From positions 1-64,000 of the IMG/VR virus record IMGVR_UViG_3300042945_001299: a stretch of 64,000 nucleotides of DNA; one strand, 5' to 3'. The position numbers and the translations under genes were made by a program. Within the stretch, counting starts at the first letter, position 1. Each line of letters opens with the position of its first letter. This document shows, one piece after another, positions 1 to 64,000 of this stretch. The notes under the pieces are model-generated. The model was not told where the DNA came from. It made no database searches and saw only the letters and a program-made list of their open reading frames with translations. The stretch comes from a virus.

Positions 1-11
1 TGAAGAGGGAG

Positions 12-39
12 TTGACAGCAGCCGAAGACACGATAGAGT
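12..39 (+). promoter_or_regulatory. Sigma70-like promoter ahead of the tRNA cluster
   Basis: TTGACA at 12-17 and TAGAGT at 34-39 are separated by 16 bases. The predicted start lies a few bases before the first tRNA at 51. The -35 and the next four bases (TTGACAGCAG) match the promoter at 4891. The -10 box is imperfect. Confidence 0.5.
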
Positions 40-50
40 AAGTGAACAAC

Positions 51-125
51 GCGCCGTGGGAGGTCTTGGCATCCTCAGTTCGATTTATAACCGAATAAGA
101 GTTGGTTCGAATCCAACACGGCGTA
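51..125 (+). tRNA. tRNA-Ile (anticodon UAU, reads AUA)
   Basis: Acceptor arms GCGCCGT and ACGGCGT pair over 7 bases with one G-U. The D stem is GAGG/CCTC and the T arm is GTTGG-TTCGAAT-CCAAC. The anticodon loop TTTATAA centres on TAT. The pair closing that loop is A-C and position 8 is not T, so the fold is slightly irregular, but both possible stem registers give the same anticodon. CCA is not encoded. Confidence 0.75.
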
Positions 126-201
126 TTTCTCAAACAGGCTTGTCGCACATGAGTCGCTGCGACAGAAGCCGAACCTTCGCGACTCACAGGAGATTTTTGC
201 A

Positions 202-525
202 ATGTTTGGATTTAGCAACAACAGCGTGTTCAAGTATGTCGGTGTTCTCTCCGCTCTCGTCTTCGTGTGGTTCACCTTCCTCTCCCCCGAGAGCGCAAAC
301 GCAGCGCAGAAGGCAAACTACGGGCTGATCACCCTCTTCGCGTCACTCGCCCTGTACTACTACTCGCAGTTCAAGCAGGAGCGTTCTTTCTGTGAGAACG
401 ACGCGATGCATCGTCGCATCGATGATGTGCAGAGCGAGATCGGTCGGCGCATTGACGATGTCGAGCGCGATCTTCACGACACCATCGACAGCAAGTGCGC
501 TGATTCGTGCAAGCGCAGTCGCTGA
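202..525 (+). CDS. Small membrane protein with cytoplasmic helical tail
   Basis: 107 residues. Two hydrophobic stretches (about residues 11-30 and 41-54) are followed by a charged helical tail that repeats an HRRIDDV/GRRIDDV pattern, a likely short coiled coil. The start at 202 follows CAGGAG with good spacing. It lies between tRNA genes and was not recognised as a known family. A small inner-membrane protein, possibly lysis- or superinfection-related, is conceivable, but no motif supports that. Confidence 0.75.
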   Translation: MFGFSNNSVFKYVGVLSALVFVWFTFLSPESANAAQKANYGLITLFASLALYYYSQFKQERSFCENDAMHRRIDDVQSEIGRRIDDVERDLHDTIDSKCADSCKRSR

Positions 526-597
526 TGACTGATGGTGTCCGTCTACCATAAGTGGCGGCAGAGGGTTCGCGCATTCTGCGAATAACGCGATTTCGTT

Positions 598-668
598 GCG
601 GGTATGATGTAGCGGCAACATGTGAGTTTTCCAAACTTTCCTCACGGGTTCGAATCCCGTTACCCGCT
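598..668 (+). tRNA. tRNA-Gly (anticodon UCC)
   Basis: Acceptor GCGGGTA/TACCCGC is perfect. The D stem is ATGT/ACAT, the anticodon loop TTTCCAA gives TCC, and the T arm is ACGGG-TTCGAAT-CCCGT. It reads GGA. The outermost anticodon stem pair is a mismatch. Confidence 0.85.
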
Positions 669-674
669 TTTCGT

Positions 675-761
675 GGAAGGTTGTCCGAGTGGTTGAAGGA
701 GCAGCATTGGAAATGCTGTGTGCGCGTAAGTGTACCGTGGGTTCGAATCCCACATCTTCCG
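675..761 (+). tRNA. tRNA-Ser (anticodon GGA)
   Basis: Acceptor GGAAGGT/ATCTTCC. Anticodon stem CAGCA/TGCTG with loop TTGGAAA gives GGA. A long variable arm, as expected for Ser, precedes the T arm GTGGG-TTCGAAT-CCCAC. It starts six bases after tRNA-Gly, so the cluster is probably processed from one transcript. Confidence 0.9.
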
Positions 762-762
762 T

Positions 763-833
763 TGTCCGATTGTGTAACGGTAGCACAAGAGATTCTGGTT
801 CTCTTTGTCCTAGTTCGAATCTAGGTCGGACAA
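763..833 (+). tRNA. tRNA-Gln (anticodon CUG)
   Basis: Acceptor TGTCCGA/TCGGACA is perfect. Anticodon stem AGAGA/TCTCT with loop TTCTGGT gives CTG. The T loop is TTCGAAT. It begins one base after tRNA-Ser. Confidence 0.85.
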
Positions 834-836
834 TTC

Positions 837-918
837 GGTTGTGTACTCAAGTGGTCAACGAGGGGAGTCTGTAAAACTCCTGACATAGTCTTCGGGGGTT
901 CGAATCCCTCCGCAACCA
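837..918 (+). tRNA. tRNA-Tyr (anticodon GUA)
   Basis: Acceptor GGTTGTG/CGCAACC. Stem GGAGT/ACTCC with loop CTGTAAA gives GTA. A long variable arm is present, as in bacterial tRNA-Tyr. The T arm is GGGGG-TTCGAAT-CCCTC. Confidence 0.9.
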
Positions 919-923
919 CTCAA

Positions 924-995
924 GCCACTTTAGCACAGAGGTAGTGCGTCATATTTGTAATGTGAATGTCGTGAGTTCGAATCTCACAAGTGGCT
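924..995 (+). tRNA. tRNA-Thr (anticodon UGU)
   Basis: Acceptor GCCACTT/AAGTGGC is perfect. The D stem is GCAC/GTGC, the anticodon stem TCATA/TGTGA and the loop TTTGTAA, giving TGT (reads ACA). The T arm is GTGAG-TTCGAAT-CTCAC. Confidence 0.9.
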
Positions 996-998
996 TTC

Positions 999-1073
999 GG
1001 TCCTGTCGTCTAGTCTGGTCTAGGACTGGAGACTTTCAATCTCCCAACTGGGGTTCGAATCCCCACAGGATCA
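999..1073 (+). tRNA. tRNA-Glu (anticodon UUC)
   Basis: Acceptor GGTCCTG/CAGGATC with one G-U. Anticodon stem GGAGA/TCTCC with loop CTTTCAA gives TTC. The T arm is TGGGG-TTCGAAT-CCCCA. It is the last of seven closely spaced tRNAs. Confidence 0.9.
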
Positions 1074-1080
1074 TTCTTCC

Positions 1081-1443
1081 ATGCCATGTTATGCAATCTC
1101 AATCCGCGAAGACAAGGAACACCTCCTGAGAGATGGGGGTGGTTTCTTGTTCTTCAAGAAAAAGAATCTCGCAATCCAAATGTGCGATTCAATGAATGCA
1201 CTCCGAAAATCCATGAAACTGGAACAAGTGTATTCAGTCTGCAAGATAGATGAGAAGGACTGGAAATCTTTTTCAGTGATCTACGATCAGGAGTACGAAG
1301 ATGACGCTACCAAGCGAGATGTTTCAGGCTATACGAAACGCACGGCACTTCATGCTGGCGTTGATGGATCCGAAGGAAACTCCAAAGGTTCCAAGAGAAA
1401 TAAGAAAGCGAGCGAGGGATCGACTCAAGCACTTCCCATCTGA
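1081..1443 (+). CDS. Small hypothetical protein after the tRNA cluster
   Basis: 120 residues if the frame is read to its stop. The first 75 residues or so look like an ordinary globular protein (mixed hydrophobic and charged, GGGFLFFKKK near residue 20). The last 45 are low-complexity because they overlap the next gene in another frame. No clear ribosome binding site precedes the ATG, which lies 7 bases after tRNA-Glu, so translation may depend on tRNA processing. The long overlap raises the possibility of a frameshift near 1310. Family not recognised. Confidence 0.5.
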   Translation: MPCYAISIREDKEHLLRDGGGFLFFKKKNLAIQMCDSMNALRKSMKLEQVYSVCKIDEKDWKSFSVIYDQEYEDDATKRDVSGYTKRTALHAGVDGSEGNSKGSKRNKKASEGSTQALPI

Positions 1444-1624
1444 GTACGACATTGCGGAGTTGGAAAAGATTCACTCCCTCAAGGACAACGATCCAAACAT
1501 TCTTCTCAATGAGTGCATGAAGCGTCTTGACTCCATCCGTGGAGAACTTACCATAGTGAACAAGAAGGTTGGCGATGTCGGCAACGGCATCGTTGAAGTG
1601 ATTCAAAACTCAAGGAGCCAATGA
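1301..1624 (+). CDS. BPSL0761-like small phage protein
   Basis: 107 residues. The N-terminal half, with MTLPSEMFQAIRNARHF followed by a VPREIRKRARDRLKHFPS stretch, has the pattern of the BPSL0761 family (Thr-Pro-Ser-Glu start, then V-P-x-E-I-R-x-R-A-R-x-L-L-x-H-x-P). The family is small, common in phage and prophage, and of unknown role. The C-terminal half is a separate helical extension. GGAG lies 8-9 bases before the ATG. It overlaps the upstream frame by 143 bases and is followed directly by the gene at 1626. Confidence 0.75.
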   Translation: MTLPSEMFQAIRNARHFMLALMDPKETPKVPREIRKRARDRLKHFPSEYDIAELEKIHSLKDNDPNILLNECMKRLDSIRGELTIVNKKVGDVGNGIVEVIQNSRSQ

Positions 1625-1625
1625 G

Positions 1626-1844
1626 ATGCCAAACAGCAAGGCAAGAAGTGTAGCAAAGAAGCACCGCAAGGCAAAGAACAGATGGAAGACAAAGGTTCAA
1701 GAGAGTCGAGCCAAGGCTAAGGTCAAGGCACCTCCAAAGAAGAAGAAGTCCATCTTTGATCGACCAACATCCCCCCTGACGGGGGCTTCCCCGTCAGCCG
1801 TATCTAACCCGTCAGGGGGGATCCCCGCAATCGGGGGTGCATGA
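1626..1844 (+). CDS. Small strongly basic protein
   Basis: 72 residues. The first 45 are very rich in Lys, Arg and Ala with a PPKKKK run, suggesting nucleic-acid binding. The last 25 (Ser/Pro/Gly-rich) are encoded by a cluster of GC-rich inverted repeats at 1771-1837. AGGAG precedes the start and the stop overlaps the next ATG as ATGA. No family recognised. Confidence 0.65.
   Translation: MPNSKARSVAKKHRKAKNRWKTKVQESRAKAKVKAPPKKKKSIFDRPTSPLTGASPSAVSNPSGGIPAIGGA
1771..1837 (+). repeat. Nested GC-rich inverted repeats
   Basis: A perfect 13-base inverted repeat, CCCCCCTGACGGG at 1771-1783 and its complement at 1808-1820, encloses a second perfect hairpin, TGACGGGG (1777-1784) with CCCCGTCA (1789-1796). 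A third small hairpin (CCCC/GGGG) lies at 1823-1837. The two larger structures compete for the same bases. They fall inside the 3' end of the basic-protein gene and before the next start, so they could regulate readthrough or translation. Confidence 0.8.
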
Positions 1845-2209
1845 TCTTGCGTACACTCTACGGATCGTACAATCGAACTCCGTCTCCCGTGGAGGAGAAT
1901 GGAACACCCAAGAAGAAGCAATGGACAGGAAGGAACAAGCAAATGCTAGAGAAGACTCAAATCGTTGAATCGCTTCATCAAGGTGTCTGTGAGGTGGTCT
2001 TCACCAAGGCAGACGGAAGCGAACGGACACTTCGCTGCACTCGCTCGACAAGCATTGCACCGATTGCGAATCCGAAGACACTACTCACGGAGGATGGCAG
2101 CGGTCCAGATGTCATTCCCGTGTGGGACATGGATGCCGCACAATGGCGGTCGTTCAATGTGAATACCATCAAGTCGTTCCGCAAGGTTGGAACTACTTTG
2201 AATGGCTGA
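1841..2209 (+). CDS. DUF2693 (WYL_2) SH3-barrel-like protein
   Basis: 122 residues. The segment from residue 38 (SLHQGVCEVVFTKADGSER, then TLRCT) to the C-terminal VWDMDAAQWRSFNVNTI matches the DUF2693/WYL_2 pattern of small SH3-like barrel proteins frequent in large phages: a GxCxVxFTKxDG strand pair, then VWDxxxxxWRSFR. Such proteins are thought to bind nucleic acid or to regulate, without a proven role. The start overlaps the upstream stop (ATGA), implying translational coupling. Confidence 0.75.
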   Translation: MILRTLYGSYNRTPSPVEENGTPKKKQWTGRNKQMLEKTQIVESLHQGVCEVVFTKADGSERTLRCTRSTSIAPIANPKTLLTEDGSGPDVIPVWDMDAAQWRSFNVNTIKSFRKVGTTLNG

Positions 2210-2220
2210 GTGAAAATACT

Positions 2221-2294
2221 GCCCCTCTAACTCAATTGGCTAGAGTAGCGGTCTTTTAAACCGCATTGTCTGGGTTCAAGTCCCAGGGGGGGCA
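2221..2294 (+). tRNA. tRNA-Lys (anticodon UUU)
   Basis: Acceptor GCCCCTC/GGGGGGC with one T-G. The anticodon stem is GCGGT/ACCGC and the loop CTTTTAA gives TTT. The T arm is CTGGG-TTCAAGT-CCCAG. Confidence 0.9.
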
Positions 2295-2333
2295 TTGATG
2301 TGTGAATGTGGCGCGGTGAACTTTCTCGGATTC

Positions 2334-2340
2334 CTAAATA
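2334..2340 (+). promoter_or_regulatory. T4-type late promoter box (CTAAATA)
   Basis: CTAAATA lies 19 bases before the HNH gene start and after tRNA-Lys. The same box recurs at gene-unit starts elsewhere in the window. Confidence 0.45.
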
Positions 2341-2359
2341 AGCATGGAGGTTTGAATCC

Positions 2360-2716
2360 ATGCCATATAAAGATCCAGAAGAAAAGAAGAGATATAGAAA
2401 AGCATACTACGAACGGACAAAAGAGCAAGCACATGAATACTACCTTGATAACAAGGACAAGTTTCGTGATAGGAACAGAACTGCAAGAAAACGAAATACC
2501 AAATTCATAAATGAATACAAAGTCCAAACTGGCTGTACCAAATGTGGTTACAAAAAACATGCTTGTGCATTAGACTTTCATCATGTTGAAGCAAAAACTA
2601 AAAATGTTGCAAAACTAGCCAAATCCTGCTTCTCTTTAGATACTCTAAAAGAAGAAATGAGTAAATGTGTAATTTTATGTGCTAATTGTCATAGAGAAGA
2701 ACACTACTCCTCTTAA
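2360..2716 (+). CDS. HNH homing endonuclease (free-standing)
   Basis: 118 residues. A Lys/Arg/Tyr-rich helical N-terminus leads to a zinc-binding HNH fold: CTKCGY, then LDFHHVE about 12 residues later, then ILCANCHREEH at the end. The paired Cys-x2-Cys motifs and the final CH-x3-H identify a ββα-metal nuclease. The gene is visibly AT-richer than its neighbours and sits between two tRNA genes, typical of a mobile free-standing endonuclease. GGAGG precedes the ATG at 2360. Confidence 0.85.
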   Translation: MPYKDPEEKKRYRKAYYERTKEQAHEYYLDNKDKFRDRNRTARKRNTKFINEYKVQTGCTKCGYKKHACALDFHHVEAKTKNVAKLAKSCFSLDTLKEEMSKCVILCANCHREEHYSS

Positions 2717-2726
2717 TGATATTTAC

Positions 2727-2811
2727 GCCAGCGTGGTGGAACGGTATACACGGCGCACTCAAAATGCGCTGATCGTAATTGATCATGCAGGTTCGAATCC
2801 TGTCGCTGGTA
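2727..2811 (+). tRNA. tRNA-Leu (anticodon CAA)
   Basis: Acceptor GCCAGCG/CGCTGGT with a G-U. Anticodon stem GCGCA/TGCGC with loop CTCAAAA gives CAA (reads UUG). The long variable arm is built on TGATC/GATCA. The T arm is GCAGG-TTCGAAT-CCTGT. Confidence 0.9.
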
Positions 2812-2813
2812 TT

Positions 2814-3080
2814 ATGAACAGAGAACGCTACATCGAACTTGACCGATCAGGAACAGGACTCACCAAGGAAGAGTGGGAGGAGGGCTGGCATTGGTGCGGA
2901 GAGTGGGATGGAATGCTTGTCGGTCCCAACACTGACGAAGCACTTGTCTGTTCTTGTAGCCATCCTGCCATCGAAACATGGAAGAAATCGGAAGATGGAA
3001 AAAAGATGCAAAAGGCTCTTGACGAGCGATTTGAAAAACTCACCGAGAAAAACTTCTTGATGGAGGACGGCAATGGCTGA
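2814..3080 (+). CDS. Small Trp/Glu-rich hypothetical protein
   Basis: 88 residues, starting three bases after tRNA-Leu. EEWEEGWHWCGEWDG near residue 19 and a later CSC motif stand out. The longer open frame begins inside the tRNA region, so the ATG at 2814 is preferred although no strong ribosome binding site is visible. The 3' end overlaps the next gene by 8 bases. Not recognised. Confidence 0.6.
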   Translation: MNRERYIELDRSGTGLTKEEWEEGWHWCGEWDGMLVGPNTDEALVCSCSHPAIETWKKSEDGKKMQKALDERFEKLTEKNFLMEDGNG

Positions 3081-3357
3081 TTACACCCCAAATCCTTGGA
3101 TACTTGACGAGATAGTAGCAAATCGCAAGTGGATGGTGGAAATGATGGATGGTATGCCAACTGAATGTCTGACAAGTTGTGCCAAAGAGATTGAGTCTCT
3201 TCGTGCCGAACTCGCAAAAAGAACAGATGAACGGAATGAGGCAAGACGGATGTATTGTGGTTTTGCGGAGTACAATGAACGGGGATCGGAAAATTCATCA
3301 AAGGAAGATATTGCACACGCTTTGGGTTGGGACTGCTACAAGGAGAAAAGCAAGTGA
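3073..3357 (+). CDS. Small hypothetical protein, helical
   Basis: 94 residues, Glu/Arg-rich with a central heptad-like helix (about residues 40-62). GGAGG precedes the ATG inside the upstream gene, and the end overlaps the next small gene, so this is part of a tight run of coupled genes from 2814 to 4062. Not recognised. Confidence 0.65.
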   Translation: MADYTPNPWILDEIVANRKWMVEMMDGMPTECLTSCAKEIESLRAELAKRTDERNEARRMYCGFAEYNERGSENSSKEDIAHALGWDCYKEKSK

Positions 3358-3473
3358 CCCCACACACTCTCAACATCTTGCTTGGGCTTTCCACAGTCGG
3401 ATTCGTCGTGGTGTCACTGCTCTACTCGCAATTGCTAACATTTCAACCAATCGACGGAGGAAGTAAATCATGA
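3354..3473 (+). CDS. 39-residue single-span membrane peptide (GTG start)
   Basis: A GTG at 3354, overlapping the upstream TGA and preceded by AAGGAG, opens a 39-codon frame: a short polar start, one hydrophobic span (about residues 7-27, rich in Leu, Val and Phe) and a short polar tail. It ends in an ATGA overlap with the next gene. Both gene junctions are of the coupled type, which supports translation. Function unknown. Confidence 0.55.
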   Translation: MTPHTLNILLGLSTVGFVVVSLLYSQLLTFQPIDGGSKS

Positions 3474-3850
3474 AACTCGCAGCAATTCTAACAGCAGCAT
3501 CCGTAGCATTCGTACCAGAACCGCCGATTCTCCCGTTCACGGAGATCAGCGATGAAAAGATGCAGACATTGGCAAAACACATGCAGGATGCCGATGAGAT
3601 AACCGTGCAGGATTGCAATGTTGTCCTGCAACTTGAGCATATTCGCTGGAAGTACCAGATGATGCGCGAAGCACTATATTTCACTGCACGAAAGGCAGAG
3701 GACGGTGCTACGATTGAGGCAAAGCATCTTGGCAAGATCTTTGACAGGATCGACGCTCAATTAGACGAAGACCGCGAGAAGATCTTGCAGGAGGCTCGTA
3801 AGGAAGATCTCAAGGCAGAGCAGGAGAAGATCAAGGGCAAGGATGCATGA
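3470..3850 (+). CDS. Exported or anchored helical protein
   Basis: 126 residues. The N-terminus (MKLAAILTAASVAFV) resembles a short signal peptide or anchor. The rest is predicted helical and highly charged, with a Lys/Glu-rich C-terminal helix from about residue 95. GGAGG precedes the ATG. It overlaps the genes on both sides by 4 bases. Its position after a membrane peptide suggests an envelope role, but no family is recognised. Confidence 0.65.
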   Translation: MKLAAILTAASVAFVPEPPILPFTEISDEKMQTLAKHMQDADEITVQDCNVVLQLEHIRWKYQMMREALYFTARKAEDGATIEAKHLGKIFDRIDAQLDEDREKILQEARKEDLKAEQEKIKGKDA

Positions 3851-4062
3851 TGTGGCAAGATGACGATCATCTGCATATCGACTACCGCCTTCGCGTTGCC
3901 ACCAAGCGCACGGACCTTCCCAAGGATGTCCTCATTCTGATTGGGGACGCATATGGGGAGATCATGGAACTTCAGAGGAAACTCAAGGAAACTCAAAAAG
4001 AACTCAGCAATTGCGCCATGGACAGGATTGCTAAGTTTGATGAGGAAAACGGGCTAGTATAA
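3847..4062 (+). CDS. Small hypothetical protein
   Basis: 71 residues, ATGA-coupled to the upstream gene. The middle contains a helical MELQRKLKETQKEL segment. A late promoter (TATAAATA at 4058) overlaps its stop codon and serves the next gene. Confidence 0.6.
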   Translation: MMWQDDDHLHIDYRLRVATKRTDLPKDVLILIGDAYGEIMELQRKLKETQKELSNCAMDRIAKFDEENGLV

Positions 4063-4065
4063 ATA
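4058..4065 (+). promoter_or_regulatory. T4-type late promoter (TATAAATA)
   Basis: Perfect match to the T4 late promoter consensus, 23 bases before the start of the capsid-tagged gene at 4089, which has AGGAGG in its leader. Confidence 0.75.
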
Positions 4066-4088
4066 TCTCCATACAGGAGGACTTTTCC

Positions 4089-4622
4089 ATGAAGTCATAT
4101 AGAGAGTTCATTTCAGAGGCAGCAAGGCGTTCCCTTTCCCGTCTACATGGTCACATCGAAGGTGGTCACATGGTGGGTTTCATATCAGCAAGCCGTGGGA
4201 ATCTTTCTCCCGCTGAGAACAACAAGAGGACGAAGGCACTCAGGGCAAGCCTCAAGCAGCATGGATACACTCCTGTTCCAGTCAAGGGCGAGTACATCGA
4301 AGACCACAATGGAGAGAAGAAGAAGGTGAAGGAGAAGACCTTCATGGTTCATTCTGGTCAACTTCCCGCACCCAAACGGGGTAGCGTAGGAGATCATGCT
4401 ACTCTTCTTAGGGATCTCAAGAAGCATGGGGAGCAGTTTGGTCAAGACACCGTTCTCTCTGTTTCCAAGAAGCACGGCAGCGTGTTCCACGGAACTGGCA
4501 AGTCGGATTGGGTTCCGAAGGGAAAGAGAGCGCGTATCGGTGGTGCTGGCATCAGCACCAATGTTGGCGACTTCAACACGCGGTTGAAGGGCAAGAAGTT
4601 CATAGTAGGTGGAGGTGCATGA
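4089..4622 (+). CDS. Capsid-tagged protein, probable internal head cargo
   Basis: 177 residues. It begins MKSYREFISEA, the same pattern as the T4 internal-protein capsid-targeting sequence and as four genes at 21.7-23.1 kb. Phe-Ile-Ser-Glu|Ala fits the (Leu/Ile)-x-Glu cleavage rule of the T4 gp21 prohead protease. The body is basic and Gly/Lys/His-rich, with VPKGKRARIGGAGISTNVGDFNTR near the end in two pieces. Driven by a perfect late promoter and AGGAGG. Body fold not recognised; packaging is inferred from the tag. Confidence 0.7.
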   Translation: MKSYREFISEAARRSLSRLHGHIEGGHMVGFISASRGNLSPAENNKRTKALRASLKQHGYTPVPVKGEYIEDHNGEKKKVKEKTFMVHSGQLPAPKRGSVGDHATLLRDLKKHGEQFGQDTVLSVSKKHGSVFHGTGKSDWVPKGKRARIGGAGISTNVGDFNTRLKGKKFIVGGGA

Positions 4623-4623
4623 G

Positions 4624-4833
4624 ATGAGTGAGTTTTTTAGACGATGGGTGCAGAGTTGCTTTCAAGGAAAGCATGTGTTTGACAAGAACCTGTTTCGCAT
4701 GACTGCCGATGAGCGGGTTGCGAAATATGGAATCGACAAGGTTGCTGAACTTCAATCTCTGAGTCCAGCAAAGCGAGTCGAGATCTACGGAGAGGATTTT
4801 GAACAATATCTCTCTCCTGCCAAGAGCGCGTAA
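4624..4833 (+). CDS. Small hypothetical protein
   Basis: 69 residues, starting one base after the upstream stop with GGAGG in front. Two related segments, MTADERVAKYGIDKVAEL and LSPAKRVEIYGEDFEQYL, form an internal repeat of about 22 residues. It probably shares the late transcript of the tagged gene. Not recognised. Confidence 0.6.
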   Translation: MSEFFRRWVQSCFQGKHVFDKNLFRMTADERVAKYGIDKVAELQSLSPAKRVEIYGEDFEQYLSPAKSA

Positions 4834-4890
4834 GATTCAGAATCAAATAGAAGCAAAGTAAGATTCTTTTCGATTCGCGTTCGACAGATA

Positions 4891-4918
4891 TTGACAGCAG
4901 ACGATTCAGAGATATACT
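4891..4918 (+). promoter_or_regulatory. Sigma70-like promoter
   Basis: TTGACA at 4891-4896 and TATACT at 4913-4918 with a 16-base spacer, 86 bases before the gene at 5005. Among the best consensus matches in the window. Confidence 0.8.
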
Positions 4919-5004
4919 TGTAGCACAACAGTTGAGGAACGCACGGGACTGCGGTGCGAACTCCTCTTTCAAAGTGAAGCAGTCAATGTTTAGGAGTGTA
5001 GAGT

Positions 5005-5298
5005 ATGGCTACTGCCACCAAGACCCGTTCGACCCGTTCGCTCACCAAGACCCGTCAGGTCATCAACTACCTCGCTTCGGGCAAGTCGCTCACTTCGGCT
5101 CAGGCCAACAGCAAGTTCGGCGTGAAGAACTTCCGTGCGATGATCTCCAGCATCCGTGAGCGCGTCGAGACGCACGGCAACTGGATCGTGGAGTCGAACA
5201 CCAACAGCCGTGGCGAGACGGTCTACAGCATGATCGACACGCACCCCGGCACCCGCACCTACGGCTTCGATGCCCAGGGCAATCGCTTCCTGCTTTGA
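5005..5298 (+). CDS. Helix-turn-helix DNA-binding protein
   Basis: 97 residues. Residues 10-60 (SRSLTKTRQVINYLASGKS-like, then LTSAQANSKFGVKNFRAMISSIRERVE) have the winged-helix pattern of small phage regulators in which SLT-x-A-Q-A-x-x-x-F-G-V precedes the recognition helix. A β-rich tail follows. It has its own strong sigma70-like promoter and is followed by a perfect palindrome and a strong terminator, so it forms a monocistronic unit. An early regulator is the likely role. GGAG lies 14 bases upstream of the ATG. Confidence 0.7.
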   Translation: MATATKTRSTRSLTKTRQVINYLASGKSLTSAQANSKFGVKNFRAMISSIRERVETHGNWIVESNTNSRGETVYSMIDTHPGTRTYGFDAQGNRFLL

Positions 5299-5366
5299 AC
5301 TGACAGAATATAATTATTGTCCGCGTGGGAACGGCAGTCGGGGTCAGCGGATGCTCCGATACTAGA

Positions 5367-5382
5367 AGTCTAGATCTAGACT
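5367..5382 (+). repeat. Perfect 16-base palindrome
   Basis: AGTCTAGATCTAGACT, flanked by further CTAGA copies (5362-5386), lies between the helix-turn-helix gene and its terminator. It could be an operator or part of a terminator complex. Confidence 0.7.
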
Positions 5383-5388
5383 AGAACG

Positions 5389-5424
5389 ACGGCAGGGGGT
5401 AACTCCCCCTGCCGTTCCCTTTTT
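5389..5424 (+). terminator. Strong intrinsic terminator
   Basis: ACGGCAGGGGG and CCCCCTGCCGT form an 11-base perfect stem with a 5-base loop, followed by TCCCTTTTT. It ends the unit that starts at the 4891 promoter. Confidence 0.85.
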
Positions 5425-5437
5425 ATGGAGAGACTGC

Positions 5438-5575
5438 ATGGAAAACAGACGGCACAGCGCAGGAAAAGGTGATTCGTATCGCCCCGTAGACCAGAAGAAG
5501 TGGGCAGAGAATTGGGATAGAATCTTTGGCAAGAAGAAGCCAAAGAGAAAGACCTCCCCCAAGAAGCCGAAGTAG
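5438..5575 (+). CDS. 45-residue basic protein
   Basis: The ATG at 5438, with GGAGA upstream, opens a frame with VDQKKWAENWDRIFGKKK in the middle and a Lys/Pro-rich tail. The Asp-Gln-Lys-Lys-Trp pattern with a basic tail is common in tiny phage proteins of unknown role. It lies between a terminator and tRNA-Arg. Confidence 0.6.
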   Translation: MENRRHSAGKGDSYRPVDQKKWAENWDRIFGKKKPKRKTSPKKPK

Positions 5576-5586
5576 AATCCTTACAC

Positions 5587-5660
5587 ACACCTGTAACTCA
5601 GCAGGATAGAGTAACGGATTTCTAATCCGTTTGTCGCTGGTTCGAATCCAGCCAGGTGTG
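5587..5660 (+). tRNA. tRNA-Arg (anticodon UCU)
   Basis: Acceptor ACACCTG/CAGGTGT is perfect. Anticodon stem ACGGA/TCCGT with loop TTTCTAA gives TCT (reads AGA). The T arm is GCTGG-TTCGAAT-CCAGC. Confidence 0.9.
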
Positions 5661-5695
5661 CTTCTGACAGAGAGAACTCAAGCAGGAGAAAGCAG

Positions 5696-5953
5696 ATGCT
5701 TACCAAGTTGAAGTCTCGTTACGGACAACCTCGCAACATCACCGACAACGGACACAACATCTTCACAATCGAAGGTGAGTCTCGCTTCGGTCGGGCTGGC
5801 ATGAACGAGGACAACACAGAGATTGCGTATTTCGACCCCGAAGGTGGTCCATTCATTACCGTTGGATCGGACTACGGCTTCGGTGTCATCAAGTCGATTC
5901 GAATCGAACCGCACAAGGAAGGACATTTCAAGATTCGCGTCGAAGTCGAGTGA
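5696..5953 (+). CDS. Small hypothetical protein
   Basis: 85 residues with a mixed α/β pattern and an RFGRAGMNEDNTEIAYFDPE segment. CAGGAG precedes the ATG at 5696. It is followed by 292 bases without a gene. Not recognised. Confidence 0.65.
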   Translation: MLTKLKSRYGQPRNITDNGHNIFTIEGESRFGRAGMNEDNTEIAYFDPEGGPFITVGSDYGFGVIKSIRIEPHKEGHFKIRVEVE

Positions 5954-6029
5954 CGCGATACATAGACTCGACATCGTTGATCTTTGCAAACAATCCCAAT
6001 GCACGGGGGTGCGAATCCCCCCGACTCCA
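5942..6029 (+). pseudogene. tRNA-like remnant (3' half)
   Basis: GGGGG-TGCGAAT-CCCCC (6005-6021) looks like a T arm, followed by CGACTCC-A (6022-6029), which resembles an acceptor 3' strand. GAAGTCG at 5942-5948 could pair with it except at one position, giving an 88-base span, but no convincing D arm or anticodon arm lies between. It overlaps the end of the preceding gene. A decayed or captured tRNA fragment is the best guess. Confidence 0.3.
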
Positions 6030-6095
6030 TTCGACACTAGTGGCGTTCTGACGAAAACGCGGTCTTGACAAGAGATGCTCTTGCGTAAAACGGTC

Positions 6096-6212
6096 TATAC
6101 TAGTCAATCGACCGACAAAGCAAGAAAAGATGGTGTAATCCATCATAGTGTCATCATTCATAGGTCGAGTAAATCGACCACAAGAGGCTTGCAAAAGCCT
6201 CTTGTTTTGTTT
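6096..6212 (+). ncRNA. Candidate small structured RNA
   Basis: A TATACT box at 6096 is followed by about 100 non-coding bases with three hairpins: GATGG/CCATC (6129-6144), GGTCGA/TCGACC (6163-6179) and a 10-base perfect stem CAAGAGGCTT/AAGCCTCTTG (6181-6204) with a T-rich tail typical of a terminator. TTGACA at 6065 is 25 bases from the box, too far for a normal promoter, so the start is uncertain. Confidence 0.4.
6181..6212 (+). terminator. Intrinsic terminator
   Basis: A perfect 10-base stem with a GCAA loop is followed by TTTTGTTT. A late promoter box begins 8 bases later, so this marks a boundary between transcription units. Confidence 0.85.
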
Positions 6213-6219
6213 CAGAACT

Positions 6220-6226
6220 CTAAATA
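6220..6226 (+). promoter_or_regulatory. Late promoter box (CTAAATA)
   Basis: Located directly after the terminator and 19 bases before the ATG at 6246, with AGGAGG between. Confidence 0.65.
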
Positions 6227-6245
6227 GTCATAGGAGGATTGAAAC

Positions 6246-6482
6246 ATGGCAAAGAATCTCAACAAGAAGTCCGCGAGAGAGGCAGACGAGTACTTTCTAT
6301 GCACACATGTGAACTCCGAAGGCTATCAGTTTGAACTTTTGCTCACCAAGAGCGAGTTCGACAACGGAGTTGCGAGAGCATTACGCAATCCCGAGGACAT
6401 CCCATCCAACTTCATAGTCTTGCAGGGCATCAAGGACGAAGCGAAGTACCCTTGCCCATGCCACAAAGATGACAAAATGTGA
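6246..6482 (+). CDS. Small hypothetical protein with C-terminal Cys pair
   Basis: 78 residues with a hydrophilic N-terminus and a tail KYPCPCHKDDKM whose CPCH could bind metal. Late promoter and AGGAGG precede it. Followed by 157 non-coding bases. Not recognised. Confidence 0.65.
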   Translation: MAKNLNKKSAREADEYFLCTHVNSEGYQFELLLTKSEFDNGVARALRNPEDIPSNFIVLQGIKDEAKYPCPCHKDDKM

Positions 6483-6603
6483 ATTTCGAAGTGTGAAAAT
6501 GCTAATTTGGGGCAAAAATCACATTATCGGTCAAAATTCCGAACTATTCGGAGACAATTTTCACCTTTTTTCGTTTTTTTCGTGCCTCAGACTCATTTGG
6601 GGC

Positions 6604-6631
6604 TTGCATTCGGACGATTTTCTGTCATAGT
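6604..6631 (+). promoter_or_regulatory. Sigma70-like promoter of the early block
   Basis: TTGCAT at 6604-6609 and CATAGT at 6626-6631 with a 16-base spacer, just before the first gene of the large early operon. The region 6483-6639 is AT-rich, repeats TTTGGGGC twice, and holds no gene I can support. Confidence 0.5.
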
Positions 6632-6639
6632 GGGACATC

Positions 6640-6837
6640 ATGAGCAGCGACACCAACAACCCATGCGCCTTCGAACGGCTCACCAACGACGCAATGCAGC
6701 GCGAATACCCCGAAAGGTTCAAGTCGCGCGAAGAGTGGAATGCCTACAATGAGGAGTGCGACCGCCGCGACCGCGAACGCGCACACCTCAAGGGCGGCGA
6801 ACTCGACCTTGGCGACCTCTTCGACCTTCCTTTCTGA
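6640..6837 (+). CDS. Small acidic hypothetical protein
   Basis: 65 residues, rich in Asp, Glu, Arg and Asn, ending LDLGDLFDLPF. It starts 9 bases after the predicted -10 box, so its mRNA leader would be minimal and no ribosome binding site is seen. It is the first gene of the early block. Not recognised. Confidence 0.6.
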   Translation: MSSDTNNPCAFERLTNDAMQREYPERFKSREEWNAYNEECDRRDRERAHLKGGELDLGDLFDLPF

Positions 6838-6847
6838 GAACACGACG

Positions 6848-7219
6848 ATGAACGAGAGCAATTCACCCCAACCAATGCCAAAGATGGAGTACTTCAAGAC
6901 TCCTCACGCCTTCAGCGGGAAGATCGTCGCGAAGAAGGCGGTGTATGGCACCACCGTTCCGTTCGGCACTGGTCCGAAGGTGTGGCGTATGTGGGTCCGC
7001 ATTCGCACCGATGAGGGATGGGTACTCATGGGATACATCGGCAAGTCTCAGACGCAGGAGGGGCTTCCCGATGTGCGCGTCGGGGATCGGGTGGAACTCG
7101 CACCCATGACCCTTGGGGCTGTGCGTTCTAGTAGTTGGGGCGACTCCGAGGGACGGCATGACTATCGTTCCAATCGCAGGGATCGGCAACTCTCTGGCAA
7201 GATCGTTCGCAAGCACTGA
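6848..7219 (+). CDS. OB-fold-like small protein
   Basis: 123 residues. Residues 17-85 alternate β strands in an order recalling an OB barrel (FSGKIVAKKAVYGT, then VWRMWVRIRTDEGWVLMGYI, then VRVGDRVELAP), followed by a basic Ser/Arg-rich tail. A nucleic-acid binding role is possible but the family is not recognised. The start at 6848 gives C-ending codons in the early-block style. Confidence 0.65.
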   Translation: MNESNSPQPMPKMEYFKTPHAFSGKIVAKKAVYGTTVPFGTGPKVWRMWVRIRTDEGWVLMGYIGKSQTQEGLPDVRVGDRVELAPMTLGAVRSSSWGDSEGRHDYRSNRRDRQLSGKIVRKH

Positions 7220-7238
7220 ACAACTAGGAGTTTTCATC

Positions 7239-7553
7239 ATGAGCAAGACCAAGACTGCAAAGAAGTCCGCGAAGCCCGTCCGCACCAAGGTTTCCGTCAA
7301 GGTGACGAAGACCGCAGAGCCGTCGCTGATCTTCGACAAGCCTGGACCGCAGAACCACACCCGCGAACAGGCAGAGGCGCGGATTCGCGAACTCCGTGCG
7401 AAGGTCGGCAAGTTGTACTCCGATGGCAAGTTCAAGAATTCGATGGCAATGATGGTGCCGCTCACGCACCTCGACAACGCGACCTACTACAAGTCGTGCG
7501 GATGCTTCGACCGTGCGGTCGAGATCTGCGACAACTGCGATTCGACTCTCTGA
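7239..7553 (+). CDS. Basic small protein with Cys-rich tail
   Basis: 104 residues. A Lys-rich N-terminus (KTAKKSAKPVRTK) is followed by a helical domain and a C-terminal CGCFDRAVEICDNCD cluster that may bind zinc. AGGAGTTTTCATC precedes the ATG, the same leader as at 10118. Part of the early operon. Confidence 0.65.
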   Translation: MSKTKTAKKSAKPVRTKVSVKVTKTAEPSLIFDKPGPQNHTREQAEARIRELRAKVGKLYSDGKFKNSMAMMVPLTHLDNATYYKSCGCFDRAVEICDNCDSTL

Positions 7554-7574
7554 ACAAACAAGGAGAAACACACA

Positions 7575-7889
7575 ATGAACAACGAGAACAACACGCCCAA
7601 GACCGCTTCGCATATGCTCTTCCACGAACTCGCTGCGAATGGCGGAACGAAGCGAGACATCGTTGATAGGCTTCTGACCAAGCCTCCACTACACATCCTC
7701 ACGAACACTGATCTCTGTGAGGCAGCACAGGAGATTCGCGATCTTCGTGAAGCGGTGAATGACCTCACCGCATGGGCAGAAGGAGTCGAAGCGGACAATG
7801 ATTCGCTTCGGAAGGAGATTGCTCGACTCCGCGAGGAGCGCGAAGCCAACGCCAACAACAATCTGTTCCGTTCGACCGACATGTCCTGA
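7575..7889 (+). CDS. Coiled-coil small protein
   Basis: 104 residues. Heptad-like Leu/Ile spacing from about residue 50 to 95 (DLREAVNDLTAWAEG, then LRKEIARLREER) indicates a coiled coil. The leader is GGAGAAACACACAATG, a member of the shared early leader set. Not recognised. Confidence 0.65.
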   Translation: MNNENNTPKTASHMLFHELAANGGTKRDIVDRLLTKPPLHILTNTDLCEAAQEIRDLREAVNDLTAWAEGVEADNDSLRKEIARLREEREANANNNLFRSTDMS

Positions 7890-7906
7890 GACAAAGGAAA
7901 CACACA

Positions 7907-8218
7907 ATGAACGACAAGAACAACGACATCATCACCGCGCAGCAGAACATCACCAACATCGACCTGATCGGCAAGACCATCGTGTCGTATGTCACGAAGG
8001 GACAGAGCATCGACCCCTCGACGGCATCGCTGCTCGCGCTCCTGATCGCTGAGTGCCGCGTCTACTCGACCATCCGCGACGGCGAGATCCTCAAGGACGA
8101 AGGCACCGAGTTCATCAAGAAGGGAATCGACATCGTGACCAAGCAGGAGGAGGACAGCATTTCGGATGTCGCGGACTCCATCATCGCTGATCTTCGCAAG
8201 AGCGGCATCAACCTCTGA
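7907..8218 (+). CDS. Small helical hypothetical protein
   Basis: 103 residues, predicted mostly helical. The GGAAACACACAATG leader is identical to those of other early genes. Strong preference for C-ending codons. Not recognised. Confidence 0.65.
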   Translation: MNDKNNDIITAQQNITNIDLIGKTIVSYVTKGQSIDPSTASLLALLIAECRVYSTIRDGEILKDEGTEFIKKGIDIVTKQEEDSISDVADSIIADLRKSGINL

Positions 8219-8229
8219 GGAAACTCACA

Positions 8230-8655
8230 ATGAAGAATACGAACTTCACTCTCCCCACCATCCTCGCCTTCATCGTGACCGCATCGGCAGTCGCGGTTCC
8301 TCCTCCCGCAAACTTCGACTTCGACAACATCCTCGACGCGGTTCAGAAAGTTGAGACGGGCGGATCGAAGGATCCCGCAAACGCTGTCGGTGACGGCGGC
8401 AAGGCAATCGGTCCTCTGCAAATTCACTATTCGTATTGGAAGGACGCGGTTGATTTCGATACTTCCATCGGTGGCAAGTACTCAGACTGCAAGAACGAAG
8501 CCTACGCGAGGAAGATCGTCATCGCGTACTGGACTCGCTACGCACCGAATTGGTCATTCGAAACCCTCTCCCGCGTACACAATGGCGGTCCAAAAGGTTG
8601 GAAAAAGCCCTCAACTCTGAGTTATTGGCGCAAGGTGCGCGAAAACCTCGACTAA
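8230..8655 (+). CDS. Exported lysozyme-like muramidase
   Basis: 141 residues. Signal peptide about 1-23 (hydrophobic, ending AVAVPPP). The catalytic segment VETGG (Glu42), then GDGGKAIGPLQIHYSYW and later VHNGGPKGWKKPSTLSYW, matches the lysozyme superfamily pattern of proteins that hydrolyse peptidoglycan, related to the i-type/transglycosylase fold. A Sec signal would carry it to the periplasm. The early-type leader GGAAACTCACAATG places it in the early operon rather than a lysis cassette, so it could instead be released for superinfection or envelope remodelling. Confidence 0.8.
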   Translation: MKNTNFTLPTILAFIVTASAVAVPPPANFDFDNILDAVQKVETGGSKDPANAVGDGGKAIGPLQIHYSYWKDAVDFDTSIGGKYSDCKNEAYARKIVIAYWTRYAPNWSFETLSRVHNGGPKGWKKPSTLSYWRKVRENLD

Positions 8656-8674
8656 AACCACGGATTGTTTCTCC

Positions 8675-8701
8675 GTAAGTCCTTACCAGACCAAGACTTA
8701 C
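8675..8701 (+). promoter_or_regulatory. Inverted repeat shared with the CobT-like gene (candidate operator)
   Basis: GTAAGTC and GACTTAC arms with a 13-base spacer, 102 bases before the ATG of the CobS-like gene. The same arms and spacer length occur at 15554-15580, 101 bases before the CobT-like gene. I did not find this pair of arms elsewhere in the window. Confidence 0.7.
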
Positions 8702-8741
8702 AGAAATCTGGACTTTTTTCGCGGATTTTCGTCCGACCCCG

Positions 8742-8771
8742 TAGACAGACGAATCAAAGTATCAGATACTT
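8742..8771 (+). promoter_or_regulatory. Sigma70-like promoter with overlapping palindrome
   Basis: TAGACA at 8742 and GATACT at 8765 with a 17-base spacer. AAGTATC-A-GATACTT (8757-8771), a perfect inverted repeat, covers the -10 box, so a repressor could sit on it. The predicted RNA start is at or next to the ATG at 8777, giving a leaderless or near-leaderless mRNA. Confidence 0.5.
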
Positions 8772-8776
8772 ATGGC

Positions 8777-10048
8777 ATGTCGATGAAGATCACCAACAGC
8801 ACCAAGCCCATCCGCAACACCAACAACGGAGTCACCATGTACGGCAACCTTCAGACTCGTCAGCGTCGTTTCGTGGACACCATCGTCTCGCTCTACGGGA
8901 ACGGCGACGGCGAACACAACTACACTCGTACTCAGGTTCTCGCTGCTGCTGAGAAGTGCGGCATGAGCGGTGCGCCCGTGTGGGTCACGAACGACGCGAA
9001 GCGTCGTGCGGGTCGCGGCCTCTACAGCATCCCCGAAGCCGTCGCTGCTTGCGCTGCGTCTGCGCCCGTCGCACCTCAGGTCCGCGCCAAGGCGGTCGCT
9101 GCGGTTGTCGAGTCGGCACCCGCGCCCACTTCGGTCGCGGCTCTCGTCACCGAGGTCGAGAAGTTCGTCCCCGCGACGAATCCGATCTATGTGCCGTGGG
9201 GTCACTTCTCGACCCTGCGCTCCATCGTCAAGTCGAAGGTGTTCTTCCCCGCGTGGATCAACGGCCTTTCGGGCAACGGCAAGACCCTGATGGTCGAGCA
9301 GATTTGCGCGAAGGAGGGTCGCGAGTTCTTCCGCGTCAACATCACCGAAGAGACGGATGAGGACGATCTCCTTGGCGGTTTCCGTCTCATCAACGGCAAC
9401 ACCGTGTGGGTCGATGGTCCCGTGGTCGAAGCCATGAAGCGCGGTGCGGTTCTCCTGCTTGACGAACTCGACCTTGGGTCGTTCAAGACGATGTGCCTTC
9501 AGCCCGTGCTTGAGGGCAAGGGCGTCTTCCTCAAGAAGGTCGGTCGCTTCATCAAGCCCGAGCGCGGCTTCACCGTGTTCGCGACCGCGAACACCAAGGG
9601 CAAGGGTAGCGACGATGGTCGCTTCGTCGGCACCCGTGTGCAGAACGAGGCCCTGCTTGAGCGGTTCAAGATCACCGTCGATCAGCCGTACCCGCCCGTC
9701 GCGACGGAAATCGCGATCCTCAGCAAGGCGTTCGACGCGCTTGGTGTCGATGCTGCGGTCGCTACCACTCTGTCGGAGAACCTCTCGCGTTGGTCGGACT
9801 CCGTCCGCAAGGCGTATGAGGCGGGTGCGGTCGAGGATCTCGTCTCGACTCGCCGTCTCGTCGCGATTGCCGAAGGCTATGTGATCTTCGGTGATCTCAA
9901 GACGGCGATGAACCTCGCGCTTGCGCGGTTCGATGAGAACACCCGCGAGTCGTTCTACTCGTTCTACAACAAGATCGCGGACACCTCGACCGACGCGCAG
10001 AAGGGCGCGAAGTCGGACGAGAAGTCGGATCAGACTGTCCCGTTCTGA
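8777..10048 (+). CDS. CobS-like AAA+ ATPase (MoxR/CobS type)
   Basis: 423 residues. A winged-helix-like N-terminus (about 20-85), an Ala/Pro/Val linker (85-125) and an AAA+ core: Walker A GLSGNGKT (163-170), Walker B LLLDELD (about 225-231), sensor VFATANT (about 268), arginine-finger region NEALLERF (about 292). It resembles CobS, the ATPase subunit of aerobic cobaltochelatase, and related MoxR ATPases that partner VWA proteins. The partner is probably the gene at 15655, which shares its upstream inverted repeat. CobS genes are known in T4-like cyanophages. An internal ATG at 8837 has GGAG in front, but codons 8777-8836 have the C-ending bias of real coding sequence. A general MoxR chaperone role is the alternative. 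Confidence 0.8.
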   Translation: MSMKITNSTKPIRNTNNGVTMYGNLQTRQRRFVDTIVSLYGNGDGEHNYTRTQVLAAAEKCGMSGAPVWVTNDAKRRAGRGLYSIPEAVAACAASAPVAPQVRAKAVAAVVESAPAPTSVAALVTEVEKFVPATNPIYVPWGHFSTLRSIVKSKVFFPAWINGLSGNGKTLMVEQICAKEGREFFRVNITEETDEDDLLGGFRLINGNTVWVDGPVVEAMKRGAVLLLDELDLGSFKTMCLQPVLEGKGVFLKKVGRFIKPERGFTVFATANTKGKGSDDGRFVGTRVQNEALLERFKITVDQPYPPVATEIAILSKAFDALGVDAAVATTLSENLSRWSDSVRKAYEAGAVEDLVSTRRLVAIAEGYVIFGDLKTAMNLALARFDENTRESFYSFYNKIADTSTDAQKGAKSDEKSDQTVPF

Positions 10049-10117
10049 CCTACGCCATCGGTGGGCGATGCGACCGCCCATTTCGCAGTTCTAAATTTCA
10101 CATTCGGAGTTTTCATC

Positions 10118-10492
10118 ATGAGCAACATTCCCTCTTTCAGCGATGTGTGCGGCACCGTGGTCGAGTCCCTCGCGGAGACGATTCAGAACCGCGAGAAGAT
10201 CATCATTCAACTGCGCGAGGACAATGCGCGTCTTGAGCGTGTTGCCGCCGATGCGGTTCGCAAGGCAACTGGGTGGAAGAACGAAGTCGAGGCGTGTGAG
10301 GGCGACGAGAAGAAGATCCGTGATCTTCAGGAAGAAGTTCGCAATCTCAGCGAGCGGAACGCGGCTCTTCAGCGCGTGATCGAACGACAGAATGTCCGAA
10401 TCGCAGCACAGGCTCGACGCAGTGCATCGTGCTGCAACACTCCCTCAGACAGCGATCCGCAGACGGGAGTTCAGTACGGAGATCTCGCATGA
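10118..10492 (+). CDS. Coiled-coil protein
   Basis: 124 residues. Residues 20-105 form long charged helices with heptads (QLREDNARLERVA, then KIRDLQEEVRNLSERNAALQRVI), then a Ser/Cys-rich tail. The leader GGAGTTTTCATCATG repeats that of the gene at 7239. The 69 bases before it include a small hairpin TGGGCG/CGCCCA, possibly a weak terminator for the CobS-like gene. Confidence 0.7.
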   Translation: MSNIPSFSDVCGTVVESLAETIQNREKIIIQLREDNARLERVAADAVRKATGWKNEVEACEGDEKKIRDLQEEVRNLSERNAALQRVIERQNVRIAAQARRSASCCNTPSDSDPQTGVQYGDLA

Positions 10493-10571
10493 ACTGAACT
10501 TGTAAGCGACCGCAAACTCAAAATTCGTTTTCTGTTTTTCAAATTTCAAACTTCAGCAGGAGAAACTCACA

Positions 10572-10862
10572 ATGGCTCGTAAGCCCATCAACCCGAACAT
10601 CATTGATTGGAACACCGTCGAGAACACCCTCAACAACGGCAAGACGAACTTCAAGACCCTTGGCAAGTTGACTGGCGTTTCCGCGTCCACCATCCGTCGC
10701 CTGATGCTCTCGCGCTATGGAACCCGCATCACGCTCAAGCGCGGTCGTGCGGTCGGTGGCATCGTGTGGAACAACAACCCGATTCCGTCACCCGCACCCG
10801 TCGCTCCGCAGAACACGACGGAACAGGACGGCAACGGCAGCAACGAGAACACCAACTCCTGA
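10572..10862 (+). CDS. Helix-turn-helix protein
   Basis: 96 residues. Residues 14-50 ([19 protein letters not shown], then [18 protein letters not shown]) read as a helix-turn-helix in which [11 protein letters not shown] is the recognition helix. A basic patch and a Pro/Asn-rich disordered tail follow. Leader GGAGAAACTCACAATG. Probably a small DNA-binding regulator. Confidence 0.65.
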
Positions 10863-10882
10863 AACACAGAGGGAAACACACA

Positions 10883-11170
10883 ATGAGTTCTGAAACTTAC
10901 AATGGTTGGTCGAACCACAGCACATGGAACATTTCGCTCTGGCTTTCGAACGACGAGAATCTTTACAAGACTTCCGTGAAGGCTGTTGACAGGCTCCATG
11001 CCCGTGGTAATCTTCCTACTGCGGCATGGGCAAAGGCGTTCGTCAGCATCGCGTTCGATGACCACTACCGCAAGCAAGAGACTCCCGATGGAGTCAAGGT
11101 CGATGACCCGACGATCAACTGGCAGCAGATTGCCGACATGCTTCGCGAACTTGCAACCGTCACCTCCTGA
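10883..11170 (+). CDS. DUF7249-like phage protein
   Basis: 95 residues beginning [20 protein letters not shown] then SNDENLYK. The NGWSNxxTWNxxLWxxNDExLY pattern is a widespread family in large phages (assigned here to DUF7249), of unknown function. Leader GGAAACACACAATG. The longer open frame upstream is a shadow of the previous gene. Confidence 0.75.
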
Positions 11171-11194
11171 AACTGAGAAAGAGAGAAACACACA

Positions 11195-11491
11195 ATGAGC
11201 AACGACGAAGATACTTTCTACCGCGACCACCTCGACCGCACCCTCATTGCGCTTGAGGAGGACTACGACGATGACGAGAGCGAGTGGGACGAGGAGGAGG
11301 ACGAAGACGAGGACGGCGAAGACTTCGAAGACGATGACGAGTTCGATGACGATGATGACTTCGAAGACGAGGAAGAGGAGAACGAGTGGGAAGACCTCGA
11401 CTGCGAGGAAGAGGAAGACGAGTTCGAAGATGACGAAGAGGAAGAGTGGGAGGGCGAGGACGAAGATGAGTACTTTGACGATGACGAGTGA
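11195..11491 (+). CDS. Extremely acidic protein
   Basis: 98 residues, of which well over half are Asp or Glu, in uninterrupted runs from residue 21 to the end. Only the first 20 residues (NDEDTFYRDHLDRTLIALEE) look structured. Such composition suggests a disordered polyanion: a DNA mimic, histone-like-protein decoy or charge buffer. The codons alternate GAC/GAG/GAA/GAT without simple DNA repeats. Leader AGAAACACACAATG as for its neighbours. Confidence 0.7.
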   Translation: MSNDEDTFYRDHLDRTLIALEEDYDDDESEWDEEEDEDEDGEDFEDDDEFDDDDDFEDEEEENEWEDLDCEEEEDEFEDDEEEEWEGEDEDEYFDDDE

Positions 11492-11546
11492 GTGAGTGCG
11501 TAGTCTGTCTTTCCGAGAACACGAAAACAAACAAAGGAAACTCGCA

Positions 11547-11951
11547 ATGAGCAGCAACTCCACCGCAAAGACCGTTGCCGAAACTGCCATCCTCAAGTGC
11601 ATGGAGAGCGAGGTGGGCAAGAAGATCATCGTCTCCAAGATCCTCGCGCTCAATGATGAGAATCGCCGTCTCAAGAACAAGTACAACGAGGCGCGAATCT
11701 CTGTGTTCTCTCTCAACGAGATTTCGAAGATCCTTTCGAAGATCATCGAAAACAACTACATCGTCTATCAGAATGCAAACATTCCGATGGATCCGAAGTC
11801 GAAGTCTCTCAACCTCCAACTCACCAACTTCATGAAGGAGAACTTCGGTGAGACGATGATGCTCCGTGTCGAGGGCATCCTCAACGACACCGATGGCGAC
11901 GATCTCCTGCTTCGTGAACTGATCGGAAAGGAAGGTGCTGCGAATGGATAA
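11547..11951 (+). CDS. Helical hypothetical protein
   Basis: 134 residues, mainly helical, with ALNDENRRLKNKYNEARI suggesting a short coiled coil near residue 35. Leader GGAAACTCGCAATG. The 3' end overlaps the next gene by 8 bases. Not recognised. Confidence 0.65.
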   Translation: MSSNSTAKTVAETAILKCMESEVGKKIIVSKILALNDENRRLKNKYNEARISVFSLNEISKILSKIIENNYIVYQNANIPMDPKSKSLNLQLTNFMKENFGETMMLRVEGILNDTDGDDLLLRELIGKEGAANG

Positions 11952-12309
11952 GGTGAAGTTCCTTCTCGTCGCGGAGAATCTGATTTCGTACATCGTGACC
12001 ACGCCCTTCGAACAGGTCTGCGATCTCGTCGCATGGCTTGAGGGCATTCGGGGGAATGCGTGTTTCTCAGAGGATCCGATTGCATGGCTTCCGCCTGGTT
12101 CCTTCGCGAACATCATCATCACGGAGGACGAGATCCTCGACCTCCCGAAGGATACGAGGACCGCGATCCTCAGCGAGTGCGACGAGATGCTGCGCGAATG
12201 CCACGGCACCCTCATGGTGGATGACAACGACTCCGTGTTCTATTGGGTGCGGGACAGCAAGAACATCGAAGAGTGGAAGTTGCCTTCGATGCTCGTCAAG
12301 GGCGCGTGA
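11944..12309 (+). CDS. Small α/β hypothetical protein
   Basis: 121 residues with a hydrophobic N-terminal helix (VKFLLVAENLISYIV) and an acidic middle. Start at 11944 with AAGGAAGG in front, coupled to the upstream gene. tRNA-Arg follows 7 bases after the stop. Not recognised. Confidence 0.65.
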   Translation: MDKVKFLLVAENLISYIVTTPFEQVCDLVAWLEGIRGNACFSEDPIAWLPPGSFANIIITEDEILDLPKDTRTAILSECDEMLRECHGTLMVDDNDSVFYWVRDSKNIEEWKLPSMLVKGA

Positions 12310-12316
12310 ATGGACT

Positions 12317-12389
12317 GCTCCCGTAGCGTAGAGGATAGCGCGGGTCTTTCCTAAAGACCAGGTCATAGGTTCGAATCCTATCGGGAGCG
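12317..12389 (+). tRNA. tRNA-Arg (anticodon CCU)
   Basis: Acceptor GCTCCCG/CGGGAGC is perfect. Anticodon stem GGTCT/AGACC with loop TTCCTAA gives CCT (reads AGG). The T arm is ATAGG-TTCGAAT-CCTAT. It lies inside the early operon, away from the main cluster. Confidence 0.9.
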
Positions 12390-12419
12390 TTTGAGAAAAC
12401 TCACAGAAGGAAACACACA

Positions 12420-12491
12420 ATGGTTCTGAATCTTTTCGTGTGCTTTCTTGGTTTCGTCTTGGGGCTTGACATGGATTTCGCCCCGAGGTAA
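12420..12491 (+). CDS. 23-residue hydrophobic peptide
   Basis: The leader GGAAACACACAATG, identical to those of neighbouring genes, precedes a 23-codon frame with one hydrophobic stretch (LFVCFLGFVLGL). A sigma70-like promoter for the next gene lies in its 3' half. The conserved leader is the main evidence that it is translated. It could be a membrane peptide or a leader peptide. Confidence 0.5.
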   Translation: MVLNLFVCFLGFVLGLDMDFAPR

Positions 12492-12494
12492 GAT
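12466..12494 (+). promoter_or_regulatory. Sigma70-like promoter
   Basis: TTGACA at 12466-12471 and TAAGAT at 12489-12494 with a 17-base spacer, 20 bases before the gene at 12515. Confidence 0.6.
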
Positions 12495-12514
12495 GGTCGT
12501 ACAGGAGGTTCGCA

Positions 12515-12715
12515 ATGCCGAAGCGAGTCATCGACAGGTTCGACTTGGAAGCGGAGCGCGAAGGTACAGCGGTGACGAAGCACAACCGCACGATCTGCAA
12601 GCCGTTCGGAAACGGCAAGGGCATCATCAAGCAGCGCAAGATGCACGACGATGCAGAGGCGCGGATCGAACGCAAGACCGTGAAGTTCTCATTCGAAAGG
12701 ATCGCATATGCGTGA
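12515..12715 (+). CDS. Small basic hypothetical protein
   Basis: 66 residues, rich in Lys and Arg, with an NRTICKPFGNGKGIIKQR segment. AGGAGG precedes the ATG and a good promoter lies just upstream. It overlaps the zinc-finger gene by 8 bases, so the two are coupled. Confidence 0.65.
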   Translation: MPKRVIDRFDLEAEREGTAVTKHNRTICKPFGNGKGIIKQRKMHDDAEARIERKTVKFSFERIAYA

Positions 12716-12920
12716 TTGCGAAGACTGCGGAAACGAGATCCCGAATGCCCGACTTGAGTTCCTGCCAGAGACGAAGCACTGCGTGAAGTGCAGCGACAAG
12801 CACACATTCAAGTACCATGCGAGAATCATCTACTCGCACAAGACCGCGGGTGAACTCTTCGTGGCACGGACATCGCGGGGAGCAGAGAGGCTTGAGCGCG
12901 AGTATGCGCGTGGTCGGTGA
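12708..12920 (+). CDS. DksA/TraR-type zinc finger protein
   Basis: 70 residues. CEDCGNEIPNARLEF, then LPETKHCVKCSDKH, gives the Cys4 pattern Cys-x2-Cys-x17-Cys-x2-Cys with the Gly-x-x-Ile-Pro-x-x-Arg-Leu signature of the DksA/TraR C-terminal zinc finger. TraR-like proteins enter the RNA polymerase secondary channel and mimic DksA plus ppGpp. Here the N-terminal coiled coil is missing (6 residues precede the finger), as in some phage TraR-like minis, and a basic tail follows. Modulation of host transcription is a reasonable inference. Confidence 0.75.
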   Translation: MRDCEDCGNEIPNARLEFLPETKHCVKCSDKHTFKYHARIIYSHKTAGELFVARTSRGAERLEREYARGR

Positions 12921-12942
12921 AACTCACAGAAGGAAACACACA

Positions 12943-13254
12943 ATGACGAACAAGAATTCCATCTCCGATTCCCTCAACCGTCTGAACCTTGTCACCACCG
13001 ATTACAATCGCGGCTTCACGATGACCTTCGCGAACCGCATCACCGTTTCCATCCGTTGGGGAAACCACAACTACTCCGATGGCAAGACCACCGCAGAGGT
13101 CGCGGCATGGGATGCCGATACGCATGAGTGGGTGCATGTCACGGGCTTCGACTACAACAGCGATAATGTCCTTGGGCATCTCACAACGAACGAGGTCGCG
13201 AAGTTCATCCATGCGGCATCGACCATGCCCTCCGCGATCCGCTCCAACGCCTGA
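12943..13254 (+). CDS. Small β-rich hypothetical protein
   Basis: 103 residues. Residues 20-75 alternate β strands with Trp and Tyr (GFTMTFANRITVSIRWGNHN). Leader AAGGAAACACACAATG. Not recognised. Confidence 0.65.
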   Translation: MTNKNSISDSLNRLNLVTTDYNRGFTMTFANRITVSIRWGNHNYSDGKTTAEVAAWDADTHEWVHVTGFDYNSDNVLGHLTTNEVAKFIHAASTMPSAIRSNA

Positions 13255-13267
13255 GGAGAATCCAACA

Positions 13268-13621
13268 ATGAGCAAGTACGATCTTCACGACCTCGCTCCT
13301 GCCGATTCGATTCATATCCTTGTCCGCGAGGAGGTGCTTGAGAATGGACAGTACTCTCGTCCGCGAAGCATGATGGTGTTCACGATCTACAATGACTATC
13401 ATGGAACTCCGTACTGCGGAAAGGTCGTGCAGTACTGCGGACAAGAGCCTGGCGAACCGACCATGGTGTTCTCATGGTCATGCCTGACCGATGTGCAGGA
13501 GGAGAACAAGGACTTCATCGGGAACAAGTACTACGACATCGAAGTGTTGAGGAAACTCTGGAAGTCGATGGTTGCCCACGAAGGATTCAACGGAAAGAAG
13601 TATGAGGTTTCGAAGCAATGA
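13268..13621 (+). CDS. Small hypothetical protein
   Basis: 117 residues, mixed α/β, with a CGKVVQYCGQEPGE segment. Leader GAGGAGAATCCAACAATG, a variant of the early leader. ATGA overlap with the next gene. Not recognised. Confidence 0.65.
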   Translation: MSKYDLHDLAPADSIHILVREEVLENGQYSRPRSMMVFTIYNDYHGTPYCGKVVQYCGQEPGEPTMVFSWSCLTDVQEENKDFIGNKYYDIEVLRKLWKSMVAHEGFNGKKYEVSKQ

Positions 13622-13989
13622 AGGAAGTAAAGACACACACCCTGCTGCTAAACGATTCGCAAGGTCGCCCCAATCTCGTCTTCTCGTTTCAGGATTGGGG
13701 AGATCACTACCAGGTCCGAGTGGATGGAAACCAGATCTTCTTCGACCCCGTGACGGGATATCAGATATTCATCAAGGGCGAATACTCGTACTGCAAGTTC
13801 GTCTTTCGGCATTCGGGAGAAGTGCGAAAGATGCACATCGATGTGGCACGGGAGATCTACACTGCCCTGCTGGAGCAAGGCTTTGCGAAGACAGACTACA
13901 GCCCACACATTGAGATGGTGCAGGATGAGTTCTGTGCGCGAGACGATGCGAACTCCAGCCAAGGATACAACTATGCAATCAATGCCTGA
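13618..13989 (+). CDS. Small β-rich hypothetical protein
   Basis: 123 residues, coupled to the upstream gene by ATGA. The first 75 residues are β-rich (LVFSFQDWGDHYQVRVDGNQ, then IFFDPVTGYQIF), followed by a helix. Not recognised. Confidence 0.65.
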   Translation: MKEVKTHTLLLNDSQGRPNLVFSFQDWGDHYQVRVDGNQIFFDPVTGYQIFIKGEYSYCKFVFRHSGEVRKMHIDVAREIYTALLEQGFAKTDYSPHIEMVQDEFCARDDANSSQGYNYAINA

Positions 13990-14203
13990 TGCCGAAATCA
14001 CCAATCTTCAGAATCGGGTCAAGGACCTTGAGGAGCGGATCACGAACGCTTCGATCCTGCTTGTGGATTGGGACGGCTACTACAACCCAGAGACGCGAAC
14101 GGGCAACACCGTGGAACTTGCGAAACTCGTAGAAGACGCATACAAGGTGTTGCAGGGCAGGAGTTGGAGACGGTTCACTAACTACGGAGGCGAACAGCCA
14201 TGA
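13973..14203 (+). CDS. Small hypothetical protein with N-terminal coiled coil
   Basis: 76 residues. ITNLQNRVKDLEERITNA is a short coiled coil, followed by a Trp-rich stretch LLVDWDGYYNPETRTGN. The ATG at 13973 has AAGGA 8 bases upstream; 13982 is an alternative. ATGA overlap with the next gene. Confidence 0.6.
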   Translation: MQSMPDAEITNLQNRVKDLEERITNASILLVDWDGYYNPETRTGNTVELAKLVEDAYKVLQGRSWRRFTNYGGEQP

Positions 14204-14325
14204 CAGAGATGATTCTCACAATCGGACTCGCAATCTGTTCATTCGGTGCGGGGTGGTACGCTGGAAAGATCCACATGATCGTGCAGGAGATCCGCAAGGA
14301 CATGGACAACATGTTGAGGCGATAG
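14200..14325 (+). CDS. 41-residue membrane peptide
   Basis: One hydrophobic span (ILTIGLAICSFGAGWYAGK) and a basic amphipathic tail. The start overlaps the upstream stop as ATGA and GGAGG lies 11 bases upstream. Too short for routine calling but well supported by the junction. Function unknown. Confidence 0.6.
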   Translation: MTEMILTIGLAICSFGAGWYAGKIHMIVQEIRKDMDNMLRR

Positions 14326-14336
14326 ATATCTGCAAC

Positions 14337-15101
14337 ATGCCCACAAAGACCGCTCTCTTCATCTCAGACCTCCACCTCGCATCGAACAAGTGCAAAGCCG
14401 CAAGACTGAAGGAGTTCCTCAAGGAGGACGAATCGAACAATGTCTTCCTTGTGGGCGACATCCTCGACATCTGGCGATTCCAACAGGCATTTCGAATGGA
14501 TGCAAAGACACAGACAGACCATGTCGATTGCATACGGAAGTTGCTGAAGAAGGGGAAGTCTGGTGAAGTCCACTACATCTGGGGAAACCATGACGAGTTC
14601 ATGCATCGGTTCTCAGAGTCGAGGTCGTTCGGTGGAATCCATCTGCATGAGCGGTGCGACTACACGGCATCAGACGGTCGCCGCTACCTTGTCCTGCACG
14701 GACACCAGTTCGATCTGGTGTGCAAGTACAAGATCGGGACATTCGTCTCCAAGATCGGGGACATCGGGTATGAACTCCTGATAGAGGTGAACGACTGGTA
14801 CAATTGGGTGAGGCGGAAACTTGGATTTCGATACTGGTCATTGTCAAAGTTCATAAAGGTCAAGTTCAAGAAGGCAACGATGTTCATAGGAAGTTTCGAA
14901 AGGCATCTTGCCGAGTACGCAGAGAAGCATGGGTACGATGGAGTGATCTGCGGACACATCCATGAGCCAGCGGACAAGATGATCGGAAAGATCCACTACA
15001 TGAACTGCGGGTGTTGGACGGATGAGGAGAACCTCACATACATTCGTGACATCGGAAGGGGATTGGAACTATGCAAACACCGACAAGATGGCAACTGCTG
15101 A
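14337..15101 (+). CDS. LpxH-like metallophosphoesterase
   Basis: 254 residues. Calcineurin-like motifs in order: DLHL (Asp11, His13), GDILD (Asp41), GNHDEF (Asn84, His85), VLHGHQFD (about 116) and GHIHEP (about 222). The spacing and the C-terminal half resemble UDP-2,3-diacylglucosamine pyrophosphatase (LpxH), which makes lipid X in lipid A synthesis at the inner membrane, or its relatives. All metal ligands appear present. A role in host lipopolysaccharide or in another phosphoester reaction cannot be separated by sequence alone. It lies at the end of the early run, next to two membrane peptides. Confidence 0.8.
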   Translation: MPTKTALFISDLHLASNKCKAARLKEFLKEDESNNVFLVGDILDIWRFQQAFRMDAKTQTDHVDCIRKLLKKGKSGEVHYIWGNHDEFMHRFSESRSFGGIHLHERCDYTASDGRRYLVLHGHQFDLVCKYKIGTFVSKIGDIGYELLIEVNDWYNWVRRKLGFRYWSLSKFIKVKFKKATMFIGSFERHLAEYAEKHGYDGVICGHIHEPADKMIGKIHYMNCGCWTDEENLTYIRDIGRGLELCKHRQDGNC

Positions 15102-15247
15102 AGTGGAAGACCGAGGATGCGCTTCTGTACATTCCGATGTACACGATGCTCCTAGCCTCAGTCGTTGTGGTGAATGTGGCTCTGTTCGTCTATGATGCGG
15201 TGGAGTACCTGTTTGGAAAGGTAGCCGCACTCCGCAGAGGCAAGTAG
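15071..15247 (+). CDS. 58-residue membrane protein
   Basis: The ATG at 15071 lies inside the end of the phosphoesterase gene (31-base overlap), with GGAAGGGG upstream. A polar N-terminus precedes a hydrophobic span (about residues 19-42), then a basic tail. It could anchor or assist the phosphoesterase. Not recognised. Confidence 0.6.
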   Translation: MQTPTRWQLLKWKTEDALLYIPMYTMLLASVVVVNVALFVYDAVEYLFGKVAALRRGK

Positions 15248-15553
15248 GAACAGGAATGGGAACTTTGGGAAATCGGTTTGGTGAGAAAAAATTGCCAAGC
15301 CGATTTTGCATTTTCAACATAGGGCAAAATAAAAGTGGGGGGAGGGGGTAGGGGGTGTCTGAGGGAATGCGAATGGGAAGAGATGGGGAGTTTGGGAAAT
15401 GTCTGGGAGTGGGAAATGGGGAAGACGGCAATGCCAAATTCCAGACCCGCCGTCAAGCCCGAAAACACTGTTCCCAGCAAGATTTCCAAAGATTCTTGCC
15501 CCGTCCCGCGTCCGAATAATGCCCCCGAATCAGCCCGATTTCAGCCATTCTGC

Positions 15554-15580
15554 GTAAGTCCTGATATTCCCAAGACTTAC
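15554..15580 (+). promoter_or_regulatory. Inverted repeat shared with the CobS-like gene (candidate operator)
   Basis: GTAAGTC and GACTTAC arms with a 13-base spacer. Flanking bases also match the copy at 8675 (CGTAAGTCCT and CCAAGACTTACA), apart from the centre. Confidence 0.7.
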
Positions 15581-15617
15581 AATCTTGCCCGTATTTCATT
15601 CCCTACGCTCAAGTGGG

Positions 15618-15646
15618 TTGTCCTAAGTGCCGATGTAATGTATACT
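15618..15646 (+). promoter_or_regulatory. Sigma70-like promoter
   Basis: TTGTCC at 15618 and TATACT at 15641 with a 17-base spacer. The predicted start is one or two bases before the ATG at 15655, as at the CobS-like gene. Confidence 0.55.
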
Positions 15647-15654
15647 TACAGCAT

Positions 15655-18150
15655 ATGGCTACTACCATGAACACCGCAAACACCGCTCGCAATTCCATCA
15701 TGGCGCGTCTGCTCGCGTCGGAGAACCTCACCGTCGAACACTCGCATGAGTGCGAGACTGCCTACTTCGAACTCGACTCGCGTCGGCTTGTTCTGCCGCA
15801 GTGGGACAACAAGGACCAGAGCGTCTATGACTTCCTTGTCGGCCATGAGGTCGGCCATGCCAAGTACACTCCTGCCGATGCGTGGAAGGAAGCCAGCATC
15901 CGCATCGGCGGCACCAAGAATGCCATGGTCGCGAAGGACTACATCAATGTGATCGAAGACGCTCGCATTGAGCGCATGATCAAGCGCGAGTTTCCTGGTC
16001 TTCGCCGCGACTTCATCAACGGCTACCAGGCCCTCAGCACCATGGATGCCTTCAACCTCAAGGGTCGCGACCTCGCTTCCCTCTCGACCATCGACCGCCT
16101 GAACATCCACTTCAAGATGGGCATCCACCTTGGCGTTCAGGTTCCCTTCAGCGCGGAGGAGATGAAGTTCGTGGACGCGATCAACGCGGCGCGTACCTTC
16201 GATGATGTCACCGCCATCGCTGCCGAGGTCTACGAGTTCGCGAAGAACCAGAAGCGCGAGCGCGAGGAGGAGCAGGGCGAGGGAAGCCGCACCAACCAGA
16301 CCAAGAGCGACGGCAAGCAGCAGAGCGGTTCGGCTTCGTCCGAGCAGGACGGCGACAACGGCGAGGAGAAGCGCGAAGGTGCTGCTTCCCGCGAGGACGG
16401 CAACGACAAGACCGATTCGTCCGAGACTCGCGAAGCGGGTGCCGAGGACAAGAGCGAGCGTAGCGACGAGCAGGGCAACGGCGAGCGCGAGGATTCGTCC
16501 AGTGGCAACGACGGCGACGAATCGGCTCAGGACGATGGCTCGACTGCCGAAGCCTCAGACGAGACCGATGGCGGCAAGGAAGAGGTCGAGGCGCAGCAGT
16601 ACGCTCCCGATGCGGCTTCGACCGTTGGCGAGATGGAGAAGGCCATGAAGAAGTTCGTCAACAACCAGGTTGTCGAACACGCCATCCGCGTCCCGCAGAT
16701 CGACACTTCGAAGATCGTCGTGAGCAGCGACGAGTTCATCGACCTGATGAACCAGAGCGTTCCGTCGAAGTACCACAAGATCACGGGCAGCGTGTCGGAA
16801 CACCTCGACAAGGCGGCAGCGGAAGCCTTCAAGGAACTCGTCGCGGAGAACCGTCGTGCGGTCGACCAGATGTGCCGTCGCTTCGAAGTGCGTCGTGCGG
16901 CTCGCAACTACGCTCGCGAGTCGAGCGCGAAGACGGGTCGCATCTCCTGCCGCAACCTTGCCAAGTACAAGTTCAGCGAGGACATCTTTGAGCGCATGAC
17001 CATCAAGCGCGACGAGAAGAACCACGGCATCGTGATCCTCCTCGACTGGTCGGGTTCGATGAGCGTCATGCTCAACGACACCGTGAGCCAACTCGCGGCT
17101 CTCCTGATGTTCTGCCGTCGCGTCGGAATCCCTGCCGAGGTCTACTTCTTCAACAGCATGTACAGCAAGTTCGCGGATGACCTCTTCGCGAAGAACAACA
17201 AGCATTTCCCTGCGGATCAGGACGGCAAGAAGCCGACCCGCGCCGACGCGCTTCGCTACGGTGGATCGTCCCGCGTGAATTGGTGTGCGCTTGACGAGCG
17301 TCGCCTCTTCACCGAGCATGTCTGCAACCTCCCCGCTGGCACCGTTGCGAAGGGATACACGGCAACCTTTGAGGCGTTCAGCCTTGTTCAGGTCTACAAC
17401 CAGAACATGGACAACAAGAAGTTCGCGCGGGTGATGGGTCGCCTCTCGCTCCTCGCCAAGATGGTCAGCGGTCGCTACTCTCAGGTCGAGTGCGTTGACT
17501 CGCTGATGCTTGGCACGACCCCGCTTGACGAGTCGATCCTTGCCATGCGTGACATCGTCAACAACTTCCGAAAGTCCAGCAACACCAAGGTGACCTTCAT
17601 CACCCTCACCGATGGCGAAGGCATGAGCGTCATCAACCGCGTCAACACTCCTGAGGATCTCAGCAAGAGCAAGAACACCGGTGGTCACTACCGCCATGTC
17701 TCCAAGGTGATGATCGATGCCGCCAACGGTCGCCGTCATACGGGTCACGGCAACACCGCGGTGGTCAACATGTTCAAGGATGCCACGGGATGCGATGTGG
17801 TCGGCATCATGATGATGCAGAGCCTCTCGTACTGCTCGACCTTTGATCGTCTCGCGACTGCCGACAAGGACGATTACACCACCCGCTTGGAGAAGACGAA
17901 GGTCCTCCGTGAGAAGTTCGATGCCGAGAAGTTCGTCGCGATCAACAACCCGAATTCGGGATACGCTTCCTACTTCTTCGTCCAGGTGCAGGATCGCCGT
18001 CGCGCCGAGGAGATCGCGAAGAACGAGGATGCGAAGTTTGAGAAGTTGAAGAACAGGAAGGTCGCTGCGACCCGTGCCTTCATCGCTGCCATGAAGCGCG
18101 ACGAGACGAACCGCATGTTCATCAACCGCCTCATGGACATCGTCGCCTGA
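15655..18150 (+). CDS. CobT-like protein: metallopeptidase-like domain plus VWA domain
   Basis: 831 residues. Residues 20-190 carry a zincin motif HEVGH (64-68) and a downstream NVIEDARIER (about 100), as in CobT-type and phage VWA-peptidase proteins. A long acidic, low-complexity linker covers about 198-325. The C-terminal VWA domain has a MIDAS motif DWSGSMS (about 463-469) and TLTDGEG (about 645). CobT is the VWA partner of the CobS ATPase in cobaltochelatase, and the CobS-like gene at 8777 shares its promoter layout. A third subunit (CobN) is not in the window. A general AAA+/VWA remodelling machine is the alternative. Start chosen at the first ATG after the -10 box; no ribosome binding site is seen. 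Confidence 0.8.
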   Translation: MATTMNTANTARNSIMARLLASENLTVEHSHECETAYFELDSRRLVLPQWDNKDQSVYDFLVGHEVGHAKYTPADAWKEASIRIGGTKNAMVAKDYINVIEDARIERMIKREFPGLRRDFINGYQALSTMDAFNLKGRDLASLSTIDRLNIHFKMGIHLGVQVPFSAEEMKFVDAINAARTFDDVTAIAAEVYEFAKNQKREREEEQGEGSRTNQTKSDGKQQSGSASSEQDGDNGEEKREGAASREDGNDKTDSSETREAGAEDKSERSDEQGNGEREDSSSGNDGDESAQDDGSTAEASDETDGGKEEVEAQQYAPDAASTVGEMEKAMKKFVNNQVVEHAIRVPQIDTSKIVVSSDEFIDLMNQSVPSKYHKITGSVSEHLDKAAAEAFKELVAENRRAVDQMCRRFEVRRAARNYARESSAKTGRISCRNLAKYKFSEDIFERMTIKRDEKNHGIVILLDWSGSMSVMLNDTVSQLAALLMFCRRVGIPAEVYFFNSMYSKFADDLFAKNNKHFPADQDGKKPTRADALRYGGSSRVNWCALDERRLFTEHVCNLPAGTVAKGYTATFEAFSLVQVYNQNMDNKKFARVMGRLSLLAKMVSGRYSQVECVDSLMLGTTPLDESILAMRDIVNNFRKSSNTKVTFITLTDGEGMSVINRVNTPEDLSKSKNTGGHYRHVSKVMIDAANGRRHTGHGNTAVVNMFKDATGCDVVGIMMMQSLSYCSTFDRLATADKDDYTTRLEKTKVLREKFDAEKFVAINNPNSGYASYFFVQVQDRRRAEEIAKNEDAKFEKLKNRKVAATRAFIAAMKRDETNRMFINRLMDIVA

Positions 18151-18170
18151 ACCAAAGGAGGAAACCCACA

Positions 18171-18488
18171 ATGACCATCGCAACCCACCTCACCGAAGAC
18201 GAACAGGCAATCGAATCCCACTGGCTCACCAAGGGGGATCAGGGGCTGCTCTTCCTGATCATCGAAAACAAGGATTACGAAACCCCTCTCATCATGATGG
18301 CCGCGTATACGAAGTACGAAGATGGCTATTCATACGATGGGCCGAAGCAAGTCCGACTTCTAGGAAACCGCATGGTGACCACTGGTCTAAGCACCAGATG
18401 GAATCTGGAACAGGCAAGGGTGATGTGGCGACTCTTCCTTTCGGATGGATGGAAGTACGAAGAGGAATGGGCAAAGATTCCTAGATAG
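18171..18488 (+). CDS. Small hypothetical protein
   Basis: 105 residues. Leader AAAGGAGGAAACCCACAATG, the strongest ribosome binding site of the early leader set, 20 bases after the CobT-like gene, so the two are cotranscribed. Trp-rich C-terminus. Not recognised. Confidence 0.65.
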   Translation: MTIATHLTEDEQAIESHWLTKGDQGLLFLIIENKDYETPLIMMAAYTKYEDGYSYDGPKQVRLLGNRMVTTGLSTRWNLEQARVMWRLFLSDGWKYEEEWAKIPR

Positions 18489-18521
18489 AACTAGGAGGGG
18501 AAATGAGATGAGGAATACGCC

Positions 18522-18977
18522 ATGATTCGTACACTCAGCAACTCAAGCCCCGAAGCGAAGAACTTCCTAAAGTTCATTCGTCACGACCTCCAAACTCATA
18601 GAGTGCATCTCAAGTTCTCCAAGGGTAGATCCGTCAGGTTCAACAATGTACACTCCGCAGCGGGGTACTTCGAAGAACCGAGAGGATCCCAATGGGGCAT
18701 CATCAGAGTAGGAACGGGTAATAGAAAACCCATCAATGTTCTGACGAATCTCATACATGAGTATTGCCATTTCCTTCAATGGAAGAACGGGGATTCGATT
18801 TGGAAGAAACTCCATGACGGCGAATCCATCGAAGGGGAATCCTATGTCACCCTAGAGGAACACACCGAACGGGATTCCCTCAGACTCATACGAGAGTGGC
18901 ACCTACCCGTCAATCATTCTGCCATTCGTAAAAGATCCCGTGCATACATCGCATACCTCCGTCAGGAATCGAAATAG
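18522..18977 (+). CDS. Zincin-like metallopeptidase
   Basis: 151 residues. The motif HEYCH (His79, Glu80, His83) lies in a helix after a β region, and LEEHTERD (about 112-119) could supply the third ligand. No signal peptide or capsid tag. It resembles compact SprT/ImmA-type zincins found in phages. Substrate unknown. It follows the CobT-like operon. Confidence 0.65.
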   Translation: MIRTLSNSSPEAKNFLKFIRHDLQTHRVHLKFSKGRSVRFNNVHSAAGYFEEPRGSQWGIIRVGTGNRKPINVLTNLIHEYCHFLQWKNGDSIWKKLHDGESIEGESYVTLEEHTERDSLRLIREWHLPVNHSAIRKRSRAYIAYLRQESK

Positions 18978-19003
18978 ATACCTGACAGGAGGATTTTTTC
19001 ATC

Positions 19004-19294
19004 ATGCCAACCTATGACTACCGATGTTCCCGTTGCGATCACTCATTCGAACTTTTCCAATCCATTTCGAATCGTGATACCCCATGCTCCCATCCATGTC
19101 CCCATTGTGGTGTCTCTGAATCCATTCAAAGGGATTGGATCGGATCACCCGCAGCAGCAGTGGATATGAACCTGACCCCCGGTGCAGATTTCAAAGAGGT
19201 CATGAAGAAGGTCTCCAAGGGCGTTCCCAAACGATTCAGAGAGAACCTCGACCAAGCCGCATCTCGTCGTGGCACCGTATGGGGTAATGGCTGA
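19004..19294 (+). CDS. FmdB-type zinc ribbon protein
   Basis: 96 residues. MPTYDYRCSRCDHSFELFQS, then CSHPCPHCG, forms the two-knuckle ribbon of the FmdB/regulatory zinc ribbon family, known in bacteria and in T4-like phages. The C-terminal half is basic and helical. AGGAGG precedes the ATG. Possibly a transcription- or protein-binding adaptor. Confidence 0.75.
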   Translation: MPTYDYRCSRCDHSFELFQSISNRDTPCSHPCPHCGVSESIQRDWIGSPAAAVDMNLTPGADFKEVMKKVSKGVPKRFRENLDQAASRRGTVWGNG

Positions 19295-19389
19295 TTTCAC
19301 GGTCAACCCATATTTTTTCTACATATAAAGGTATTTGTAAACCTATAAACCCACATCAACTACCTAAACTTTCATAAGGAGATGGAAAA

Positions 19390-19686
19390 ATGAGATACTC
19401 AGAAGCACGACAGATCTTGGCAGAGGCAGCACTTCTTGAACTTGGTCTATTGGATGAAGACTATACCACACCAGGACGAGATTTAGAGAACCGCAGGGCA
19501 ATCAACACCGCATTTGCAAGGCGTCAGAACGCTGATCGCGAATTGATGCGAGACGATAGGGAGCGAGCATCACCCAACCTCATTGGCAAGGGTGGCAAGA
19601 AGGTGAAGTTGCGAAAGGGTGTGGCATACAGGAACATCAATGTTGCTGGTCAAGAGACGAAAAGGGTTCTCAAACCAAAGAACTAA
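19390..19686 (+). CDS. Capsid-tagged small basic protein
   Basis: 98 residues starting MRYSEARQILAEA, with Ile-Leu-Ala-Glu|Ala matching the prohead protease rule. The first 72 bases are nearly identical to those of the gene at 19768, so the tag was duplicated recently. The body is basic and Arg/Asn-rich, ending in KRVLKPKN. Likely internal head protein; function of the body unknown. Confidence 0.65.
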   Translation: MRYSEARQILAEAALLELGLLDEDYTTPGRDLENRRAINTAFARRQNADRELMRDDRERASPNLIGKGGKKVKLRKGVAYRNINVAGQETKRVLKPKN

Positions 19687-19704
19687 GAAAAGAAGAAACT
19701 CACC

Positions 19705-19734
19705 GTTCCATTTGGTGGGAACATCAAATGGAAC
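19705..19734 (+). terminator. Perfect inverted repeat, possible terminator
   Basis: GTTCCATTTG and CAAATGGAAC, 10-base perfect arms with a 10-base loop, between two tagged genes. It lacks a T-run, so attenuation or RNA processing is as likely as termination. Confidence 0.5.
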
Positions 19735-19767
19735 TTTCACTTTCAACACTTTAAGGGAACTAGGACA

Positions 19768-20349
19768 ATGAGATACACAGAAGCACGAAAGATCTTGGCA
19801 GAGGCAGCACTTCGTGAACTTGGTCTATTGAACGAAGAACCCGTCCTTGACTACGGGGATTCTAAGCATTATCCAGAGTCTGCTCATGGAACCAAGCGCA
19901 TGGGCAAGGTCGGTCCATACGAGATACGACACCGAGGGGCCAAGAGTGGTTATGGAATAGTCCACATCATGCACAATGGCGAATCGGTTGGTCATGTTCC
20001 ATACAACAAGCACAAGAAGCAAATCATCCCGCGTGGTCCTTCCTTGCATCCAAGCCACAGGGGAAAGAAGGCATTGGTGCGAGGGCTGATGGCAAAGACA
20101 TACATGATGTTGGCAGACAAGACGGGACACACGATAAGAAGCGATGACGCACAGACAAAGGGTGGTCGCCACATCTGGCGGCAACTCGCGGCAAAGAAGA
20201 GGGTGAAGTTTGCAGAGGAGCAATGGGGCAAGAAGCCCAAGATGCAGCAATACGATCCCGAACAGCATGAGAAACTGGCATATGGTCGAAGGACAGGATA
20301 CAAGCACCACCTGTACTTGCACCCAAGGAAAACAACAGCAAAGGCATAG
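19768..20349 (+). CDS. Capsid-tagged GNAT-like acetyltransferase
   Basis: 193 residues starting MRYTEARKILAEA. The body has the end-game of a GNAT fold: GYGIVHIMHNGESVGHV (β4), then SLHPSHRGKKALVRGLMAKTYMM, whose Arg-Gly-Lys-Lys-Ala lies in the acetyl-CoA loop, then SDDAQTKGGRHIWRQL, like the S-x-x-x-Q-x-x-G-x-x-x-W ending of the other two GNAT-like domains in this cassette. It is probably packaged in the head and delivered with the DNA to acetylate a host target. Substrate unknown. Confidence 0.65.
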   Translation: MRYTEARKILAEAALRELGLLNEEPVLDYGDSKHYPESAHGTKRMGKVGPYEIRHRGAKSGYGIVHIMHNGESVGHVPYNKHKKQIIPRGPSLHPSHRGKKALVRGLMAKTYMMLADKTGHTIRSDDAQTKGGRHIWRQLAAKKRVKFAEEQWGKKPKMQQYDPEQHEKLAYGRRTGYKHHLYLHPRKTTAKA

Positions 20350-20353
20350 AGAC

Positions 20354-21694
20354 ATGAGCAACCAATTCCTAAACCACCTAAACTCAATCACACCTCAGGG
20401 TAGAGCCAAGGATACATCCATCTTTGTTCCCGCGAAGGACATCAGCGAAGCCGTTCCCGATGTCGGACAGAACCTCAAGGGGATGCCAAGGAAGGCAGCA
20501 AGAAAACTTGCACATGCATCCCGCAACTGGAGAGAGGGTAGCGGAAGCCTCAAGGACTATGAAGCCGCAAGGGAGCGTTGGGGCAAGAAGATGAGCAGCA
20601 ATGCCAAGCGGTATGGAAAGAAACTCGACCGCGCACTTGGAGACTTCTCCGCAAGGACAGGCATTCCACTCAAGGAAGCAGTCTCGACCAATGATCCAAA
20701 TCGTGGTCGTTCGGGGAGAGCAAAGCCCATACTTCCACCAGGACAGGATCCATACGACAAGTACACCAAGGGTGAGATCAAGAGTTTCTCTGGCAAACTA
20801 CAGAAGAGACTTCGTGGCTTGAGTCCAGAGGGCAGACAAAGGTACTATCGCGAGGTTGGAATGCGTTCCCGTGCCGCATCACGCGCTGGCAAGACTGGGC
20901 GTTTGTTTCCAATGACGGAAGCCCCCAAGTATGCACAGTATGCCATTCCCGCAGTTCCTGAACTTCTCATGCTCACCTATAGCAACAAGCACAAGCGAGA
21001 TGCTGATGGGTTGAAGAAGTTCGTCGGTAAGGGTAGGAAGAATCCAATACCAGTATATGAAGGTGCAGTGAAGGCATCCATGGAAGATTGGTTGTATGAT
21101 CTTCCAAAGGGTGCAATCCGTGAACTCAAGGCAAAGCACGGCAAGATACTTGCCCGTACTGGTGGACATGCTAAGGGAATCGGGGGAATCGGGGCGAAGA
21201 ATTCAGCGAAACTTCATCAAAGCATTCAGGGTATTCTTCAAAAGCATAATGTTCCTAAACTGATGGGTTCACATGCGGAAGGTTCCAATGCCATTCAGAT
21301 GTCTTTCCACACATACCACGGCAATCTTCATGAGCAGAAGGAAGTCGATGATGAGGGTGGAATGGCAATGGGTGAACTCAAGTCCATCATTGCAAATGCC
21401 AACGACATCATGTCGATGCTCAAGTCTGATTCCCAACTTGAGGGATGGGTTCAGTCCAAGATCACGAAATCAGCAGATTACATTTCTTCGGTGAAAGACT
21501 ACCTTTCCAATACTCCAAATTCGATATCCGAAGAAGAGGAAAAGGAAGAGGAAAAGAGAGAATCGACCAAGAGCATGATTGCCCGTTTGGTTGCCCGTCG
21601 CCACAAGAGGATTGGCATGGCAGTTCCAAAGAATGTCCTTCGTGACATTGAGAAGGAACACAAGAACGAGAAGGACGATTACGAGGACGATTGA
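20354..21694 (+). CDS. Large basic head-cargo candidate
   Basis: 446 residues. The N-terminal 35 (MSNQFLNHLNSITPQGRAKD, then TSIFVPAKDISEA) match the 82-residue protein at 26648 closely and end in Ile-Ser-Glu|Ala, a protease-type site. The body is Lys/Arg-rich and helical, with an acidic tail (EEEEKEEEK, EKDDYEDD). No domain recognised. Start at 20354, four bases after the previous stop. Confidence 0.65.
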   Translation: MSNQFLNHLNSITPQGRAKDTSIFVPAKDISEAVPDVGQNLKGMPRKAARKLAHASRNWREGSGSLKDYEAARERWGKKMSSNAKRYGKKLDRALGDFSARTGIPLKEAVSTNDPNRGRSGRAKPILPPGQDPYDKYTKGEIKSFSGKLQKRLRGLSPEGRQRYYREVGMRSRAASRAGKTGRLFPMTEAPKYAQYAIPAVPELLMLTYSNKHKRDADGLKKFVGKGRKNPIPVYEGAVKASMEDWLYDLPKGAIRELKAKHGKILARTGGHAKGIGGIGAKNSAKLHQSIQGILQKHNVPKLMGSHAEGSNAIQMSFHTYHGNLHEQKEVDDEGGMAMGELKSIIANANDIMSMLKSDSQLEGWVQSKITKSADYISSVKDYLSNTPNSISEEEEKEEEKRESTKSMIARLVARRHKRIGMAVPKNVLRDIEKEHKNEKDDYEDD

Positions 21695-21696
21695 AC

Positions 21697-22011
21697 ATGA
21701 AGTCATTCAGTCAGTTTCTCACTGAAGCATCTTCCAATGAAAGATATGTGAAGATCAAGCAATCTGGTCATGGTGCGAACATTCGCAAGATCAATGACAC
21801 CACATCCATGTTCTCGCATCGTGGCATCGTCGGTCATGTGGTCAAGGGATGGAGTCGCATGGGTGGTTGGGGATATCAGGCAGGGAACATTCGTGTGAAT
21901 GGTAAGGACATTGGTCTAAATACCATACATGGAACTCATAAGACGATGAATGATGCCATTCATAATGCATATATGCATACTGCACACCACATGGCAAAGG
22001 GAAATAAATGA
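21697..22011 (+). CDS. Capsid-tagged small protein
   Basis: 104 residues starting MKSFSQFLTEA (Leu-Thr-Glu|Ala). The body is basic with Gly/His/Trp (GHVVKGWSRMGGWGYQ). It begins one base after the previous stop and ends in an ATGA overlap. Probably an injected internal protein. Confidence 0.65.
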   Translation: MKSFSQFLTEASSNERYVKIKQSGHGANIRKINDTTSMFSHRGIVGHVVKGWSRMGGWGYQAGNIRVNGKDIGLNTIHGTHKTMNDAIHNAYMHTAHHMAKGNK

Positions 22012-22694
22012 AGACCTATCGCCAACTACTTGAGGACATACAACTAGAACCAAATATTAGTAGATTAAACCGCAAAGACTGGAAAGGTATTCATGATGAG
22101 TTCCATTCGGATATTGAAGCCGCGCGAAGCCTTCCTTCGCTTCGTATGCATAAACTTGGTAAGATTCATAAAGAATATTCTATCCATCGAAACCACAATG
22201 GTAATGACTTCTTCATAACCCACGATAAAAGCAAGAAAGTGGTTGGACACATAGAAAATGATCATGTGAGTGATAATCCGGAAACGAGTAAGCACTTGCG
22301 GGTAGGATTTCTAGCCATCCACCCGCATCATTCGAAGAAGAAGATAGGGCATTCGCTTGCCGTGGCAGCATACAAGCATCTTCATGGAAAGCACGGCTAT
22401 ACCATTCATAGCGGCATTCAACAGAGTATGGGTGGTGCATCAGTATGGCAGCACCTGATGAAGGATCCCAAGACCAAGAAGCATGTCCGTGCGGTCGTTA
22501 GTAGAAAAGGGGATGGAGACATAAAGGACATCGGACAGGCATCCAAGATGAATCCCGCTGACATATGGACTTCTGGTAGTGGGGGAGTCAGACGCAAGGC
22601 AGCATCCAAGGGAATCCGAATGCACGATTATTCGTCGCCCAAGGCAACCAGGGCATTTGGAACTCAACTCATACTCAAGGCAAAGAAGAAATGA
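22008..22694 (+). CDS. Tagged GNAT-like acetyltransferase
   Basis: 228 residues starting MKTYRQLLEDIQLE, a diverged form of the tag. The core has FLAIHPHHSKKKIGHSLAVA (acetyl-CoA loop His-His-x-Lys-Lys-Lys-Ile-Gly) and SGIQQSMGGASVWQHL, matching the C-terminal domain of the gene at 23986 (LQSPGGASVW). Coupled by ATGA to both neighbours. Confidence 0.65.
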   Translation: MKTYRQLLEDIQLEPNISRLNRKDWKGIHDEFHSDIEAARSLPSLRMHKLGKIHKEYSIHRNHNGNDFFITHDKSKKVVGHIENDHVSDNPETSKHLRVGFLAIHPHHSKKKIGHSLAVAAYKHLHGKHGYTIHSGIQQSMGGASVWQHLMKDPKTKKHVRAVVSRKGDGDIKDIGQASKMNPADIWTSGSGGVRRKAASKGIRMHDYSSPKATRAFGTQLILKAKKK

Positions 22695-23059
22695 AGTCAT
22701 TCAATCGTTTCATCGCAGAGGCAAACGAGCAGACGATTCAAAACTTCGTTGACTTTGCCGCACAGGAACTTGGTCTTGCAAACACACCGAATGTTCGTTT
22801 GGTTCAGGTGCGTGAGAATGGCATGACCACGGCATCGTATTGTCCAGCAGACAAGAGCATTCGTGTTGTGAGTGGCAACAGAGCCACATTCGACATCTGC
22901 CGTTCCATTGCACACGAACTCGTCCATCAGATGCAGGATGAATGTGGTGATGAACTCGACGGAGACACGGGATCACCATGCGAGGACGAAGCCAATGCAC
23001 TCGCTGGTCGTCTTATTCGGTTGTATGGCGGAAGCAACGAAGGCTTCTACGAGGAATAA
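22691..23059 (+). CDS. Capsid-tagged zincin metallopeptidase
   Basis: 122 residues starting MKSFNRFIAEA (Ile-Ala-Glu|Ala). The active site is HELVH (His75, Glu76, His79) and CEDEANALAGRL near residue 97 could give the third zinc ligand, as in small zincins. Packaging with the genome would place a protease in the host at the moment of injection. ATGA-coupled to the GNAT gene. Substrate unknown. Confidence 0.75.
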   Translation: MKSFNRFIAEANEQTIQNFVDFAAQELGLANTPNVRLVQVRENGMTTASYCPADKSIRVVSGNRATFDICRSIAHELVHQMQDECGDELDGDTGSPCEDEANALAGRLIRLYGGSNEGFYEE

Positions 23060-23062
23060 TAC

Positions 23063-23869
23063 ATGAAGACTTACAGGGAGTTCATAGTCGAGGCAACGGC
23101 AGTCAGGATGATTGCCCGTGCATATCCAAAGCACTTCATTCATGATGGACATGGAAACGAACTCAATGAGAACTGGTCGTATGCACATGACTTCCATGAG
23201 ATGCCTAACTCAGAAAAGCAGAAGTATGTCTACCATGCGACCACAGCCGCAAGAGCCGCGAAGATCGTCAAGGGTGGACTCAAGCCACGAAGTCCAAAGG
23301 GACGCACCAACTACCCAAGCCAGAAGGAACACACGCAGGGACACGCATTCGTGACCAACCATCATGGCGTAGGGTATTGGGTGGATCAGACAGCCCATGC
23401 AGTCAATCGCCGCAAGCATGAGGTTGGTGAGCGCGACTACGAAAACATTCATGTTGTGAAGTTCCCAATCGCAAATCTCAGCAAGTCCGCACGAAGAAAG
23501 TTCAAGTCTGACGATCTTGGAACCAAGGACTCGCGAAAGCACAGCGACTATGCCCGTGATCCGATCATAGATCCCTCGACGCATGAAGCACCATCCGCAT
23601 TCAAGGTTCGAAAGAAGATTCAAGAAGCATACGGTAGCAAAGCCAAGGATGGGTGGATTCATAGCCGTGGACTAGGTCATCGCAGATGGGTGAAGGGAAA
23701 TCATTCCATTGAAAAGCAAGGCAAACGAGGTTGGACAGTCTATGATTGGCAGAGAAGCAAGGAACTTCATGTTGCCAAGACTGCCAAGGAAGCAAAAGCA
23801 TGGTCAAATGCAAACCGATCAAGTCATTCAAAGATGGAACCAATCGAAATCAAACCGTGGACGGTTTGA
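23063..23869 (+). CDS. Capsid-tagged ADP-ribosyltransferase-like protein
   Basis: 268 residues starting MKTYREFIVEA (Ile-Val-Glu|Ala). Residues 55-115 have YVYHATTAARAAKIVKGGLKP then GHAFVTNHHGVGYW. The order Tyr-His-x-Thr/Ser ... Ile-x-x-x-Gly-Leu ... aromatic strand resembles the NAD-binding core of H-Y-E type ADP-ribosyltransferases. T4 packages the transferase Alt in its head, so an analogous injected enzyme is attractive. The catalytic Glu is not certain and the C-terminal 90 residues are a basic extension. Confidence 0.5.
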   Translation: MKTYREFIVEATAVRMIARAYPKHFIHDGHGNELNENWSYAHDFHEMPNSEKQKYVYHATTAARAAKIVKGGLKPRSPKGRTNYPSQKEHTQGHAFVTNHHGVGYWVDQTAHAVNRRKHEVGERDYENIHVVKFPIANLSKSARRKFKSDDLGTKDSRKHSDYARDPIIDPSTHEAPSAFKVRKKIQEAYGSKAKDGWIHSRGLGHRRWVKGNHSIEKQGKRGWTVYDWQRSKELHVAKTAKEAKAWSNANRSSHSKMEPIEIKPWTV

Positions 23870-23940
23870 TAGGTGGATTCGATACTGCCGAATGGTGGTA
23901 TATGTCGGAACACGAAGAAGACTAACCCAGTCAGACGCAC

Positions 23941-23973
23941 AGGTGGGGGACACGATCCCCCACCTTGTTTTTT
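23941..23973 (+). terminator. Strong intrinsic terminator
   Basis: AGGTGGGGGA and TCCCCCACCT form a perfect 10-base stem with a 5-base loop followed by TGTTTTTT. A late promoter box starts immediately after. Confidence 0.9.
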
Positions 23974-23980
23974 CTAAATA
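23974..23980 (+). promoter_or_regulatory. Late promoter box (CTAAATA) abutting a start codon
   Basis: The box ends 6 bases before the ATG at 23986. By T4 geometry the RNA would start at about the ATG, giving a leaderless mRNA. Confidence 0.65.
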
Positions 23981-23985
23981 TCATT

Positions 23986-25380
23986 ATGAAAACAATACAC
24001 ATAGTTCCCATTGATGAAGCAAGCAAGCCCAAGCCATCTGGCAAGGCATTCCTCCTTCCTGGCTCCTACAGCCCATACACCGTTGGACACCATGAGATGG
24101 CAAGGCAAGCCGCTGCACATGCTGCCTCGACGGGTCATACGCACTTCTACCATGGCATCGGTGCCGCATCGAAGCAATCGGCAGATGATCCGTTGACGCA
24201 TGGACAAAAGCGTTCCGTCATTCGTTCTGGTCACAGGAACATTGCCAAGGAACACAAGGGAATGCAGTTTCGCACAACCGAAAAGGAACATGTGAGTCCA
24301 TTCCATCAACTGGCGCATCTCGCAAGACAGGGACACAAGCACATCACCATCGGTCTTGGATCGGATCAGATGAAAAAAGGTGGTGTCAAGACCGCAATAG
24401 AGGGGCATGTGAAGAAGTACGGTGGAATATTGGACAAGGATGGCAAGGTTCACAAGGCAACGGTGAGTTTCCATCAGATGGGTGCAGAGAGGCATGAAGG
24501 AGATATGCGAAGGCACGAAGTCCTTGCAAGGCTTCGCAAGGGAGACATGAGCGTGGCAAAGGCAGGAAGGCTTCGCAAGGCAGTTGCATCTGGCGACACA
24601 GAACTCGCCCATGAACTCATGCCAAAGCACATCAACAAGCCGAAGTACTTTAGCCTGATACAGAAGCAACAGGCACGGGTAGCAAAGCCAAAGAAGAAGG
24701 CACTCGTCAAGGAAGGATACATGTCGTTCCTTGATTTCATTGGGGAGGACATTGAGATTGCAAATGTCCTTGAAAAGCCGAGAGGTGGATTGCTCAGTGC
24801 AAGAAACTTCGCAAAGACCGTGGAGAGAACAGGCAATCCCACGAAGAGATCGGGAAGAGTAGCCAAGGGATACACACTCCATACAAGCACACACAAGGAC
24901 GATCCAAAGGTTCAGACTCACTACATCGTCCATGATCAGACTGGTCATGTCGCGGGTGAGGTGTCCACGGTGTCCCATGGAGACGAGCATCAAGTCATTC
25001 ATACGGAAGTTCATGGATTGCACACAAGAAAGAAAATCGGTAAGTCCCTTGCGGCACTCGCATACAAGCACATTGCCAAGAAGAAGGGAAACCTTTGGAG
25101 CAGTGGATTGCAAAGCCCTGGTGGCGCATCCGTGTGGAACAGGCTCCGCAAGGATCCAAAGATGAAGGGTAGAGTCTTCCACCACACCGCGAAGGGGGAA
25201 GTTCCCGCACATGATGTTCCCGAAAAGCGCATATGGGCAAGCGATACATTGCCACACGAACCGAAAGTCGCAAAGAGCAAGGGAACTCCATCATTTTTAC
25301 CCACGACCAGAGAAAGTGATCCTGAACATAGGCGGGTTCTTGGTTCACGGCTCGTCATCCGACCTTTGCGGAAATCATAA
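23986..25380 (+). CDS. Two-domain protein: nucleotidyltransferase-like plus GNAT-like
   Basis: 464 residues. The N-terminus MKTIHIVPIDEA ends in Ile-Asp-Glu|Ala, a tag variant. Domain 1 (about 20-230) begins FLLPGSYSPYTVGHHEM, the HIGH-like motif (Thr-x-Gly-His) of cytidylyl/nicotinamide-nucleotide transferase folds, with IGLGSDQMKKGG downstream. Domain 2 (about 255-464) is a GNAT-like fold with VHGLHTRKKIGKSLAALAYK and SGLQSPGGASVWNRL, paralogous to the protein at 22008. YMSFLDFIGEDIEIANV near 247 looks like a second internal tag and cleavage site, so the two domains may be separated in the capsid. No ribosome binding site; probably leaderless. Confidence 0.7.
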   Translation: MKTIHIVPIDEASKPKPSGKAFLLPGSYSPYTVGHHEMARQAAAHAASTGHTHFYHGIGAASKQSADDPLTHGQKRSVIRSGHRNIAKEHKGMQFRTTEKEHVSPFHQLAHLARQGHKHITIGLGSDQMKKGGVKTAIEGHVKKYGGILDKDGKVHKATVSFHQMGAERHEGDMRRHEVLARLRKGDMSVAKAGRLRKAVASGDTELAHELMPKHINKPKYFSLIQKQQARVAKPKKKALVKEGYMSFLDFIGEDIEIANVLEKPRGGLLSARNFAKTVERTGNPTKRSGRVAKGYTLHTSTHKDDPKVQTHYIVHDQTGHVAGEVSTVSHGDEHQVIHTEVHGLHTRKKIGKSLAALAYKHIAKKKGNLWSSGLQSPGGASVWNRLRKDPKMKGRVFHHTAKGEVPAHDVPEKRIWASDTLPHEPKVAKSKGTPSFLPTTRESDPEHRRVLGSRLVIRPLRKS

Positions 25381-25383
25381 ATA
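25376..25383 (+). promoter_or_regulatory. Late promoter (CATAAATA)
   Basis: Overlaps the upstream stop codon, 37 bases before the gene at 25421. Confidence 0.65.
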
Positions 25384-25420
25384 ATAGAAGCGTTCTAAAA
25401 TAGGCAAATAAGGAAGAAGC

Positions 25421-26635
25421 ATGAACTCACCAAATCTACAGCAGAGGCTCTATCTCGCCAAGGCACTCAACGAGAATACCGATACACTTTTCGATCATCC
25501 TGAGATGAACGAGGCTCGTCGTAGAGGAGTGCCTTTCTCCAAGACAGAAGCACAACTTAGAAGAGAAAACATGGCTGCTGGAAAGGCTTGGCTTGCAAAG
25601 AAGGGCAAAAAGGCTCCTTTAGACAAGAACGCCGAAAAGAAGCAGGAAGAGACGAACGAAGAGTCCATCTCTGAAGGCGTGAAGAGAATGCGTAGGCTTC
25701 GCCGCGCACATGTGAGTGGAAAGGCTTCTCGCGAAACCGCCGATGCATATGACAAGGAACTTTCCAAGTTGTCTGCAAGCCGTCTTCGTCGTGGTGGAGC
25801 AAGAAAGCAGACAATTCGTGGCTTCTTCACCGACAAGCCCACCACACCAGCAGCAGACAAGGCATATGAAAGATTCAGCAAGGGTGCCATGGATAAGGCA
25901 AATGCCAAGGGCAAGAAGATCTTCGAAGATGTGGATCTTGATGAGGGTTCCTATGTCCACTCAAAGGGTGAACTCAAGAAGGCAATCAAGGGATCGAAAC
26001 GCGAGATCGTCAAGGCAGTAAAGAAGGGCGACAAGGAAGAAGCAAAGTTCTGGATGCAGAACAAGAAGGATGCAGAGGAGCAACTCAAGGAAGCAACTCG
26101 CTCCAAGTATCTCAAGGTATATGGCAAGCACAAGGTCGGCTCTGATGAGAGCAAAGCATTGAACTTGGCAAGACTCAAGCGGGAGGTGGCTATGCTTCAG
26201 CGCGGTGGTGCCGATGCAGAGACGATGAAGAAAGCCGCTGCTGCCCAAGGGCGATTCAATCGCAATGAGCCGCGCGATCCAACATATAATCCACATGATG
26301 CTTCAATGGCAACATATCGCTTTGCAAGAAAGGCAACGAGAAGCAGGGAGGATGGCAAGAAGTCTCCTCGTAAAGTCAATGAAGCAACTCGCTCCAAGGT
26401 AGGAAAAGCCTATCGTAAGTTTGGACACGGACCAGAATACGATCTAGCAGACTTGAAAAGAAAAGTCGCTACCCTTCGCCGTGGTGGTGCTTCCAATGAA
26501 ATACTCAAAAGTTACCCTGCGATCCATGCGCGAGGCGGTTATCACGACAAGGCAGAGATCACGACTGCAAGACAGAATTTCATGGCTCGCGGAATGCGAA
26601 AGCGAGATCAAGGCATAAAGTCTCCACGAAACTAA
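25421..26635 (+). CDS. Basic repeat protein, probable internal head protein
   Basis: 404 residues, Lys/Arg/Ala-rich and helical. Two copies of a unit of about 55 residues, KEATRSKYLKVYGKHKVGS and NEATRSKVGKAYRKFGHGP, each continue into an LKRxVAxLxRGGA segment (about 215-275 and 320-370). Several (Leu/Ile)-x-Glu sites (SISEG, VDLDEG) could be cut by the prohead protease. Resembles DNA-binding core proteins of T4-like heads by composition only. Confidence 0.65.
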   Translation: MNSPNLQQRLYLAKALNENTDTLFDHPEMNEARRRGVPFSKTEAQLRRENMAAGKAWLAKKGKKAPLDKNAEKKQEETNEESISEGVKRMRRLRRAHVSGKASRETADAYDKELSKLSASRLRRGGARKQTIRGFFTDKPTTPAADKAYERFSKGAMDKANAKGKKIFEDVDLDEGSYVHSKGELKKAIKGSKREIVKAVKKGDKEEAKFWMQNKKDAEEQLKEATRSKYLKVYGKHKVGSDESKALNLARLKREVAMLQRGGADAETMKKAAAAQGRFNRNEPRDPTYNPHDASMATYRFARKATRSREDGKKSPRKVNEATRSKVGKAYRKFGHGPEYDLADLKRKVATLRRGGASNEILKSYPAIHARGGYHDKAEITTARQNFMARGMRKRDQGIKSPRN

Positions 26636-26647
26636 GAAAGAACCAAC

Positions 26648-26896
26648 ATGAACAATCAGTTCCTACAACACCTCAACTCCATCACTCCACAGGGCAGGGC
26701 AAAGGATACAAACATCTTTGTTCCCGCCGAGGACATTCAGGAAGTAAGAAAGCCAAACGAAAAGGATGCAAAGAAGTTGCTTCGCAAGTTGAAGAAGGCT
26801 GGCCGTGCCGTGAAGCGCGTGGTTGGCGGCGTCGTGAACACACTTGGCACTCCACAAGACAACACCGATTACATGATCACAGGTAGAAAGTTCTAA
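26648..26896 (+). CDS. Small protein sharing the NNQFLQHLNSI tag
   Basis: 82 residues. The first 35 nearly match the start of the 446-residue protein at 20354, including RAKDTNIFVPAEDI. The rest is a short basic helix (KDAKKLLRKLKKAGRAVKRV). A second tag type for head targeting is a reasonable inference. Confidence 0.65.
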   Translation: MNNQFLQHLNSITPQGRAKDTNIFVPAEDIQEVRKPNEKDAKKLLRKLKKAGRAVKRVVGGVVNTLGTPQDNTDYMITGRKF

Positions 26897-26908
26897 AAGG
26901 AAATACAA

Positions 26909-28120
26909 ATGCGTACAAGAGATATCAAGGCACTCAACGAGACAATCGCATCTGTGGTCGATCCAGTGGATGCTGACCGCGCAAAGGCTCTCCAAGAGGG
27001 CTACCTCAACTCCCTCACAGAGAAGGCTCGTCAGATCTGCGAGGAGACAATCGAAGAGAAGGCAGCACCTGGCATGGAGGATTGGGCATCCGATCCCAAG
27101 GTCAAGGCATCCTTCAAGAAGCAATACGGCAAGAGGTGGAAGGAAGTCATGTATGCACGATCCTGGAACCTTGCCAAGAAGGAGAAGGAGTTGGGTGTGA
27201 ATGAGGAAGTTGAAGAACTGGACGAGTTGAACAAGAAGACTCTTGGTTCCTACATCAACAAGTCAATGAAAGATTATGGTGAGTTGTCTGCTTACAACCA
27301 GATGGTGGGATCGGGCCTTTCAGATGAAGCAGAACGAAAGATGAAAAATAGAAAGCGCGGAGTCAAGCGTGCTACCGCTATTCTAACCAAAGAAGATGTT
27401 GGGCTTGCAGAGGGAGTCAGTGCAAAGCGTATGCGAATCATTCGCAAGCACAATGTTTCAGGGAAGCCCATCAAAGGCGAAGTCGCAGACTTCATGCAGC
27501 GTTCCTTCAAGAAGAAGTTCTACAAGGACAAGGAAAAGTTTGGTGGAGCAACATCGGCAGTTCTTGGAAGAGCCGCACTCAAGCACTCTGCTATGAAGGC
27601 AAAGGGTCTTGCTGAAGCCGAGCAGTTGGATGAGGCTGGCTACAAGAAGTTGATGCGCCTCAGAGGTAAGGCATATGACACAGGAAATCCAAAGGTCGCA
27701 AGAGCAGCAGCGGAACTCCAATCCAAGGTTGCTGCAAGAATGGCAATGAAGGGTGGAGCATCTGCCGAGGCAGTCAAGGGTGGCGGAAGTCTCATAGGCA
27801 AGAGTGGAAAGTACACTCAGAAGGCAGGAAACCTTGCCAATCAGCGCAGCAAAGCCATCGCATCATTCCGCAACCTGAATATCGATAGGGGAGTGGCAAG
27901 AGACACAGGTTCTGGTTCGGTCGAGGCAATGGCAAATCGCTTGCAGGGCAAGAAGCCAAAGATGACAAAGAGCCAGATTTCCAAGAAGCGCGAGGCTCAG
28001 GCAGCAATGCGTGATTTCAGAAACCGCGCTCGTAGCGGCGACTTCGGACAGAACAACCAAGAGGGTATGCGTCCACTCTATAACTATCTAAAGAGAACTG
28101 GTAAACTCAAGACCAAGTAA
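26909..28120 (+). CDS. Basic helical protein with ELDELNKKTLGSYI motif
   Basis: 403 residues. EEVEELDELNKKTLGSYINK (about 95-114) is a motif seen in several head-associated proteins of T4-like phages. Many prohead-protease-like sites (ALNET, GLAEG, GLAEAEQLDEAG) divide it into basic segments. An internal core or DNA-binding head protein that is processed during maturation is likely. Confidence 0.65.
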   Translation: MRTRDIKALNETIASVVDPVDADRAKALQEGYLNSLTEKARQICEETIEEKAAPGMEDWASDPKVKASFKKQYGKRWKEVMYARSWNLAKKEKELGVNEEVEELDELNKKTLGSYINKSMKDYGELSAYNQMVGSGLSDEAERKMKNRKRGVKRATAILTKEDVGLAEGVSAKRMRIIRKHNVSGKPIKGEVADFMQRSFKKKFYKDKEKFGGATSAVLGRAALKHSAMKAKGLAEAEQLDEAGYKKLMRLRGKAYDTGNPKVARAAAELQSKVAARMAMKGGASAEAVKGGGSLIGKSGKYTQKAGNLANQRSKAIASFRNLNIDRGVARDTGSGSVEAMANRLQGKKPKMTKSQISKKREAQAAMRDFRNRARSGDFGQNNQEGMRPLYNYLKRTGKLKTK

Positions 28121-28134
28121 AAGGGGACTATATC

Positions 28135-28269
28135 ATGGCAAAAGTGAAGACACCAGCAAGACCAAGAATCCGTGACCTCAAGCATCAGATCTTCGTGAAG
28201 AGTCTGAACCGAAAGAAGAACCTTGAGGGTTGCAATTCAAGAAATGCTAAATATTCAAACAAGTGTTGA
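28135..28269 (+). CDS. 44-residue basic protein
   Basis: The ATG at 28135 has AAAGGGGA upstream and opens a Lys/Arg-rich frame (KVKTPARPRIRDLKHQ) ending in Cys. A late promoter box overlaps its 3' end. Too short to classify. Confidence 0.5.
   Translation: MAKVKTPARPRIRDLKHQIFVKSLNRKKNLEGCNSRNAKYSNKC
28247..28253 (+). promoter_or_regulatory. Late promoter box (CTAAATA)
   Basis: 73 bases before the gene at 28326, overlapping the preceding small gene. Confidence 0.5.
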
Positions 28270-28325
28270 TATTCTAGAACCTATCAGCACATTCATAAAG
28301 TTTCGAAACTACGAAAGGTAAGAAC

Positions 28326-29279
28326 ATGGCAATCAACCGCGACGGCTACGCATCACTAATCGAATCTGTCCAAGAGGCAGTTTCCACATCAACAGCAGGA
28401 ACCGCAACAGATGGTTCTGGCACATCTGGAATTCAATGGGGACATTCATCAATCGGTGGTGCAATGAATGCCATGCAGTTGGCTCAATGGCTTGCATCTC
28501 AGATGGGTGGTGGAAAGCCAAGTCCAAACGCATTCACTACTGCTGCCAAGAGCGGTGGTCGCGGCAACTTTGCCTCATCCAACAGAACAAGCGTCAAGGG
28601 TGGCAAGGGATCGTCTTCTGCTAAGGCATCTGTCGGAACAGCAGCCAAGAGGGGTGCGATCACAGAAGCCGACATTGAGGAAGCGTTGGCAATCCTTGAC
28701 GAAGCATCATGGAATACAGGTGAGTTCTCTGGCATGAAGAGTGGATATGACATAGCAAAGGCATTGAATGCTGGAAAGACATTCAGTGGAAGCAACACCC
28801 TTGGAAAGGGTCCAAAGGGTGGTCGCAAGACAAACCTAGGCTCTGGTCGTCCAACTGGCTCCAGTGCAACCTATGGAACCACAGGAACCAATGCAACTCG
28901 TCAAGAGGTTGCAGAGGCTGGTGCTGAGTATTGGAATCAAGGTAGATTCTCTGGCATGAAGAGTGGATACGACCTAGCAAGAGCATTGGGCAGCGGAACA
29001 TTTGGTTCTGGTGGTACTACAACCTCAAAGGCTCCAAAGAGTCGCAAGACAAACCTAGGCTCTGGTCGTCCAACTGGCTCCAGCGCAACCTATGGAACCA
29101 CAGGAACCAGTGCAACTCGTCAAGAGGTTGCAGAGGAAGAGGATTTTGACATCCTCGACGCGATCCTCGCAGAGGGAATCGAACTATATGGCGAAGAAGG
29201 TCTTGCAGAGATCCTTGCTGATTTCGCAGAGACTGGCGAGGTTTCAGACGAACTCGCACTTCTTCTCAGCGACGAATAA
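28326..29279 (+). CDS. Gly/Ser/Thr-rich repeat protein, probable head protein
   Basis: 317 residues. The N-terminus INRDGYASLIESVQEA has a Leu-Ile-Glu|Ser site. Two long repeats follow, each containing a FSGMKSGYDIAKAL-type segment and RKTNLGSGRPTGSSATYG, then TTGTNATRQEV. At DNA level about 87 bases are nearly identical between about 28830-28916 and 29050-29136. The tail is acidic and helical. Abundant virion protein likely. Confidence 0.65.
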   Translation: MAINRDGYASLIESVQEAVSTSTAGTATDGSGTSGIQWGHSSIGGAMNAMQLAQWLASQMGGGKPSPNAFTTAAKSGGRGNFASSNRTSVKGGKGSSSAKASVGTAAKRGAITEADIEEALAILDEASWNTGEFSGMKSGYDIAKALNAGKTFSGSNTLGKGPKGGRKTNLGSGRPTGSSATYGTTGTNATRQEVAEAGAEYWNQGRFSGMKSGYDLARALGSGTFGSGGTTTSKAPKSRKTNLGSGRPTGSSATYGTTGTSATRQEVAEEEDFDILDAILAEGIELYGEEGLAEILADFAETGEVSDELALLLSDE

Positions 29280-29308
29280 ACCTTAGGCTACAAGGTGGTA
29301 TGCACACG

Positions 29309-29338
29309 AAGGAGAGGGAAACCTCTCCTTTGTTGTTT
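29309..29338 (+). terminator. Intrinsic terminator
   Basis: AAGGAGAGG-GAAA-CCTCTCCTT, a perfect 9-base stem with a GNRA-type loop, then TGTTGTTT. A late promoter starts at 29339. Confidence 0.85.
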
Positions 29339-29346
29339 CATAAATA
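29339..29346 (+). promoter_or_regulatory. Late promoter (CATAAATA)
   Basis: Directly follows the terminator, 20 bases before the ATG at 29367, with CGGAGG between. Confidence 0.7.
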
Positions 29347-29366
29347 AATCGGAGGATTCATCTGAG

Positions 29367-29927
29367 ATGGCCGATTCTTTAACATCAAGCATCACTCGCG
29401 TTCTTTTGGAAAGCAATGACCCCGATCTATCGGGGAAGTATACATTGTTCACTCTTTATTCAGACAACACTTCTGTATTGCACATCTTTGAGGATAGGGA
29501 AACCTTTGAAGCCATGAAATACAAGTTTACATCAAACGACGGCATCAAGCGTCTTGGCGCATCGAAACTACCAGAGAACACGACTTTCAAGAAACTTTCA
29601 GAATCAATAGAGCGCAAGTTCAATGTGCCGAAGGAAACAATCTCAGTTCGGACACACGAACCAGCACGACGAGAGGAACCACAGCACAGACAGGTTGTGA
29701 ATGAAATGCCAAGGGCTTCGAAGCCACAGCAGAAGACACCCAAGGCTGGCTCTGTTCTGGAGGGTGTCCTGAACGGCAGAGAAAGATTCAGAAACCAACC
29801 AATGCAGGGGATGCCCACGACACAGCCAGAGAGGACGGAGCCTACAATCAACTCCTTCCGCCCCGCAACGAATCAAAAGATCGACCTATCAAAACTCAAC
29901 AATGGCGACAGGCCAATGCTAGGATAA
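29367..29927 (+). CDS. Hypothetical protein, possible prohead-processed
   Basis: 186 residues. The N-terminal SSITRVLLESND carries a Leu-Leu-Glu|Ser site. A globular region (20-110) is followed by a disordered Pro/Gln/Arg-rich tail. CGGAGG lies 10 bases upstream of the ATG. Not recognised. Confidence 0.65.
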   Translation: MADSLTSSITRVLLESNDPDLSGKYTLFTLYSDNTSVLHIFEDRETFEAMKYKFTSNDGIKRLGASKLPENTTFKKLSESIERKFNVPKETISVRTHEPARREEPQHRQVVNEMPRASKPQQKTPKAGSVLEGVLNGRERFRNQPMQGMPTTQPERTEPTINSFRPATNQKIDLSKLNNGDRPMLG

Positions 29928-29932
29928 GACAC

Positions 29933-30400
29933 ATGGCTGAAAAGAAAGAAACAAGCAAGGACGAGAAGGACAGCAACGAGAAGAACTACCTTGTTCGGTA
30001 CAGGTTGCCTGGTGAAAAGGGCAGAAGCCCACGCAAGGTCGTGATTCAGGCTTTGAACCAATCAGATGCCAAGAGGACGGCACTCGCGACCATACCAAGC
30101 GCAGAGATCGTCGGTGGTCCAAAGGAACTCAGCGAGGGCGTAATGGACTTCGCTGGGCGTGTCGGCAAGTTCATGTCTCGTTGCGCTGGAAAGATGTGCC
30201 TTGCATATGCAAAGACACCCGTGAATGCGCGTGTCGGTACTTTGTCTCAGATTCGCAAGTTGGCAACCAGAGAGATTGCCAAGGGAACAGGCGAGAGGCT
30301 TGTCCGTGCTGGTGGCGGTGTGCCAGAAAAGGTTCGTCTCACCATAAAGAACACATCTTCGAAGAAAAAATCAACCAGATCACCGCGCAAGAGGAAGTAA
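29933..30400 (+). CDS. Basic hypothetical protein
   Basis: 155 residues. A charged N-terminus and YLVRYRLPGEKGRSPRKVV precede a middle with ALATIPSAEIVGG and a basic Ser/Lys tail (KKKSTRSPRKRK). Begins 5 bases after the previous stop. Probably a DNA-binding or internal head protein; not recognised. Confidence 0.6.
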   Translation: MAEKKETSKDEKDSNEKNYLVRYRLPGEKGRSPRKVVIQALNQSDAKRTALATIPSAEIVGGPKELSEGVMDFAGRVGKFMSRCAGKMCLAYAKTPVNARVGTLSQIRKLATREIAKGTGERLVRAGGGVPEKVRLTIKNTSSKKKSTRSPRKRK

Positions 30401-30403
30401 ACT

Positions 30404-31756
30404 ATGGCCAGTACAGCGGGTCTTGCCACATGGAAGAAGTACTTTGAGGGTAAGGGAGATGTTCCTGTAGTTCTGAAAAAGGCCACAACACTCAAGCCAG
30501 TTGGCAAACACACAGCGGTATCTCTCCGCGAAGGAGATACCGTGACCTTGAAATCCCTCAAGAACGAGAAGGAATATCTCTCCTACGCAGGGGGTAGGAC
30601 GGGACCAAAGGTTGTTGCGTGGATTCCAGTCGAATACAAAAACAAAGAATATCTCTGCACCATAGAGAATATGTCAAAGCCATCCAAAACTGGCAGAATA
30701 GATCTGAAGTTGCAGACCAGCAACATGTTGAGCAAGGCAACAATCACCAAACTCGACATTTTTGGTGATAAGAATGTGGCGTGTGCTGTGTTCAACAAAA
30801 CATCGGAACTTACCGAGTCTTGCAATGCTTATATCAGAACGAACAAGTTGTTGGACAAGAACAAGAACTTCAAGAAATCTCTAGAAAAATATTTCGACGG
30901 AGACAACCACACAAAGATTGAATGGATAGGTGCCATAGACGATGGAGAGATAGCAGAGTTCAAGTATCTTGGTGAAGTTTGCATTGGTATAATACTTCTT
31001 GAAAACAAAACAGCACAAGCCATATCTGGAGTAAATCCATTTGTAGGGAAAAAAGTCAAGAGAATGATCTACCCCTTGTCCGAATCCTTCAAAGGAGCGG
31101 ATGCCATAGCAGAAACAAGAGATGGGGACATGATTCCATTGTCCTTGAAAGCGGGTACTGGTGCGGCAGCAAGTTTCTTTGGAAACCTGTATCCAATCGT
31201 GACAAAGAGTAAGAAATACAGACCAGACGGAAGCGTGATCAAAAAGATATGGGAAGCAGCCACCAACATAGGTGCAACTGAAAAAGATGCGAAGAAGATC
31301 ATATACGAATATGGCATAAGAAACATCCTTGGCTTGGGAAAGTCCAAGATAGGCAACACATACAAAGTGTTCGAAGAGTTCAAGAAGTACGACAAGATGT
31401 CTCAGTATTCACCAGATGTCCGTGTTGTTTATTCGGCATTGGAGAAGAAGATGAAAGAACTCGGTGATGAGGTTGCCTTGGCCAGACTTGACGCATCCAC
31501 AACCGTTTTCTTCTGCAAGAATATGGCAAATGAGTTCAATGCCGACCCAAAAAGCATAGATGCTGCGTTGACTGCACTGGGAGAAAAGAACTTCTATCAG
31601 ATAAACTTGGATGTAAAATCAGTAAAATCGGGATCTTTGAAGTTTACTGCCACCAAAGTGCCTGGTGATATTGCATCGTTCAAGATGATAGGAACAAAAT
31701 CCGCATACACGAATATCGATGCGTCTCAGGGAACATTGAACTACATCTTGTCCTAA
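30404..31756 (+). CDS. 450-residue hypothetical protein
   Basis: A well-formed α/β protein without tag, signal or membrane span. SLREGDTVTLKS and KTGRIDLKLQTSNML occur in the N-terminal third. It lies between basic late genes and the RuvC-like nuclease. Somewhat AT-richer than its neighbours. I do not recognise the family; a nuclease or structural role cannot be judged from motifs. Confidence 0.6.
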   Translation: MASTAGLATWKKYFEGKGDVPVVLKKATTLKPVGKHTAVSLREGDTVTLKSLKNEKEYLSYAGGRTGPKVVAWIPVEYKNKEYLCTIENMSKPSKTGRIDLKLQTSNMLSKATITKLDIFGDKNVACAVFNKTSELTESCNAYIRTNKLLDKNKNFKKSLEKYFDGDNHTKIEWIGAIDDGEIAEFKYLGEVCIGIILLENKTAQAISGVNPFVGKKVKRMIYPLSESFKGADAIAETRDGDMIPLSLKAGTGAAASFFGNLYPIVTKSKKYRPDGSVIKKIWEAATNIGATEKDAKKIIYEYGIRNILGLGKSKIGNTYKVFEEFKKYDKMSQYSPDVRVVYSALEKKMKELGDEVALARLDASTTVFFCKNMANEFNADPKSIDAALTALGEKNFYQINLDVKSVKSGSLKFTATKVPGDIASFKMIGTKSAYTNIDASQGTLNYILS

Positions 31757-31759
31757 ATA
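31753..31759 (+). promoter_or_regulatory. Late promoter box abutting a start codon
   Basis: CTAAATA ends 8 bases before the ATG at 31767, and no ribosome binding site lies between. Same leaderless geometry as at 23974. Confidence 0.6.
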
Positions 31760-31766
31760 CTCTTGC

Positions 31767-32342
31767 ATGGGACATGAACTCCACAGCATCGCGGGAATCG
31801 ACTACTCTCTCTGTGGTCCTTGCATCTGCGTCTTCGAAGGCGGTGGAAGATTCTCCTTCGATGACTGCTGCTTCTATTTCCTCACCGATACCAAGAAGTA
31901 TGCCAAGGTCTTCATGGGAAACATTCATGGAGAGTTGTTCTCCGAATGGGAAGAGGACATGGAGAGGTATCAGAGCATTGCTGATTGGGCAATAGACATT
32001 CTCAAGGATGTCAAGCAAGTCGCCCTAGAAGGCTATGCGTACTCGGCAACGGGCAAGGTGTTTCATATCGCTGAGAACACTGGCGTACTGAAGTACAAGT
32101 TGTTCCAAGAGAGCATACCCGTCACCATCATCCCACCCACAGAGGTGAAGAAGTTTGGTTGTGGCAAGGGAAACGGGGACAAAGCCGCCATGCATGAGGC
32201 ATTCCTGAAGGAAACTGGCATAGACCTCAAGTCTATCATGACACCCGACAAGAGAGATGTTGCATCTCCAGTGTCAGATGTGATAGATGCCTACTACATC
32301 TGCAAGAAGATTCACAGCGAGATTCTTCTCTCCGCTATTTGA
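31767..32342 (+). CDS. RuvC-like Holliday junction resolvase/RNase H fold nuclease
   Basis: 191 residues. IAGIDYSLCGP near the start gives the first catalytic Asp in strand 1, VALEGYAYS (about 89-97) the Glu of strand 4, and VSDVIDAYYICK (about 171-182) the C-terminal Asp residues. This order is that of the RuvC/RNase H superfamily and of resolvase-like proteins in T4-related phages. Likely trims or resolves DNA before packaging. It ends 8 bases into the convergent membrane-protein gene. Confidence 0.65.
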   Translation: MGHELHSIAGIDYSLCGPCICVFEGGGRFSFDDCCFYFLTDTKKYAKVFMGNIHGELFSEWEEDMERYQSIADWAIDILKDVKQVALEGYAYSATGKVFHIAENTGVLKYKLFQESIPVTIIPPTEVKKFGCGKGNGDKAAMHEAFLKETGIDLKSIMTPDKRDVASPVSDVIDAYYICKKIHSEILLSAI

Positions 32343-33204
32343 CCAACTTTGAGCGGATTTCCTTGACGAGCCTCTGAGTGGATTGCTTCTGAACCTTCTT
32401 GGCAATACCATCGTCACCGAAGATCTTGATCTTTGCCTCTTCGGGAATCTCGGTCTTGATGTCCTCAAGCAACTTGACATTGTCTGCGACTGCTTCTTCC
32501 GTCTTCTTGTTCCTGAAGATGAAGTAGCCAACTGAAATCGCAGATGCGAGGAATCCGATTATGAATACCACAAGACCAACCGTGGCGATCTCCTGATAGT
32601 AGTATTGGTTTGCTGCTGCAAGACCAACGGAAACAAATCCCGCGCACAGGATGATTCCACCGATGACCCTGTGAAAGTATGCCACGATCATTCCTGCCAC
32701 GATCATTGCAAACCCAACCATCCAGAAGATTCTCACAATCTTCTGAATCTCTGCGGTCGATGCTGCGACGAGATCGTCGTACTTCTTCTTCCAATCGCTG
32801 TTGGTGTTCTCAAGTTGCTCAATCTGCTCAAGAAGAGGCTGCACATTCTCGGCAGAAAGATCCTTCTGCACCATGTCAACTTCCTTCTGTATTGAGATGG
32901 AGGCATTCTCCACCTTGTTGCTCTCGACAACTATCTTGCTTGCCTCTTCGGCAACCACTGGATCTTCGGTCTTGTCCTTGATGACGGTGGCAGATTGAGT
33001 GATCGCGGCAGATGACTGCTGAATCTCCTGAGCAGTTGTCTTGACGATTTCGTTGGACTCGGTCACCTTCTTGACATCGTCATATACAATGGTTGCTACG
33101 GGAGTCGCTGGCTTCTCGACCTTTGGAGCCGATGTGCATTTTGCACCGATCATCATTATTCCCATCGAAAGGATCAGTGCGATTCTTTTCATTGTGCTGT
33201 TCAT
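32335..33204 (-). CDS. Membrane protein with signal, coiled coil and three spans
   Basis: 289 residues. The N-terminus MNSTMKRIALILSMGIMMIG then AKC is a signal peptide or atypical lipobox. Residues 40-150 are coiled coil (VKKVTESNEIVKTTAQEIQQ and later). Three hydrophobic segments follow (about 165-185, 192-212, 218-240), then a charged tail. The ATGA overlap with the upstream gene fixes the start at 33204. An envelope-spanning protein for lysis or superinfection exclusion is possible. Confidence 0.65.
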   Translation of the reverse strand: MNSTMKRIALILSMGIMMIGAKCTSAPKVEKPATPVATIVYDDVKKVTESNEIVKTTAQEIQQSSAAITQSATVIKDKTEDPVVAEEASKIVVESNKVENASISIQKEVDMVQKDLSAENVQPLLEQIEQLENTNSDWKKKYDDLVAASTAEIQKIVRIFWMVGFAMIVAGMIVAYFHRVIGGIILCAGFVSVGLAAANQYYYQEIATVGLVVFIIGFLASAISVGYFIFRNKKTEEAVADNVKLLEDIKTEIPEEAKIKIFGDDGIAKKVQKQSTQRLVKEIRSKLVK

Positions 33205-34214
33205 TCCCTCACCATCGACTTTCTTCGCTTCATGGATTTTGCTCTCTTGCGATTTGCTGCTGCCCTCTTCTTCTTGGACTTCCTCGCAGACTTCTTTGCT
33301 TGCCTTGAGCGACGAGCCTTCTCTGCTCCACCCATCTTTATGCAAGCCTTCCCGCCCTTCTTCGCGAGTTTCTGTCCCTCTGGACACTTGAAGACTATCT
33401 TCTTCTTTCCACCACGAATGACGATCTTGCGCTTTGCTCCCTCGGCAAGCATCTCAAGTTCCTCGGATGGAATGAGCGATAGCACCTGATCGACGCTGAT
33501 GTCCTCGACACCATACACCACATAATGGGTTTCCATCAGCGATGTGTTTGCGATGTCAAGCGAGAGTTTCATGCCAACATCTTCGTTCGTCTGCTCTTGT
33601 CCCTTGCTGAACCTTGGATTTGCAAAGTTCCTTGCGGGGAATCCGCCTGGCCCTTCGCGCACCATCTTCACTTGAACTGCCTTCTTCCCCTTGCCCATCG
33701 TGGAGACGAGACCTTCGTGTTCCTCGCCACCATGGGTGCCGATGTCGAACTGATGTCCATGCTCCTTGAACTGATCAAGCATGTGGTGCTTTGCCTGATT
33801 TATGTGGTGATGTGCCTGGAACATGGCATGAAAGTGATGTGCATTGGAATCTATCTCGCCATGCAGGGCAGTGAGTGCCTTGGCACGACCCTTCTCGCTC
33901 TTGTTCGTCTTGTGTACGAACTTCTGCGCGTGTGCCTTGAGTCCTTCGACGCTTCTATCGCCAGTTGTTCGTGCTGCGGTGTTCGAATACTGCCTGACGA
34001 TGCCGTGAAGTCTCTTGTTGCCAACCAACTTGCGGGAGAACTCATGTACCTCTGGTGTCAGGTGCTTATGTGCAGCGGCGAGATGCTTCTTGATAGCGGC
34101 ATCTCTCTTTGCAGACAAGGATAGTTTGGTTGTCTTCCTGATGGCAAGATCGGGAGCATGAATGCCCTCTCCCTGCAACTGAGAAACATCTGGGTGGCTA
34201 GTGATCTTTTTCAT
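33201..34214 (-). CDS. DUF6267-like protein, C-terminal part
   Basis: 337 residues. His-rich helices (HFHAMFQAHHHINQAKHHML) and a GLVSTMGKGKKAVQVKMVRE segment with GFPARNFANPRFSKG continue the DUF6267-type architecture begun in the upstream gene. The last 60 residues are very basic (KKSARKSKKKRAAANRKRAK). ATGA overlap on both sides implies coupled translation with the first half at 34211 and with the membrane protein downstream. Confidence 0.6.
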   Translation of the reverse strand: MKKITSHPDVSQLQGEGIHAPDLAIRKTTKLSLSAKRDAAIKKHLAAAHKHLTPEVHEFSRKLVGNKRLHGIVRQYSNTAARTTGDRSVEGLKAHAQKFVHKTNKSEKGRAKALTALHGEIDSNAHHFHAMFQAHHHINQAKHHMLDQFKEHGHQFDIGTHGGEEHEGLVSTMGKGKKAVQVKMVREGPGGFPARNFANPRFSKGQEQTNEDVGMKLSLDIANTSLMETHYVVYGVEDISVDQVLSLIPSEELEMLAEGAKRKIVIRGGKKKIVFKCPEGQKLAKKGGKACIKMGGAEKARRSRQAKKSARKSKKKRAAANRKRAKSMKRRKSMVRE

Positions 34215-34990
34215 GCCTTTGCTCCTGGCTTTGGAAGAGCATATTGCGAATGTGCTGCTAGTGTGAGTTTCTTTCCACTCTTGACCTTGTATGTGATTGT
34301 GTTTGGCTTTGCCGTGGTCTGATTCTCACCATCTGCCTCATGATGCACAAGGTCTGCCTGAAACGCATGACCTGGCTTGATGTTCATGGTCTTGACATGA
34401 TGAAGGAGAGGGACAAGGTGCTTGACATAGTGTTCCTTGCCAGTTGCATGAACATCCTCTGGTGTCTTGAAGACATGCTCGACCTGTCCATGCTTTGACT
34501 TGACGAAATGGGTTCCATCATGCTCCTTGCCTACCACGACACTCATTCCACCATCGACCTTGAGAGAAGGTTCATGCCCCTTGGTGTGCTTTCCCTTGAA
34601 CCTTTGATGCATGGCAGTCATGTGCCTGAGTGCCTCGCTTGGGTTTCCGTGATAGATCATGTCTCCTACATGCTCAAGGTGTCCAGTGAATGGCTTCGCC
34701 TTCTTTGCTGGCTTCGTTGGCTTCTTCTGCGTTGCTTCGAATATCGGTGCTTTCTTCTTCTTTCTTCGCCAGACTCCCTTGCCGAACTCCTTTTGGCTGT
34801 ACTTTGGCGAAACAGGCTCGCCATTGGAGACCATTGCAATGCCAGGAGCAGATGCCGTGTTTGCAACTTCCTCGTCAAGCAGGATCTCAAGGATGTCCAT
34901 CTTGTCCTGATCCTCAAGTGCCTCGGACATCAGCCTTCGGGCTTCCTCGCTCAGGTTTTGTCTCATGAAGTTCTGGTATGTCTGATTCAT
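34211..34990 (-). CDS. DUF6267-like protein, N-terminal part with KxDG motif
   Basis: 259 residues. The N-terminus (NQTYQNFMRQNLSEEARRLM) resembles a head tag. SLKVDGGMSVVVGKEHDGTH (about 142-161) contains Lys-x-Asp-Gly, as in nucleotidyltransferases of the ligase fold. HAFQADLVHHE and NTITYKVKSGKKL follow in an order recalling ligase motifs III to V. Related T4-like phage proteins (DUF6267) carry both halves in one chain of about 600 residues; here the chain is split at the ATGA. Enzyme activity is unproven. Confidence 0.6.
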   Translation of the reverse strand: MNQTYQNFMRQNLSEEARRLMSEALEDQDKMDILEILLDEEVANTASAPGIAMVSNGEPVSPKYSQKEFGKGVWRRKKKKAPIFEATQKKPTKPAKKAKPFTGHLEHVGDMIYHGNPSEALRHMTAMHQRFKGKHTKGHEPSLKVDGGMSVVVGKEHDGTHFVKSKHGQVEHVFKTPEDVHATGKEHYVKHLVPLLHHVKTMNIKPGHAFQADLVHHEADGENQTTAKPNTITYKVKSGKKLTLAAHSQYALPKPGAKA

Positions 34991-35364
34991 ATTTTCCTCA
35001 GTTCCTGCAAAAGGGAATCTTCCATGGGTATTGTGGCAATGTCGGCCTCTGGTATTTCATGACGAAGCACATTCAGATAATACAGGAATGTCTTGAGCCT
35101 TGGATGAAACTTCTCCTCCATCCTGTGAAACAATATCCTGTTTCCAACCTCTATCCCAAACACATTCGTCATTATGATGAGATGGTTCAGTATCAGCCTG
35201 TTCCTCTGACCCATGTCTCCCTCATCGCGATTCATCAATCTCTTCAGATACTTGATCCTGTCTATATCCTCATAGAACTCCTCAAGCGAGGAGCATTGCG
35301 GATTGTCATAGTGTTCAAGTGCGAAGGTCAGAAAGTCTTCATCACGAATACGGTTGTCCGACAT
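34987..35364 (-). CDS. DUF7207-like T4-type phage protein
   Basis: 125 residues. RDEDFLTFALEHYDNPQCSS, then EEFYEDIDRIKYLKRLM and RLILNHLIIMTNVFGIE, matches a conserved small family in T4-like phages (DUF7207) of unknown role. The downstream start overlaps as ATGA. Weak ribosome binding site. Confidence 0.7.
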   Translation of the reverse strand: MSDNRIRDEDFLTFALEHYDNPQCSSLEEFYEDIDRIKYLKRLMNRDEGDMGQRNRLILNHLIIMTNVFGIEVGNRILFHRMEEKFHPRLKTFLYYLNVLRHEIPEADIATIPMEDSLLQELRKI

Positions 35365-35371
35365 TAGAAAC

Positions 35372-35890
35372 TCAGTCGTGGTTCTTCTTGTCTGTTGTCA
35401 TGTAGAGTTCCGCATCGATCATGTATAGTCCACCAGGAACCAAGGAAGTGCGGATCTTCAACTTTCCATGCATACGGGAACGGAGGAAGATCTCGTCATC
35501 GATGTATGGAGATCCTGAAATTGGATGGTCGCTCTCGCGCCTTCCGTACTGATAGACATTGAATGTGCCGTTTGTGGCATCCTTGACACCGAAATTCATA
35601 TCACCATCGTCCACATGAAGACCAATTGTCTGCAACTGAAGGAATAGGCGGTTCAATCGATCCATTGGATCAAGGTGCTGACCCGTGAGGAATCTCTTGA
35701 TGAATGCATTGATGGTTTGCATGTTCTCTGGCTTCTCGACATAGAACAATGCCCTGTCATCCAACGCAGAGCGGTGGTTTGTGTTGTATGTGGATTCCAA
35801 TAGTGCCTCGACAAGAGTCTGATTCTTGCTCTTGTCAAGAGTGTTTGCGGCAGCATTGGATAATGAGTCTCTGCGAGTGAATGGGTTCAT
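35372..35890 (-). CDS. Hypothetical protein
   Basis: 172 residues. The N-terminus has TLVEALLESTYN with a (Leu)-Leu-Glu|Ser site and the second half is β-rich (DGDMNFGVKDATNGTFNVYQ). CGGAG precedes the ATG. Probably a virion protein; family not recognised. Confidence 0.6.
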   Translation of the reverse strand: MNPFTRRDSLSNAAANTLDKSKNQTLVEALLESTYNTNHRSALDDRALFYVEKPENMQTINAFIKRFLTGQHLDPMDRLNRLFLQLQTIGLHVDDGDMNFGVKDATNGTFNVYQYGRRESDHPISGSPYIDDEIFLRSRMHGKLKIRTSLVPGGLYMIDAELYMTTDKKNHD

Positions 35891-35930
35891 TTGAATCTCC
35901 GTGATTTCGTAAAAGTATGTATAAAGGAAA

Positions 35931-35951
35931 ACAGCGGCAAAAAGCCGCTGT
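35931..35951 (-). terminator. Intrinsic terminator (- strand)
   Basis: ACAGCGGC and GCCGCTGT form a perfect 8-base stem with a 5-base loop. On the - strand TTTTCCTTT follows. It ends the 37-residue gene and insulates the next one. Confidence 0.75.
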
Positions 35952-35978
35952 GTCCCTTAGAGAAGACTTGGTTGTCTA

Positions 35979-36092
35979 TCACTTATTCCAGGGAAGTTTC
36001 TTCGAAACCCAATTCCAGAGTGGGGTGCCGATTGCAGCACCAGCGACAAACATGAGAATGCTCCACCAAGCCGTACCTAGAAAATCTTCCAT
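35979..36092 (-). CDS. 37-residue membrane protein
   Basis: On the - strand AAAGGAGAACCAA precedes an ATG at 36092. One hydrophobic span (GTAWWSILMFVAGAAIGTP) is followed by a Trp/Lys tail (WVSKKLPWNK). Similar tiny membrane proteins occur in T4-like phages. Strong ribosome binding site and a terminator downstream support it. Confidence 0.65.
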   Translation of the reverse strand: MEDFLGTAWWSILMFVAGAAIGTPLWNWVSKKLPWNK

Positions 36093-36169
36093 TTGGTTCT
36101 CCTTTATAAAATGAAACCATGTACCTCTATGTATAGACCCATTCTGAGATTTCCTAAATCGTTGCTTTG

Positions 36170-36176
36170 CTAAATA
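36170..36176 (+). promoter_or_regulatory. Late promoter box (CTAAATA)
   Basis: 16 bases before the ATG at 36193, with AGGAGG between. Confidence 0.65.
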
Positions 36177-36192
36177 TGACAGGAGGATTACT

Positions 36193-36417
36193 ATGGACAG
36201 GACTTACACAGAATCATTTACCATCCCAACGGGTGGATGGACGGGTGGCGCAAGCGGAATCCTAAACGGAACCACAGCAGGAATCACCGCAGATGTTCGC
36301 CTTTGGCGCGACGATTCAGCCACAGCCGCCAGAAGAATCAGCCTTGCACCAGGAGAGATCCTCCCAGTGAAGGTTCGCTATATCAATCACAACTCGACGG
36401 TGACTGGATTCAACTGA
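36193..36417 (+). CDS. Small β-rich virion protein candidate
   Basis: 74 residues, Gly/Thr-rich β pattern (TIPTGGWTGGASGILNGTTA) ending VRYINHNSTVTGFN. Late promoter, AGGAGG and a terminator make a complete single-gene unit. Its end overlaps the convergent nuclease gene by 31 bases. Confidence 0.65.
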   Translation: MDRTYTESFTIPTGGWTGGASGILNGTTAGITADVRLWRDDSATAARRISLAPGEILPVKVRYINHNSTVTGFN

Positions 36418-37064
36418 TACCACTGGTTGTACAACTGAAGAGAACTAAGAAGCCCGGGGACATATTCCACGGGCTTTTTTACGAACTCCTGTAGGACACC
36501 CGTCTCGCAAGCCACAAGAATCACGATCTGCTCGACCTTTCGACCCGTGAGTTCTTGGAACATCAAAGAGTATGCCGTGGCTTGCTGAAAGTAGTTCTTG
36601 ATTCCACTTGGATACTTCTCCCGCGTTGAACCCTTGAAGTCAACAACTGAAAGTTTCCCGTCGTAGTCGCAGATGCAGTCAACTCTGCCAGCGAGTCCTA
36701 CGCTCTCGCTCCACATGTGTTGCTCAAGTGCATAGACATTGTCGATCTTTGTCTCGACATGACTCTTCAGCATTTCATAGAGTTCATTGACATCGGAATG
36801 TTCACAAAGAACAACATCCTCGTTCTTGAGGAGATGTTCCATCATTGAGTGGATGATGTTTCCGCGATCACAGACTCTTTGAGCCTCGCGTGGATTTGCC
36901 CTGCGCCAAATCTCTATGCCATCCTTGCCTTCGAAGCCCGTGACCGTCGTGACAGACGGCAGATGCTTTCCCGAAGGTGTGATGTAGACTCTCCCGTGCT
37001 TATTCTCAAGCACACGGAGTTCAGGAAGATTTAGTTGTGTTGGTTGGTAGTTGTATGTCTTCAA
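36387..37064 (-). CDS. PD-(D/E)XK exonuclease, RecB/MGME1-like
   Basis: 225 residues. LAGRVDCICDYDGKLSVVDF then KGS (about 123-146) gives the catalytic Asp ... Asp-x-Lys core; GNIIHSMMEHLLK (about 68-80) is the upstream helix with His, and YFQQATAYSLMF (about 158-169) the Gln-x-x-x-Tyr motif typical of RecB-like nucleases. Probably processes DNA ends in replication or recombination; near ssb. The last codons overlap the + strand gene and its terminator. Confidence 0.8.
   Translation of the reverse strand: MKTYNYQPTQLNLPELRVLENKHGRVYITPSGKHLPSVTTVTGFEGKDGIEIWRRANPREAQRVCDRGNIIHSMMEHLLKNEDVVLCEHSDVNELYEMLKSHVETKIDNVYALEQHMWSESVGLAGRVDCICDYDGKLSVVDFKGSTREKYPSGIKNYFQQATAYSLMFQELTGRKVEQIVILVACETGVLQEFVKKPVEYVPGLLSSLQLYNQWYQLNPVTVEL
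36450..36480 (+). terminator. Intrinsic terminator (+ strand)
   Basis: AAGCCCG and CGGGCTT with a 15-base loop, followed by TTTT. It lies inside the coding end of the opposite-strand nuclease. Confidence 0.75.
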
Positions 37065-37367
37065 TCATCTATCCATTTCACAGGGAGGAGTGGGAAAATC
37101 CTTGCTCCTCTTTGATATATCCATGGTCTGACCAGGTGTCTTCACCTTGGTCTTCTTTTCGATATCTTTCTTCTCGGAAATGACTTCCTTGAAGTAAGCC
37201 ACGGTTTCACTTACGCTCATGTTACTATAACGCGCTTCTCTGATGATGTCAACATACTTCTGATTAGAAACTATTGCTTGCCACGGGAGATTCATTCTAT
37301 CGGCACAACGACGAGCAAACTGATAGTCGGACTCATGAGTCTCTGTTAGTTTCTTCTTTTGTGCCAT
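37065..37367 (-). CDS. Small hypothetical protein
   Basis: 100 residues, basic and helical, ending in a Lys/Pro-rich tail. Overlaps the end of the upstream gene by 35 bases and abuts the nuclease gene, so it is cotranscribed. Not recognised. Confidence 0.6.
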   Translation of the reverse strand: MAQKKKLTETHESDYQFARRCADRMNLPWQAIVSNQKYVDIIREARYSNMSVSETVAYFKEVISEKKDIEKKTKVKTPGQTMDISKRSKDFPTPPCEMDR

Positions 37368-37539
37368 TTGTCTTCTTCTTTCTAGTGGGCTTTGGATTCA
37401 GCAACGATGCCTTTTCCTTTTCGTTCAAGCCAAAAAATCCAATGTCGATGAGCATCTTTGTCCTATCCTTCTTCATCTCATCATCGGACGAGAGGATTGC
37501 TTTCAGCGATTCAATCAAATCTTTGTTGCTCTTCTTCAT
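37333..37539 (-). CDS. Small Lys-rich hypothetical protein
   Basis: 68 residues from ATG 37539, preceded by AAGGGT on the - strand. An upstream ATG (37560) would add 7 residues but has no ribosome binding site. GATAAATAA between them could be a late promoter. Highly charged. Not recognised. Confidence 0.5.
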   Translation of the reverse strand: MKKSNKDLIESLKAILSSDDEMKKDRTKMLIDIGFFGLNEKEKASLLNPKPTRKKKTNGTKEETNRDS

Positions 37540-37574
37540 ACCCTTATTTATCCTTGTCATGTTCTGAAATAAAA

Positions 37575-37600
37575 GACACCCCCCATTTCTGAGGGGTGTC
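37575..37600 (-). terminator. Intrinsic terminator for ssb (- strand)
   Basis: GACACCCC and GGGGTGTC form an 8-base stem; on the - strand TTTTATTT follows. The loop resembles that of the hairpin at 46218 (CCCCATTTCTG). Confidence 0.8.
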
Positions 37601-37644
37601 CGGTAGCGAAGTTCCTTGTGCGGGTTAAGTTAGTTCCCGACGCG

Positions 37645-37673
37645 CGGTGAATAGCGTAATCACGCTTGCACCG
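37645..37673 (-). ncRNA. Structured 3' untranslated element of ssb
   Basis: Within 126 non-coding bases after ssb, CGGTG/CACCG encloses GCGT/ACGC, a two-level hairpin on either strand. Possibly an mRNA stability element; no known family recognised. Confidence 0.35.
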
Positions 37674-37727
37674 TCCCCACGACCGACTCAGTGAGAAGAC
37701 TGGGGCGAACAACAATATGTATAAAAC

Positions 37728-38663
37728 TCACTCGTTCGCAAGACGCTTGAAGTAGTCGAGGGCATCATCCTCGTCGTCCTCATTCGCCTTGGTCTTGGGC
37801 TTTGCTTCCCGACCAGGAGCCTTCGCTTCAGCAGTTGGGAACTTCGGGGTGAACTTCTTCTCCGAAGCATCCTCCTCTTCCTCTGAAATATCCATGTCCT
37901 CTGCCTTCTGAGACTGAGAACCATTGATGACCGATTGGAACTTGGTCTTGAGTTCTCCGTATGCCTTGAACTGATCGGGCTTCACGAAGTCAACAAGCGG
38001 GTATTCCTTGCGCCATAGAGCCTCAAGTGCCTTGTCATCTCCGTCGAGGAGAGGTGACGATGCAGAGAACTCCGACTTGTCGTAGTTGCGGTATCCATCG
38101 ACATTGCGAATCTTGATCTTGAAGTTCGCTCCCTGCCAGAAGTCGAACGGATTCACAGCATCCTCGTCCTTGTACTGAGGATTCATCTTGTCGTTGATCT
38201 TGTCGAAGATCTTCTTGCCATAGCGGTAGAGGAAGATCTTGCCATTGTTGGCAGGATTCACGGGATCATCGATCACAAGGACATTGCTGATGTATGACAA
38301 CTTGCGCTTGCGATCACGCGCAATGTTCTTGTCATCGTCGTTTCCGCTGTTCCACAACTCGTTGTTTGCCTCGCAAACAGGACACTTCTGTCCGATTGTG
38401 GTGGGGCAGTTCTCAATGTACCAACCACCCTTCGACTGGAATCCGTGGCTGAAGACACGAACCCAAGGGAGATCCTCGCTTGGAGGAGCGGGGAGGAAAC
38501 GGATGACTGCGTACCCGTTGCCCGTCTTGTCAACCTCGGGCTGCCAGAGACGATCATCCTTGTAGGAGTTCTCGCCTCCACCCTTCGTGACCTTCTCCAG
38601 TTCCTTGGCAATCTTGCCAAGGTTGTTCTTTGAACTCTTCTTGAAACTTGCGAAATCTGACAT
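37728..38663 (-). CDS. Single-stranded DNA-binding protein, gp32-like
   Basis: 311 residues. A basic N-terminal segment (FKKSSKNNLGKIAKELEKV) fits the cooperative binding region of T4 gp32. His73, Cys86, Cys94 and Cys97 match the His-Cys3 zinc site. The tail is acidic (EDDEDDALDYF), as needed to contact replication partners. The start at 38663 has AAAGGAG. It has its own strong promoter and terminator and lies next to the gp33-like gene, as in T4. Confidence 0.85.
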   Translation of the reverse strand: MSDFASFKKSSKNNLGKIAKELEKVTKGGGENSYKDDRLWQPEVDKTGNGYAVIRFLPAPPSEDLPWVRVFSHGFQSKGGWYIENCPTTIGQKCPVCEANNELWNSGNDDDKNIARDRKRKLSYISNVLVIDDPVNPANNGKIFLYRYGKKIFDKINDKMNPQYKDEDAVNPFDFWQGANFKIKIRNVDGYRNYDKSEFSASSPLLDGDDKALEALWRKEYPLVDFVKPDQFKAYGELKTKFQSVINGSQSQKAEDMDISEEEEDASEKKFTPKFPTAEAKAPGREAKPKTKANEDDEDDALDYFKRLANE

Positions 38664-38710
38664 CGTATTGCTCCTTTTGCTAGGTGTACTGAGTATCTGA
38701 CAATGTGCTG

Positions 38711-38738
38711 AGTATACAGCGTGTACGGCGTGTGTCAA
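38711..38738 (-). promoter_or_regulatory. Sigma70-like promoter of ssb
   Basis: On the - strand TTGACA (38738-38733), 16 bases, TATACT (38716-38711). A perfect pair of boxes with 47 bases from the -10 box to the ATG. Confidence 0.8.
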
Positions 38739-38950
38739 GCGAATGGCAGGGATTTCTTGCGTGGCAATAGATTCACCTGTCGTGCCTCGTTCTCAATGTT
38801 CTCAATGATGGGACGAGACAGGTGCTTTGCCACAAGCGAGGCATCAATCGAATGCTCCTCGCAGATCTCCAAAACAGCCTCCATATAGGAGATTTTTCTG
38901 TTGGAAACCATTCGTTCTATGAGGTTGGATATCTGTGCTGGGTCGATCAT
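38735..38950 (-). CDS. Late-transcription coactivator, gp33-like
   Basis: 71 residues. ISYMEAVLEICEEHSIDASL, then VAKHLSRPIIENIENEARQV and NLLP, matches the phage late-transcription coactivator family (T4 gp33), a small helical protein that binds the RNA polymerase flap and links it to the sliding clamp at late promoters. Its presence supports the CTAAATA/TATAAATA boxes as real late promoters. It has its own sigma70-like promoter and lies upstream of ssb. Confidence 0.7.
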   Translation of the reverse strand: MIDPAQISNLIERMVSNRKISYMEAVLEICEEHSIDASLVAKHLSRPIIENIENEARQVNLLPRKKSLPFA

Positions 38951-38957
38951 GATGAGG

Positions 38958-38984
38958 ATTATAGAGTATGTATCGTCATGTCAA
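38958..38984 (-). promoter_or_regulatory. Sigma70-like promoter of the gp33-like gene
   Basis: On the - strand TTGACA (38984-38979), 15 bases, TATAAT (38963-38958). It lies back to back with the + strand late promoter at 38989. Confidence 0.65.
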
Positions 38985-38988
38985 GGAG

Positions 38989-38996
38989 TATAAATA
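38989..38996 (+). promoter_or_regulatory. T4-type late promoter (TATAAATA)
   Basis: Perfect consensus, 33 bases before the structural gene at 39030. Confidence 0.8.
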
Positions 38997-39029
38997 GAAA
39001 GTACCACTGAATCAAAAAAGGAATCAAAG

Positions 39030-40649
39030 ATGGCTTACGATACGGACAACAATGTGATAGTTCAGGGATTTTCTGGAGAGGCGGTAATTGCAACCGATTT
39101 CGTCTCCACAGAATCCAATCACTTCCAAGTCATGAAGATCGCATATGGAACCTCTGGCGTTACTGGAAGTGCCACCAGAGTCACCAGCACCACTCCGCTG
39201 CCAGTTTCGATTATAAACAACCCAACAGTGGTAGTTTCCAGCATACCGACAGTGACCGTGACGGGAACCGTGGCAATAAGCGGAACCTCTGGAGTCACAG
39301 CCACAGACCTAGACATTCGCTCACTCACCGCTGGAGACCCAACCCTAGGATTGGCACCTGGTGCAGACTTCGTAAGAATCGTCGGTTACTCGGGCGGATG
39401 GGCAGTTGGAGTCACAGCAACTAATTTCGGAATCCGTGCATTGACTGCGGGGGATCCAACCACTGCGGGTGCAGCAGGACAGGATACCGTCAGAATCGTC
39501 GGGTACTCTGGTGGATGGCCCATTGGAGTCACGGCTACAGATCTGGACATTCGTTCCTTGACATATGGATCCGACAGCGTCTCTGTGTTGAACACAGTTT
39601 CAGTTATACCAACCTCAAATCCTTTTGCAGATACTGTTGGTTCTGGATTTCCAATAAGATTATTGAGATCCACTACATCTGCTACTCCACTTAATAATAA
39701 TCTTATTGTTTCAACGCAGACCAGCACTAACGCCGAAGACACCGTCCGTGTCGTTGGTCTCTCTGGTGCATGGCCTGTTTCTGTATTCTCCCATGGTCTA
39801 ACAAACATCAACAACTACGACACCAAGTTGCCGTTCAATGTGGACAGCACTGGTGCGTTGTTCGTGAACCTTGCAAGCGGATCCATCTCCGTGACAGCCG
39901 ATGTTGGAAGCCTCAACATAGGTAATGTCACCATCAGCGGAATCTCCCTTGGATATCCCAATGCACTTTCCAAGACGGTCTCCATCGTCGGCTACACTGG
40001 CGCGGACACGATACCAGTAGCAGTCACTGGATCGGTTTCCCTGCTCGGTCAAGGTCTTACCTATCTCAGCGAGATATCCACATCCAACAGAAGGGTTCTT
40101 GGAGCATCGGGAGACTACATCGGCATCACTGGAGATGTCCGTGACAAGATAAATCTGATGACATTTTCTTCAAGTTCATTGCTGACACTAGATGTTAATG
40201 GTCCACAAATCAATACAAATATAGCAAATCTTGCCACAAATATCGCAGCAGTAAGAGCAATTATAGATACATCCCAAACATCGACGGGTGTCCCACCAAT
40301 TGTTTCCAATGCCAGTGGAGAGAGCCTTGTAAAGGTCGATGTCAAGAGGATATCACAGCCAGATGGAGTGACCTCTGGAACCATATCTGTTTCAACAGCC
40401 GGTGCTAATCAAATACCGGGAACATTTGTTGTGAAGAGTGGAGTTCACCTCAAGTCAAGGACGACCAATAGTGGAACAATCATAGTTGGAACAAATCAGA
40501 CCGCAATGACACCATCATTTGCCGCAGCGGAAGCCCACGGGTTCCCACTCTATGCCGGTGATGAACTTTTCATAGAAACTGACAGCACCAGCAAAATGTT
40601 CTTCAGAGCAGACACGGCAGGAAACACCCTACACTACTTTGCGACCTAA
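39030..40649 (+). CDS. Virion structural protein with internal repeats
   Basis: 539 residues, Val/Thr/Ser/Gly-rich β structure. VRIVGYSGGW and ATDLDIRSLTAGDP recur several times between residues 90 and 190, and related SIVGYTGAD or VVGLSGAWPV units appear later. The C-terminal 90 residues look like a jelly-roll (TFVVKSGVHLKSRTTNSGTI). No enzyme motif. Likely a fibre, baseplate or head decoration protein, driven by a perfect late promoter. Confidence 0.7.
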   Translation: MAYDTDNNVIVQGFSGEAVIATDFVSTESNHFQVMKIAYGTSGVTGSATRVTSTTPLPVSIINNPTVVVSSIPTVTVTGTVAISGTSGVTATDLDIRSLTAGDPTLGLAPGADFVRIVGYSGGWAVGVTATNFGIRALTAGDPTTAGAAGQDTVRIVGYSGGWPIGVTATDLDIRSLTYGSDSVSVLNTVSVIPTSNPFADTVGSGFPIRLLRSTTSATPLNNNLIVSTQTSTNAEDTVRVVGLSGAWPVSVFSHGLTNINNYDTKLPFNVDSTGALFVNLASGSISVTADVGSLNIGNVTISGISLGYPNALSKTVSIVGYTGADTIPVAVTGSVSLLGQGLTYLSEISTSNRRVLGASGDYIGITGDVRDKINLMTFSSSSLLTLDVNGPQINTNIANLATNIAAVRAIIDTSQTSTGVPPIVSNASGESLVKVDVKRISQPDGVTSGTISVSTAGANQIPGTFVVKSGVHLKSRTTNSGTIIVGTNQTAMTPSFAAAEAHGFPLYAGDELFIETDSTSKMFFRADTAGNTLHYFAT

Positions 40650-40652
40650 CAC

Positions 40653-41969
40653 ATGCGTAGCGACTTCATAAACAAAAGACTGATCAACAGGAGAAGACAG
40701 ACTCCCAATAGTCAACCCACACTTGTTGACGGTGAGATCATACTCATTCCATCATTCGATACATTCATATGGCACTCGTCTGTACCAGGCAATGACAGGT
40801 GGTCAAATGCATTGGGAGTCGATGAGCAGTCTCGGGCAAAATTCTCATCACAACTTCCGATAGGTCTTCTGAACCCATGGAATGATTACAATGACCAAGG
40901 TTCGGGTGGACTATTGCCACCACCAGGTAGTGGACCATCTACGACACTCGCGGTGCGAACTCCCACAAGAATCGTGATGGGTTTTGACTTGAGCGGTGTC
41001 CCAACGGCTGCGAACATCACGGAGGCAACATTGATGCTCACCGTGTCCAGTTCGGAGAACTGGGCTGATACTCCGCAACTGCGCTCATCGATAGAGCAAC
41101 GAACAGCGCAATCTCCAAGGGTTGAATTCACCAAAGAAGGATCCTACTACCGCGTCAGCCCGATTCTCCCTCCACCAAAGACAAGAGAGGAGATGCTCGC
41201 TCGTCTGGAAAGAGATCTTGAAATCTATGCCTCGGGCGCACCCTCAAAAGATGATCCAAAGCCAGTGCAGCCAAGCACTCCACCAGGATTTACATTGGGT
41301 TTTCCTATAGAAATATATGATCCAGAGATTCCAGGAATCCTGTGGTGGGACGATGAAACCGAAGTTGATGGTTGGTCTCCCGAAGGCTGGTACTTGCCAT
41401 GCACAAGGCAGCAGGATAATGGGAATGTCCACCCAAAGTATCCAATAAGTCCAATACTGATTCCATGCGAAAATGAGGTTCCCGACATATACAACGGAAG
41501 GTGTCCCGATTATGTCATCGAAGACTTGAATCGCTTTGGGGAAATCTACAGAGGAAATGGGTCGAGATGGTGGTACAGAGACGCCAGGGGAAGATGGTGG
41601 TTCCTTGATGATTGGATTCATGGTGTAAACAACACATCAAACCCCGACAAATTTATATTGCCAGTATGGATACCATATGTTCCTGGTCTTGGGGTTCCCA
41701 TCGGAGGAAACGGTAGCCTTGGGGAATGGTTTCAGGATGAAACGCTTCAACCATTCTTAACTCCGTGGTGGCCAGAAGTTGTCAACGATGACATAGAATA
41801 CTTTCCAGACGGAATATCACGACCCGCTCGGTGGAATCAAGATGATCCAGATTTCAGAAGGAATCCAGACCTGTGGTGGAAGAACTTCAGATATGCGCCA
41901 CCAGGATTCGTGGCAAAACCAGACGCATATCCATGCCCACCCACAAGAACTCCACCAGAAATAGCATAA
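40653..41969 (+). CDS. Trp/Pro-rich structural protein with DNRLRE-like domain
   Basis: 438 residues. IVMGFDLSGVPTAANITEAT, then LMLTVSS, about residues 108-135, has the Phe-Asp-Leu-Ser-x-Ile-Pro ... Ala-x-Leu pattern of DNRLRE-type β sandwiches found in surface proteins. The C-terminal two thirds is very rich in Trp, Pro, Tyr and Asp. Begins 3 bases after the previous gene. Probably part of the same tail or spike assembly. Confidence 0.65.
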   Translation: MRSDFINKRLINRRRQTPNSQPTLVDGEIILIPSFDTFIWHSSVPGNDRWSNALGVDEQSRAKFSSQLPIGLLNPWNDYNDQGSGGLLPPPGSGPSTTLAVRTPTRIVMGFDLSGVPTAANITEATLMLTVSSSENWADTPQLRSSIEQRTAQSPRVEFTKEGSYYRVSPILPPPKTREEMLARLERDLEIYASGAPSKDDPKPVQPSTPPGFTLGFPIEIYDPEIPGILWWDDETEVDGWSPEGWYLPCTRQQDNGNVHPKYPISPILIPCENEVPDIYNGRCPDYVIEDLNRFGEIYRGNGSRWWYRDARGRWWFLDDWIHGVNNTSNPDKFILPVWIPYVPGLGVPIGGNGSLGEWFQDETLQPFLTPWWPEVVNDDIEYFPDGISRPARWNQDDPDFRRNPDLWWKNFRYAPPGFVAKPDAYPCPPTRTPPEIA

Positions 41970-41979
41970 GAGATTTAAT

Positions 41980-44900
41980 ATGTCATATATCGACGGAATT
42001 AATTTTCAAACAGTCTATCCAGTACCAAATCCACAGACTTCGTTTTATATTAGTCCAACTGGCAACGATACTATTGGAAATGGAACAAGAGATAATCCAT
42101 TCAGAACATTCACCAGAGCATATCGGGGTCTGACAGGTTGGAGAATTGCCAACGGGGGATCGACTGCTCATGGCTATCTCATAGCACTTGATGGAGTCTA
42201 TGACTACACCAACCAAAAAAATCCATCTTCGGGAAGTGCTTTTGGAACTGTTGGACAGTGTACATTTCAGTCACAAGGAAGAGTTGGTTTGATGAATCCC
42301 GATATTCTTCAAAATGTAACACTGATGTCTGAAAACCCACTCGGTGCAAAAATAAATTGCCTAATTAACTGCGAAAAAACAGGCACTCTGTTCCCAGGAC
42401 AGAATGATCCGTATCAAACAGAACATCATGTTTATGAGGTGGATGCTCTTACAAACGATACTAAAGTAGTATTCCTCAATGCATCACGCTCTAGTTCAGG
42501 CATTCCAGGCATTGGATCTATAAATATACCACAGGACATTATTTACGGTCAGTATGTCACACAACCTGGTGTCACGGCAGGTACACCCTCCAACCAAATT
42601 CAATTTTTTCCGCCACCAAGAAGAAACCCAATTGAAGCCGTAGTAACTTTTGCCGATACATCACAACTCCCAAAATTTGCGGCAAATGATACAAATGCAT
42701 ATCCAGCGATATACAAATATGCCCCACCAGAAGTCGAGGATCCTAATAATCCGTGGGAAGAGGCAAATTGGACGGCAAATGTAGCGCAATGGACTTGGAA
42801 TCGATATGATAATAATCGTTTCGGATTGGGATTGACATATGATTTTGTTTCCATTGGGCCAGGTATAACAGGTGCAGTAGTTCGTCAACGAGACGAACTG
42901 CTTCCAGGTCCAAATGGAAACACATACTGGCTTCAGAATACAACCATTCCACCAAAATTTTTGAAAGATATCTTGGTGGAAATGAATGATGATTTCCCCG
43001 GTATTTGTTGGGCAGATTCCTCCGTGGCTTTTGTGGGTGGAAACAGCAATGTTCATATCACAAGAATTCTTAGTATGGATGCTGAAAATGGTAGGTTTAC
43101 GGTGGAAAAACCCGCAACATGGTTTGGAGATGAAATCTGGTGGAATGGAATACAAAATACACGGCCTGGTACAGTGGCTCACCCGACCAATACCATCGCA
43201 TTCATCAACAGAAGATTCATAAACCGACCAAGTCAATACGCATTCGAAGACGGTAAACTTTATGTAAAGCCTCCTACAGGTTTTGAAACCAGCAGTCCAA
43301 AAGTTTTTTCGTCTGAGACGAATATGCATGCATTTTTGATAAAACAACACAGCACTAGTGGTTCTATGGTTATTACCAATCCAGAAGGATCAAATAATGT
43401 AAACTTTACAAAAAATGTTAATGTGGTGGGTTTTTGTATGGTGGGTGCGAGACCAGCCATTGTTAATAATAACGCTTCCGTTGCTGAGAATTCCAAAGGA
43501 CCAGTAAATGTAAAATTGAGTTGTAATCTTATCTCCGATACATTGAACGAGGCTTGTATTCTTCTTGATGGCTATGGAAAAGTCGAAGCATCCAACAATT
43601 TGGGATTGAGGGGTGATGATCGCGCTTTTACAATATCAAGGCGCATGGATAACATGGGTCATCCTACCTGGCCTTTTAATCAACCAGCATTATTCTACAA
43701 CAATATATCAATAAATCATAGGAGGGGTGCTGCACTTTACTTATCCAACTCCAAGGGAGTTAGAGCAATTGCAAACAAAGTGTACACTATTGGACGAGTG
43801 GCACATGGAGATGCTCTTGCGATTTATGAAAATTCAAGCGATGTTGAGGTGCGAGACTGCTATTTTCACACACCAAGTCTTATTGGTTTGGCACTTAACT
43901 TTCTTGATGCTACACCAGGCTCTGTTCCATGCAAATTTATCAATAATATGGTTGCGCGGTCGGGATTCTCAAACGCCTTTAGAAATACAGATTCACCCAC
44001 CGGCTTAATATGCAAAAATAATACATTTGGCATCAATAATACGGAAGGAAAACCCAAGGTTTACCAACTCAATGGACCGGCAGACTGGCTTTGGTGGGAT
44101 ACCACAAAATATATTTTCCGAAACAATGTTATGATGTATTTGTCGGATTGGATGGATGTACAAACTGCATCACCGGCAAGTGGAAACTCATATAATGTGT
44201 TTGTTGGAAATTCTAGTGTCACTATGCCGCAGGAGTTCATTGATATTGCAAACAAATTTCGTGGACCATCTGGTGAATTTTACACATATTTCTCGCACAA
44301 TTATTTGAATAATGATGGATTACCAAATTGGCACAACAATATTGCTCCAAATTTATATCAGCCAGATCGGGATGCCAACGGCGCGATAAAGTATCCATAC
44401 GCAGAAACCAGCACATATCTAATCAACAATGATCCTTTGTATAGACCTAGAACTAACAGCGAACTTGCAAGAATAAATTGGCCCCTACTAGCAGGATACC
44501 CACCAGCCCTTGAGGGTCAAACCTTCCCCACTCCGGAACAAGGGGAGATATTTTCACTGATGAGAAATGCGGCGATCTATCCTAGATTATTTGTAGATTA
44601 TGAAAATGGAGATTTTACGATCAAAGAGGGTATAACAGCGTGGGATGGGACACCAATTCCAAGCGAAATTGGAACACGACTACCATATTCAATACCACCC
44701 ATCACTGTTAATACAACAATTGAAGAACTTGAAAACAGATTGGCTGAATTTTGGATACCAGCACCAGTGGATGGAATAATACCTAACCCACCACCGATTC
44801 CAAACCACCCCATAACCATAAATCTATCCACAACGGACTTGACCGAAAATGTCACTTGGATGACAAAGAATGGATTTGATGGGCATAGTGGGGATGGAAT

Positions 44901-46212
44901 CTACCCAGATGACAATATTCTCAAAATACCAAACATAATGGGTAATATACCTTCATATAGCAATCCCGAAAACAATGATGAGATCGGCCCATCCACTCAA
45001 GACGAGATCGACGGATCGTCTGGTGGTGGAGTATTCATCATATCGGAACAGTTTGCGAACAGGAACTACACCCTGCAAGAGACAGGCATTGGCTCAAGAA
45101 ACGATTTGAATGTCACCACACAGGTCAAGGACTTCATGCAACTTGGCAAGGCAAATGCTGGTCAGACAATGAGCCTCATCATGCATGGTCAATGCGATCC
45201 TTCGGTGGAGCATGGAGAGTTCAAGACCATCTATGGAAACGACACCCCCGGGGTGCTTGATGAGTTCTACAAGAGCAATTCCTACATTGCTTTCAACAGC
45301 AAGGAAAGTCCATCTTCAGTAGCACCATTATCAACAACCGTAATATCCTTTAGAAAGCATCCACACCACCTGTATGTCAATGCAGATGCAGCCGCCTTTG
45401 ATTTTGCCGCAATACAAGATTTTAGGTTTACCTCAAGTAGTGGAAATACTGCAACCATATTGCTAAATGGGTCCTCTACCAGAACGGCGGCTATGAACAA
45501 TTTCATAAGCACACTGGTTTCTTTGTCCGCTACTTCTGGAGTCACCCTCACGGTCAATGAATATGGTGAAATAACCACAGCATCAAAAAGTTTACCTTCA
45601 GATCTCACAATACCAAATATTGTGTCTTGTACATCTCAATCATATTCTTTCTCTTATAACAGCAGTTTAGGATTTGGTGGTTTTATTCTTTCAACCACGC
45701 TAAATCCCTCTGCTTTATTCAGCGGCATACTCAATGACAACCCATACTTCCATACTGGAAATCCGGCAAAGACAACATTGTGTGGTGGACCTGAGACATC
45801 TGGTGTTGGAAAACCCAAGATTAATCCAAATCAAAAAATGGCACTTCGCTTGAAGGTTCCTGCAAATGTCGGAACAAAGAACCTACTTGCTTTTAGAGTG
45901 AACTCATCGATAACTAAAAGATTGTTTGGAGGATCCAATAACCTTGACATAGCGGCTGGTTCATATATTCGCATAATTGGTTCTTCCTCAAATGATGGAA
46001 TATACAAGGTTCTTTCTGTGCAGGATGGAATAGAATCGGACACTCCATCAAACACCAAATTTGGTGCTACCAATGGGACAGAGTATCAGTATCTTGAGTT
46101 GAGCAGAGACATAACACCAGAAAATCAAGATGAATTGACCTCAATAACAATTGAGAATGTGTCTCATCTGCCGATACTCCACATAAAGTACAAGACTCTG
46201 GAGAATCCGTAA
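41980..46212 (+). CDS. Giant right-handed β-helix tailspike
   Basis: 1410 residues. SFYISPTGNDTIGNGTRDNP then FRTFTRAY (about 21-50) is the pectate-lyase-like/DUF1565 β-helix start. Coil-like repeats with Asn ladders run to about residue 800, then a Pro-rich linker and β-rich modules. Many such spikes cleave or bind surface polysaccharide; no catalytic residues can be named. The gene is AT-rich by eye except for a GC-richer patch about 45,000-45,300, suggesting mosaic assembly. Confidence 0.75.
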   Translation: MSYIDGINFQTVYPVPNPQTSFYISPTGNDTIGNGTRDNPFRTFTRAYRGLTGWRIANGGSTAHGYLIALDGVYDYTNQKNPSSGSAFGTVGQCTFQSQGRVGLMNPDILQNVTLMSENPLGAKINCLINCEKTGTLFPGQNDPYQTEHHVYEVDALTNDTKVVFLNASRSSSGIPGIGSINIPQDIIYGQYVTQPGVTAGTPSNQIQFFPPPRRNPIEAVVTFADTSQLPKFAANDTNAYPAIYKYAPPEVEDPNNPWEEANWTANVAQWTWNRYDNNRFGLGLTYDFVSIGPGITGAVVRQRDELLPGPNGNTYWLQNTTIPPKFLKDILVEMNDDFPGICWADSSVAFVGGNSNVHITRILSMDAENGRFTVEKPATWFGDEIWWNGIQNTRPGTVAHPTNTIAFINRRFINRPSQYAFEDGKLYVKPPTGFETSSPKVFSSETNMHAFLIKQHSTSGSMVITNPEGSNNVNFTKNVNVVGFCMVGARPAIVNNNASVAENSKGPVNVKLSCNLISDTLNEACILLDGYGKVEASNNLGLRGDDRAFTISRRMDNMGHPTWPFNQPALFYNNISINHRRGAALYLSNSKGVRAIANKVYTIGRVAHGDALAIYENSSDVEVRDCYFHTPSLIGLALNFLDATPGSVPCKFINNMVARSGFSNAFRNTDSPTGLICKNNTFGINNTEGKPKVYQLNGPADWLWWDTTKYIFRNNVMMYLSDWMDVQTASPASGNSYNVFVGNSSVTMPQEFIDIANKFRGPSGEFYTYFSHNYLNNDGLPNWHNNIAPNLYQPDRDANGAIKYPYAETSTYLINNDPLYRPRTNSELARINWPLLAGYPPALEGQTFPTPEQGEIFSLMRNAAIYPRLFVDYENGDFTIKEGITAWDGTPIPSEIGTRLPYSIPPITVNTTIEELENRLAEFWIPAPVDGIIPNPPPIPNHPITINLSTTDLTENVTWMTKNGFDGHSGDGIYPDDNILKIPNIMGNIPSYSNPENNDEIGPSTQDEIDGSSGGGVFIISEQFANRNYTLQETGIGSRNDLNVTTQVKDFMQLGKANAGQTMSLIMHGQCDPSVEHGEFKTIYGNDTPGVLDEFYKSNSYIAFNSKESPSSVAPLSTTVISFRKHPHHLYVNADAAAFDFAAIQDFRFTSSSGNTATILLNGSSTRTAAMNNFISTLVSLSATSGVTLTVNEYGEITTASKSLPSDLTIPNIVSCTSQSYSFSYNSSLGFGGFILSTTLNPSALFSGILNDNPYFHTGNPAKTTLCGGPETSGVGKPKINPNQKMALRLKVPANVGTKNLLAFRVNSSITKRLFGGSNNLDIAAGSYIRIIGSSSNDGIYKVLSVQDGIESDTPSNTKFGATNGTEYQYLELSRDITPENQDELTSITIENVSHLPILHIKYKTLENP

Positions 46213-46217
46213 AAGAA

Positions 46218-46241
46218 ACAACCCCCATTTCTGGAGGTTGT
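46218..46241. terminator. Bidirectional hairpin between convergent spike genes
   Basis: ACAACC and GGTTGT arms around a CCCATTTCTGGA loop, between the + strand spike (ends 46212) and the - strand spike (ends 46283). On the - strand it is followed by TTCTTTT. Confidence 0.6.
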
Positions 46242-46282
46242 CGGCCAAGAGATGCTATCTCAAGGGAATCTGTGAATATGTA

Positions 46283-47827
46283 TCACCCGATGGTGGTGTT
46301 CTTCAAGATGACTTCCGCTGGAAGCCATGTCATCGATCTGAAGTTGGAATCCTCAAGCACGACATTCCGAAGAACCATCTTTCCATCCTCATCCTGACCA
46401 TGCACCTTCCAACGCAAGGTCTGATCGACAAGGTTGACATTCTTCATGTACAGATGGTTGGTGTCCATGTACCACCACGAACCAGCGACATTGGAGATGT
46501 CCTTGCTGATCCTCACATCGACAAGAGCGACATTGTCGAGTTGCTGCCCACCGCCGCGTATGGGATTCACTTGCCAACCCTGCAACGAGAAGTTCCTCAC
46601 ATCAAGTCCATAGATCAGCCTGTTCTCGCGATATCCAGGCTTCGTGTAGAACCAGTGGAACACATCCGCATGATCTCCGTTTGAGTTGCGGATGAATTCA
46701 TCGAACGAGCAGTTGATCACGACGCAGTCCTGACCAAGTGGCGTATCGCTGAACTTTCTGCCAGAGCAGTTCACCGCAAGGTTTCCGCTCCTGAAGCAAT
46801 CCCTGACATTGTAAGCCTCGCAGTTGGTGAATGCAACCATCGACCATGCACCCGATGCGAATCCACCACCGATCTCATGGCTTGCTGCCGTTGCCTTGCA
46901 CCCATCGATCCATGCAAACGAATCCATGTTCGGGGTACGCATCTTGACATTTCCAACGAACAGGAGATTTCTCATGCAGATGAACTTGGTTGCCAACCCA
47001 CCTGTTGTTGCCATGACGATGCGGACATTCTCGCGGTTCGTGCCAGGAGCAGAGCAGACGGTGGCATATCTGTTCTTCGTCACGACCTTCTTGGGGAACT
47101 TTGGTCCGACATAGTCGTAGTCTCCCTCCTCAAGATAGAGGGTGAGTCCATCGCAGTCGCCATGAATTGCGGTCTGTGCGCTCAAGGCTCCTGCAATCGT
47201 CTTGTATGGATTTGCCTTGGTTCCGTCGCCAGTATCGTCGTTTCCAACGGGAGATGCATATACATCCCAATTCTTCAATGTCCCGTTTGCGTTGCACACG
47301 ACGAACATCGAATGGATTCCATTGCGAATCTTTAGGGAGTTCTCTCCACCAACAAAGGAGTTGTTGAAGTTTCCTTGTAGAACCCGTGGAATGCCTATTC
47401 TTGGATAGGCAACCGCGTAGATCTCCACGGTTCCGTCTTCGTGCTGCGATGGATCGATTTCAATGAAGTACTCCACGACTCCATTGTCGGTGTTGAGTGC
47501 TGGCTCACGAACTACTTGCCATGCTCCCTTGTTCACGGAGAACTCGACCCTGTCGATTCCATTCATGTGGAATGCGGCAACACCGATCTTCGCGGTCTGC
47601 TTGATCTCCCTGAATGGCACACATGTCCAACGAGCAACTGCCGTTGCATCGTACCCAGGATCATCTGGTGTTCCAATTGGATCGGGGTCGATGACCTCGG
47701 GATCATATCCCGATAGAAGCATGGAAAGATCCGTTGCATCCACGATGTTGTCCTTATTCAGGTCATAGATGGACAGGGTCTTTCCCCAATCATTGAGTAG
47801 TTTTGCGAGTTTGTCTGCTATTGACAT
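46283..47827 (-). CDS. Spike or adhesin with dockerin-like repeat and β-helix
   Basis: 514 residues. Residues 14-42 (DWGKTLSIYDLNKDNIVDAT, then DLSMLLSGY) form a dockerin/EF-hand-like calcium loop: Asp-Leu-Asn-x-Asp-x-x-Val-Asp-x-x-Asp-Leu. A strand-rich Ig-like region spans 60-170. From about 190 (WDVYASPVGNDDTGDGTKAN, then PYKTIAGAL) a β-helix of the DUF1565/pectate-lyase type runs to the end. GC content is higher than in the facing spike. Likely a host-binding spike. GGGAGAG precedes the ATG. Confidence 0.7.
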   Translation of the reverse strand: MSIADKLAKLLNDWGKTLSIYDLNKDNIVDATDLSMLLSGYDPEVIDPDPIGTPDDPGYDATAVARWTCVPFREIKQTAKIGVAAFHMNGIDRVEFSVNKGAWQVVREPALNTDNGVVEYFIEIDPSQHEDGTVEIYAVAYPRIGIPRVLQGNFNNSFVGGENSLKIRNGIHSMFVVCNANGTLKNWDVYASPVGNDDTGDGTKANPYKTIAGALSAQTAIHGDCDGLTLYLEEGDYDYVGPKFPKKVVTKNRYATVCSAPGTNRENVRIVMATTGGLATKFICMRNLLFVGNVKMRTPNMDSFAWIDGCKATAASHEIGGGFASGAWSMVAFTNCEAYNVRDCFRSGNLAVNCSGRKFSDTPLGQDCVVINCSFDEFIRNSNGDHADVFHWFYTKPGYRENRLIYGLDVRNFSLQGWQVNPIRGGGQQLDNVALVDVRISKDISNVAGSWWYMDTNHLYMKNVNLVDQTLRWKVHGQDEDGKMVLRNVVLEDSNFRSMTWLPAEVILKNTTIG

Positions 47828-47841
47828 TGTCTCTCCCTTTG

Positions 47842-48495
47842 TTAGTTTGTAAGATCCACGATTTCACACTTGTCACCAGAGCAAGCAACCCAACTTGTAA
47901 CTCTATTACACATAGAAATAAATGTTTCGTCGCTAAAATGATTTTTCATCATATTGATGACTGGATGAACCCATCGAACATTTCCAATCACATAACCAAC
48001 GGATGAGTTTTTTCTGTCCAAAGACGCTGTATTTGACCAAGGTGTATCGGTTTTCGATTTTGCTTTCATAATCAAATCCAGTCCAGTCAAAGCACATTTA
48101 TGTTTTTGCTCGTCCCATATTGTATTCAAATATTCAGGAGTAACTTCCATTGGTATGTTTCGACACTTAGCACTATTTTTTATGGATGTTATTACACTAG
48201 ATGGTATACACCCTGTACCCTTCCAATTGTGATTTTTTTCTCCATGCCTATCTTTATTTGCACACAAAAAGCACATTTTACTTCTGCCAGAAATTACATT
48301 GTACATTGGAATAGGTTTTTCCATGCCACAATTCATACATTGACACAACCAATCTACCCTCGACCCACTGGGTTTTTCTTTGGTTGAATGGTATCCAAGA
48401 ATTTTCCAATCATTTATCTGCTTATTCAGAAGACTTTCGCCTTTATACAAGCACAGAGGCTTTTTCTCTTCCCAACAAGTTCTTATTTTACGCAT
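47842..48495 (-). CDS. HNH homing endonuclease downstream of nrdJ
   Basis: 217 residues. Zinc-ribbon-like CQCMNCG and CFLCA (about 50-80), then the HNH core ASLDRKNSSVGYVIGNVRWV (about 157-176). The last 17 residues contain VACSGDKCEIVDLTN, which is not HNH sequence but a copy of the redox tail of NrdJ. A late promoter lies in the loop of a hairpin that pairs with part of its ribosome binding site. AT-rich. Paralogous to the gene at 50492. Confidence 0.85.
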   Translation of the reverse strand: MRKIRTCWEEKKPLCLYKGESLLNKQINDWKILGYHSTKEKPSGSRVDWLCQCMNCGMEKPIPMYNVISGRSKMCFLCANKDRHGEKNHNWKGTGCIPSSVITSIKNSAKCRNIPMEVTPEYLNTIWDEQKHKCALTGLDLIMKAKSKTDTPWSNTASLDRKNSSVGYVIGNVRWVHPVINMMKNHFSDETFISMCNRVTSWVACSGDKCEIVDLTN

Positions 48496-48505
48496 TTACT
48501 ATCCT

Positions 48506-48545
48506 CCCACACAGATATGTATAAACATATTTATCTCTGTGTGGG
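48506..48545 (-). promoter_or_regulatory. Ribosome-binding-site hairpin of the downstream HNH gene
   Basis: CCCACACAGA (48506-48515) and TCTGTGTGGG (48536-48545) are perfect 10-base arms. On the - strand the 3' arm runs into GGGAGG, the ribosome binding site. In a read-through transcript from nrdJ the site would be partly buried. Confidence 0.75.
48528..48535 (-). promoter_or_regulatory. Late promoter inside the hairpin (GATAAATA)
   Basis: Reads GATAAATA on the - strand, between the hairpin arms. A transcript starting here lacks the 5' arm and leaves the ribosome binding site free. Confidence 0.65.
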
Positions 48546-50495
48546 AAATGCGGTCTTGTCGGAATCGGATGTTATATCTACCAATTCACACGATCCAGCC
48601 GAACAAGCGAATGATTGAGAACTAGCAGTATTATCCTGTTTCTCATACTGCTTTAATGTTGCCCAATCAACGCCCGTTGGCATCTTTGCAAGAAGGTCTT
48701 CATATTGAGCCTTAGTGCAATCTTGATAAGGAGCCTGTCGGTATGTACCCAAGTCCATGGGCAAGAAGGAAATGCCGCTGATCTCATCGAAGTGTCGATA
48801 GACGAATGCGCCGACCTCCATCCACTCATGCTCGCGCACGGTGATGGTGATTGATGGCTTGTGTTCGCACCAATGACGCTGATACTCAAGCCACAACTGA
48901 AGATGTTCGATTGCAGTCAGGTCGTTGCGTGTCACGGAACCCTCTGCCTTCATTGGGAACGAGAAGACCATCGTGTGGTCTGGCTTCATCACACAAGGCT
49001 CTGCGGGGAATCCCATGTCGATCATCATCTGACATAGTGGATCCTTGCGATCCGCACGAACGGTACGGATGTAGTACTCGTTGTGGCGAGGATGGATACC
49101 CGATGCCGAATCGGTCAACTGAGACACAGTTCCACTCGGCTTGACGCATGTGATTGCCGCAGCAGGATTGATTCCAATGTTTGCTGCCCAAGCCTTGTTT
49201 GTCTCTTCTGCTTCAACTCTCAAACCCGTGAGGATGTTTTCCAGTGAACCATCCTCACCACGCATCATCTTGTTGTCAAGGATGCCTGTGAGCGATACAC
49301 CAAGGAGTGCCTCCTCCTCGCAGTTCCTCTGCCATGACGATGAGAGGTATGGGAAATGAGTCAGCGATGCTTGCCATGTTCCCAGAATAGATGCAAGTTT
49401 AACCTTGCGACGGAGTGATTCGTAAGTGTCTTCAGGGCGAACAACGACTTCCGTGAGGTTGCAGAACTCGCAATCACGAAGGATGATCTCGCTGCATGGA
49501 TTCGTTCCAAACTCGTAGTTTGGATCGCGACGATCACCCAACTTCGCAACGGTCTTTTGTGCTGCCGCACGATTGAAGATTCCACGCTCTCCGCTCTTGG
49601 ACTTGTAGAGGGAAACCCACTCGTCCATGAACACGCCGATCTCGGGCTTCTCCTTGTATGCAACTGAGTTGTTTGCAAGTGCGCGTTGTGGATTGTCGTT
49701 CCACCATGCACCTGTCTTTGCATCGCGCATTCTCTCGTCAGTCAGGTTTGAAAGCGAGATAAGAGCAGAGCGTCGTACTCCTCCGACGACGACAATCTCC
49801 GCAACCTTGCAGACGATATCATGGCATTCGATGCTAGTGAGTTTCCGCCCTGCTGCTCTTCTAAAGGTGTCAACGGTGAATCTAAACAGATCCTCCAATG
49901 GCTTTGGTCCACTCGCGCGACCTCCAAAAGTCTTAAGTCTTGCTCCCGCAGGACGAATCTTTGACAGATCCCATTGGGGTACTTGACCTCCAATAAGAAG
50001 AGAGACGAGTTCCCTGAAAGCCTTTGCCCAACCCGCCTTCGAATCCTGCACCACAATCGTGGTATCAGAGTCAGTGAATGCTTCAGCGATTGTAGGAAGT
50101 TTCTCGACATATTGCCTCTCCACAGAAAAGCCTACGCCTGTGCCGCACATCAATATGTAGAGGATCTCATCGAATGCACGGACACGGTTTACGGCAACAT
50201 ATGAACAGTTGTAGCCAGCGGTATTGTCTCGCTTGAGTGCTTCTCCTGCGGTCATGAGAGAACGCATGGAAGGCATGATCTCAAGGTTGAGGACAGCGGT
50301 CTTGAGTTCCTGACGAAGCGCAGGATCAAGGTTGTATTTCCTATTGTTCGCAAGATGTTCATCGAAGAACTTGAAGTAGCGTTCCACAGTCTCTTCCCAT
50401 GTCTCTCGCCTACCCTCCTTTTCTAGCCATCTTGAGTACCTAGAGATAAAAATAAAGTGTTGGTAGGAAGTAGGAAGGGTTTTCTTGTCACTCAT
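48531..50495 (-). CDS. nrdJ: Class II (B12-dependent) ribonucleotide reductase
   Basis: 654 residues, close to the monomeric triphosphate reductase (Lactobacillus RTPR) type. AGYNCSYVAVN (about 93-103) gives the N-terminal active-site Cys, NPCSEI (about 335) the thiyl-radical Cys, DCEFCNL its partner region, and CSAGSC (Cys-x4-Cys near residue 635) the C-terminal redox pair. It reduces ribonucleotides to deoxyribonucleotides using adenosylcobalamin, without oxygen or a second subunit. Its ATG overlaps the stop of an HNH gene (ATGA), and its ribosome binding site (CGGAGA) lies in that gene. A second HNH gene follows. Confidence 0.9.
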   Translation of the reverse strand: MSDKKTLPTSYQHFIFISRYSRWLEKEGRRETWEETVERYFKFFDEHLANNRKYNLDPALRQELKTAVLNLEIMPSMRSLMTAGEALKRDNTAGYNCSYVAVNRVRAFDEILYILMCGTGVGFSVERQYVEKLPTIAEAFTDSDTTIVVQDSKAGWAKAFRELVSLLIGGQVPQWDLSKIRPAGARLKTFGGRASGPKPLEDLFRFTVDTFRRAAGRKLTSIECHDIVCKVAEIVVVGGVRRSALISLSNLTDERMRDAKTGAWWNDNPQRALANNSVAYKEKPEIGVFMDEWVSLYKSKSGERGIFNRAAAQKTVAKLGDRRDPNYEFGTNPCSEIILRDCEFCNLTEVVVRPEDTYESLRRKVKLASILGTWQASLTHFPYLSSSWQRNCEEEALLGVSLTGILDNKMMRGEDGSLENILTGLRVEAEETNKAWAANIGINPAAAITCVKPSGTVSQLTDSASGIHPRHNEYYIRTVRADRKDPLCQMMIDMGFPAEPCVMKPDHTMVFSFPMKAEGSVTRNDLTAIEHLQLWLEYQRHWCEHKPSITITVREHEWMEVGAFVYRHFDEISGISFLPMDLGTYRQAPYQDCTKAQYEDLLAKMPTGVDWATLKQYEKQDNTASSQSFACSAGSCELVDITSDSDKTAFPTQR

Positions 50496-51061
50496 TCAAA
50501 ATTCTCCGTTATAGTCTTACAAAGTTTTACAAACTGATCATGTGAAAGATCCCATTTGATCGTGTTCACATCCTTATGAACCCATTGAACATTGTCTTTG
50601 GTGTACCCGAGAGAACTATCTATCCGATCAAGAGACGCTGTACCTTTGCATCCATGAGATTCAAATAAAAGTTCCATCTTGGTGTATCGACATAGACCAT
50701 TCTGTTTTTGAAATATTGAATCAAGTTCTTCTCTGGAGAGTTCAAAGGGGATATTACGCTTTTCAGCACACTTTTTAATCTTCGCAAAATACATTCCAGT
50801 AACATTCTTTGCACTGGAATTCCAATTTGGACTTTTTTCAAATCTATTTCTCTCACCGATGCAATCCGAGCATCCTGCAATATTTCCGTAGATCAAATGC
50901 CACTTGCTGATCTGTTTTTCTTTCCCACACTTGCATCTAACTTTCCACATCTGAGTCGGATCTTTCTGACTTGGATATTTTATTTTATCTCCGATACCAA
51001 TGATTGTGTAGTTGCCAACTTCTCTGTTCAACCAAGATGATCCTTTATATGTCGGTTCCAT
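50492..51061 (-). CDS. HNH homing endonuclease upstream of nrdJ
   Basis: 189 residues. CKCGKEK and CSDCIG zinc knuckles (about 45-70), then ASLDRIDSSLGYTKDNVQWV (about 141-160) with a following VNTIKWD helix. Same family as the gene at 47842. AT-rich. Its end supplies the ribosome binding site of nrdJ. A hairpin with an internal late promoter precedes it. Confidence 0.85.
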   Translation of the reverse strand: MEPTYKGSSWLNREVGNYTIIGIGDKIKYPSQKDPTQMWKVRCKCGKEKQISKWHLIYGNIAGCSDCIGERNRFEKSPNWNSSAKNVTGMYFAKIKKCAEKRNIPFELSREELDSIFQKQNGLCRYTKMELLFESHGCKGTASLDRIDSSLGYTKDNVQWVHKDVNTIKWDLSHDQFVKLCKTITENFE

Positions 51062-51071
51062 TCATCAACTC

Positions 51072-51113
51072 CATATCGGGGGTTTATCTCATTTATATAT
51101 AATCTCCGATATG
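51072..51113 (-). promoter_or_regulatory. Ribosome-binding-site hairpin of the upstream HNH gene
   Basis: CATATCGG (51072-51079) and CCGATATG (51106-51113) are perfect 8-base arms around a 26-base loop. On the - strand the 3' arm is immediately followed by GAG of the GGAG ribosome binding site. Confidence 0.65.
51090..51097 (-). promoter_or_regulatory. Late promoter inside the hairpin loop (TATAAATG)
   Basis: On the - strand TATATATAAATGAG lies between the arms, the same arrangement as at 48528. About 30 bases from the HNH start. Confidence 0.6.
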
Positions 51114-51239
51114 TCTATTTAGCGTTGAGCGATGGATATCGTACACCGAATCCACTTGGATTCAAGCATACTAAAATATTGCTTTATGGATTGTTTTTTA
51201 GGATACTTCAAACGCTTGTTGTGTTTGATTATTATAGCG

Positions 51240-52745
51240 TCACTCAAAATATCCATTGAAAAAAACGCTTCCGCGCAACACCATCGTGTTGCCAGTCACG
51301 GTTCCAAATGGACGCACTATCAAACTGATGAAGTGTCCCGCAGGAACCATGAGCGGAGATGTAAAATTCATTTCAAATCCTGGTTTGTGGCTACCAACCG
51401 CTTCAGTTGATATAAACCCATGACCACCGATTACAATGGATTTGCCAGAAACGGTCGTTGCCGCATCTCCCGTATTGGTTGCGGCAGCACTGCCACCAAC
51501 CATCACAATATATGATATGAAGATGGGATTGGTTGCTGCTACGACGGATGGAACTGTGTCTCCAATGCGAACACCCGTGATGTATAGGGTTTTGCCTGGT
51601 CGCGTAGCGGATCCTGCTGGATTCTGAAATGCAAACACTGGATAGTCCGCACTGGATGTCAGGGTGGAGATGGCAGGAGATGTCCACAACCCACCCAAGT
51701 TGTTCAATGCTGGAGCAGATGTGGCAGTCCATGTACCAGCGGTACGAGCGGTTCCACTTGCAGGGTGTCCCGTGGAAGCAGAAGCGCGAGTCACCGTTGG
51801 TCCTGGCGTGTTTCCAATCTGTAGTTGGTATGCTCCAGCACCGCTTCCTACCATTGTATCTGACCAAGGCTTATCTGTGTTCTGATCACCAAAGCCAACA
51901 TTCACACAACCGACATTGATTTGTCGAGCAGCCGATGCAACTGCTATATTCACCACTCGGAATCCGACAGGCAAAGCCGATGCACTGGCAAACTGTGACT
52001 GCGATGATGGACATCGAATGCTTCCTACGAGTACATCATTGATCCAGAAGTTCACAATATTGTTGTCAACCGTGATGAGGTAGTGGTTCATTTCTACTGG
52101 CTCATACGAGCCGTAACCATCTCGGGAAGGAACATTGCGTGTGTCTAATGTTATTTCTGTAATATCAATTGTGTTGCTTGTGATGATGCCCTTCAGTTGA
52201 CCACCCGAAATGCGTCTGAAAAAGATTCCATCAAGCGGTTGTTGTGTGGCTTGTGTCGTAAGATATAACAATCCCCATTCGCTTATTGCATTCACCGCTA
52301 GAGGTCCACCTTCGGAAATCCACATATCCACATAGAGAGGATAGGTTCCGAATGTAGGAAAAGTTCTCCATGTTCTGACATATGCAGCAGCACCGCTTTG
52401 TATCATCGAAGCAGCCGCAGCAGAATTGACCGTAAGAAATCCGTTAGCCTGTACAGCACCAGTAGTTGTTGTGGCAGTACTGAAATGTGTACTGAGTATT
52501 GTGGTTCCTTCGAATGTCGCATTGAAGACAGTTTGGTCGGTTCCCACACGAACGCGGTAATCATCAGAAGACTCAATGGCTTTTAAACTACGCGAACCGA
52601 GAATGCTACCAGGATCTATTTCTGCACTCAAACTAGCAAATCCAGCAGTCACTCCGTCTTGGGGTGTCACCACCTTGAGTTGGTGATATGAATCCAAATC
52701 CACCAAGTCAATCGAACTGTTTCCGCTTGTAATCTTTACGCCCAT
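51240..52745 (-). CDS. Virion structural protein, paralogue A
   Basis: 501 residues, Thr/Ser/Ala/Gly-rich β protein. About half its residues align with the protein at 53047: YHQLKVVTPQDGVTAGFASL against YELQVVTPQVEENAGFVQLS, and GTARTAGTWTATSAPALNNL in both. Probably two copies of a fibre or capsid-decoration protein with a jelly-roll C-terminus. GGAAGGA precedes the ATG. Confidence 0.7.
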   Translation of the reverse strand: MGVKITSGNSSIDLVDLDSYHQLKVVTPQDGVTAGFASLSAEIDPGSILGSRSLKAIESSDDYRVRVGTDQTVFNATFEGTTILSTHFSTATTTTGAVQANGFLTVNSAAAASMIQSGAAAYVRTWRTFPTFGTYPLYVDMWISEGGPLAVNAISEWGLLYLTTQATQQPLDGIFFRRISGGQLKGIITSNTIDITEITLDTRNVPSRDGYGSYEPVEMNHYLITVDNNIVNFWINDVLVGSIRCPSSQSQFASASALPVGFRVVNIAVASAARQINVGCVNVGFGDQNTDKPWSDTMVGSGAGAYQLQIGNTPGPTVTRASASTGHPASGTARTAGTWTATSAPALNNLGGLWTSPAISTLTSSADYPVFAFQNPAGSATRPGKTLYITGVRIGDTVPSVVAATNPIFISYIVMVGGSAAATNTGDAATTVSGKSIVIGGHGFISTEAVGSHKPGFEMNFTSPLMVPAGHFISLIVRPFGTVTGNTMVLRGSVFFNGYFE

Positions 52746-52762
52746 CTTATAGTTCCTTCCAA

Positions 52763-53047
52763 TCAGAGTACATCAACAGCAGCAAAAGAAAACTCAACTT
52801 GAGTCTTTACATACGCATATGCATCAGCAATGGTAAATCCCGATGGGAAAACTGTTGGCATATCTGTGGGTTGCACTGTGTATGTAATCTGCCGCAACAC
52901 CTCGCACTCCTGTTGACGGGCAGATTCATCATAATACCCATCCATCCTGATGGCACAGGAACCATTCATGTTGAAAGTGACGGAAGCAAGTTTCCAGTAT
53001 AGCGCAGGAACACCGTGTGGAGTTTGTACGATTTGTATGAGTGCCAT
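52763..53047 (-). CDS. Small hypothetical structural protein
   Basis: 94 residues between the two paralogous structural genes. The stop of the upstream gene and its ATG overlap as TAATG. β-rich with a YVKTQVEFSFAAVDVL tail. Not recognised. Confidence 0.65.
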   Translation of the reverse strand: MALIQIVQTPHGVPALYWKLASVTFNMNGSCAIRMDGYYDESARQQECEVLRQITYTVQPTDMPTVFPSGFTIADAYAYVKTQVEFSFAAVDVL

Positions 53048-54543
53048 TATTCAAAATATCCGTTTACTGCGAGGCTGCTTGTGACCACAAGAGTGTTGGA
53101 TGTCACGGTTCCAAATGGACGCACGACAAAGTGGAAGTAGTGTCCTGCCGGAACCATCAATGGCGAATTAAATTGCACTTCGAATCCAGGCTTATAACTT
53201 CCTGTTGCTTCAGTTGCTAAAAACCCATGTCCGCCCACCGTGATGGATTTTCCCGAAACAGTTGTTGCAGCATCTGCTGTACTTGTGGCAACCGCACTGC
53301 TGCCAACCATCACAATGTATGATAGTAAAATAGAGTTGGTTGAAGCCGCAGCGGAAACATATGCTTCTCCAACACGAATACCTGTGATGTATAAAGTTTT
53401 TCCAGGAAGTGTGGCAGTTCCTGTTGGATTCTGAAATGCAAACACTGGATAGTCAGCGTCTGAAGTAAGTGTGGATATCGCAGGAGATGTCCATAGACCA
53501 CCAAGGTTATTGAGAGCAGGAGCAGATGTTGCGGTCCATGTACCAGCAGTACGAGCAGTTGCACTTGCAGGGTGTCCATATGTGGCACCAGCGCGGGTCA
53601 CTGTTGGTCCTGGCGTATTGCCATTTGCGAACTGATATGCTCCGTTGCCCAAACCACACAGAACATGCGCCCAAGGCTTGTTTGTATTCTGATCACCAAA
53701 TCCAACATTCACATAACCAACCGAAAGTTGACGAGCAGCGGATGCGGTACCAGTGTTGACCACACGGAATCCAACAGGATTTCCAGATGATGCAGAGAAC
53801 TGTGCCTGTGCAGCGGGGCATGGGATCTCGGCAACAAGCACATCATTAATCCAGAAGCGGACTATATCATTGTGGAATACAATCAGATAGTGATTGGATT
53901 CGGTTGGATCAAATGTACCAACACCGTCACGCGCAGGAACATTTGTCGTGGTGATGGTGACATCAGCAACATCTGTAGAGTTATTCGTGACAATTGCCTT
54001 CAGGGTGCCACCCGCAATACGACGGAAGAAAATACCGTCGATGGGTTGCGCTGTGGCTTGTGCCGTAAGATACAGCAATCCCCATTCGCTGACGGAGTTC
54101 GTGGAAGTGTGATTCGTCTCGCGAATCCACATGTCCACATAGGTGGGATAGGTTCCGAATGTCGAGAAATGTCTATGTGAACGAACATAAGCGGCATGTC
54201 CTGATGTGGTCGATGTACCGTTGTTTAGAACCATGAATCCGCTGGCTTGTGCGGTTGTCATTGTGGTGAGCAACTGCGACCATGTGGTCGTGAGAATGAC
54301 GGTTCCTTCAAAGGTTGTATTGAACATTGTCTGGTCAATACCGACACGAAGACGATAGTCATCGGAACATTCAGGAGGAATCACGGTGCGAGTTCCCAAC
54401 ACATCGCCAGGATCCACTTCCGTACTCAACTGGACAAATCCTGCATTTTCCTCAACCTGTGGAGTCACTACTTGCAACTCGTATGTCGAACTCACATTTG
54501 CAAGACCAGCCGTATTATTTCCACCTTTGATTTGAACGCCCAT
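53047..54543 (-). CDS. Virion structural protein, paralogue B
   Basis: 498 residues, paralogue of the gene at 51240 over its whole length, with the C-terminal 250 residues best conserved (GGLWTSPAISTLTS, KTLYITGIRVG, SGKSITVGGHGFLATEA). Leader AAAGGAGAAACA. The duplication was followed by divergence of the N-terminal third. Confidence 0.7.
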   Translation of the reverse strand: MGVQIKGGNNTAGLANVSSTYELQVVTPQVEENAGFVQLSTEVDPGDVLGTRTVIPPECSDDYRLRVGIDQTMFNTTFEGTVILTTTWSQLLTTMTTAQASGFMVLNNGTSTTSGHAAYVRSHRHFSTFGTYPTYVDMWIRETNHTSTNSVSEWGLLYLTAQATAQPIDGIFFRRIAGGTLKAIVTNNSTDVADVTITTTNVPARDGVGTFDPTESNHYLIVFHNDIVRFWINDVLVAEIPCPAAQAQFSASSGNPVGFRVVNTGTASAARQLSVGYVNVGFGDQNTNKPWAHVLCGLGNGAYQFANGNTPGPTVTRAGATYGHPASATARTAGTWTATSAPALNNLGGLWTSPAISTLTSDADYPVFAFQNPTGTATLPGKTLYITGIRVGEAYVSAAASTNSILLSYIVMVGSSAVATSTADAATTVSGKSITVGGHGFLATEATGSYKPGFEVQFNSPLMVPAGHYFHFVVRPFGTVTSNTLVVTSSLAVNGYFE

Positions 54544-54553
54544 TGTTTCTCCT

Positions 54554-56968
<2,415 letters not shown>

Positions 56969-56977
56969 TTATTTACA

Positions 56978-56985
56978 TATTTATT
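56978..56985 (-). promoter_or_regulatory. Late promoter (AATAAATA)
   Basis: On the - strand, 19 bases before the collagen-like fibre ATG, with AAGGGAT between. First base differs from consensus. Confidence 0.5.
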
Positions 56986-56989
56986 TCTT

Positions 56990-57208
56990 CTAGAATACAC
57001 CACCATCAAGAATCGCTGGCATTGATCCTGTAGCACCTGTGGCACCAGTTGCTCCTGTAGCACCTGTTGGTCCTTGCGGTCCAGTTGCCCCGAGGTATCC
57101 CGTGGCTGTCGAAACCTTGTCCCAAGCAGAGCCATTCCATGCCCATGTGATGTTTCCGAACACATAGGTCTGATTCAGGGAGGGGCTGTTTGGGAAATTT
57201 ATAGACAT
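56990..57208 (-). CDS. Small collagen-like virion protein
   Basis: 72 residues. NQTYVFGNITWAWNGSAWDK is a common phage fibre module, followed by [20 protein letters not shown] and a short tail SMPAILDGGVF. It may be a truncated fibre gene or a fibre tip accessory. Confidence 0.7.
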   Translation of the reverse strand: MSINFPNSPSLNQTYVFGNITWAWNGSAWDKVSTATGYLGATGPQGPTGATGATGATGATGSMPAILDGGVF

Positions 57209-57209
57209 T

Positions 57210-58445
57210 TTAGACTAGTTCAAACCATGAGAGATCTGCGGTTATTTCAGTTCCATCCACTAGTGGAGTCATAGTCAATACAAAAGTATCGCTGATCCCC
57301 GTCTGTGTTCTTCCGAGTTGGAAGTTAAAGTCATTGATGTTGGAAATATCCAATGATCCACTGCTACTGATGTAGCCACCGATGATGTCGGTTCCACCGG
57401 AGACTGCTGTGGCAGTTATGTTGTAATCGACATTTCCGTTGAAATGAGTTGTCCATGTATTTCCTGTTAGGGTTGGATTCAACAGAATTCTATATTGCAC
57501 AGTTTGCGGCTTGTTGTTTTGTCCTGGCTCAACAACAGCAGATATGTTGGATGGAATAATGACACTATCCAACCTTTGTGAATTCAATCGAAGTGCAATA
57601 ATGGGATATTGAACTCCTGCTGTGGTGAGTGTGGCTAGAGTTGAATCAGATTTGGTGATATTGTATCTTCTGCTGAATCCTTCATATCCACCTTCGCTCA
57701 TGACCGTTGAGCATATCTGATGCATTGTGCTTCCACTTGCTTGGGCAGTCTTATTCTCAAGTTCATATCGACATGGAAGAACTGCTGTTGTCATGTATGT
57801 CGTTGGGTGAACATTGTCATTGTGAAATGTATGCGCTATGACTGGTCTGCCATCCACAAAGAAGCCAGTCCTGACATCTCCAACACCAAGCCATTCTATG
57901 TCAGTCCAGAAGATGTTTCCCTTGGTGACATCGAATGTTCTTCCAGAAGCACCACTTCCATCGAACTTATCTCCGTTCCATGAAGACTGTTCGATCTTCG
58001 TGATTGTATTCAACGACTGACTCGCAAGGCATATGGATAGGGTCAACCCATCCTGTTGTAGATAGACTCCGTTTGCGGGAACACCGAATGTAGCACCACC
58101 AGAGATTCCAAAATATCCAACTCGCTGCAACAGCCCATCCTTTGGCGTATTCATTGCGAATGTGTTGATTATCAAAAGGGATTTTCCTGGTTGATATGCA
58201 AATACTCTCTTGGTTTCCCGAGTTACCTTGCTTCCTGCCGTAACTCCTACTACCATGTGGACGGCACTCTCGTTTATGGCAAATGTCGCAGTTCCACCAG
58301 TGACACCGAATGTGTCCCACTTGTCGTTCATCTGATATCTGTGCTGACTGTCAAACAGGGTGAATGGTTGAGAAACCTTGAGGCGGTTGAAACCATCCAC
58401 GGCATTGCCAACAAACCCAACCTCGTTGTTGAAAAGATAACTCAT
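57210..58445 (-). CDS. Virion structural protein
   Basis: 411 residues from ATG 58445, which overlaps the upstream stop as ATGA and has GGAG 6 bases upstream (preferred over 58457). NAVDGFNRLKVSQPFTLFDS at the N-terminus is a motif seen in structural proteins of large T4-like phages. β-rich throughout, lectin-like. No enzymatic motif. Confidence 0.7.
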   Translation of the reverse strand: MSYLFNNEVGFVGNAVDGFNRLKVSQPFTLFDSQHRYQMNDKWDTFGVTGGTATFAINESAVHMVVGVTAGSKVTRETKRVFAYQPGKSLLIINTFAMNTPKDGLLQRVGYFGISGGATFGVPANGVYLQQDGLTLSICLASQSLNTITKIEQSSWNGDKFDGSGASGRTFDVTKGNIFWTDIEWLGVGDVRTGFFVDGRPVIAHTFHNDNVHPTTYMTTAVLPCRYELENKTAQASGSTMHQICSTVMSEGGYEGFSRRYNITKSDSTLATLTTAGVQYPIIALRLNSQRLDSVIIPSNISAVVEPGQNNKPQTVQYRILLNPTLTGNTWTTHFNGNVDYNITATAVSGGTDIIGGYISSSGSLDISNINDFNFQLGRTQTGISDTFVLTMTPLVDGTEITADLSWFELV

Positions 58446-60037
58446 ATGATTCTCCATCCATTCCTGTAGATCATCTGAATGGCTCCGTTGTTCAGGTTCA
58501 GCACAGCACTGCTCTTGTTGTCTATCATTGCACCACAGGATCCCTGTATGGTGATCTGCCTGTGGACTCCATCGCCAGCATGACCGCTCTCGTCCTTCAC
58601 AACCATTTCCTTGCCATTGACGATGTTGTACGGAAGTATGACGGTCACAGGACCATTGTAACTAACACCAATGTAATAATCATTTCCTGTGGCATAATAG
58701 GTATTTCCTGTGACGGCAGTTGTGTTGTAAACTGCGTTCAATGCACCAGTGCCGATGAAATCAACCCAAATGATTCCCGAGTCATCGGTCACGGCATGGT
58801 ACAGAACACCAGCATCGGTGTCGAACCACATGTCTCCAGCGGACATTCCCGTTGGAGCATTGTCCTGCTCGTAGAATCGAACCGTACCCGATCCGCCCCC
58901 ACCACCAGTGATGTTGACAATGACACCACCACCAGCCTGTGTAACGGTTACTCCACTTCCACGGAAGTCTATGTCATTGATGGTGGATCGAATGTACTTG
59001 CCATTCAACTTTATGCCGACACCGCCACCCGATGCAGCAAGCCAGTCTAGTTTGGAGAGATCGAAGTTCTTGTTTGCAAGAGGAGCAAATACCTTCTCCA
59101 TCTTATCAAGAAGGTTCTTGCTGTCGAGCGTGACTATCTTCTTGGTCTTGTCGTAGACGAGTGGATACTGAACATCGATGATGGCATCCTCACCAGCATC
59201 TCCCTTGTCACCCTTGTCTCCCTTTGGACCTTGGATTCCCTGTTCACCACGATCACCCTTCGGTCCTTGCGATCCTACCTCGCCCCTCTCGCCTTTCTCG
59301 CCCTTTGAACCTTGGAGTCCCTGCGGACCCCTCTCTCCCTTTTGACCTTTGATTCCGCGTTCGCCTCTTGGTCCTTGCTCTCCACGCTCTCCTTGGGTTC
59401 CTTGCGCTCCTTGAGGACCGACCTCTCCCTGCGCTCCTTGGTTGCCTTTTTCACCTTTTTGACCTTGGTCGCCTTTTGGTCCTTGCTCTCCGCGCTCTCC
59501 TTGGATTCCTTGCTCTCCCCGTTCACCTCTTGGACCAGGTTCGCCAGTATCTCCCTTTTCGCCCTTCTCGCCGCGCTCTCCCTGCGCCCCCTGCTGTCCC
59601 TGCGCCCCAACTGGACCTCTTTCTCCAGGAAAGCCAGTATAGCCTCGTTCTCCGCGCTCACCTTTTTCCCCCTTTGGACCCTGTATTCCACCAATTGCTT
59701 TACTTTGTTCCGTAATCGCTTTAGGCTTTTCTTTCCGAGTCTTCTCAAGGGGTTTCTCCTTTGGAATGCATCTCTCCACAAGTGAGAACATCATGTCTAT
59801 CTTGAGGGGATCCCCCATAAGAACAACATGTCCGACATCTTCATTGAAGAGACAGATTCTGTGATCGCCTTCGCCTTTTCTATAGACGAACGGGTGTATG
59901 ACTTCGGATTCCGAAACCACACTGAAGTTTATTCCACGGGGGACATCCTTTAGGTTCGACTTCAACGAGAAAACATCGCCAAGGTTTCCCTTGGAGATGC
60001 TTCCTGAGCCAATGAAGCCGCTAAAGTTGTCTGCCAT
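58442..60037 (-). CDS. Collagen-like structural protein with charged repeats
   Basis: 531 residues. A globular N-terminus (1-90), then about 60 Gly-x-y triplets (about 117-290) of the charged type GPKGEKGERGERG, then a stalk and a C-terminal β domain with GDMWFDTDAGVLYHAV. The charged collagen type differs from the Gly-Ala-Thr type of the fibre at 54554. Late promoter at 60068, AGGATTCCACAGG leader. Confidence 0.8.
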   Translation of the reverse strand: MADNFSGFIGSGSISKGNLGDVFSLKSNLKDVPRGINFSVVSESEVIHPFVYRKGEGDHRICLFNEDVGHVVLMGDPLKIDMMFSLVERCIPKEKPLEKTRKEKPKAITEQSKAIGGIQGPKGEKGERGERGYTGFPGERGPVGAQGQQGAQGERGEKGEKGDTGEPGPRGERGEQGIQGERGEQGPKGDQGQKGEKGNQGAQGEVGPQGAQGTQGERGEQGPRGERGIKGQKGERGPQGLQGSKGEKGERGEVGSQGPKGDRGEQGIQGPKGDKGDKGDAGEDAIIDVQYPLVYDKTKKIVTLDSKNLLDKMEKVFAPLANKNFDLSKLDWLAASGGGVGIKLNGKYIRSTINDIDFRGSGVTVTQAGGGVIVNITGGGGGSGTVRFYEQDNAPTGMSAGDMWFDTDAGVLYHAVTDDSGIIWVDFIGTGALNAVYNTTAVTGNTYYATGNDYYIGVSYNGPVTVILPYNIVNGKEMVVKDESGHAGDGVHRQITIQGSCGAMIDNKSSAVLNLNNGAIQMIYRNGWRII

Positions 60038-60067
60038 CCTGTGGAATCCTCATCTACAATACACCTG

Positions 60068-60074
60068 TATTTAG
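60068..60074 (-). promoter_or_regulatory. Late promoter box (CTAAATA, - strand)
   Basis: 30 bases before the ATG at 60037; it follows the ThyX gene end by 3 bases. Confidence 0.65.
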
Positions 60075-60076
60075 GT

Positions 60077-60784
60077 TTACTTGTAGATTGCCTTCCACGA
60101 ATACGGGAACAGGGGTTCGATGATCTTGGCAATGGCTGCTGCGTATTCCCTAACTTCCCATTGTGCGTGTTCATCCGAACGCAGGGAGCATACTCTTGCA
60201 TATCCCGCAAGGGAACCCGTCCACCACCATTCGGTGTAAGTTCCCTGTGGTAGGACGAATCTGGCCTGTTCTGGTGCCACACCTTGCTCCAACAAACTAT
60301 TATAGGTTGCAATAGCCACATTTGACGCAACACCATAGTCTCCATCCATCAGCCTTCGGTTGATGTCAGAAGGAATGAAATCCGAAGATCCCTGCTTGGC
60401 ACCATTTGTTGGCTTGCCTCTCCAGTTGGGATTGTATACCTCAGGCTCGTCCTTGACATAGCGACGAGAAACCTCGTTCTCCACAAATCCAACCTTATGC
60501 TTGTAAAGTTGTGTTCGAATCGAAATGGGTGCCTTGATGTGAAGGCAGATCTGCGGATGCGCGAACGGCGTCCAATGATTGTGTTTGGCAAGATAGGTGA
60601 TCAGATTTCCATCTTCCTTCTCTCGGAATTCGGAAACTTCCTTTGCAAACGAAACCCTTGCCGCATTGACCACCATGAGATCGTTTCCCATGTGGTCGAT
60701 GTATCGAACAAATCCCTTGTCCAAAACATCTATCTTACCAGACTCACTCTCCGTGTTCTGCTGTGTTTCCTGCATTGTCAACAT
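60077..60784 (-). CDS. thyX: Flavin-dependent thymidylate synthase
   Basis: 235 residues. HWTPFAHPQICLHIKAPISI and QLYKHKVGFVENEVSRRYV give the FAD/dUMP-binding ThyX signature in its phage form (Lys-His-Lys ... Asn-Glu-x-Ser-Arg-Arg-Tyr). FVLPQGTYTEWWWTGS is the second conserved block. It methylates dUMP to dTMP using methylenetetrahydrofolate and NADPH. The start at 60784 has GGAG 7 bases upstream and lies within the preceding gene. Confidence 0.9.
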   Translation of the reverse strand: MLTMQETQQNTESESGKIDVLDKGFVRYIDHMGNDLMVVNAARVSFAKEVSEFREKEDGNLITYLAKHNHWTPFAHPQICLHIKAPISIRTQLYKHKVGFVENEVSRRYVKDEPEVYNPNWRGKPTNGAKQGSSDFIPSDINRRLMDGDYGVASNVAIATYNSLLEQGVAPEQARFVLPQGTYTEWWWTGSLAGYARVCSLRSDEHAQWEVREYAAAIAKIIEPLFPYSWKAIYK

Positions 60785-60965
60785 ATGTAAACTCCACGCC
60801 TTCGATTTCTGTAAATGTCTTTGCGTAGTCAACCGCTCTCTTCCAAAGTTCAGGATTCATTTCCTTGACATATTCCTGAAAATGGTGTGTGAACTCAAGA
60901 AATGCCTGTGTTATCTTCTCGGCTTCCTCGGCATCATCGTCCTCTAGATCGTCACTTTCTTCCAT
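60744..60965 (-). CDS. Small acidic hypothetical protein
   Basis: 73 residues. A very acidic N-terminus (EESDDLEDDDAEEAEK) and a helical remainder. Overlaps the primase by 22 bases and ThyX by 41, so it lies in one replication operon. Start at 60965 with GAGG upstream. Not recognised. Confidence 0.6.
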   Translation of the reverse strand: MEESDDLEDDDAEEAEKITQAFLEFTHHFQEYVKEMNPELWKRAVDYAKTFTEIEGVEFTYVDNAGNTAEHGE

Positions 60966-62002
60966 CGGGCAAACCTCAACTTTGCTTCTGCGCCACTGCA
61001 TATGCTGCTCTTCATGGCTTTCTGTATGCTAGACACGCTCATGCCAGCGACAACCATGTCGTTGATGTCCTTGTGCGTGATTCCGCCATCCCATATCACC
61101 ACTTCATGCCCAAGGTCGATGTGCTTCTTCAACTGAGAAACGACAGCGGTGTTTCTAGGCTCATTATCTAGCGCAAAGATCAATCTTCTGCCCGACAAAG
61201 GCTTTGGAATGTTTGAACCATCATTGATTCCGATCATTGCAACTGCATTCGGAATGAAGAGCGAGTCGAGTGGTCCTTCAAAGACATAGACATCCCCATC
61301 GGAGTCCAGCCGCTCCATTCCATACCACAACTTCTCAATGGTCTTGTCTCCCTTGAGAGTGATGTATCGTGCCGTTCTTCGTGCATTTCGATCATCCACA
61401 ATCGACAATGCCCTTCCCTGAGCAGCGACCATGCTGCCGTGCTTGTCAAAGATGGGAATGACGAGTCTTGGGGTGGACTCCACCGCTGCCTCGGGATCGA
61501 CAAGCCTTGCCCACTTTGCGAAATCGCTTGAATAGTAGAGTATGTCCCAATGCTTTCTTGGTATCTGCCTCAACTCTACAAACTGCCTACAGACATGGTT
61601 GTCTGGAAGTTCAGAAACCTTCTTGAGTTTGTCAAGAGGTGTACCCTCTTTTGCCTGAAAAGGCTTCTTGAAAAGCCCGAACATCTCTTCCTCCTTTGGT
61701 TTGGTGTAGTTTGAATGCCCCGTCTCACCGTTTCTCCACCGTTCAAGGGAGTACTCCTTGCACATCGCTGGTGCAAAGAGTTCAAGAAACTTATACATCG
61801 TGTGGCTTGCACCGCAGTTATGACATCTATAGAACATGTCATTTTGCTTTTGGTAGAAATATCCACGCGCCTTTGCCTTGTTCTTCTTTGAGTCTCCGCA
61901 AAGAGGACATCGGAAGTTGGCTAGATCCTGCTTCTTCCAAGCGAATCTATCAAGACGCGGTGAGAGAAGATTTATGTACTTCTTGTCGATGAAAAGTGAC
62001 AT
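60944..62002 (-). CDS. DNA primase, gp61-like
   Basis: 352 residues. A CHC2-type zinc finger (Cys32, Cys35, Cys60, Cys63) near the N-terminus, then a linker and a Toprim core: VYVFEGPLDSLFI with the catalytic Glu, FALDNEPRN with Asp, and a final KDINDMV. It makes RNA primers and works with the helicase directly upstream, whose stop overlaps this start. Confidence 0.85.
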   Translation of the reverse strand: MSLFIDKKYINLLSPRLDRFAWKKQDLANFRCPLCGDSKKNKAKARGYFYQKQNDMFYRCHNCGASHTMYKFLELFAPAMCKEYSLERWRNGETGHSNYTKPKEEEMFGLFKKPFQAKEGTPLDKLKKVSELPDNHVCRQFVELRQIPRKHWDILYYSSDFAKWARLVDPEAAVESTPRLVIPIFDKHGSMVAAQGRALSIVDDRNARRTARYITLKGDKTIEKLWYGMERLDSDGDVYVFEGPLDSLFIPNAVAMIGINDGSNIPKPLSGRRLIFALDNEPRNTAVVSQLKKHIDLGHEVVIWDGGITHKDINDMVVAGMSVSSIQKAMKSSICSGAEAKLRFARWKKVTI

Positions 62003-63396
62003 CAGTCGAAATTCCAGTCATCATATTTATCGTTCGCGGAAGGTACTCCGTTTCCCTTTCCGTTGCCCTTAACACCATCTTCACTCTTCCCAAAGCCCTC
62101 GTCCCCGACGATTGGGCTGTCCACATCAAGCAACTTCATCTTCGACCTATCGATCCCGACAACAAACTTCTTGCTGCGGGAGACATCATTGTACCGATTC
62201 TTCAACTGCTTGACCATGACCTGACCCTGCTCCTCAAGTTCCTCGGTGGAGATCAGGGCAAACATGAGATCGGCAGTCGCAGGAAGTCCGAACGATTCGG
62301 ATGTATTCTCAAGCCCCACATCGGTGTTGTTGAATCCACCTCGGTTGACCTGAGTCGCTGAGAAGATCGGAACCTCAAACTCCACCGCAAGACCACGAAG
62401 TTCCTCAGCAATTGCCTTGACGAATGTATAGGAGTTGACCGATGCATTCATCTTCAGACGAGCAGAGGCACAGATGTTCAGATAGTCGATGAAGATGATG
62501 TCTGGCTGAAAGTTCTTCTTCATCTTCAGATCGTTCAGCAATGCACGGAAATGATTCGCATTGGCAGTTGCCGTTGGATACTCCTTGATGATGAGCCTAC
62601 CCGTGTACTTCTTGCGAATCTGCTGCATCTTCTTGTTGTAGATGTCGGCAGGAAGTTTCTTGAGATCCTCCATGGCAATGTCCATGAGGTTGGCATCGAT
62701 GCGCTCCGCGATTCGTTCCTCTGCCATCTCACAGGTGATGTAGAGGACATCAAGGTTCTGTGTCAGGCAAGCCGATGCATGGTGACACATGAACAATGAC
62801 TTGCCCACACCCGTACCCGCCATGATGATGTTGAGGGTCTTGCGCGGAACACCACCATTCGTGATGGTGTTGAACTGCTCAATGTCGAATGGAATCTTGT
62901 TCTCCACCCTGTGGTAGAACTCGTATCGCTTTCCATAGTCTTCGATGTAGTCGTGACCGATGTGCGTATCGAATGAAACAGCAAGCGCATCGGAAAGCAT
63001 CTTCGGCAAGGATCCGACATCCTTGTCCTTGGACTTTCCATCGATGATGTGGATCGACTCAAGGATGGCATTGTAGATTGCCTTGTCCTTGCAGAACTTT
63101 TCTGTGTGGTCGATGAGCCACTCAAGATCGGGACTCTTGCTGTCATCGAACATCTTGTCAAGGTTCTGAATGCATTGCTTCATCACCTCTGGCTCGACAT
63201 TCGTCTTAGCATCAAGGATGATTTCCAAGGCACCGCGAGTGGGCATGGAGTTGTACTTGTCGAGATAGTCAGACACCATTCTGAAGATAATCTTGGTGTC
63301 CCTATCAGCGAAATAGTCCTCCTTGAGGAAGGGGAGGACTTTTCGGAAGTACTGGTCGTTGCGTGTCAGTTCACGCAGGATGGTCAGTTCGATCAT
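62002..63396 (-). CDS. Replicative DNA helicase, DnaB/gp41-like
   Basis: 464 residues. The N-terminal primase-interaction domain is followed by a RecA core: Walker A GTGVGKS (194-200), IIFIDYLNI as Walker B (about 305), SATQVNR as motif 3/H3 (about 345) and KNRYND ... KFVVGIDRSKM at the end. A disordered Gly/Lys tail ends in DDWNFD. Unwinds DNA at the fork as a hexamer. Good sigma70-like promoter upstream. Confidence 0.9.
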   Translation of the reverse strand: MIELTILRELTRNDQYFRKVLPFLKEDYFADRDTKIIFRMVSDYLDKYNSMPTRGALEIILDAKTNVEPEVMKQCIQNLDKMFDDSKSPDLEWLIDHTEKFCKDKAIYNAILESIHIIDGKSKDKDVGSLPKMLSDALAVSFDTHIGHDYIEDYGKRYEFYHRVENKIPFDIEQFNTITNGGVPRKTLNIIMAGTGVGKSLFMCHHASACLTQNLDVLYITCEMAEERIAERIDANLMDIAMEDLKKLPADIYNKKMQQIRKKYTGRLIIKEYPTATANANHFRALLNDLKMKKNFQPDIIFIDYLNICASARLKMNASVNSYTFVKAIAEELRGLAVEFEVPIFSATQVNRGGFNNTDVGLENTSESFGLPATADLMFALISTEELEEQGQVMVKQLKNRYNDVSRSKKFVVGIDRSKMKLLDVDSPIVGDEGFGKSEDGVKGNGKGNGVPSANDKYDDWNFD

Positions 63397-63403
63397 GTAG
63401 GTA

Positions 63404-63431
63404 AGTATATCTCAAGAGATATTGAAGTCAA
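63404..63431 (-). promoter_or_regulatory. Sigma70-like promoter of the replication operon
   Basis: On the - strand TTGACT (63431-63426), 16 bases, TATACT (63409-63404), just before the helicase start at 63396. It leaves a leader of only about 1-2 bases, like the CobS- and CobT-like genes. Confidence 0.7.
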
Positions 63432-63434
63432 GCA

Positions 63435-64000
63435 TCACAGCCGATGAATATTTTCACGATAGAACTTTTCGTTTGGGTAGAAATCGGGAGTGGATGCATC
63501 AGGACGCATCTGTATTGGGCGACCATACATGGAAATTGCTGAAGATTTATTCGGATCAATAGGCGCATCAGGTTGATACTTATGATTAAAAATCCAGTCT
63601 GTATTGAACTTTGAGTATTTTCCCGCAGCCTTTACCATATTTTCTGCATTTGTTTCTGCCGTATCTGTGTGATTAATGAGACAATTGGAACGGTATACTC
63701 TCATTGATTTCTTTTTTGCAACTTCCCAACGCCACAACCAATCCCCATCTTCTTCACCAACTCCTAGAAGTCGTTCATCAAAATAACCCACATCAAATAA
63801 ATCGTTTCTATACAAAGAGAAGTGTGAAAACGAGAAATTGATTCTAAAAGATTCATCTTTCAGTTGAGAATTATGCATAAGCATCTGCTCATATTCATCA
63901 AAGAAACCGTCCATGAGAGAAACATCATCATTCAAATTCAAGCAGTATGGAGTGCTTGTATGGTTGAAGCAAGTATTCCACATATACGAGCAACCACGAA
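63435..64000 (-). CDS. Glycosyltransferase-like protein, partial
   Basis: C-terminal part only; the frame is open through the window edge, so the internal Met at 63983 is not the start. YCLNLNDDVSLMDGFFDEYE resembles the Asp-x-Asp region of GT-A (family 2) enzymes and FDVGYFDERLLGVGEEDGDW matches the Glu-Asp acceptor-site loop. Glycosyltransferases in large phages modify DNA bases or virion surfaces. AT-richer than the helicase. Confidence 0.65.
   Translation of the reverse strand, partial: RGCSYMWNTCFNHTSTPYCLNLNDDVSLMDGFFDEYEQMLMHNSQLKDESFRINFSFSHFSLYRNDLFDVGYFDERLLGVGEEDGDWLWRWEVAKKKSMRVYRSNCLINHTDTAETNAENMVKAAGKYSKFNTDWIFNHKYQPDAPIDPNKSSAISMYGRPIQMRPDASTPDFYPNEKFYRENIHRL

Follow-up and report, generated by a model that had tools for sequence, protein, structure and literature searches.

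Why should a run of neighbouring viral genes, encoding proteins of several kinds, begin with closely similar short segments ending in a glutamate? This question is raised by a locus in the window analysed here (64,000 nucleotides, positions 1 to 64,000 of IMG/VR record IMGVR_UViG_3300042945_001299), in which an earlier note had pointed to at least seven genes with heads ending in (Ile/Leu)-x-Glu/Ala in front of bodies said to differ completely. We propose that the DNA belongs to a T4-like bacterial virus in which the tag very probably loads enzymes into the head for delivery with the DNA. We also consider it likely that the locus as a whole encodes the proteins that a T4-like phage loads into its head, combining targeting by the tag, gp21-type cleavage, injection and cassettes delimited by protease sites. 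Genes are named by their first nucleotide, all lie on the plus strand, and a slash marks the putative cleavage point.

Four genes carry a canonical tag: 4089 (4089..4622, head MKSYREFISE/A), 21697 (21697..22011, MKSFSQFLTE/A), 22691 (22691..23059, MKSFNRFIAE/A) and 23063 (23063..23869, MKTYREFIVE/A), whose N-termini, read from the assigned ATG, fit MK[ST][FY]xxF[IL]xEA. Upstream of 4089, with 23 bases to its ATG, lies TATAAATA (4058..4065, plus strand), which we take to be a T4-type late-promoter motif and which has three exact matches in the window against 0.29 expected. With a matrix built from 113 independent heads the four tags score 25.3–27.3 (27.3, 25.3 and 26.2 for 4089, 21697 and 23063, respectively), compared with -3.0 for the next-best start codon (n = 2,758 starts; frames of at least 40 codons) and 3.7 for the top internal window (n = 16,613 internal windows), and none of 607 starts in 63001–81457 has a tag score above -16.5. 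A start-anchored DNA pattern recovers the same four tags across the window's own 81-kb contig and has no match there when read backwards. As a control, a matrix from the same heads was applied to T4, where, among 2,722 starts, the top four ranks go to ipIII, ipII, gp61.1 and ipI, in that order. Residues 4 and 7 of the T4 capsid-targeting sequence (CTS) are assigned to targeting and 8 and 10 to processing in the available text of PMC9026906, and an aromatic residue at 4, F7, I/L8 and E10 are present in all four canonical heads, so that the window tags appear, by sequence, to agree with the published rules. This combination is absent from the heads of 19390, 19768, 22008 and 23986; of the genes first listed, four are canonical and these others are variants.

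The bodies behind the heads give an indication of what would be carried. That of 4089 is firmly predicted to be a SAM lyase, as it scores 53.1 bits against PF23780 (cut-off 28; E = 4.2e-14) and its family profile matches the T3 SAM lyase 7ock (E = 3.3e-4); its homologs in Microcystis, Alishewanella and Campylobacter phages are without a canonical tag. For 22691 a zincin metallopeptidase is predicted from an HExxH motif, a downstream Glu and a modelled zincin fold: the HExxH residues and E98 are invariant in 29 sequences, the AlphaFold model has a pLDDT of 90.1, and its Foldseek neighbours are abylysin, IrrE and selecase (best PDB match E 1.2e-3; TM 0.52–0.59), with Pfam M78 below its cut-off. 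These data bear out the zincin body that had been proposed, and the family is found with the tag, without it and within large proteins, which fits the idea that a body can gain a tag or lose it.

The N-terminal part of 23986 (23986..25380) is, with good support, a predicted cytidylyltransferase, matching phrog_395 over residues 14–223 (E = 4.8e-8), with Pfam CTP_transf_like below its cut-off. Its C-terminal half resembles 22008 (22008..22694; E = 1.2e-15), which resembles 19768 (19768..20349) over 56 residues (E = 1.7e-4), and units like that of 19768 also occur in the loci L130 and L131 of relatives. Since 22008 reaches 19.7 bits against Acetyltransf_1, under the cut-off of 20.7 (E = 0.0011), and the C-terminal half of 23986 has no Pfam match, we label all three only as GNAT-like. 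The nucleotidyltransferase half of the fusion described earlier is supported and its GNAT half is below the Pfam cut-off; 23986 and its homologs may have two effector domains per polypeptide, the GNAT-like one below cut-off. The view that the bodies differ completely has to be narrowed by this common unit, although the remaining bodies among the eight headed genes have no mutual match at E ≤ 1e-3.

It is possible, but unproven, that the basic protein 23063 is an ADP-ribosyltransferase. Its AlphaFold model (pLDDT 46.5, from a 3-sequence alignment) is too poor for a judgement of fold, sequence searches of Pfam, NCBIfam and PDB gave no match, and a profile match to other tagged ART-like proteins was discounted because it rests mainly on the tag. 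PADLOC found no match for 8 proteins and NCBIfam a single match for 10, far under its cut-off. Searches against named phages, by megablast with 18000–28000 and by tblastn with 23986 and 23063, returned nothing. The presence of basic proteins among the cargo, noted before, is upheld by a computed pI of 9.8–10.4 in 11 of 13 proteins, the small protein 21697 being one of the basic kind; the acidic ones are 22691 (4.5) and 28326 (28326..29279; 5.0), a protein recognised by its repeats and homologs, with a head ending in VQE/A.

The variant heads form patterns of their own. The small basic protein 19390 (19390..19686, MRYSEARQILAE/A) and 19768 (MRYTEARKILAE/A) have a common alternative head, MRY[ST]EAR[QK]ILAEAAL, the type of which is found in L131 on three tandem genes (4365, 4886 and 5605), two with bodies related to each other, and in L130 in two copies, one ahead of 20354-like units. 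The 22008 head, MKTYRQLLE/DIQ, is without EA, and its LLE/DIQ aligns with the E/DI joint that precedes the GNAT-like units of 23986 and homologs. At the N-terminus of 23986, MKTIHIVPIDE/A has the counterparts KIEE/A and IITE/A in relatives; for 21697, the L131 homolog keeps the tag with ISE/S and that of L130 has a looser head, MMSFKDYLAE/G. Three features had been overlooked at first reading. One is an internal tag, GYMSFLDFIGE, at residues 244–254 of 23986, flanked by VKE/ and /DIE and present in both homologs compared; embedded tags sought elsewhere were found in 0 of 124 tagged proteins and 0 of 20 large zincin proteins. Another is a second N-terminal module, common to 20354 (20354..21694; MSNQFLNHLNSITPQGRAKDTSIFVPAKDISE/A, with later joints LKE/A and MTE/A) and the short protein 26648 (26648..26896; IQE/V), with 60% identity over 57 residues.

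The third is the repetition of prohead-protease motifs across 20354–28120, where the proteins consist of cassettes in a row, with similarity breaking off at these motifs. Counting unique positions rather than "either partner" counts, on which we do not base the claim, 25 of 65 sharp breakpoints lie at protease motifs against 8.5 expected. When right-hand breakpoints of every strength are pooled there is no enrichment (26 of 171 against 21.5, P = 0.17), and the same is true of left breakpoints in the "either partner" count (42 against 36.9). The basic cassette proteins 25421 (25421..26635; units after ISE/G, LDE/G, LKE/A and VNE/A) and 26909 (26909..28120; units after IEE/K, LDE/L, LAE/G and LDE/A) are repetitive and without an enzyme match, 26909 having been scanned with PHROGs only. 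One possibility, for which we would give somewhat less than an even chance, is that this phage lineage has an evolvable payload with the prohead-protease site as its universal joint. Enzymes, DNA-binding peptides and even tags would then be cassettes delimited by [ILVM]xE/, swapped there between genes and viruses, packaged as strings in any combination and cut apart in the head into separate effectors, with the internal tag of 23986 as a built-in targeting cassette.

Proteins such as 25421 and 26909 could also be taken to mean that the head of each gene is a scaffold- or core-binding segment and that the products serve head assembly only, rather than acting as effectors delivered to the host; a head-assembly role has been suggested for T4 IPIII (PMC9026906, available part). 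We regard this as unlikely, because no part in assembly is evident for the SAM lyase, zincin or cytidylyltransferase bodies and, in the text available to us, the T4 internal proteins act in the host.

That the tag is spread well beyond this locus is indicated by 120 metagenomic virus stretches, which hold 124 tagged proteins whose bodies form 47 clusters (124 of 125 matches were kept, one being cut off by a locus end after 16 residues). PHROG 395 cytidyltransferase is found in at least 39 of the 124 among the matches listed, which cover 25 of 53 families, and on the same basis internal head protein in at least 4 and internal virion protein in at least 2. In G003, a relative that carries this cluster too, gp20, gp21, gp22 and gp23 stand in T4 order; a search for gp21 in the window's own 81-kb contig, possibly a fragment, gave no match.

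In published virion proteomes of cyanophages both the SAM lyase family and the cytidylyltransferase family are represented by tagged proteins, the tagged heads being our reading of the genomes. Among S-CREM2 virion proteins, the SAM hydrolase ORF6 begins MKDFDSFLEE (PF23780, 2.3e-19), the cytidylyltransferase ORF154 MKNFSSFLTEA (phrog_395, 2.4e-59) and ORF14, annotated as a kinase, MKRFDAFLTEE. The link of 4089 to ORF6 is drawn from PF23780, an alignment and phrog_12788, matched by both, while 23986 is connected with the virion cytidylyltransferases through phrog_395; by tblastn (E ≤ 1e-3) only 4089 of the window's tagged and cassette genes matches the compared cyanophages, in P-TIM68 and S-SZBM1 and not in S-CREM2. 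Across S-CREM2, S-SCSM1 and S-SZBM1, 5 of 7 tagged annotated genes encode virion proteins, compared with 127 among 719 in total (P = 0.0025), under a tag rule, R1, drawn up with the S-CREM2 heads already known and with one unannotated antisense match in S-CREM2 excluded. A held-out test on S-SZBM1, fixed beforehand, failed with 0 of 1, the sole R1 gene, SSZBM1_191, not being among the 30 virion proteins; R1 misses the cytidylyltransferase of the S-SZBM1 virion, whose head is shorter by one residue. S-SCSM1 ORF30, which is tagged and by eye belongs to the SSZBM1_191 family, is likewise not marked as a virion protein.

The virion enzymes might be abundant lysate contaminants, in which case the proteomes would not support packaging, and the S-CREM2 authors state, in the available text, that co-purified contaminants could not be ruled out. 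We think this improbable, as a common CTS-like head is not expected of contaminants and tagged genes are over-represented in virions, with the reservation that the rule saw S-CREM2 first. The two R1 genes missing from the proteomes might instead suggest that the tag is just an amphipathic helix at the N-terminus, with no bearing on packaging and common by chance or convergence. This seems very improbable indeed, given the first rank of T4 internal-protein genes, the 47 body clusters and the E at position 10, for which a plain helix would have no use and which is retained in relatives' heads of 21697, 22691 and 23063.

That varied cargo bears a capsid-targeting tag is a well supported reading, based on the sequence of the tag itself, the T4 control, the 124 proteins in 47 clusters, the G003 head genes and the two virion-proteome families; the modular cargo system proposed earlier is partly supported, as the bodies are not all unrelated, three being GNAT-like, and the ADP-ribosyltransferase among them is only a possible one. 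For the window's own virus we infer packaging, cleavage, injection and targets as follows. The N-terminal segment (aromatic 4, F7, I/L8, E10) would bind the assembling prohead core, like the T4 CTS, and a gp21-type prohead protease would cut after the Glu, freeing the enzyme inside the head. The freed enzymes would enter the host together with the DNA and act ahead of phage gene expression: SAM lyase may starve SAM-dependent restriction, and as injected cargo could do so before transcription, while the zincin, cytidylyltransferase and GNAT-like proteins may alter proteins or metabolites of the host. The neighbouring cassette proteins would be unit strings cut by the same protease at [ILVM]xE/ sites, which may also be places of unit exchange between genes and viruses; if true, this would be a modular route to delivered protein mixtures. 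The tag would make many hypothetical proteins of T4-like viruses predicted injected effectors, recognisable from sequence, and offers a reason for the virion SAM hydrolase, cytidylyltransferase and kinase, whose packaging the S-CREM2 authors left open.

Several known systems share parts of this arrangement. With the virions of S-CREM2, S-SCSM1 and S-SZBM1 the window shares two families, SAM lyase and cytidylyltransferase, that bear CTS-like heads, and the available accounts of these phages name no tag as the reason for packaging. Polyvalent proteins (Iyer et al., 2017, PMC5512222) are, in the part available, multi-domain delivered effectors including zincin, GNAT and ART domains, with release proposed via embedded metallopeptidases, whereas in the window the joints bear prohead-protease motifs and the zincin has a tagged gene to itself. 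In SPN3US and phiKZ a prohead protease strips targeting propeptides, much as proposed here, and gp53 and gp54 have an identical N-terminus, but several propeptides exceed 100 residues and the cut motif is different (PMC5694885, available text). T4 IPI, IPII and IPIII, small and basic, have the same head type and, in the text available, diverse bodies behind one tag; ipII and ipIII are adjacent, like the window's clustered genes, and ejection into the host and an anti-defence function are known for Ip1-3 (PMC12373910, available part). T4 Alt, an injected ADP-ribosyltransferase, is an enzyme cargo of a T4-type head such as we propose, whereas 23063 is only a possible ADP-ribosyltransferase. The window differs from the T4 internal proteins in having several recognisable enzyme bodies, several head variants and cassette neighbours with protease motifs. 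A review already raises the possibility that T4-like phages use the CTS to package a variety of proteins (PMC9026906, available text). The principle of delivery by tag is thus known from T4 internal proteins, and what is new is the scale, the enzymes and the cassettes, namely strings breaking at protease motifs and the fusion 23986, in which two such motifs enclose an internal tag.

The earlier note, which saw capsid-targeting tags on the enzymes encoded at 19390-25380 and thought them probably injected, rests on a real observation and mostly read it correctly. With a tag matrix whose training set was 113 distinct heads, taken from virus contigs of metagenomes, high scores in the window were confined to the genes starting at 4089, 21697, 22691 and 23063 (25.3-27.3). 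On these the tag, a short N-terminal head like the T4 capsid-targeting sequence (CTS), is real, as the runner-up among 2,758 window starts scored -3.0 and none of the 16,613 internal windows exceeded 3.7. As a control we recomputed the background on T4 bases 1-150000 (2,722 starts), and the top four T4 genes were ipIII, ipII, gp61.1 and ipI. T4 gp61.1 (18966-19130, annotated as hypothetical) has the strongly CTS-like head MKTFKEFIKED (score 16.0) and is predicted to be a virion protein. A start-anchored DNA pattern of the tag gave 39 matches over 10 phage records and the reversed pattern none, the 39 not being a prevalence since the records other than the window's own had been found via the tag or a tagged gene. 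The tag features match the summary of T4 CTS mutagenesis in PMC9026906, where targeting depends on residues 4 and 7 and processing is governed by residues 8 and 10.

Many bodies stand behind the one tag. Scanning IMG/VR for MKx[FY]xxFIxEA hit at least 120 stretches; 124 of the 125 matches listed begin a frame that is 50 codons or longer or extends past the locus end, and the 124 tagged proteins of at least 45 codons kept from the matches listed gave, by BLAST without the head, 47 body clusters, with 35 singletons. Among these 124 listed proteins Pfam found cytidylyltransferase in 21, DUF5661 in five, DUF6321 in four, DUF6267 in three, AAA_33 and GNAT in two each, and ExoX-like, zeta toxin, AAA_17 and AAA_18 in one each, while among the best 25 of 53 PHROG families cytidyltransferase 395 appeared in 39/124, internal head protein in four and internal virion protein in two. 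The claim that the bodies differ completely was too strong for the window itself, where 19768, 22008 and 23986 have a GNAT-like unit in common. By eye, the three tagged DUF6267 proteins belong to the metagenomic stretches L009, L051 and L070. In the window DUF6267 is split across two adjacent overlapping genes (33201-34990, minus strand; profile parts 3-165 and 198-362), the upstream one beginning MNQTYQNFMRQ, tag-like by eye, and the downstream one having a basic C-terminal tail that matches a scaffold PHROG.

All genes of 19390-29927 lie on one strand, neighbours overlapping by 4 bases or standing up to 205 bases apart. Upstream of these, 4089 is, by its match to PF23780 (53 bits, cut-off 28), a SAM lyase, and its family profile matches the T3 SAM lyase 7ock (E=3.3e-4). 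Across an alignment of seven members a conserved SLSR or SLAR adjoins the end of the variable head, the P-TIM68 member retains the tag MKTYKEFIQD, and a TATAAATA motif lies 23 bases upstream of 4089. The zincin proposed at 22691 is upheld by HExxH and a downstream Glu, invariant across 29 sequences, and by a predicted model (pLDDT 90.1) whose closest structures, with modest scores, are abylysin, IrrE and selecase. Its family shows the tag as a removable part: the nearest four of 50 related loci, one being the window's near-identical contig, start with a tag or near-tag, and the remaining loci, which are small proteins, domains within 501-1,432-residue proteins or one incomplete locus, have no tagged start by a loose rule (two further matches far from the domain were left out of the tagged count). 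As for the suggested nucleotidyltransferase-GNAT fusion at 23986, the N-terminal part is a cytidylyltransferase by phrog_395 (4.8e-8), but the second half, related to 22008 (E=1.2e-15), falls with it just under the Pfam cut-off for GNAT, and on sequence both are GNAT-like only. The body of 23063, a candidate ADP-ribosyltransferase, received no assignment from PDB sequence searches, from a low-confidence model (pLDDT 46.5) or from a profile comparison with other tagged ART-like proteins, where the similarity lay mainly in the tag.

Between its halves 23986 carries an internal tag at residues 244-254, VKE/GYMSFLDFIGE/DIE, slashes marking predicted prohead-protease cuts. Its homologs in the related contigs L131 (VKE/GYMSFAEFVSE/DIE) and L130 (VKE/GFISFMEFIGE/AP) have the internal tag and then a second GNAT-like unit after VSE/DIE or VRE/DIE. 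This deep motif occurs three times in a set of 21 proteins, against 0.03 in shuffles, and in none of the 124 other tagged proteins from the IMG/VR matches listed; because the three are orthologs, they represent one event. An internal start is an unlikely purpose, since the in-frame ATG within the internal tag of 23986 is missing in L130.

The cassette proteins (20354, 25421, 26648, 26909 and 28326) and their L130 and L131 homologs have segments in common, in varying order. A segment with the ending GKT(G/Q)RLFPMTE occurs in 20354 as well as in a protein of L131; beyond it, one of the two goes on with APKYAQYAIPAV, the other with GVKRMRRLRSARF. Fifteen cassette proteins hold 61 [ILVMF]xE[AGS] motifs, against 20.0 in shuffles (sd 4.1, maximum 32 in 300). 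Sharp similarity breakpoints (threshold 10) fall at a motif in 25/65 unique left-hand positions (8.5 expected) and 23/63 right-hand ones (8.0 expected), counts reached by 0/2,000 random draws. At threshold 5 the left-hand breakpoints are still enriched (38/169, 21.7 expected) and the right-hand ones are not (26/171, 21.5 expected, P=0.17). All these counts come from a small sample, three viruses, whose homologous positions are not independent.

Virion preparations of the cyanophage S-CREM2 contained 52/219 ORFs, including SAM hydrolase ORF6, kinase-annotated ORF14, cytidylyltransferase ORF154 and ORF136, the authors being undecided whether virion enzymes are packaged or contaminants (PMC10665884). 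These begin MKDFDSFLEE (ORF6; PF23780, 2.3e-19), MKRFDAFLTEE (ORF14; Pfam kinase under cut-off), MKNFSSFLTEA (ORF154) and MQTFSMFFSED (ORF136). Like 23986, the cytidylyltransferases listed among virion proteins in S-CREM2, S-SCSM1 and S-SZBM1 all match phrog_395 (2.4e-59 to 1.2e-104). By the rule M..[FY]..F[ILVMF].[ED], composed after the S-CREM2 heads were known, annotated tagged genes were in the virion lists in 4/4 cases for S-CREM2 and 1/2 for S-SCSM1. With the rule fixed beforehand, the held-out test in S-SZBM1 failed as written: the sole matching gene, SSZBM1_191, is absent from the 30 virion proteins. The virion cytidylyltransferase there, SSZBM1_140, begins MRFRQFIIEA, one residue too short for the rule. 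Pooling the three proteomes, 5/7 tagged genes are in the virion vs 127/719 (Fisher P=0.0025, the S-CREM2 part not being independent of the rule). A small tagged family with SESVNISGDFNGNLY behind the head, at 44215-44535 of a record that is apparently S-SCSM1 and 122311-122628 of S-SZBM1, is absent from both virion lists. S-CREM2 ORF12 (7704-10313), a virion protein with a Cas9-like annotation and no Pfam match at E<=0.01, has a tag-like FASFMAEA at residues 19-26 after a longer leader. S-SZBM1_194 (23252-25375; 707 residues) has a C-terminal SAM lyase domain (567-675) and was not one of the 30 proteins identified in S-SZBM1 virions.

By megablast, 18000-28000 had no match to named phages. Identity to T4-like cyanophages (Kyanoviridae) is 44-55% for CobS, 26-40% for its CobT-like neighbour and 42-53% for the gp32-like single-strand binding protein; as these were compared with Kyanoviridae only, they indicate kinship, not placement. 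The CobS-like AAA ATPase and its large partner (8777-10048 and 15613-18150) are both matched in 4/4 cyanophage records compared, the partner being CobT-like by eye and annotated there as peptidase or midasin. Eleven tRNA genes lie within 51-12390, two (5587, 12316) apart from the rest. By eye, predicted sugar-nucleotide and glycosyltransferase-like genes stand in a row on the minus strand at 63001-81457 of the record, ahead of genes labelled UvsX-like and PolB-like. The 23063 gene is present in four virus contigs, identical in L129 and 68-69% identical in the remaining ones. One of the four, the 156.6-kb record G003, encodes in order portal gp20 (PF07230, 2.8e-183), protease gp21 (PF03420, 5.4e-38), scaffold gp22 (PF25623, 9.4e-65) and major capsid gp23 (PF07068, 4.6e-135). 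The window's own contig, of which it covers bases 1-64000, is 81,457 bases in total and possibly a fragment, and has no match to gp21. We infer packaging, cleavage and injection of the tagged proteins in the window's virus.

T-even internal proteins are described as diverse anti-restriction proteins with only the CTS in common (PMC3012670), and at least 10 are reported in T4 relatives, many spotted by the CTS signal, with Ip1-Ip3 each blocking a GmrSD type (PMC12373910). T4 IPIII is required on strain ECOR17 (PMC9391042), and the CTS has already been suggested as an evolutionary device (PMC9026906). The literature searched, with thin coverage of subscription journals and preprints and hence weak on this point, held no paper describing the spread of the CTS among environmental viruses, nor any on protease-site cassettes. 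Tag-delivered internal proteins are, on these accounts, already known from T-even phages, and the locus of tagged, probable cargo proteins described here is a variant of that theme.
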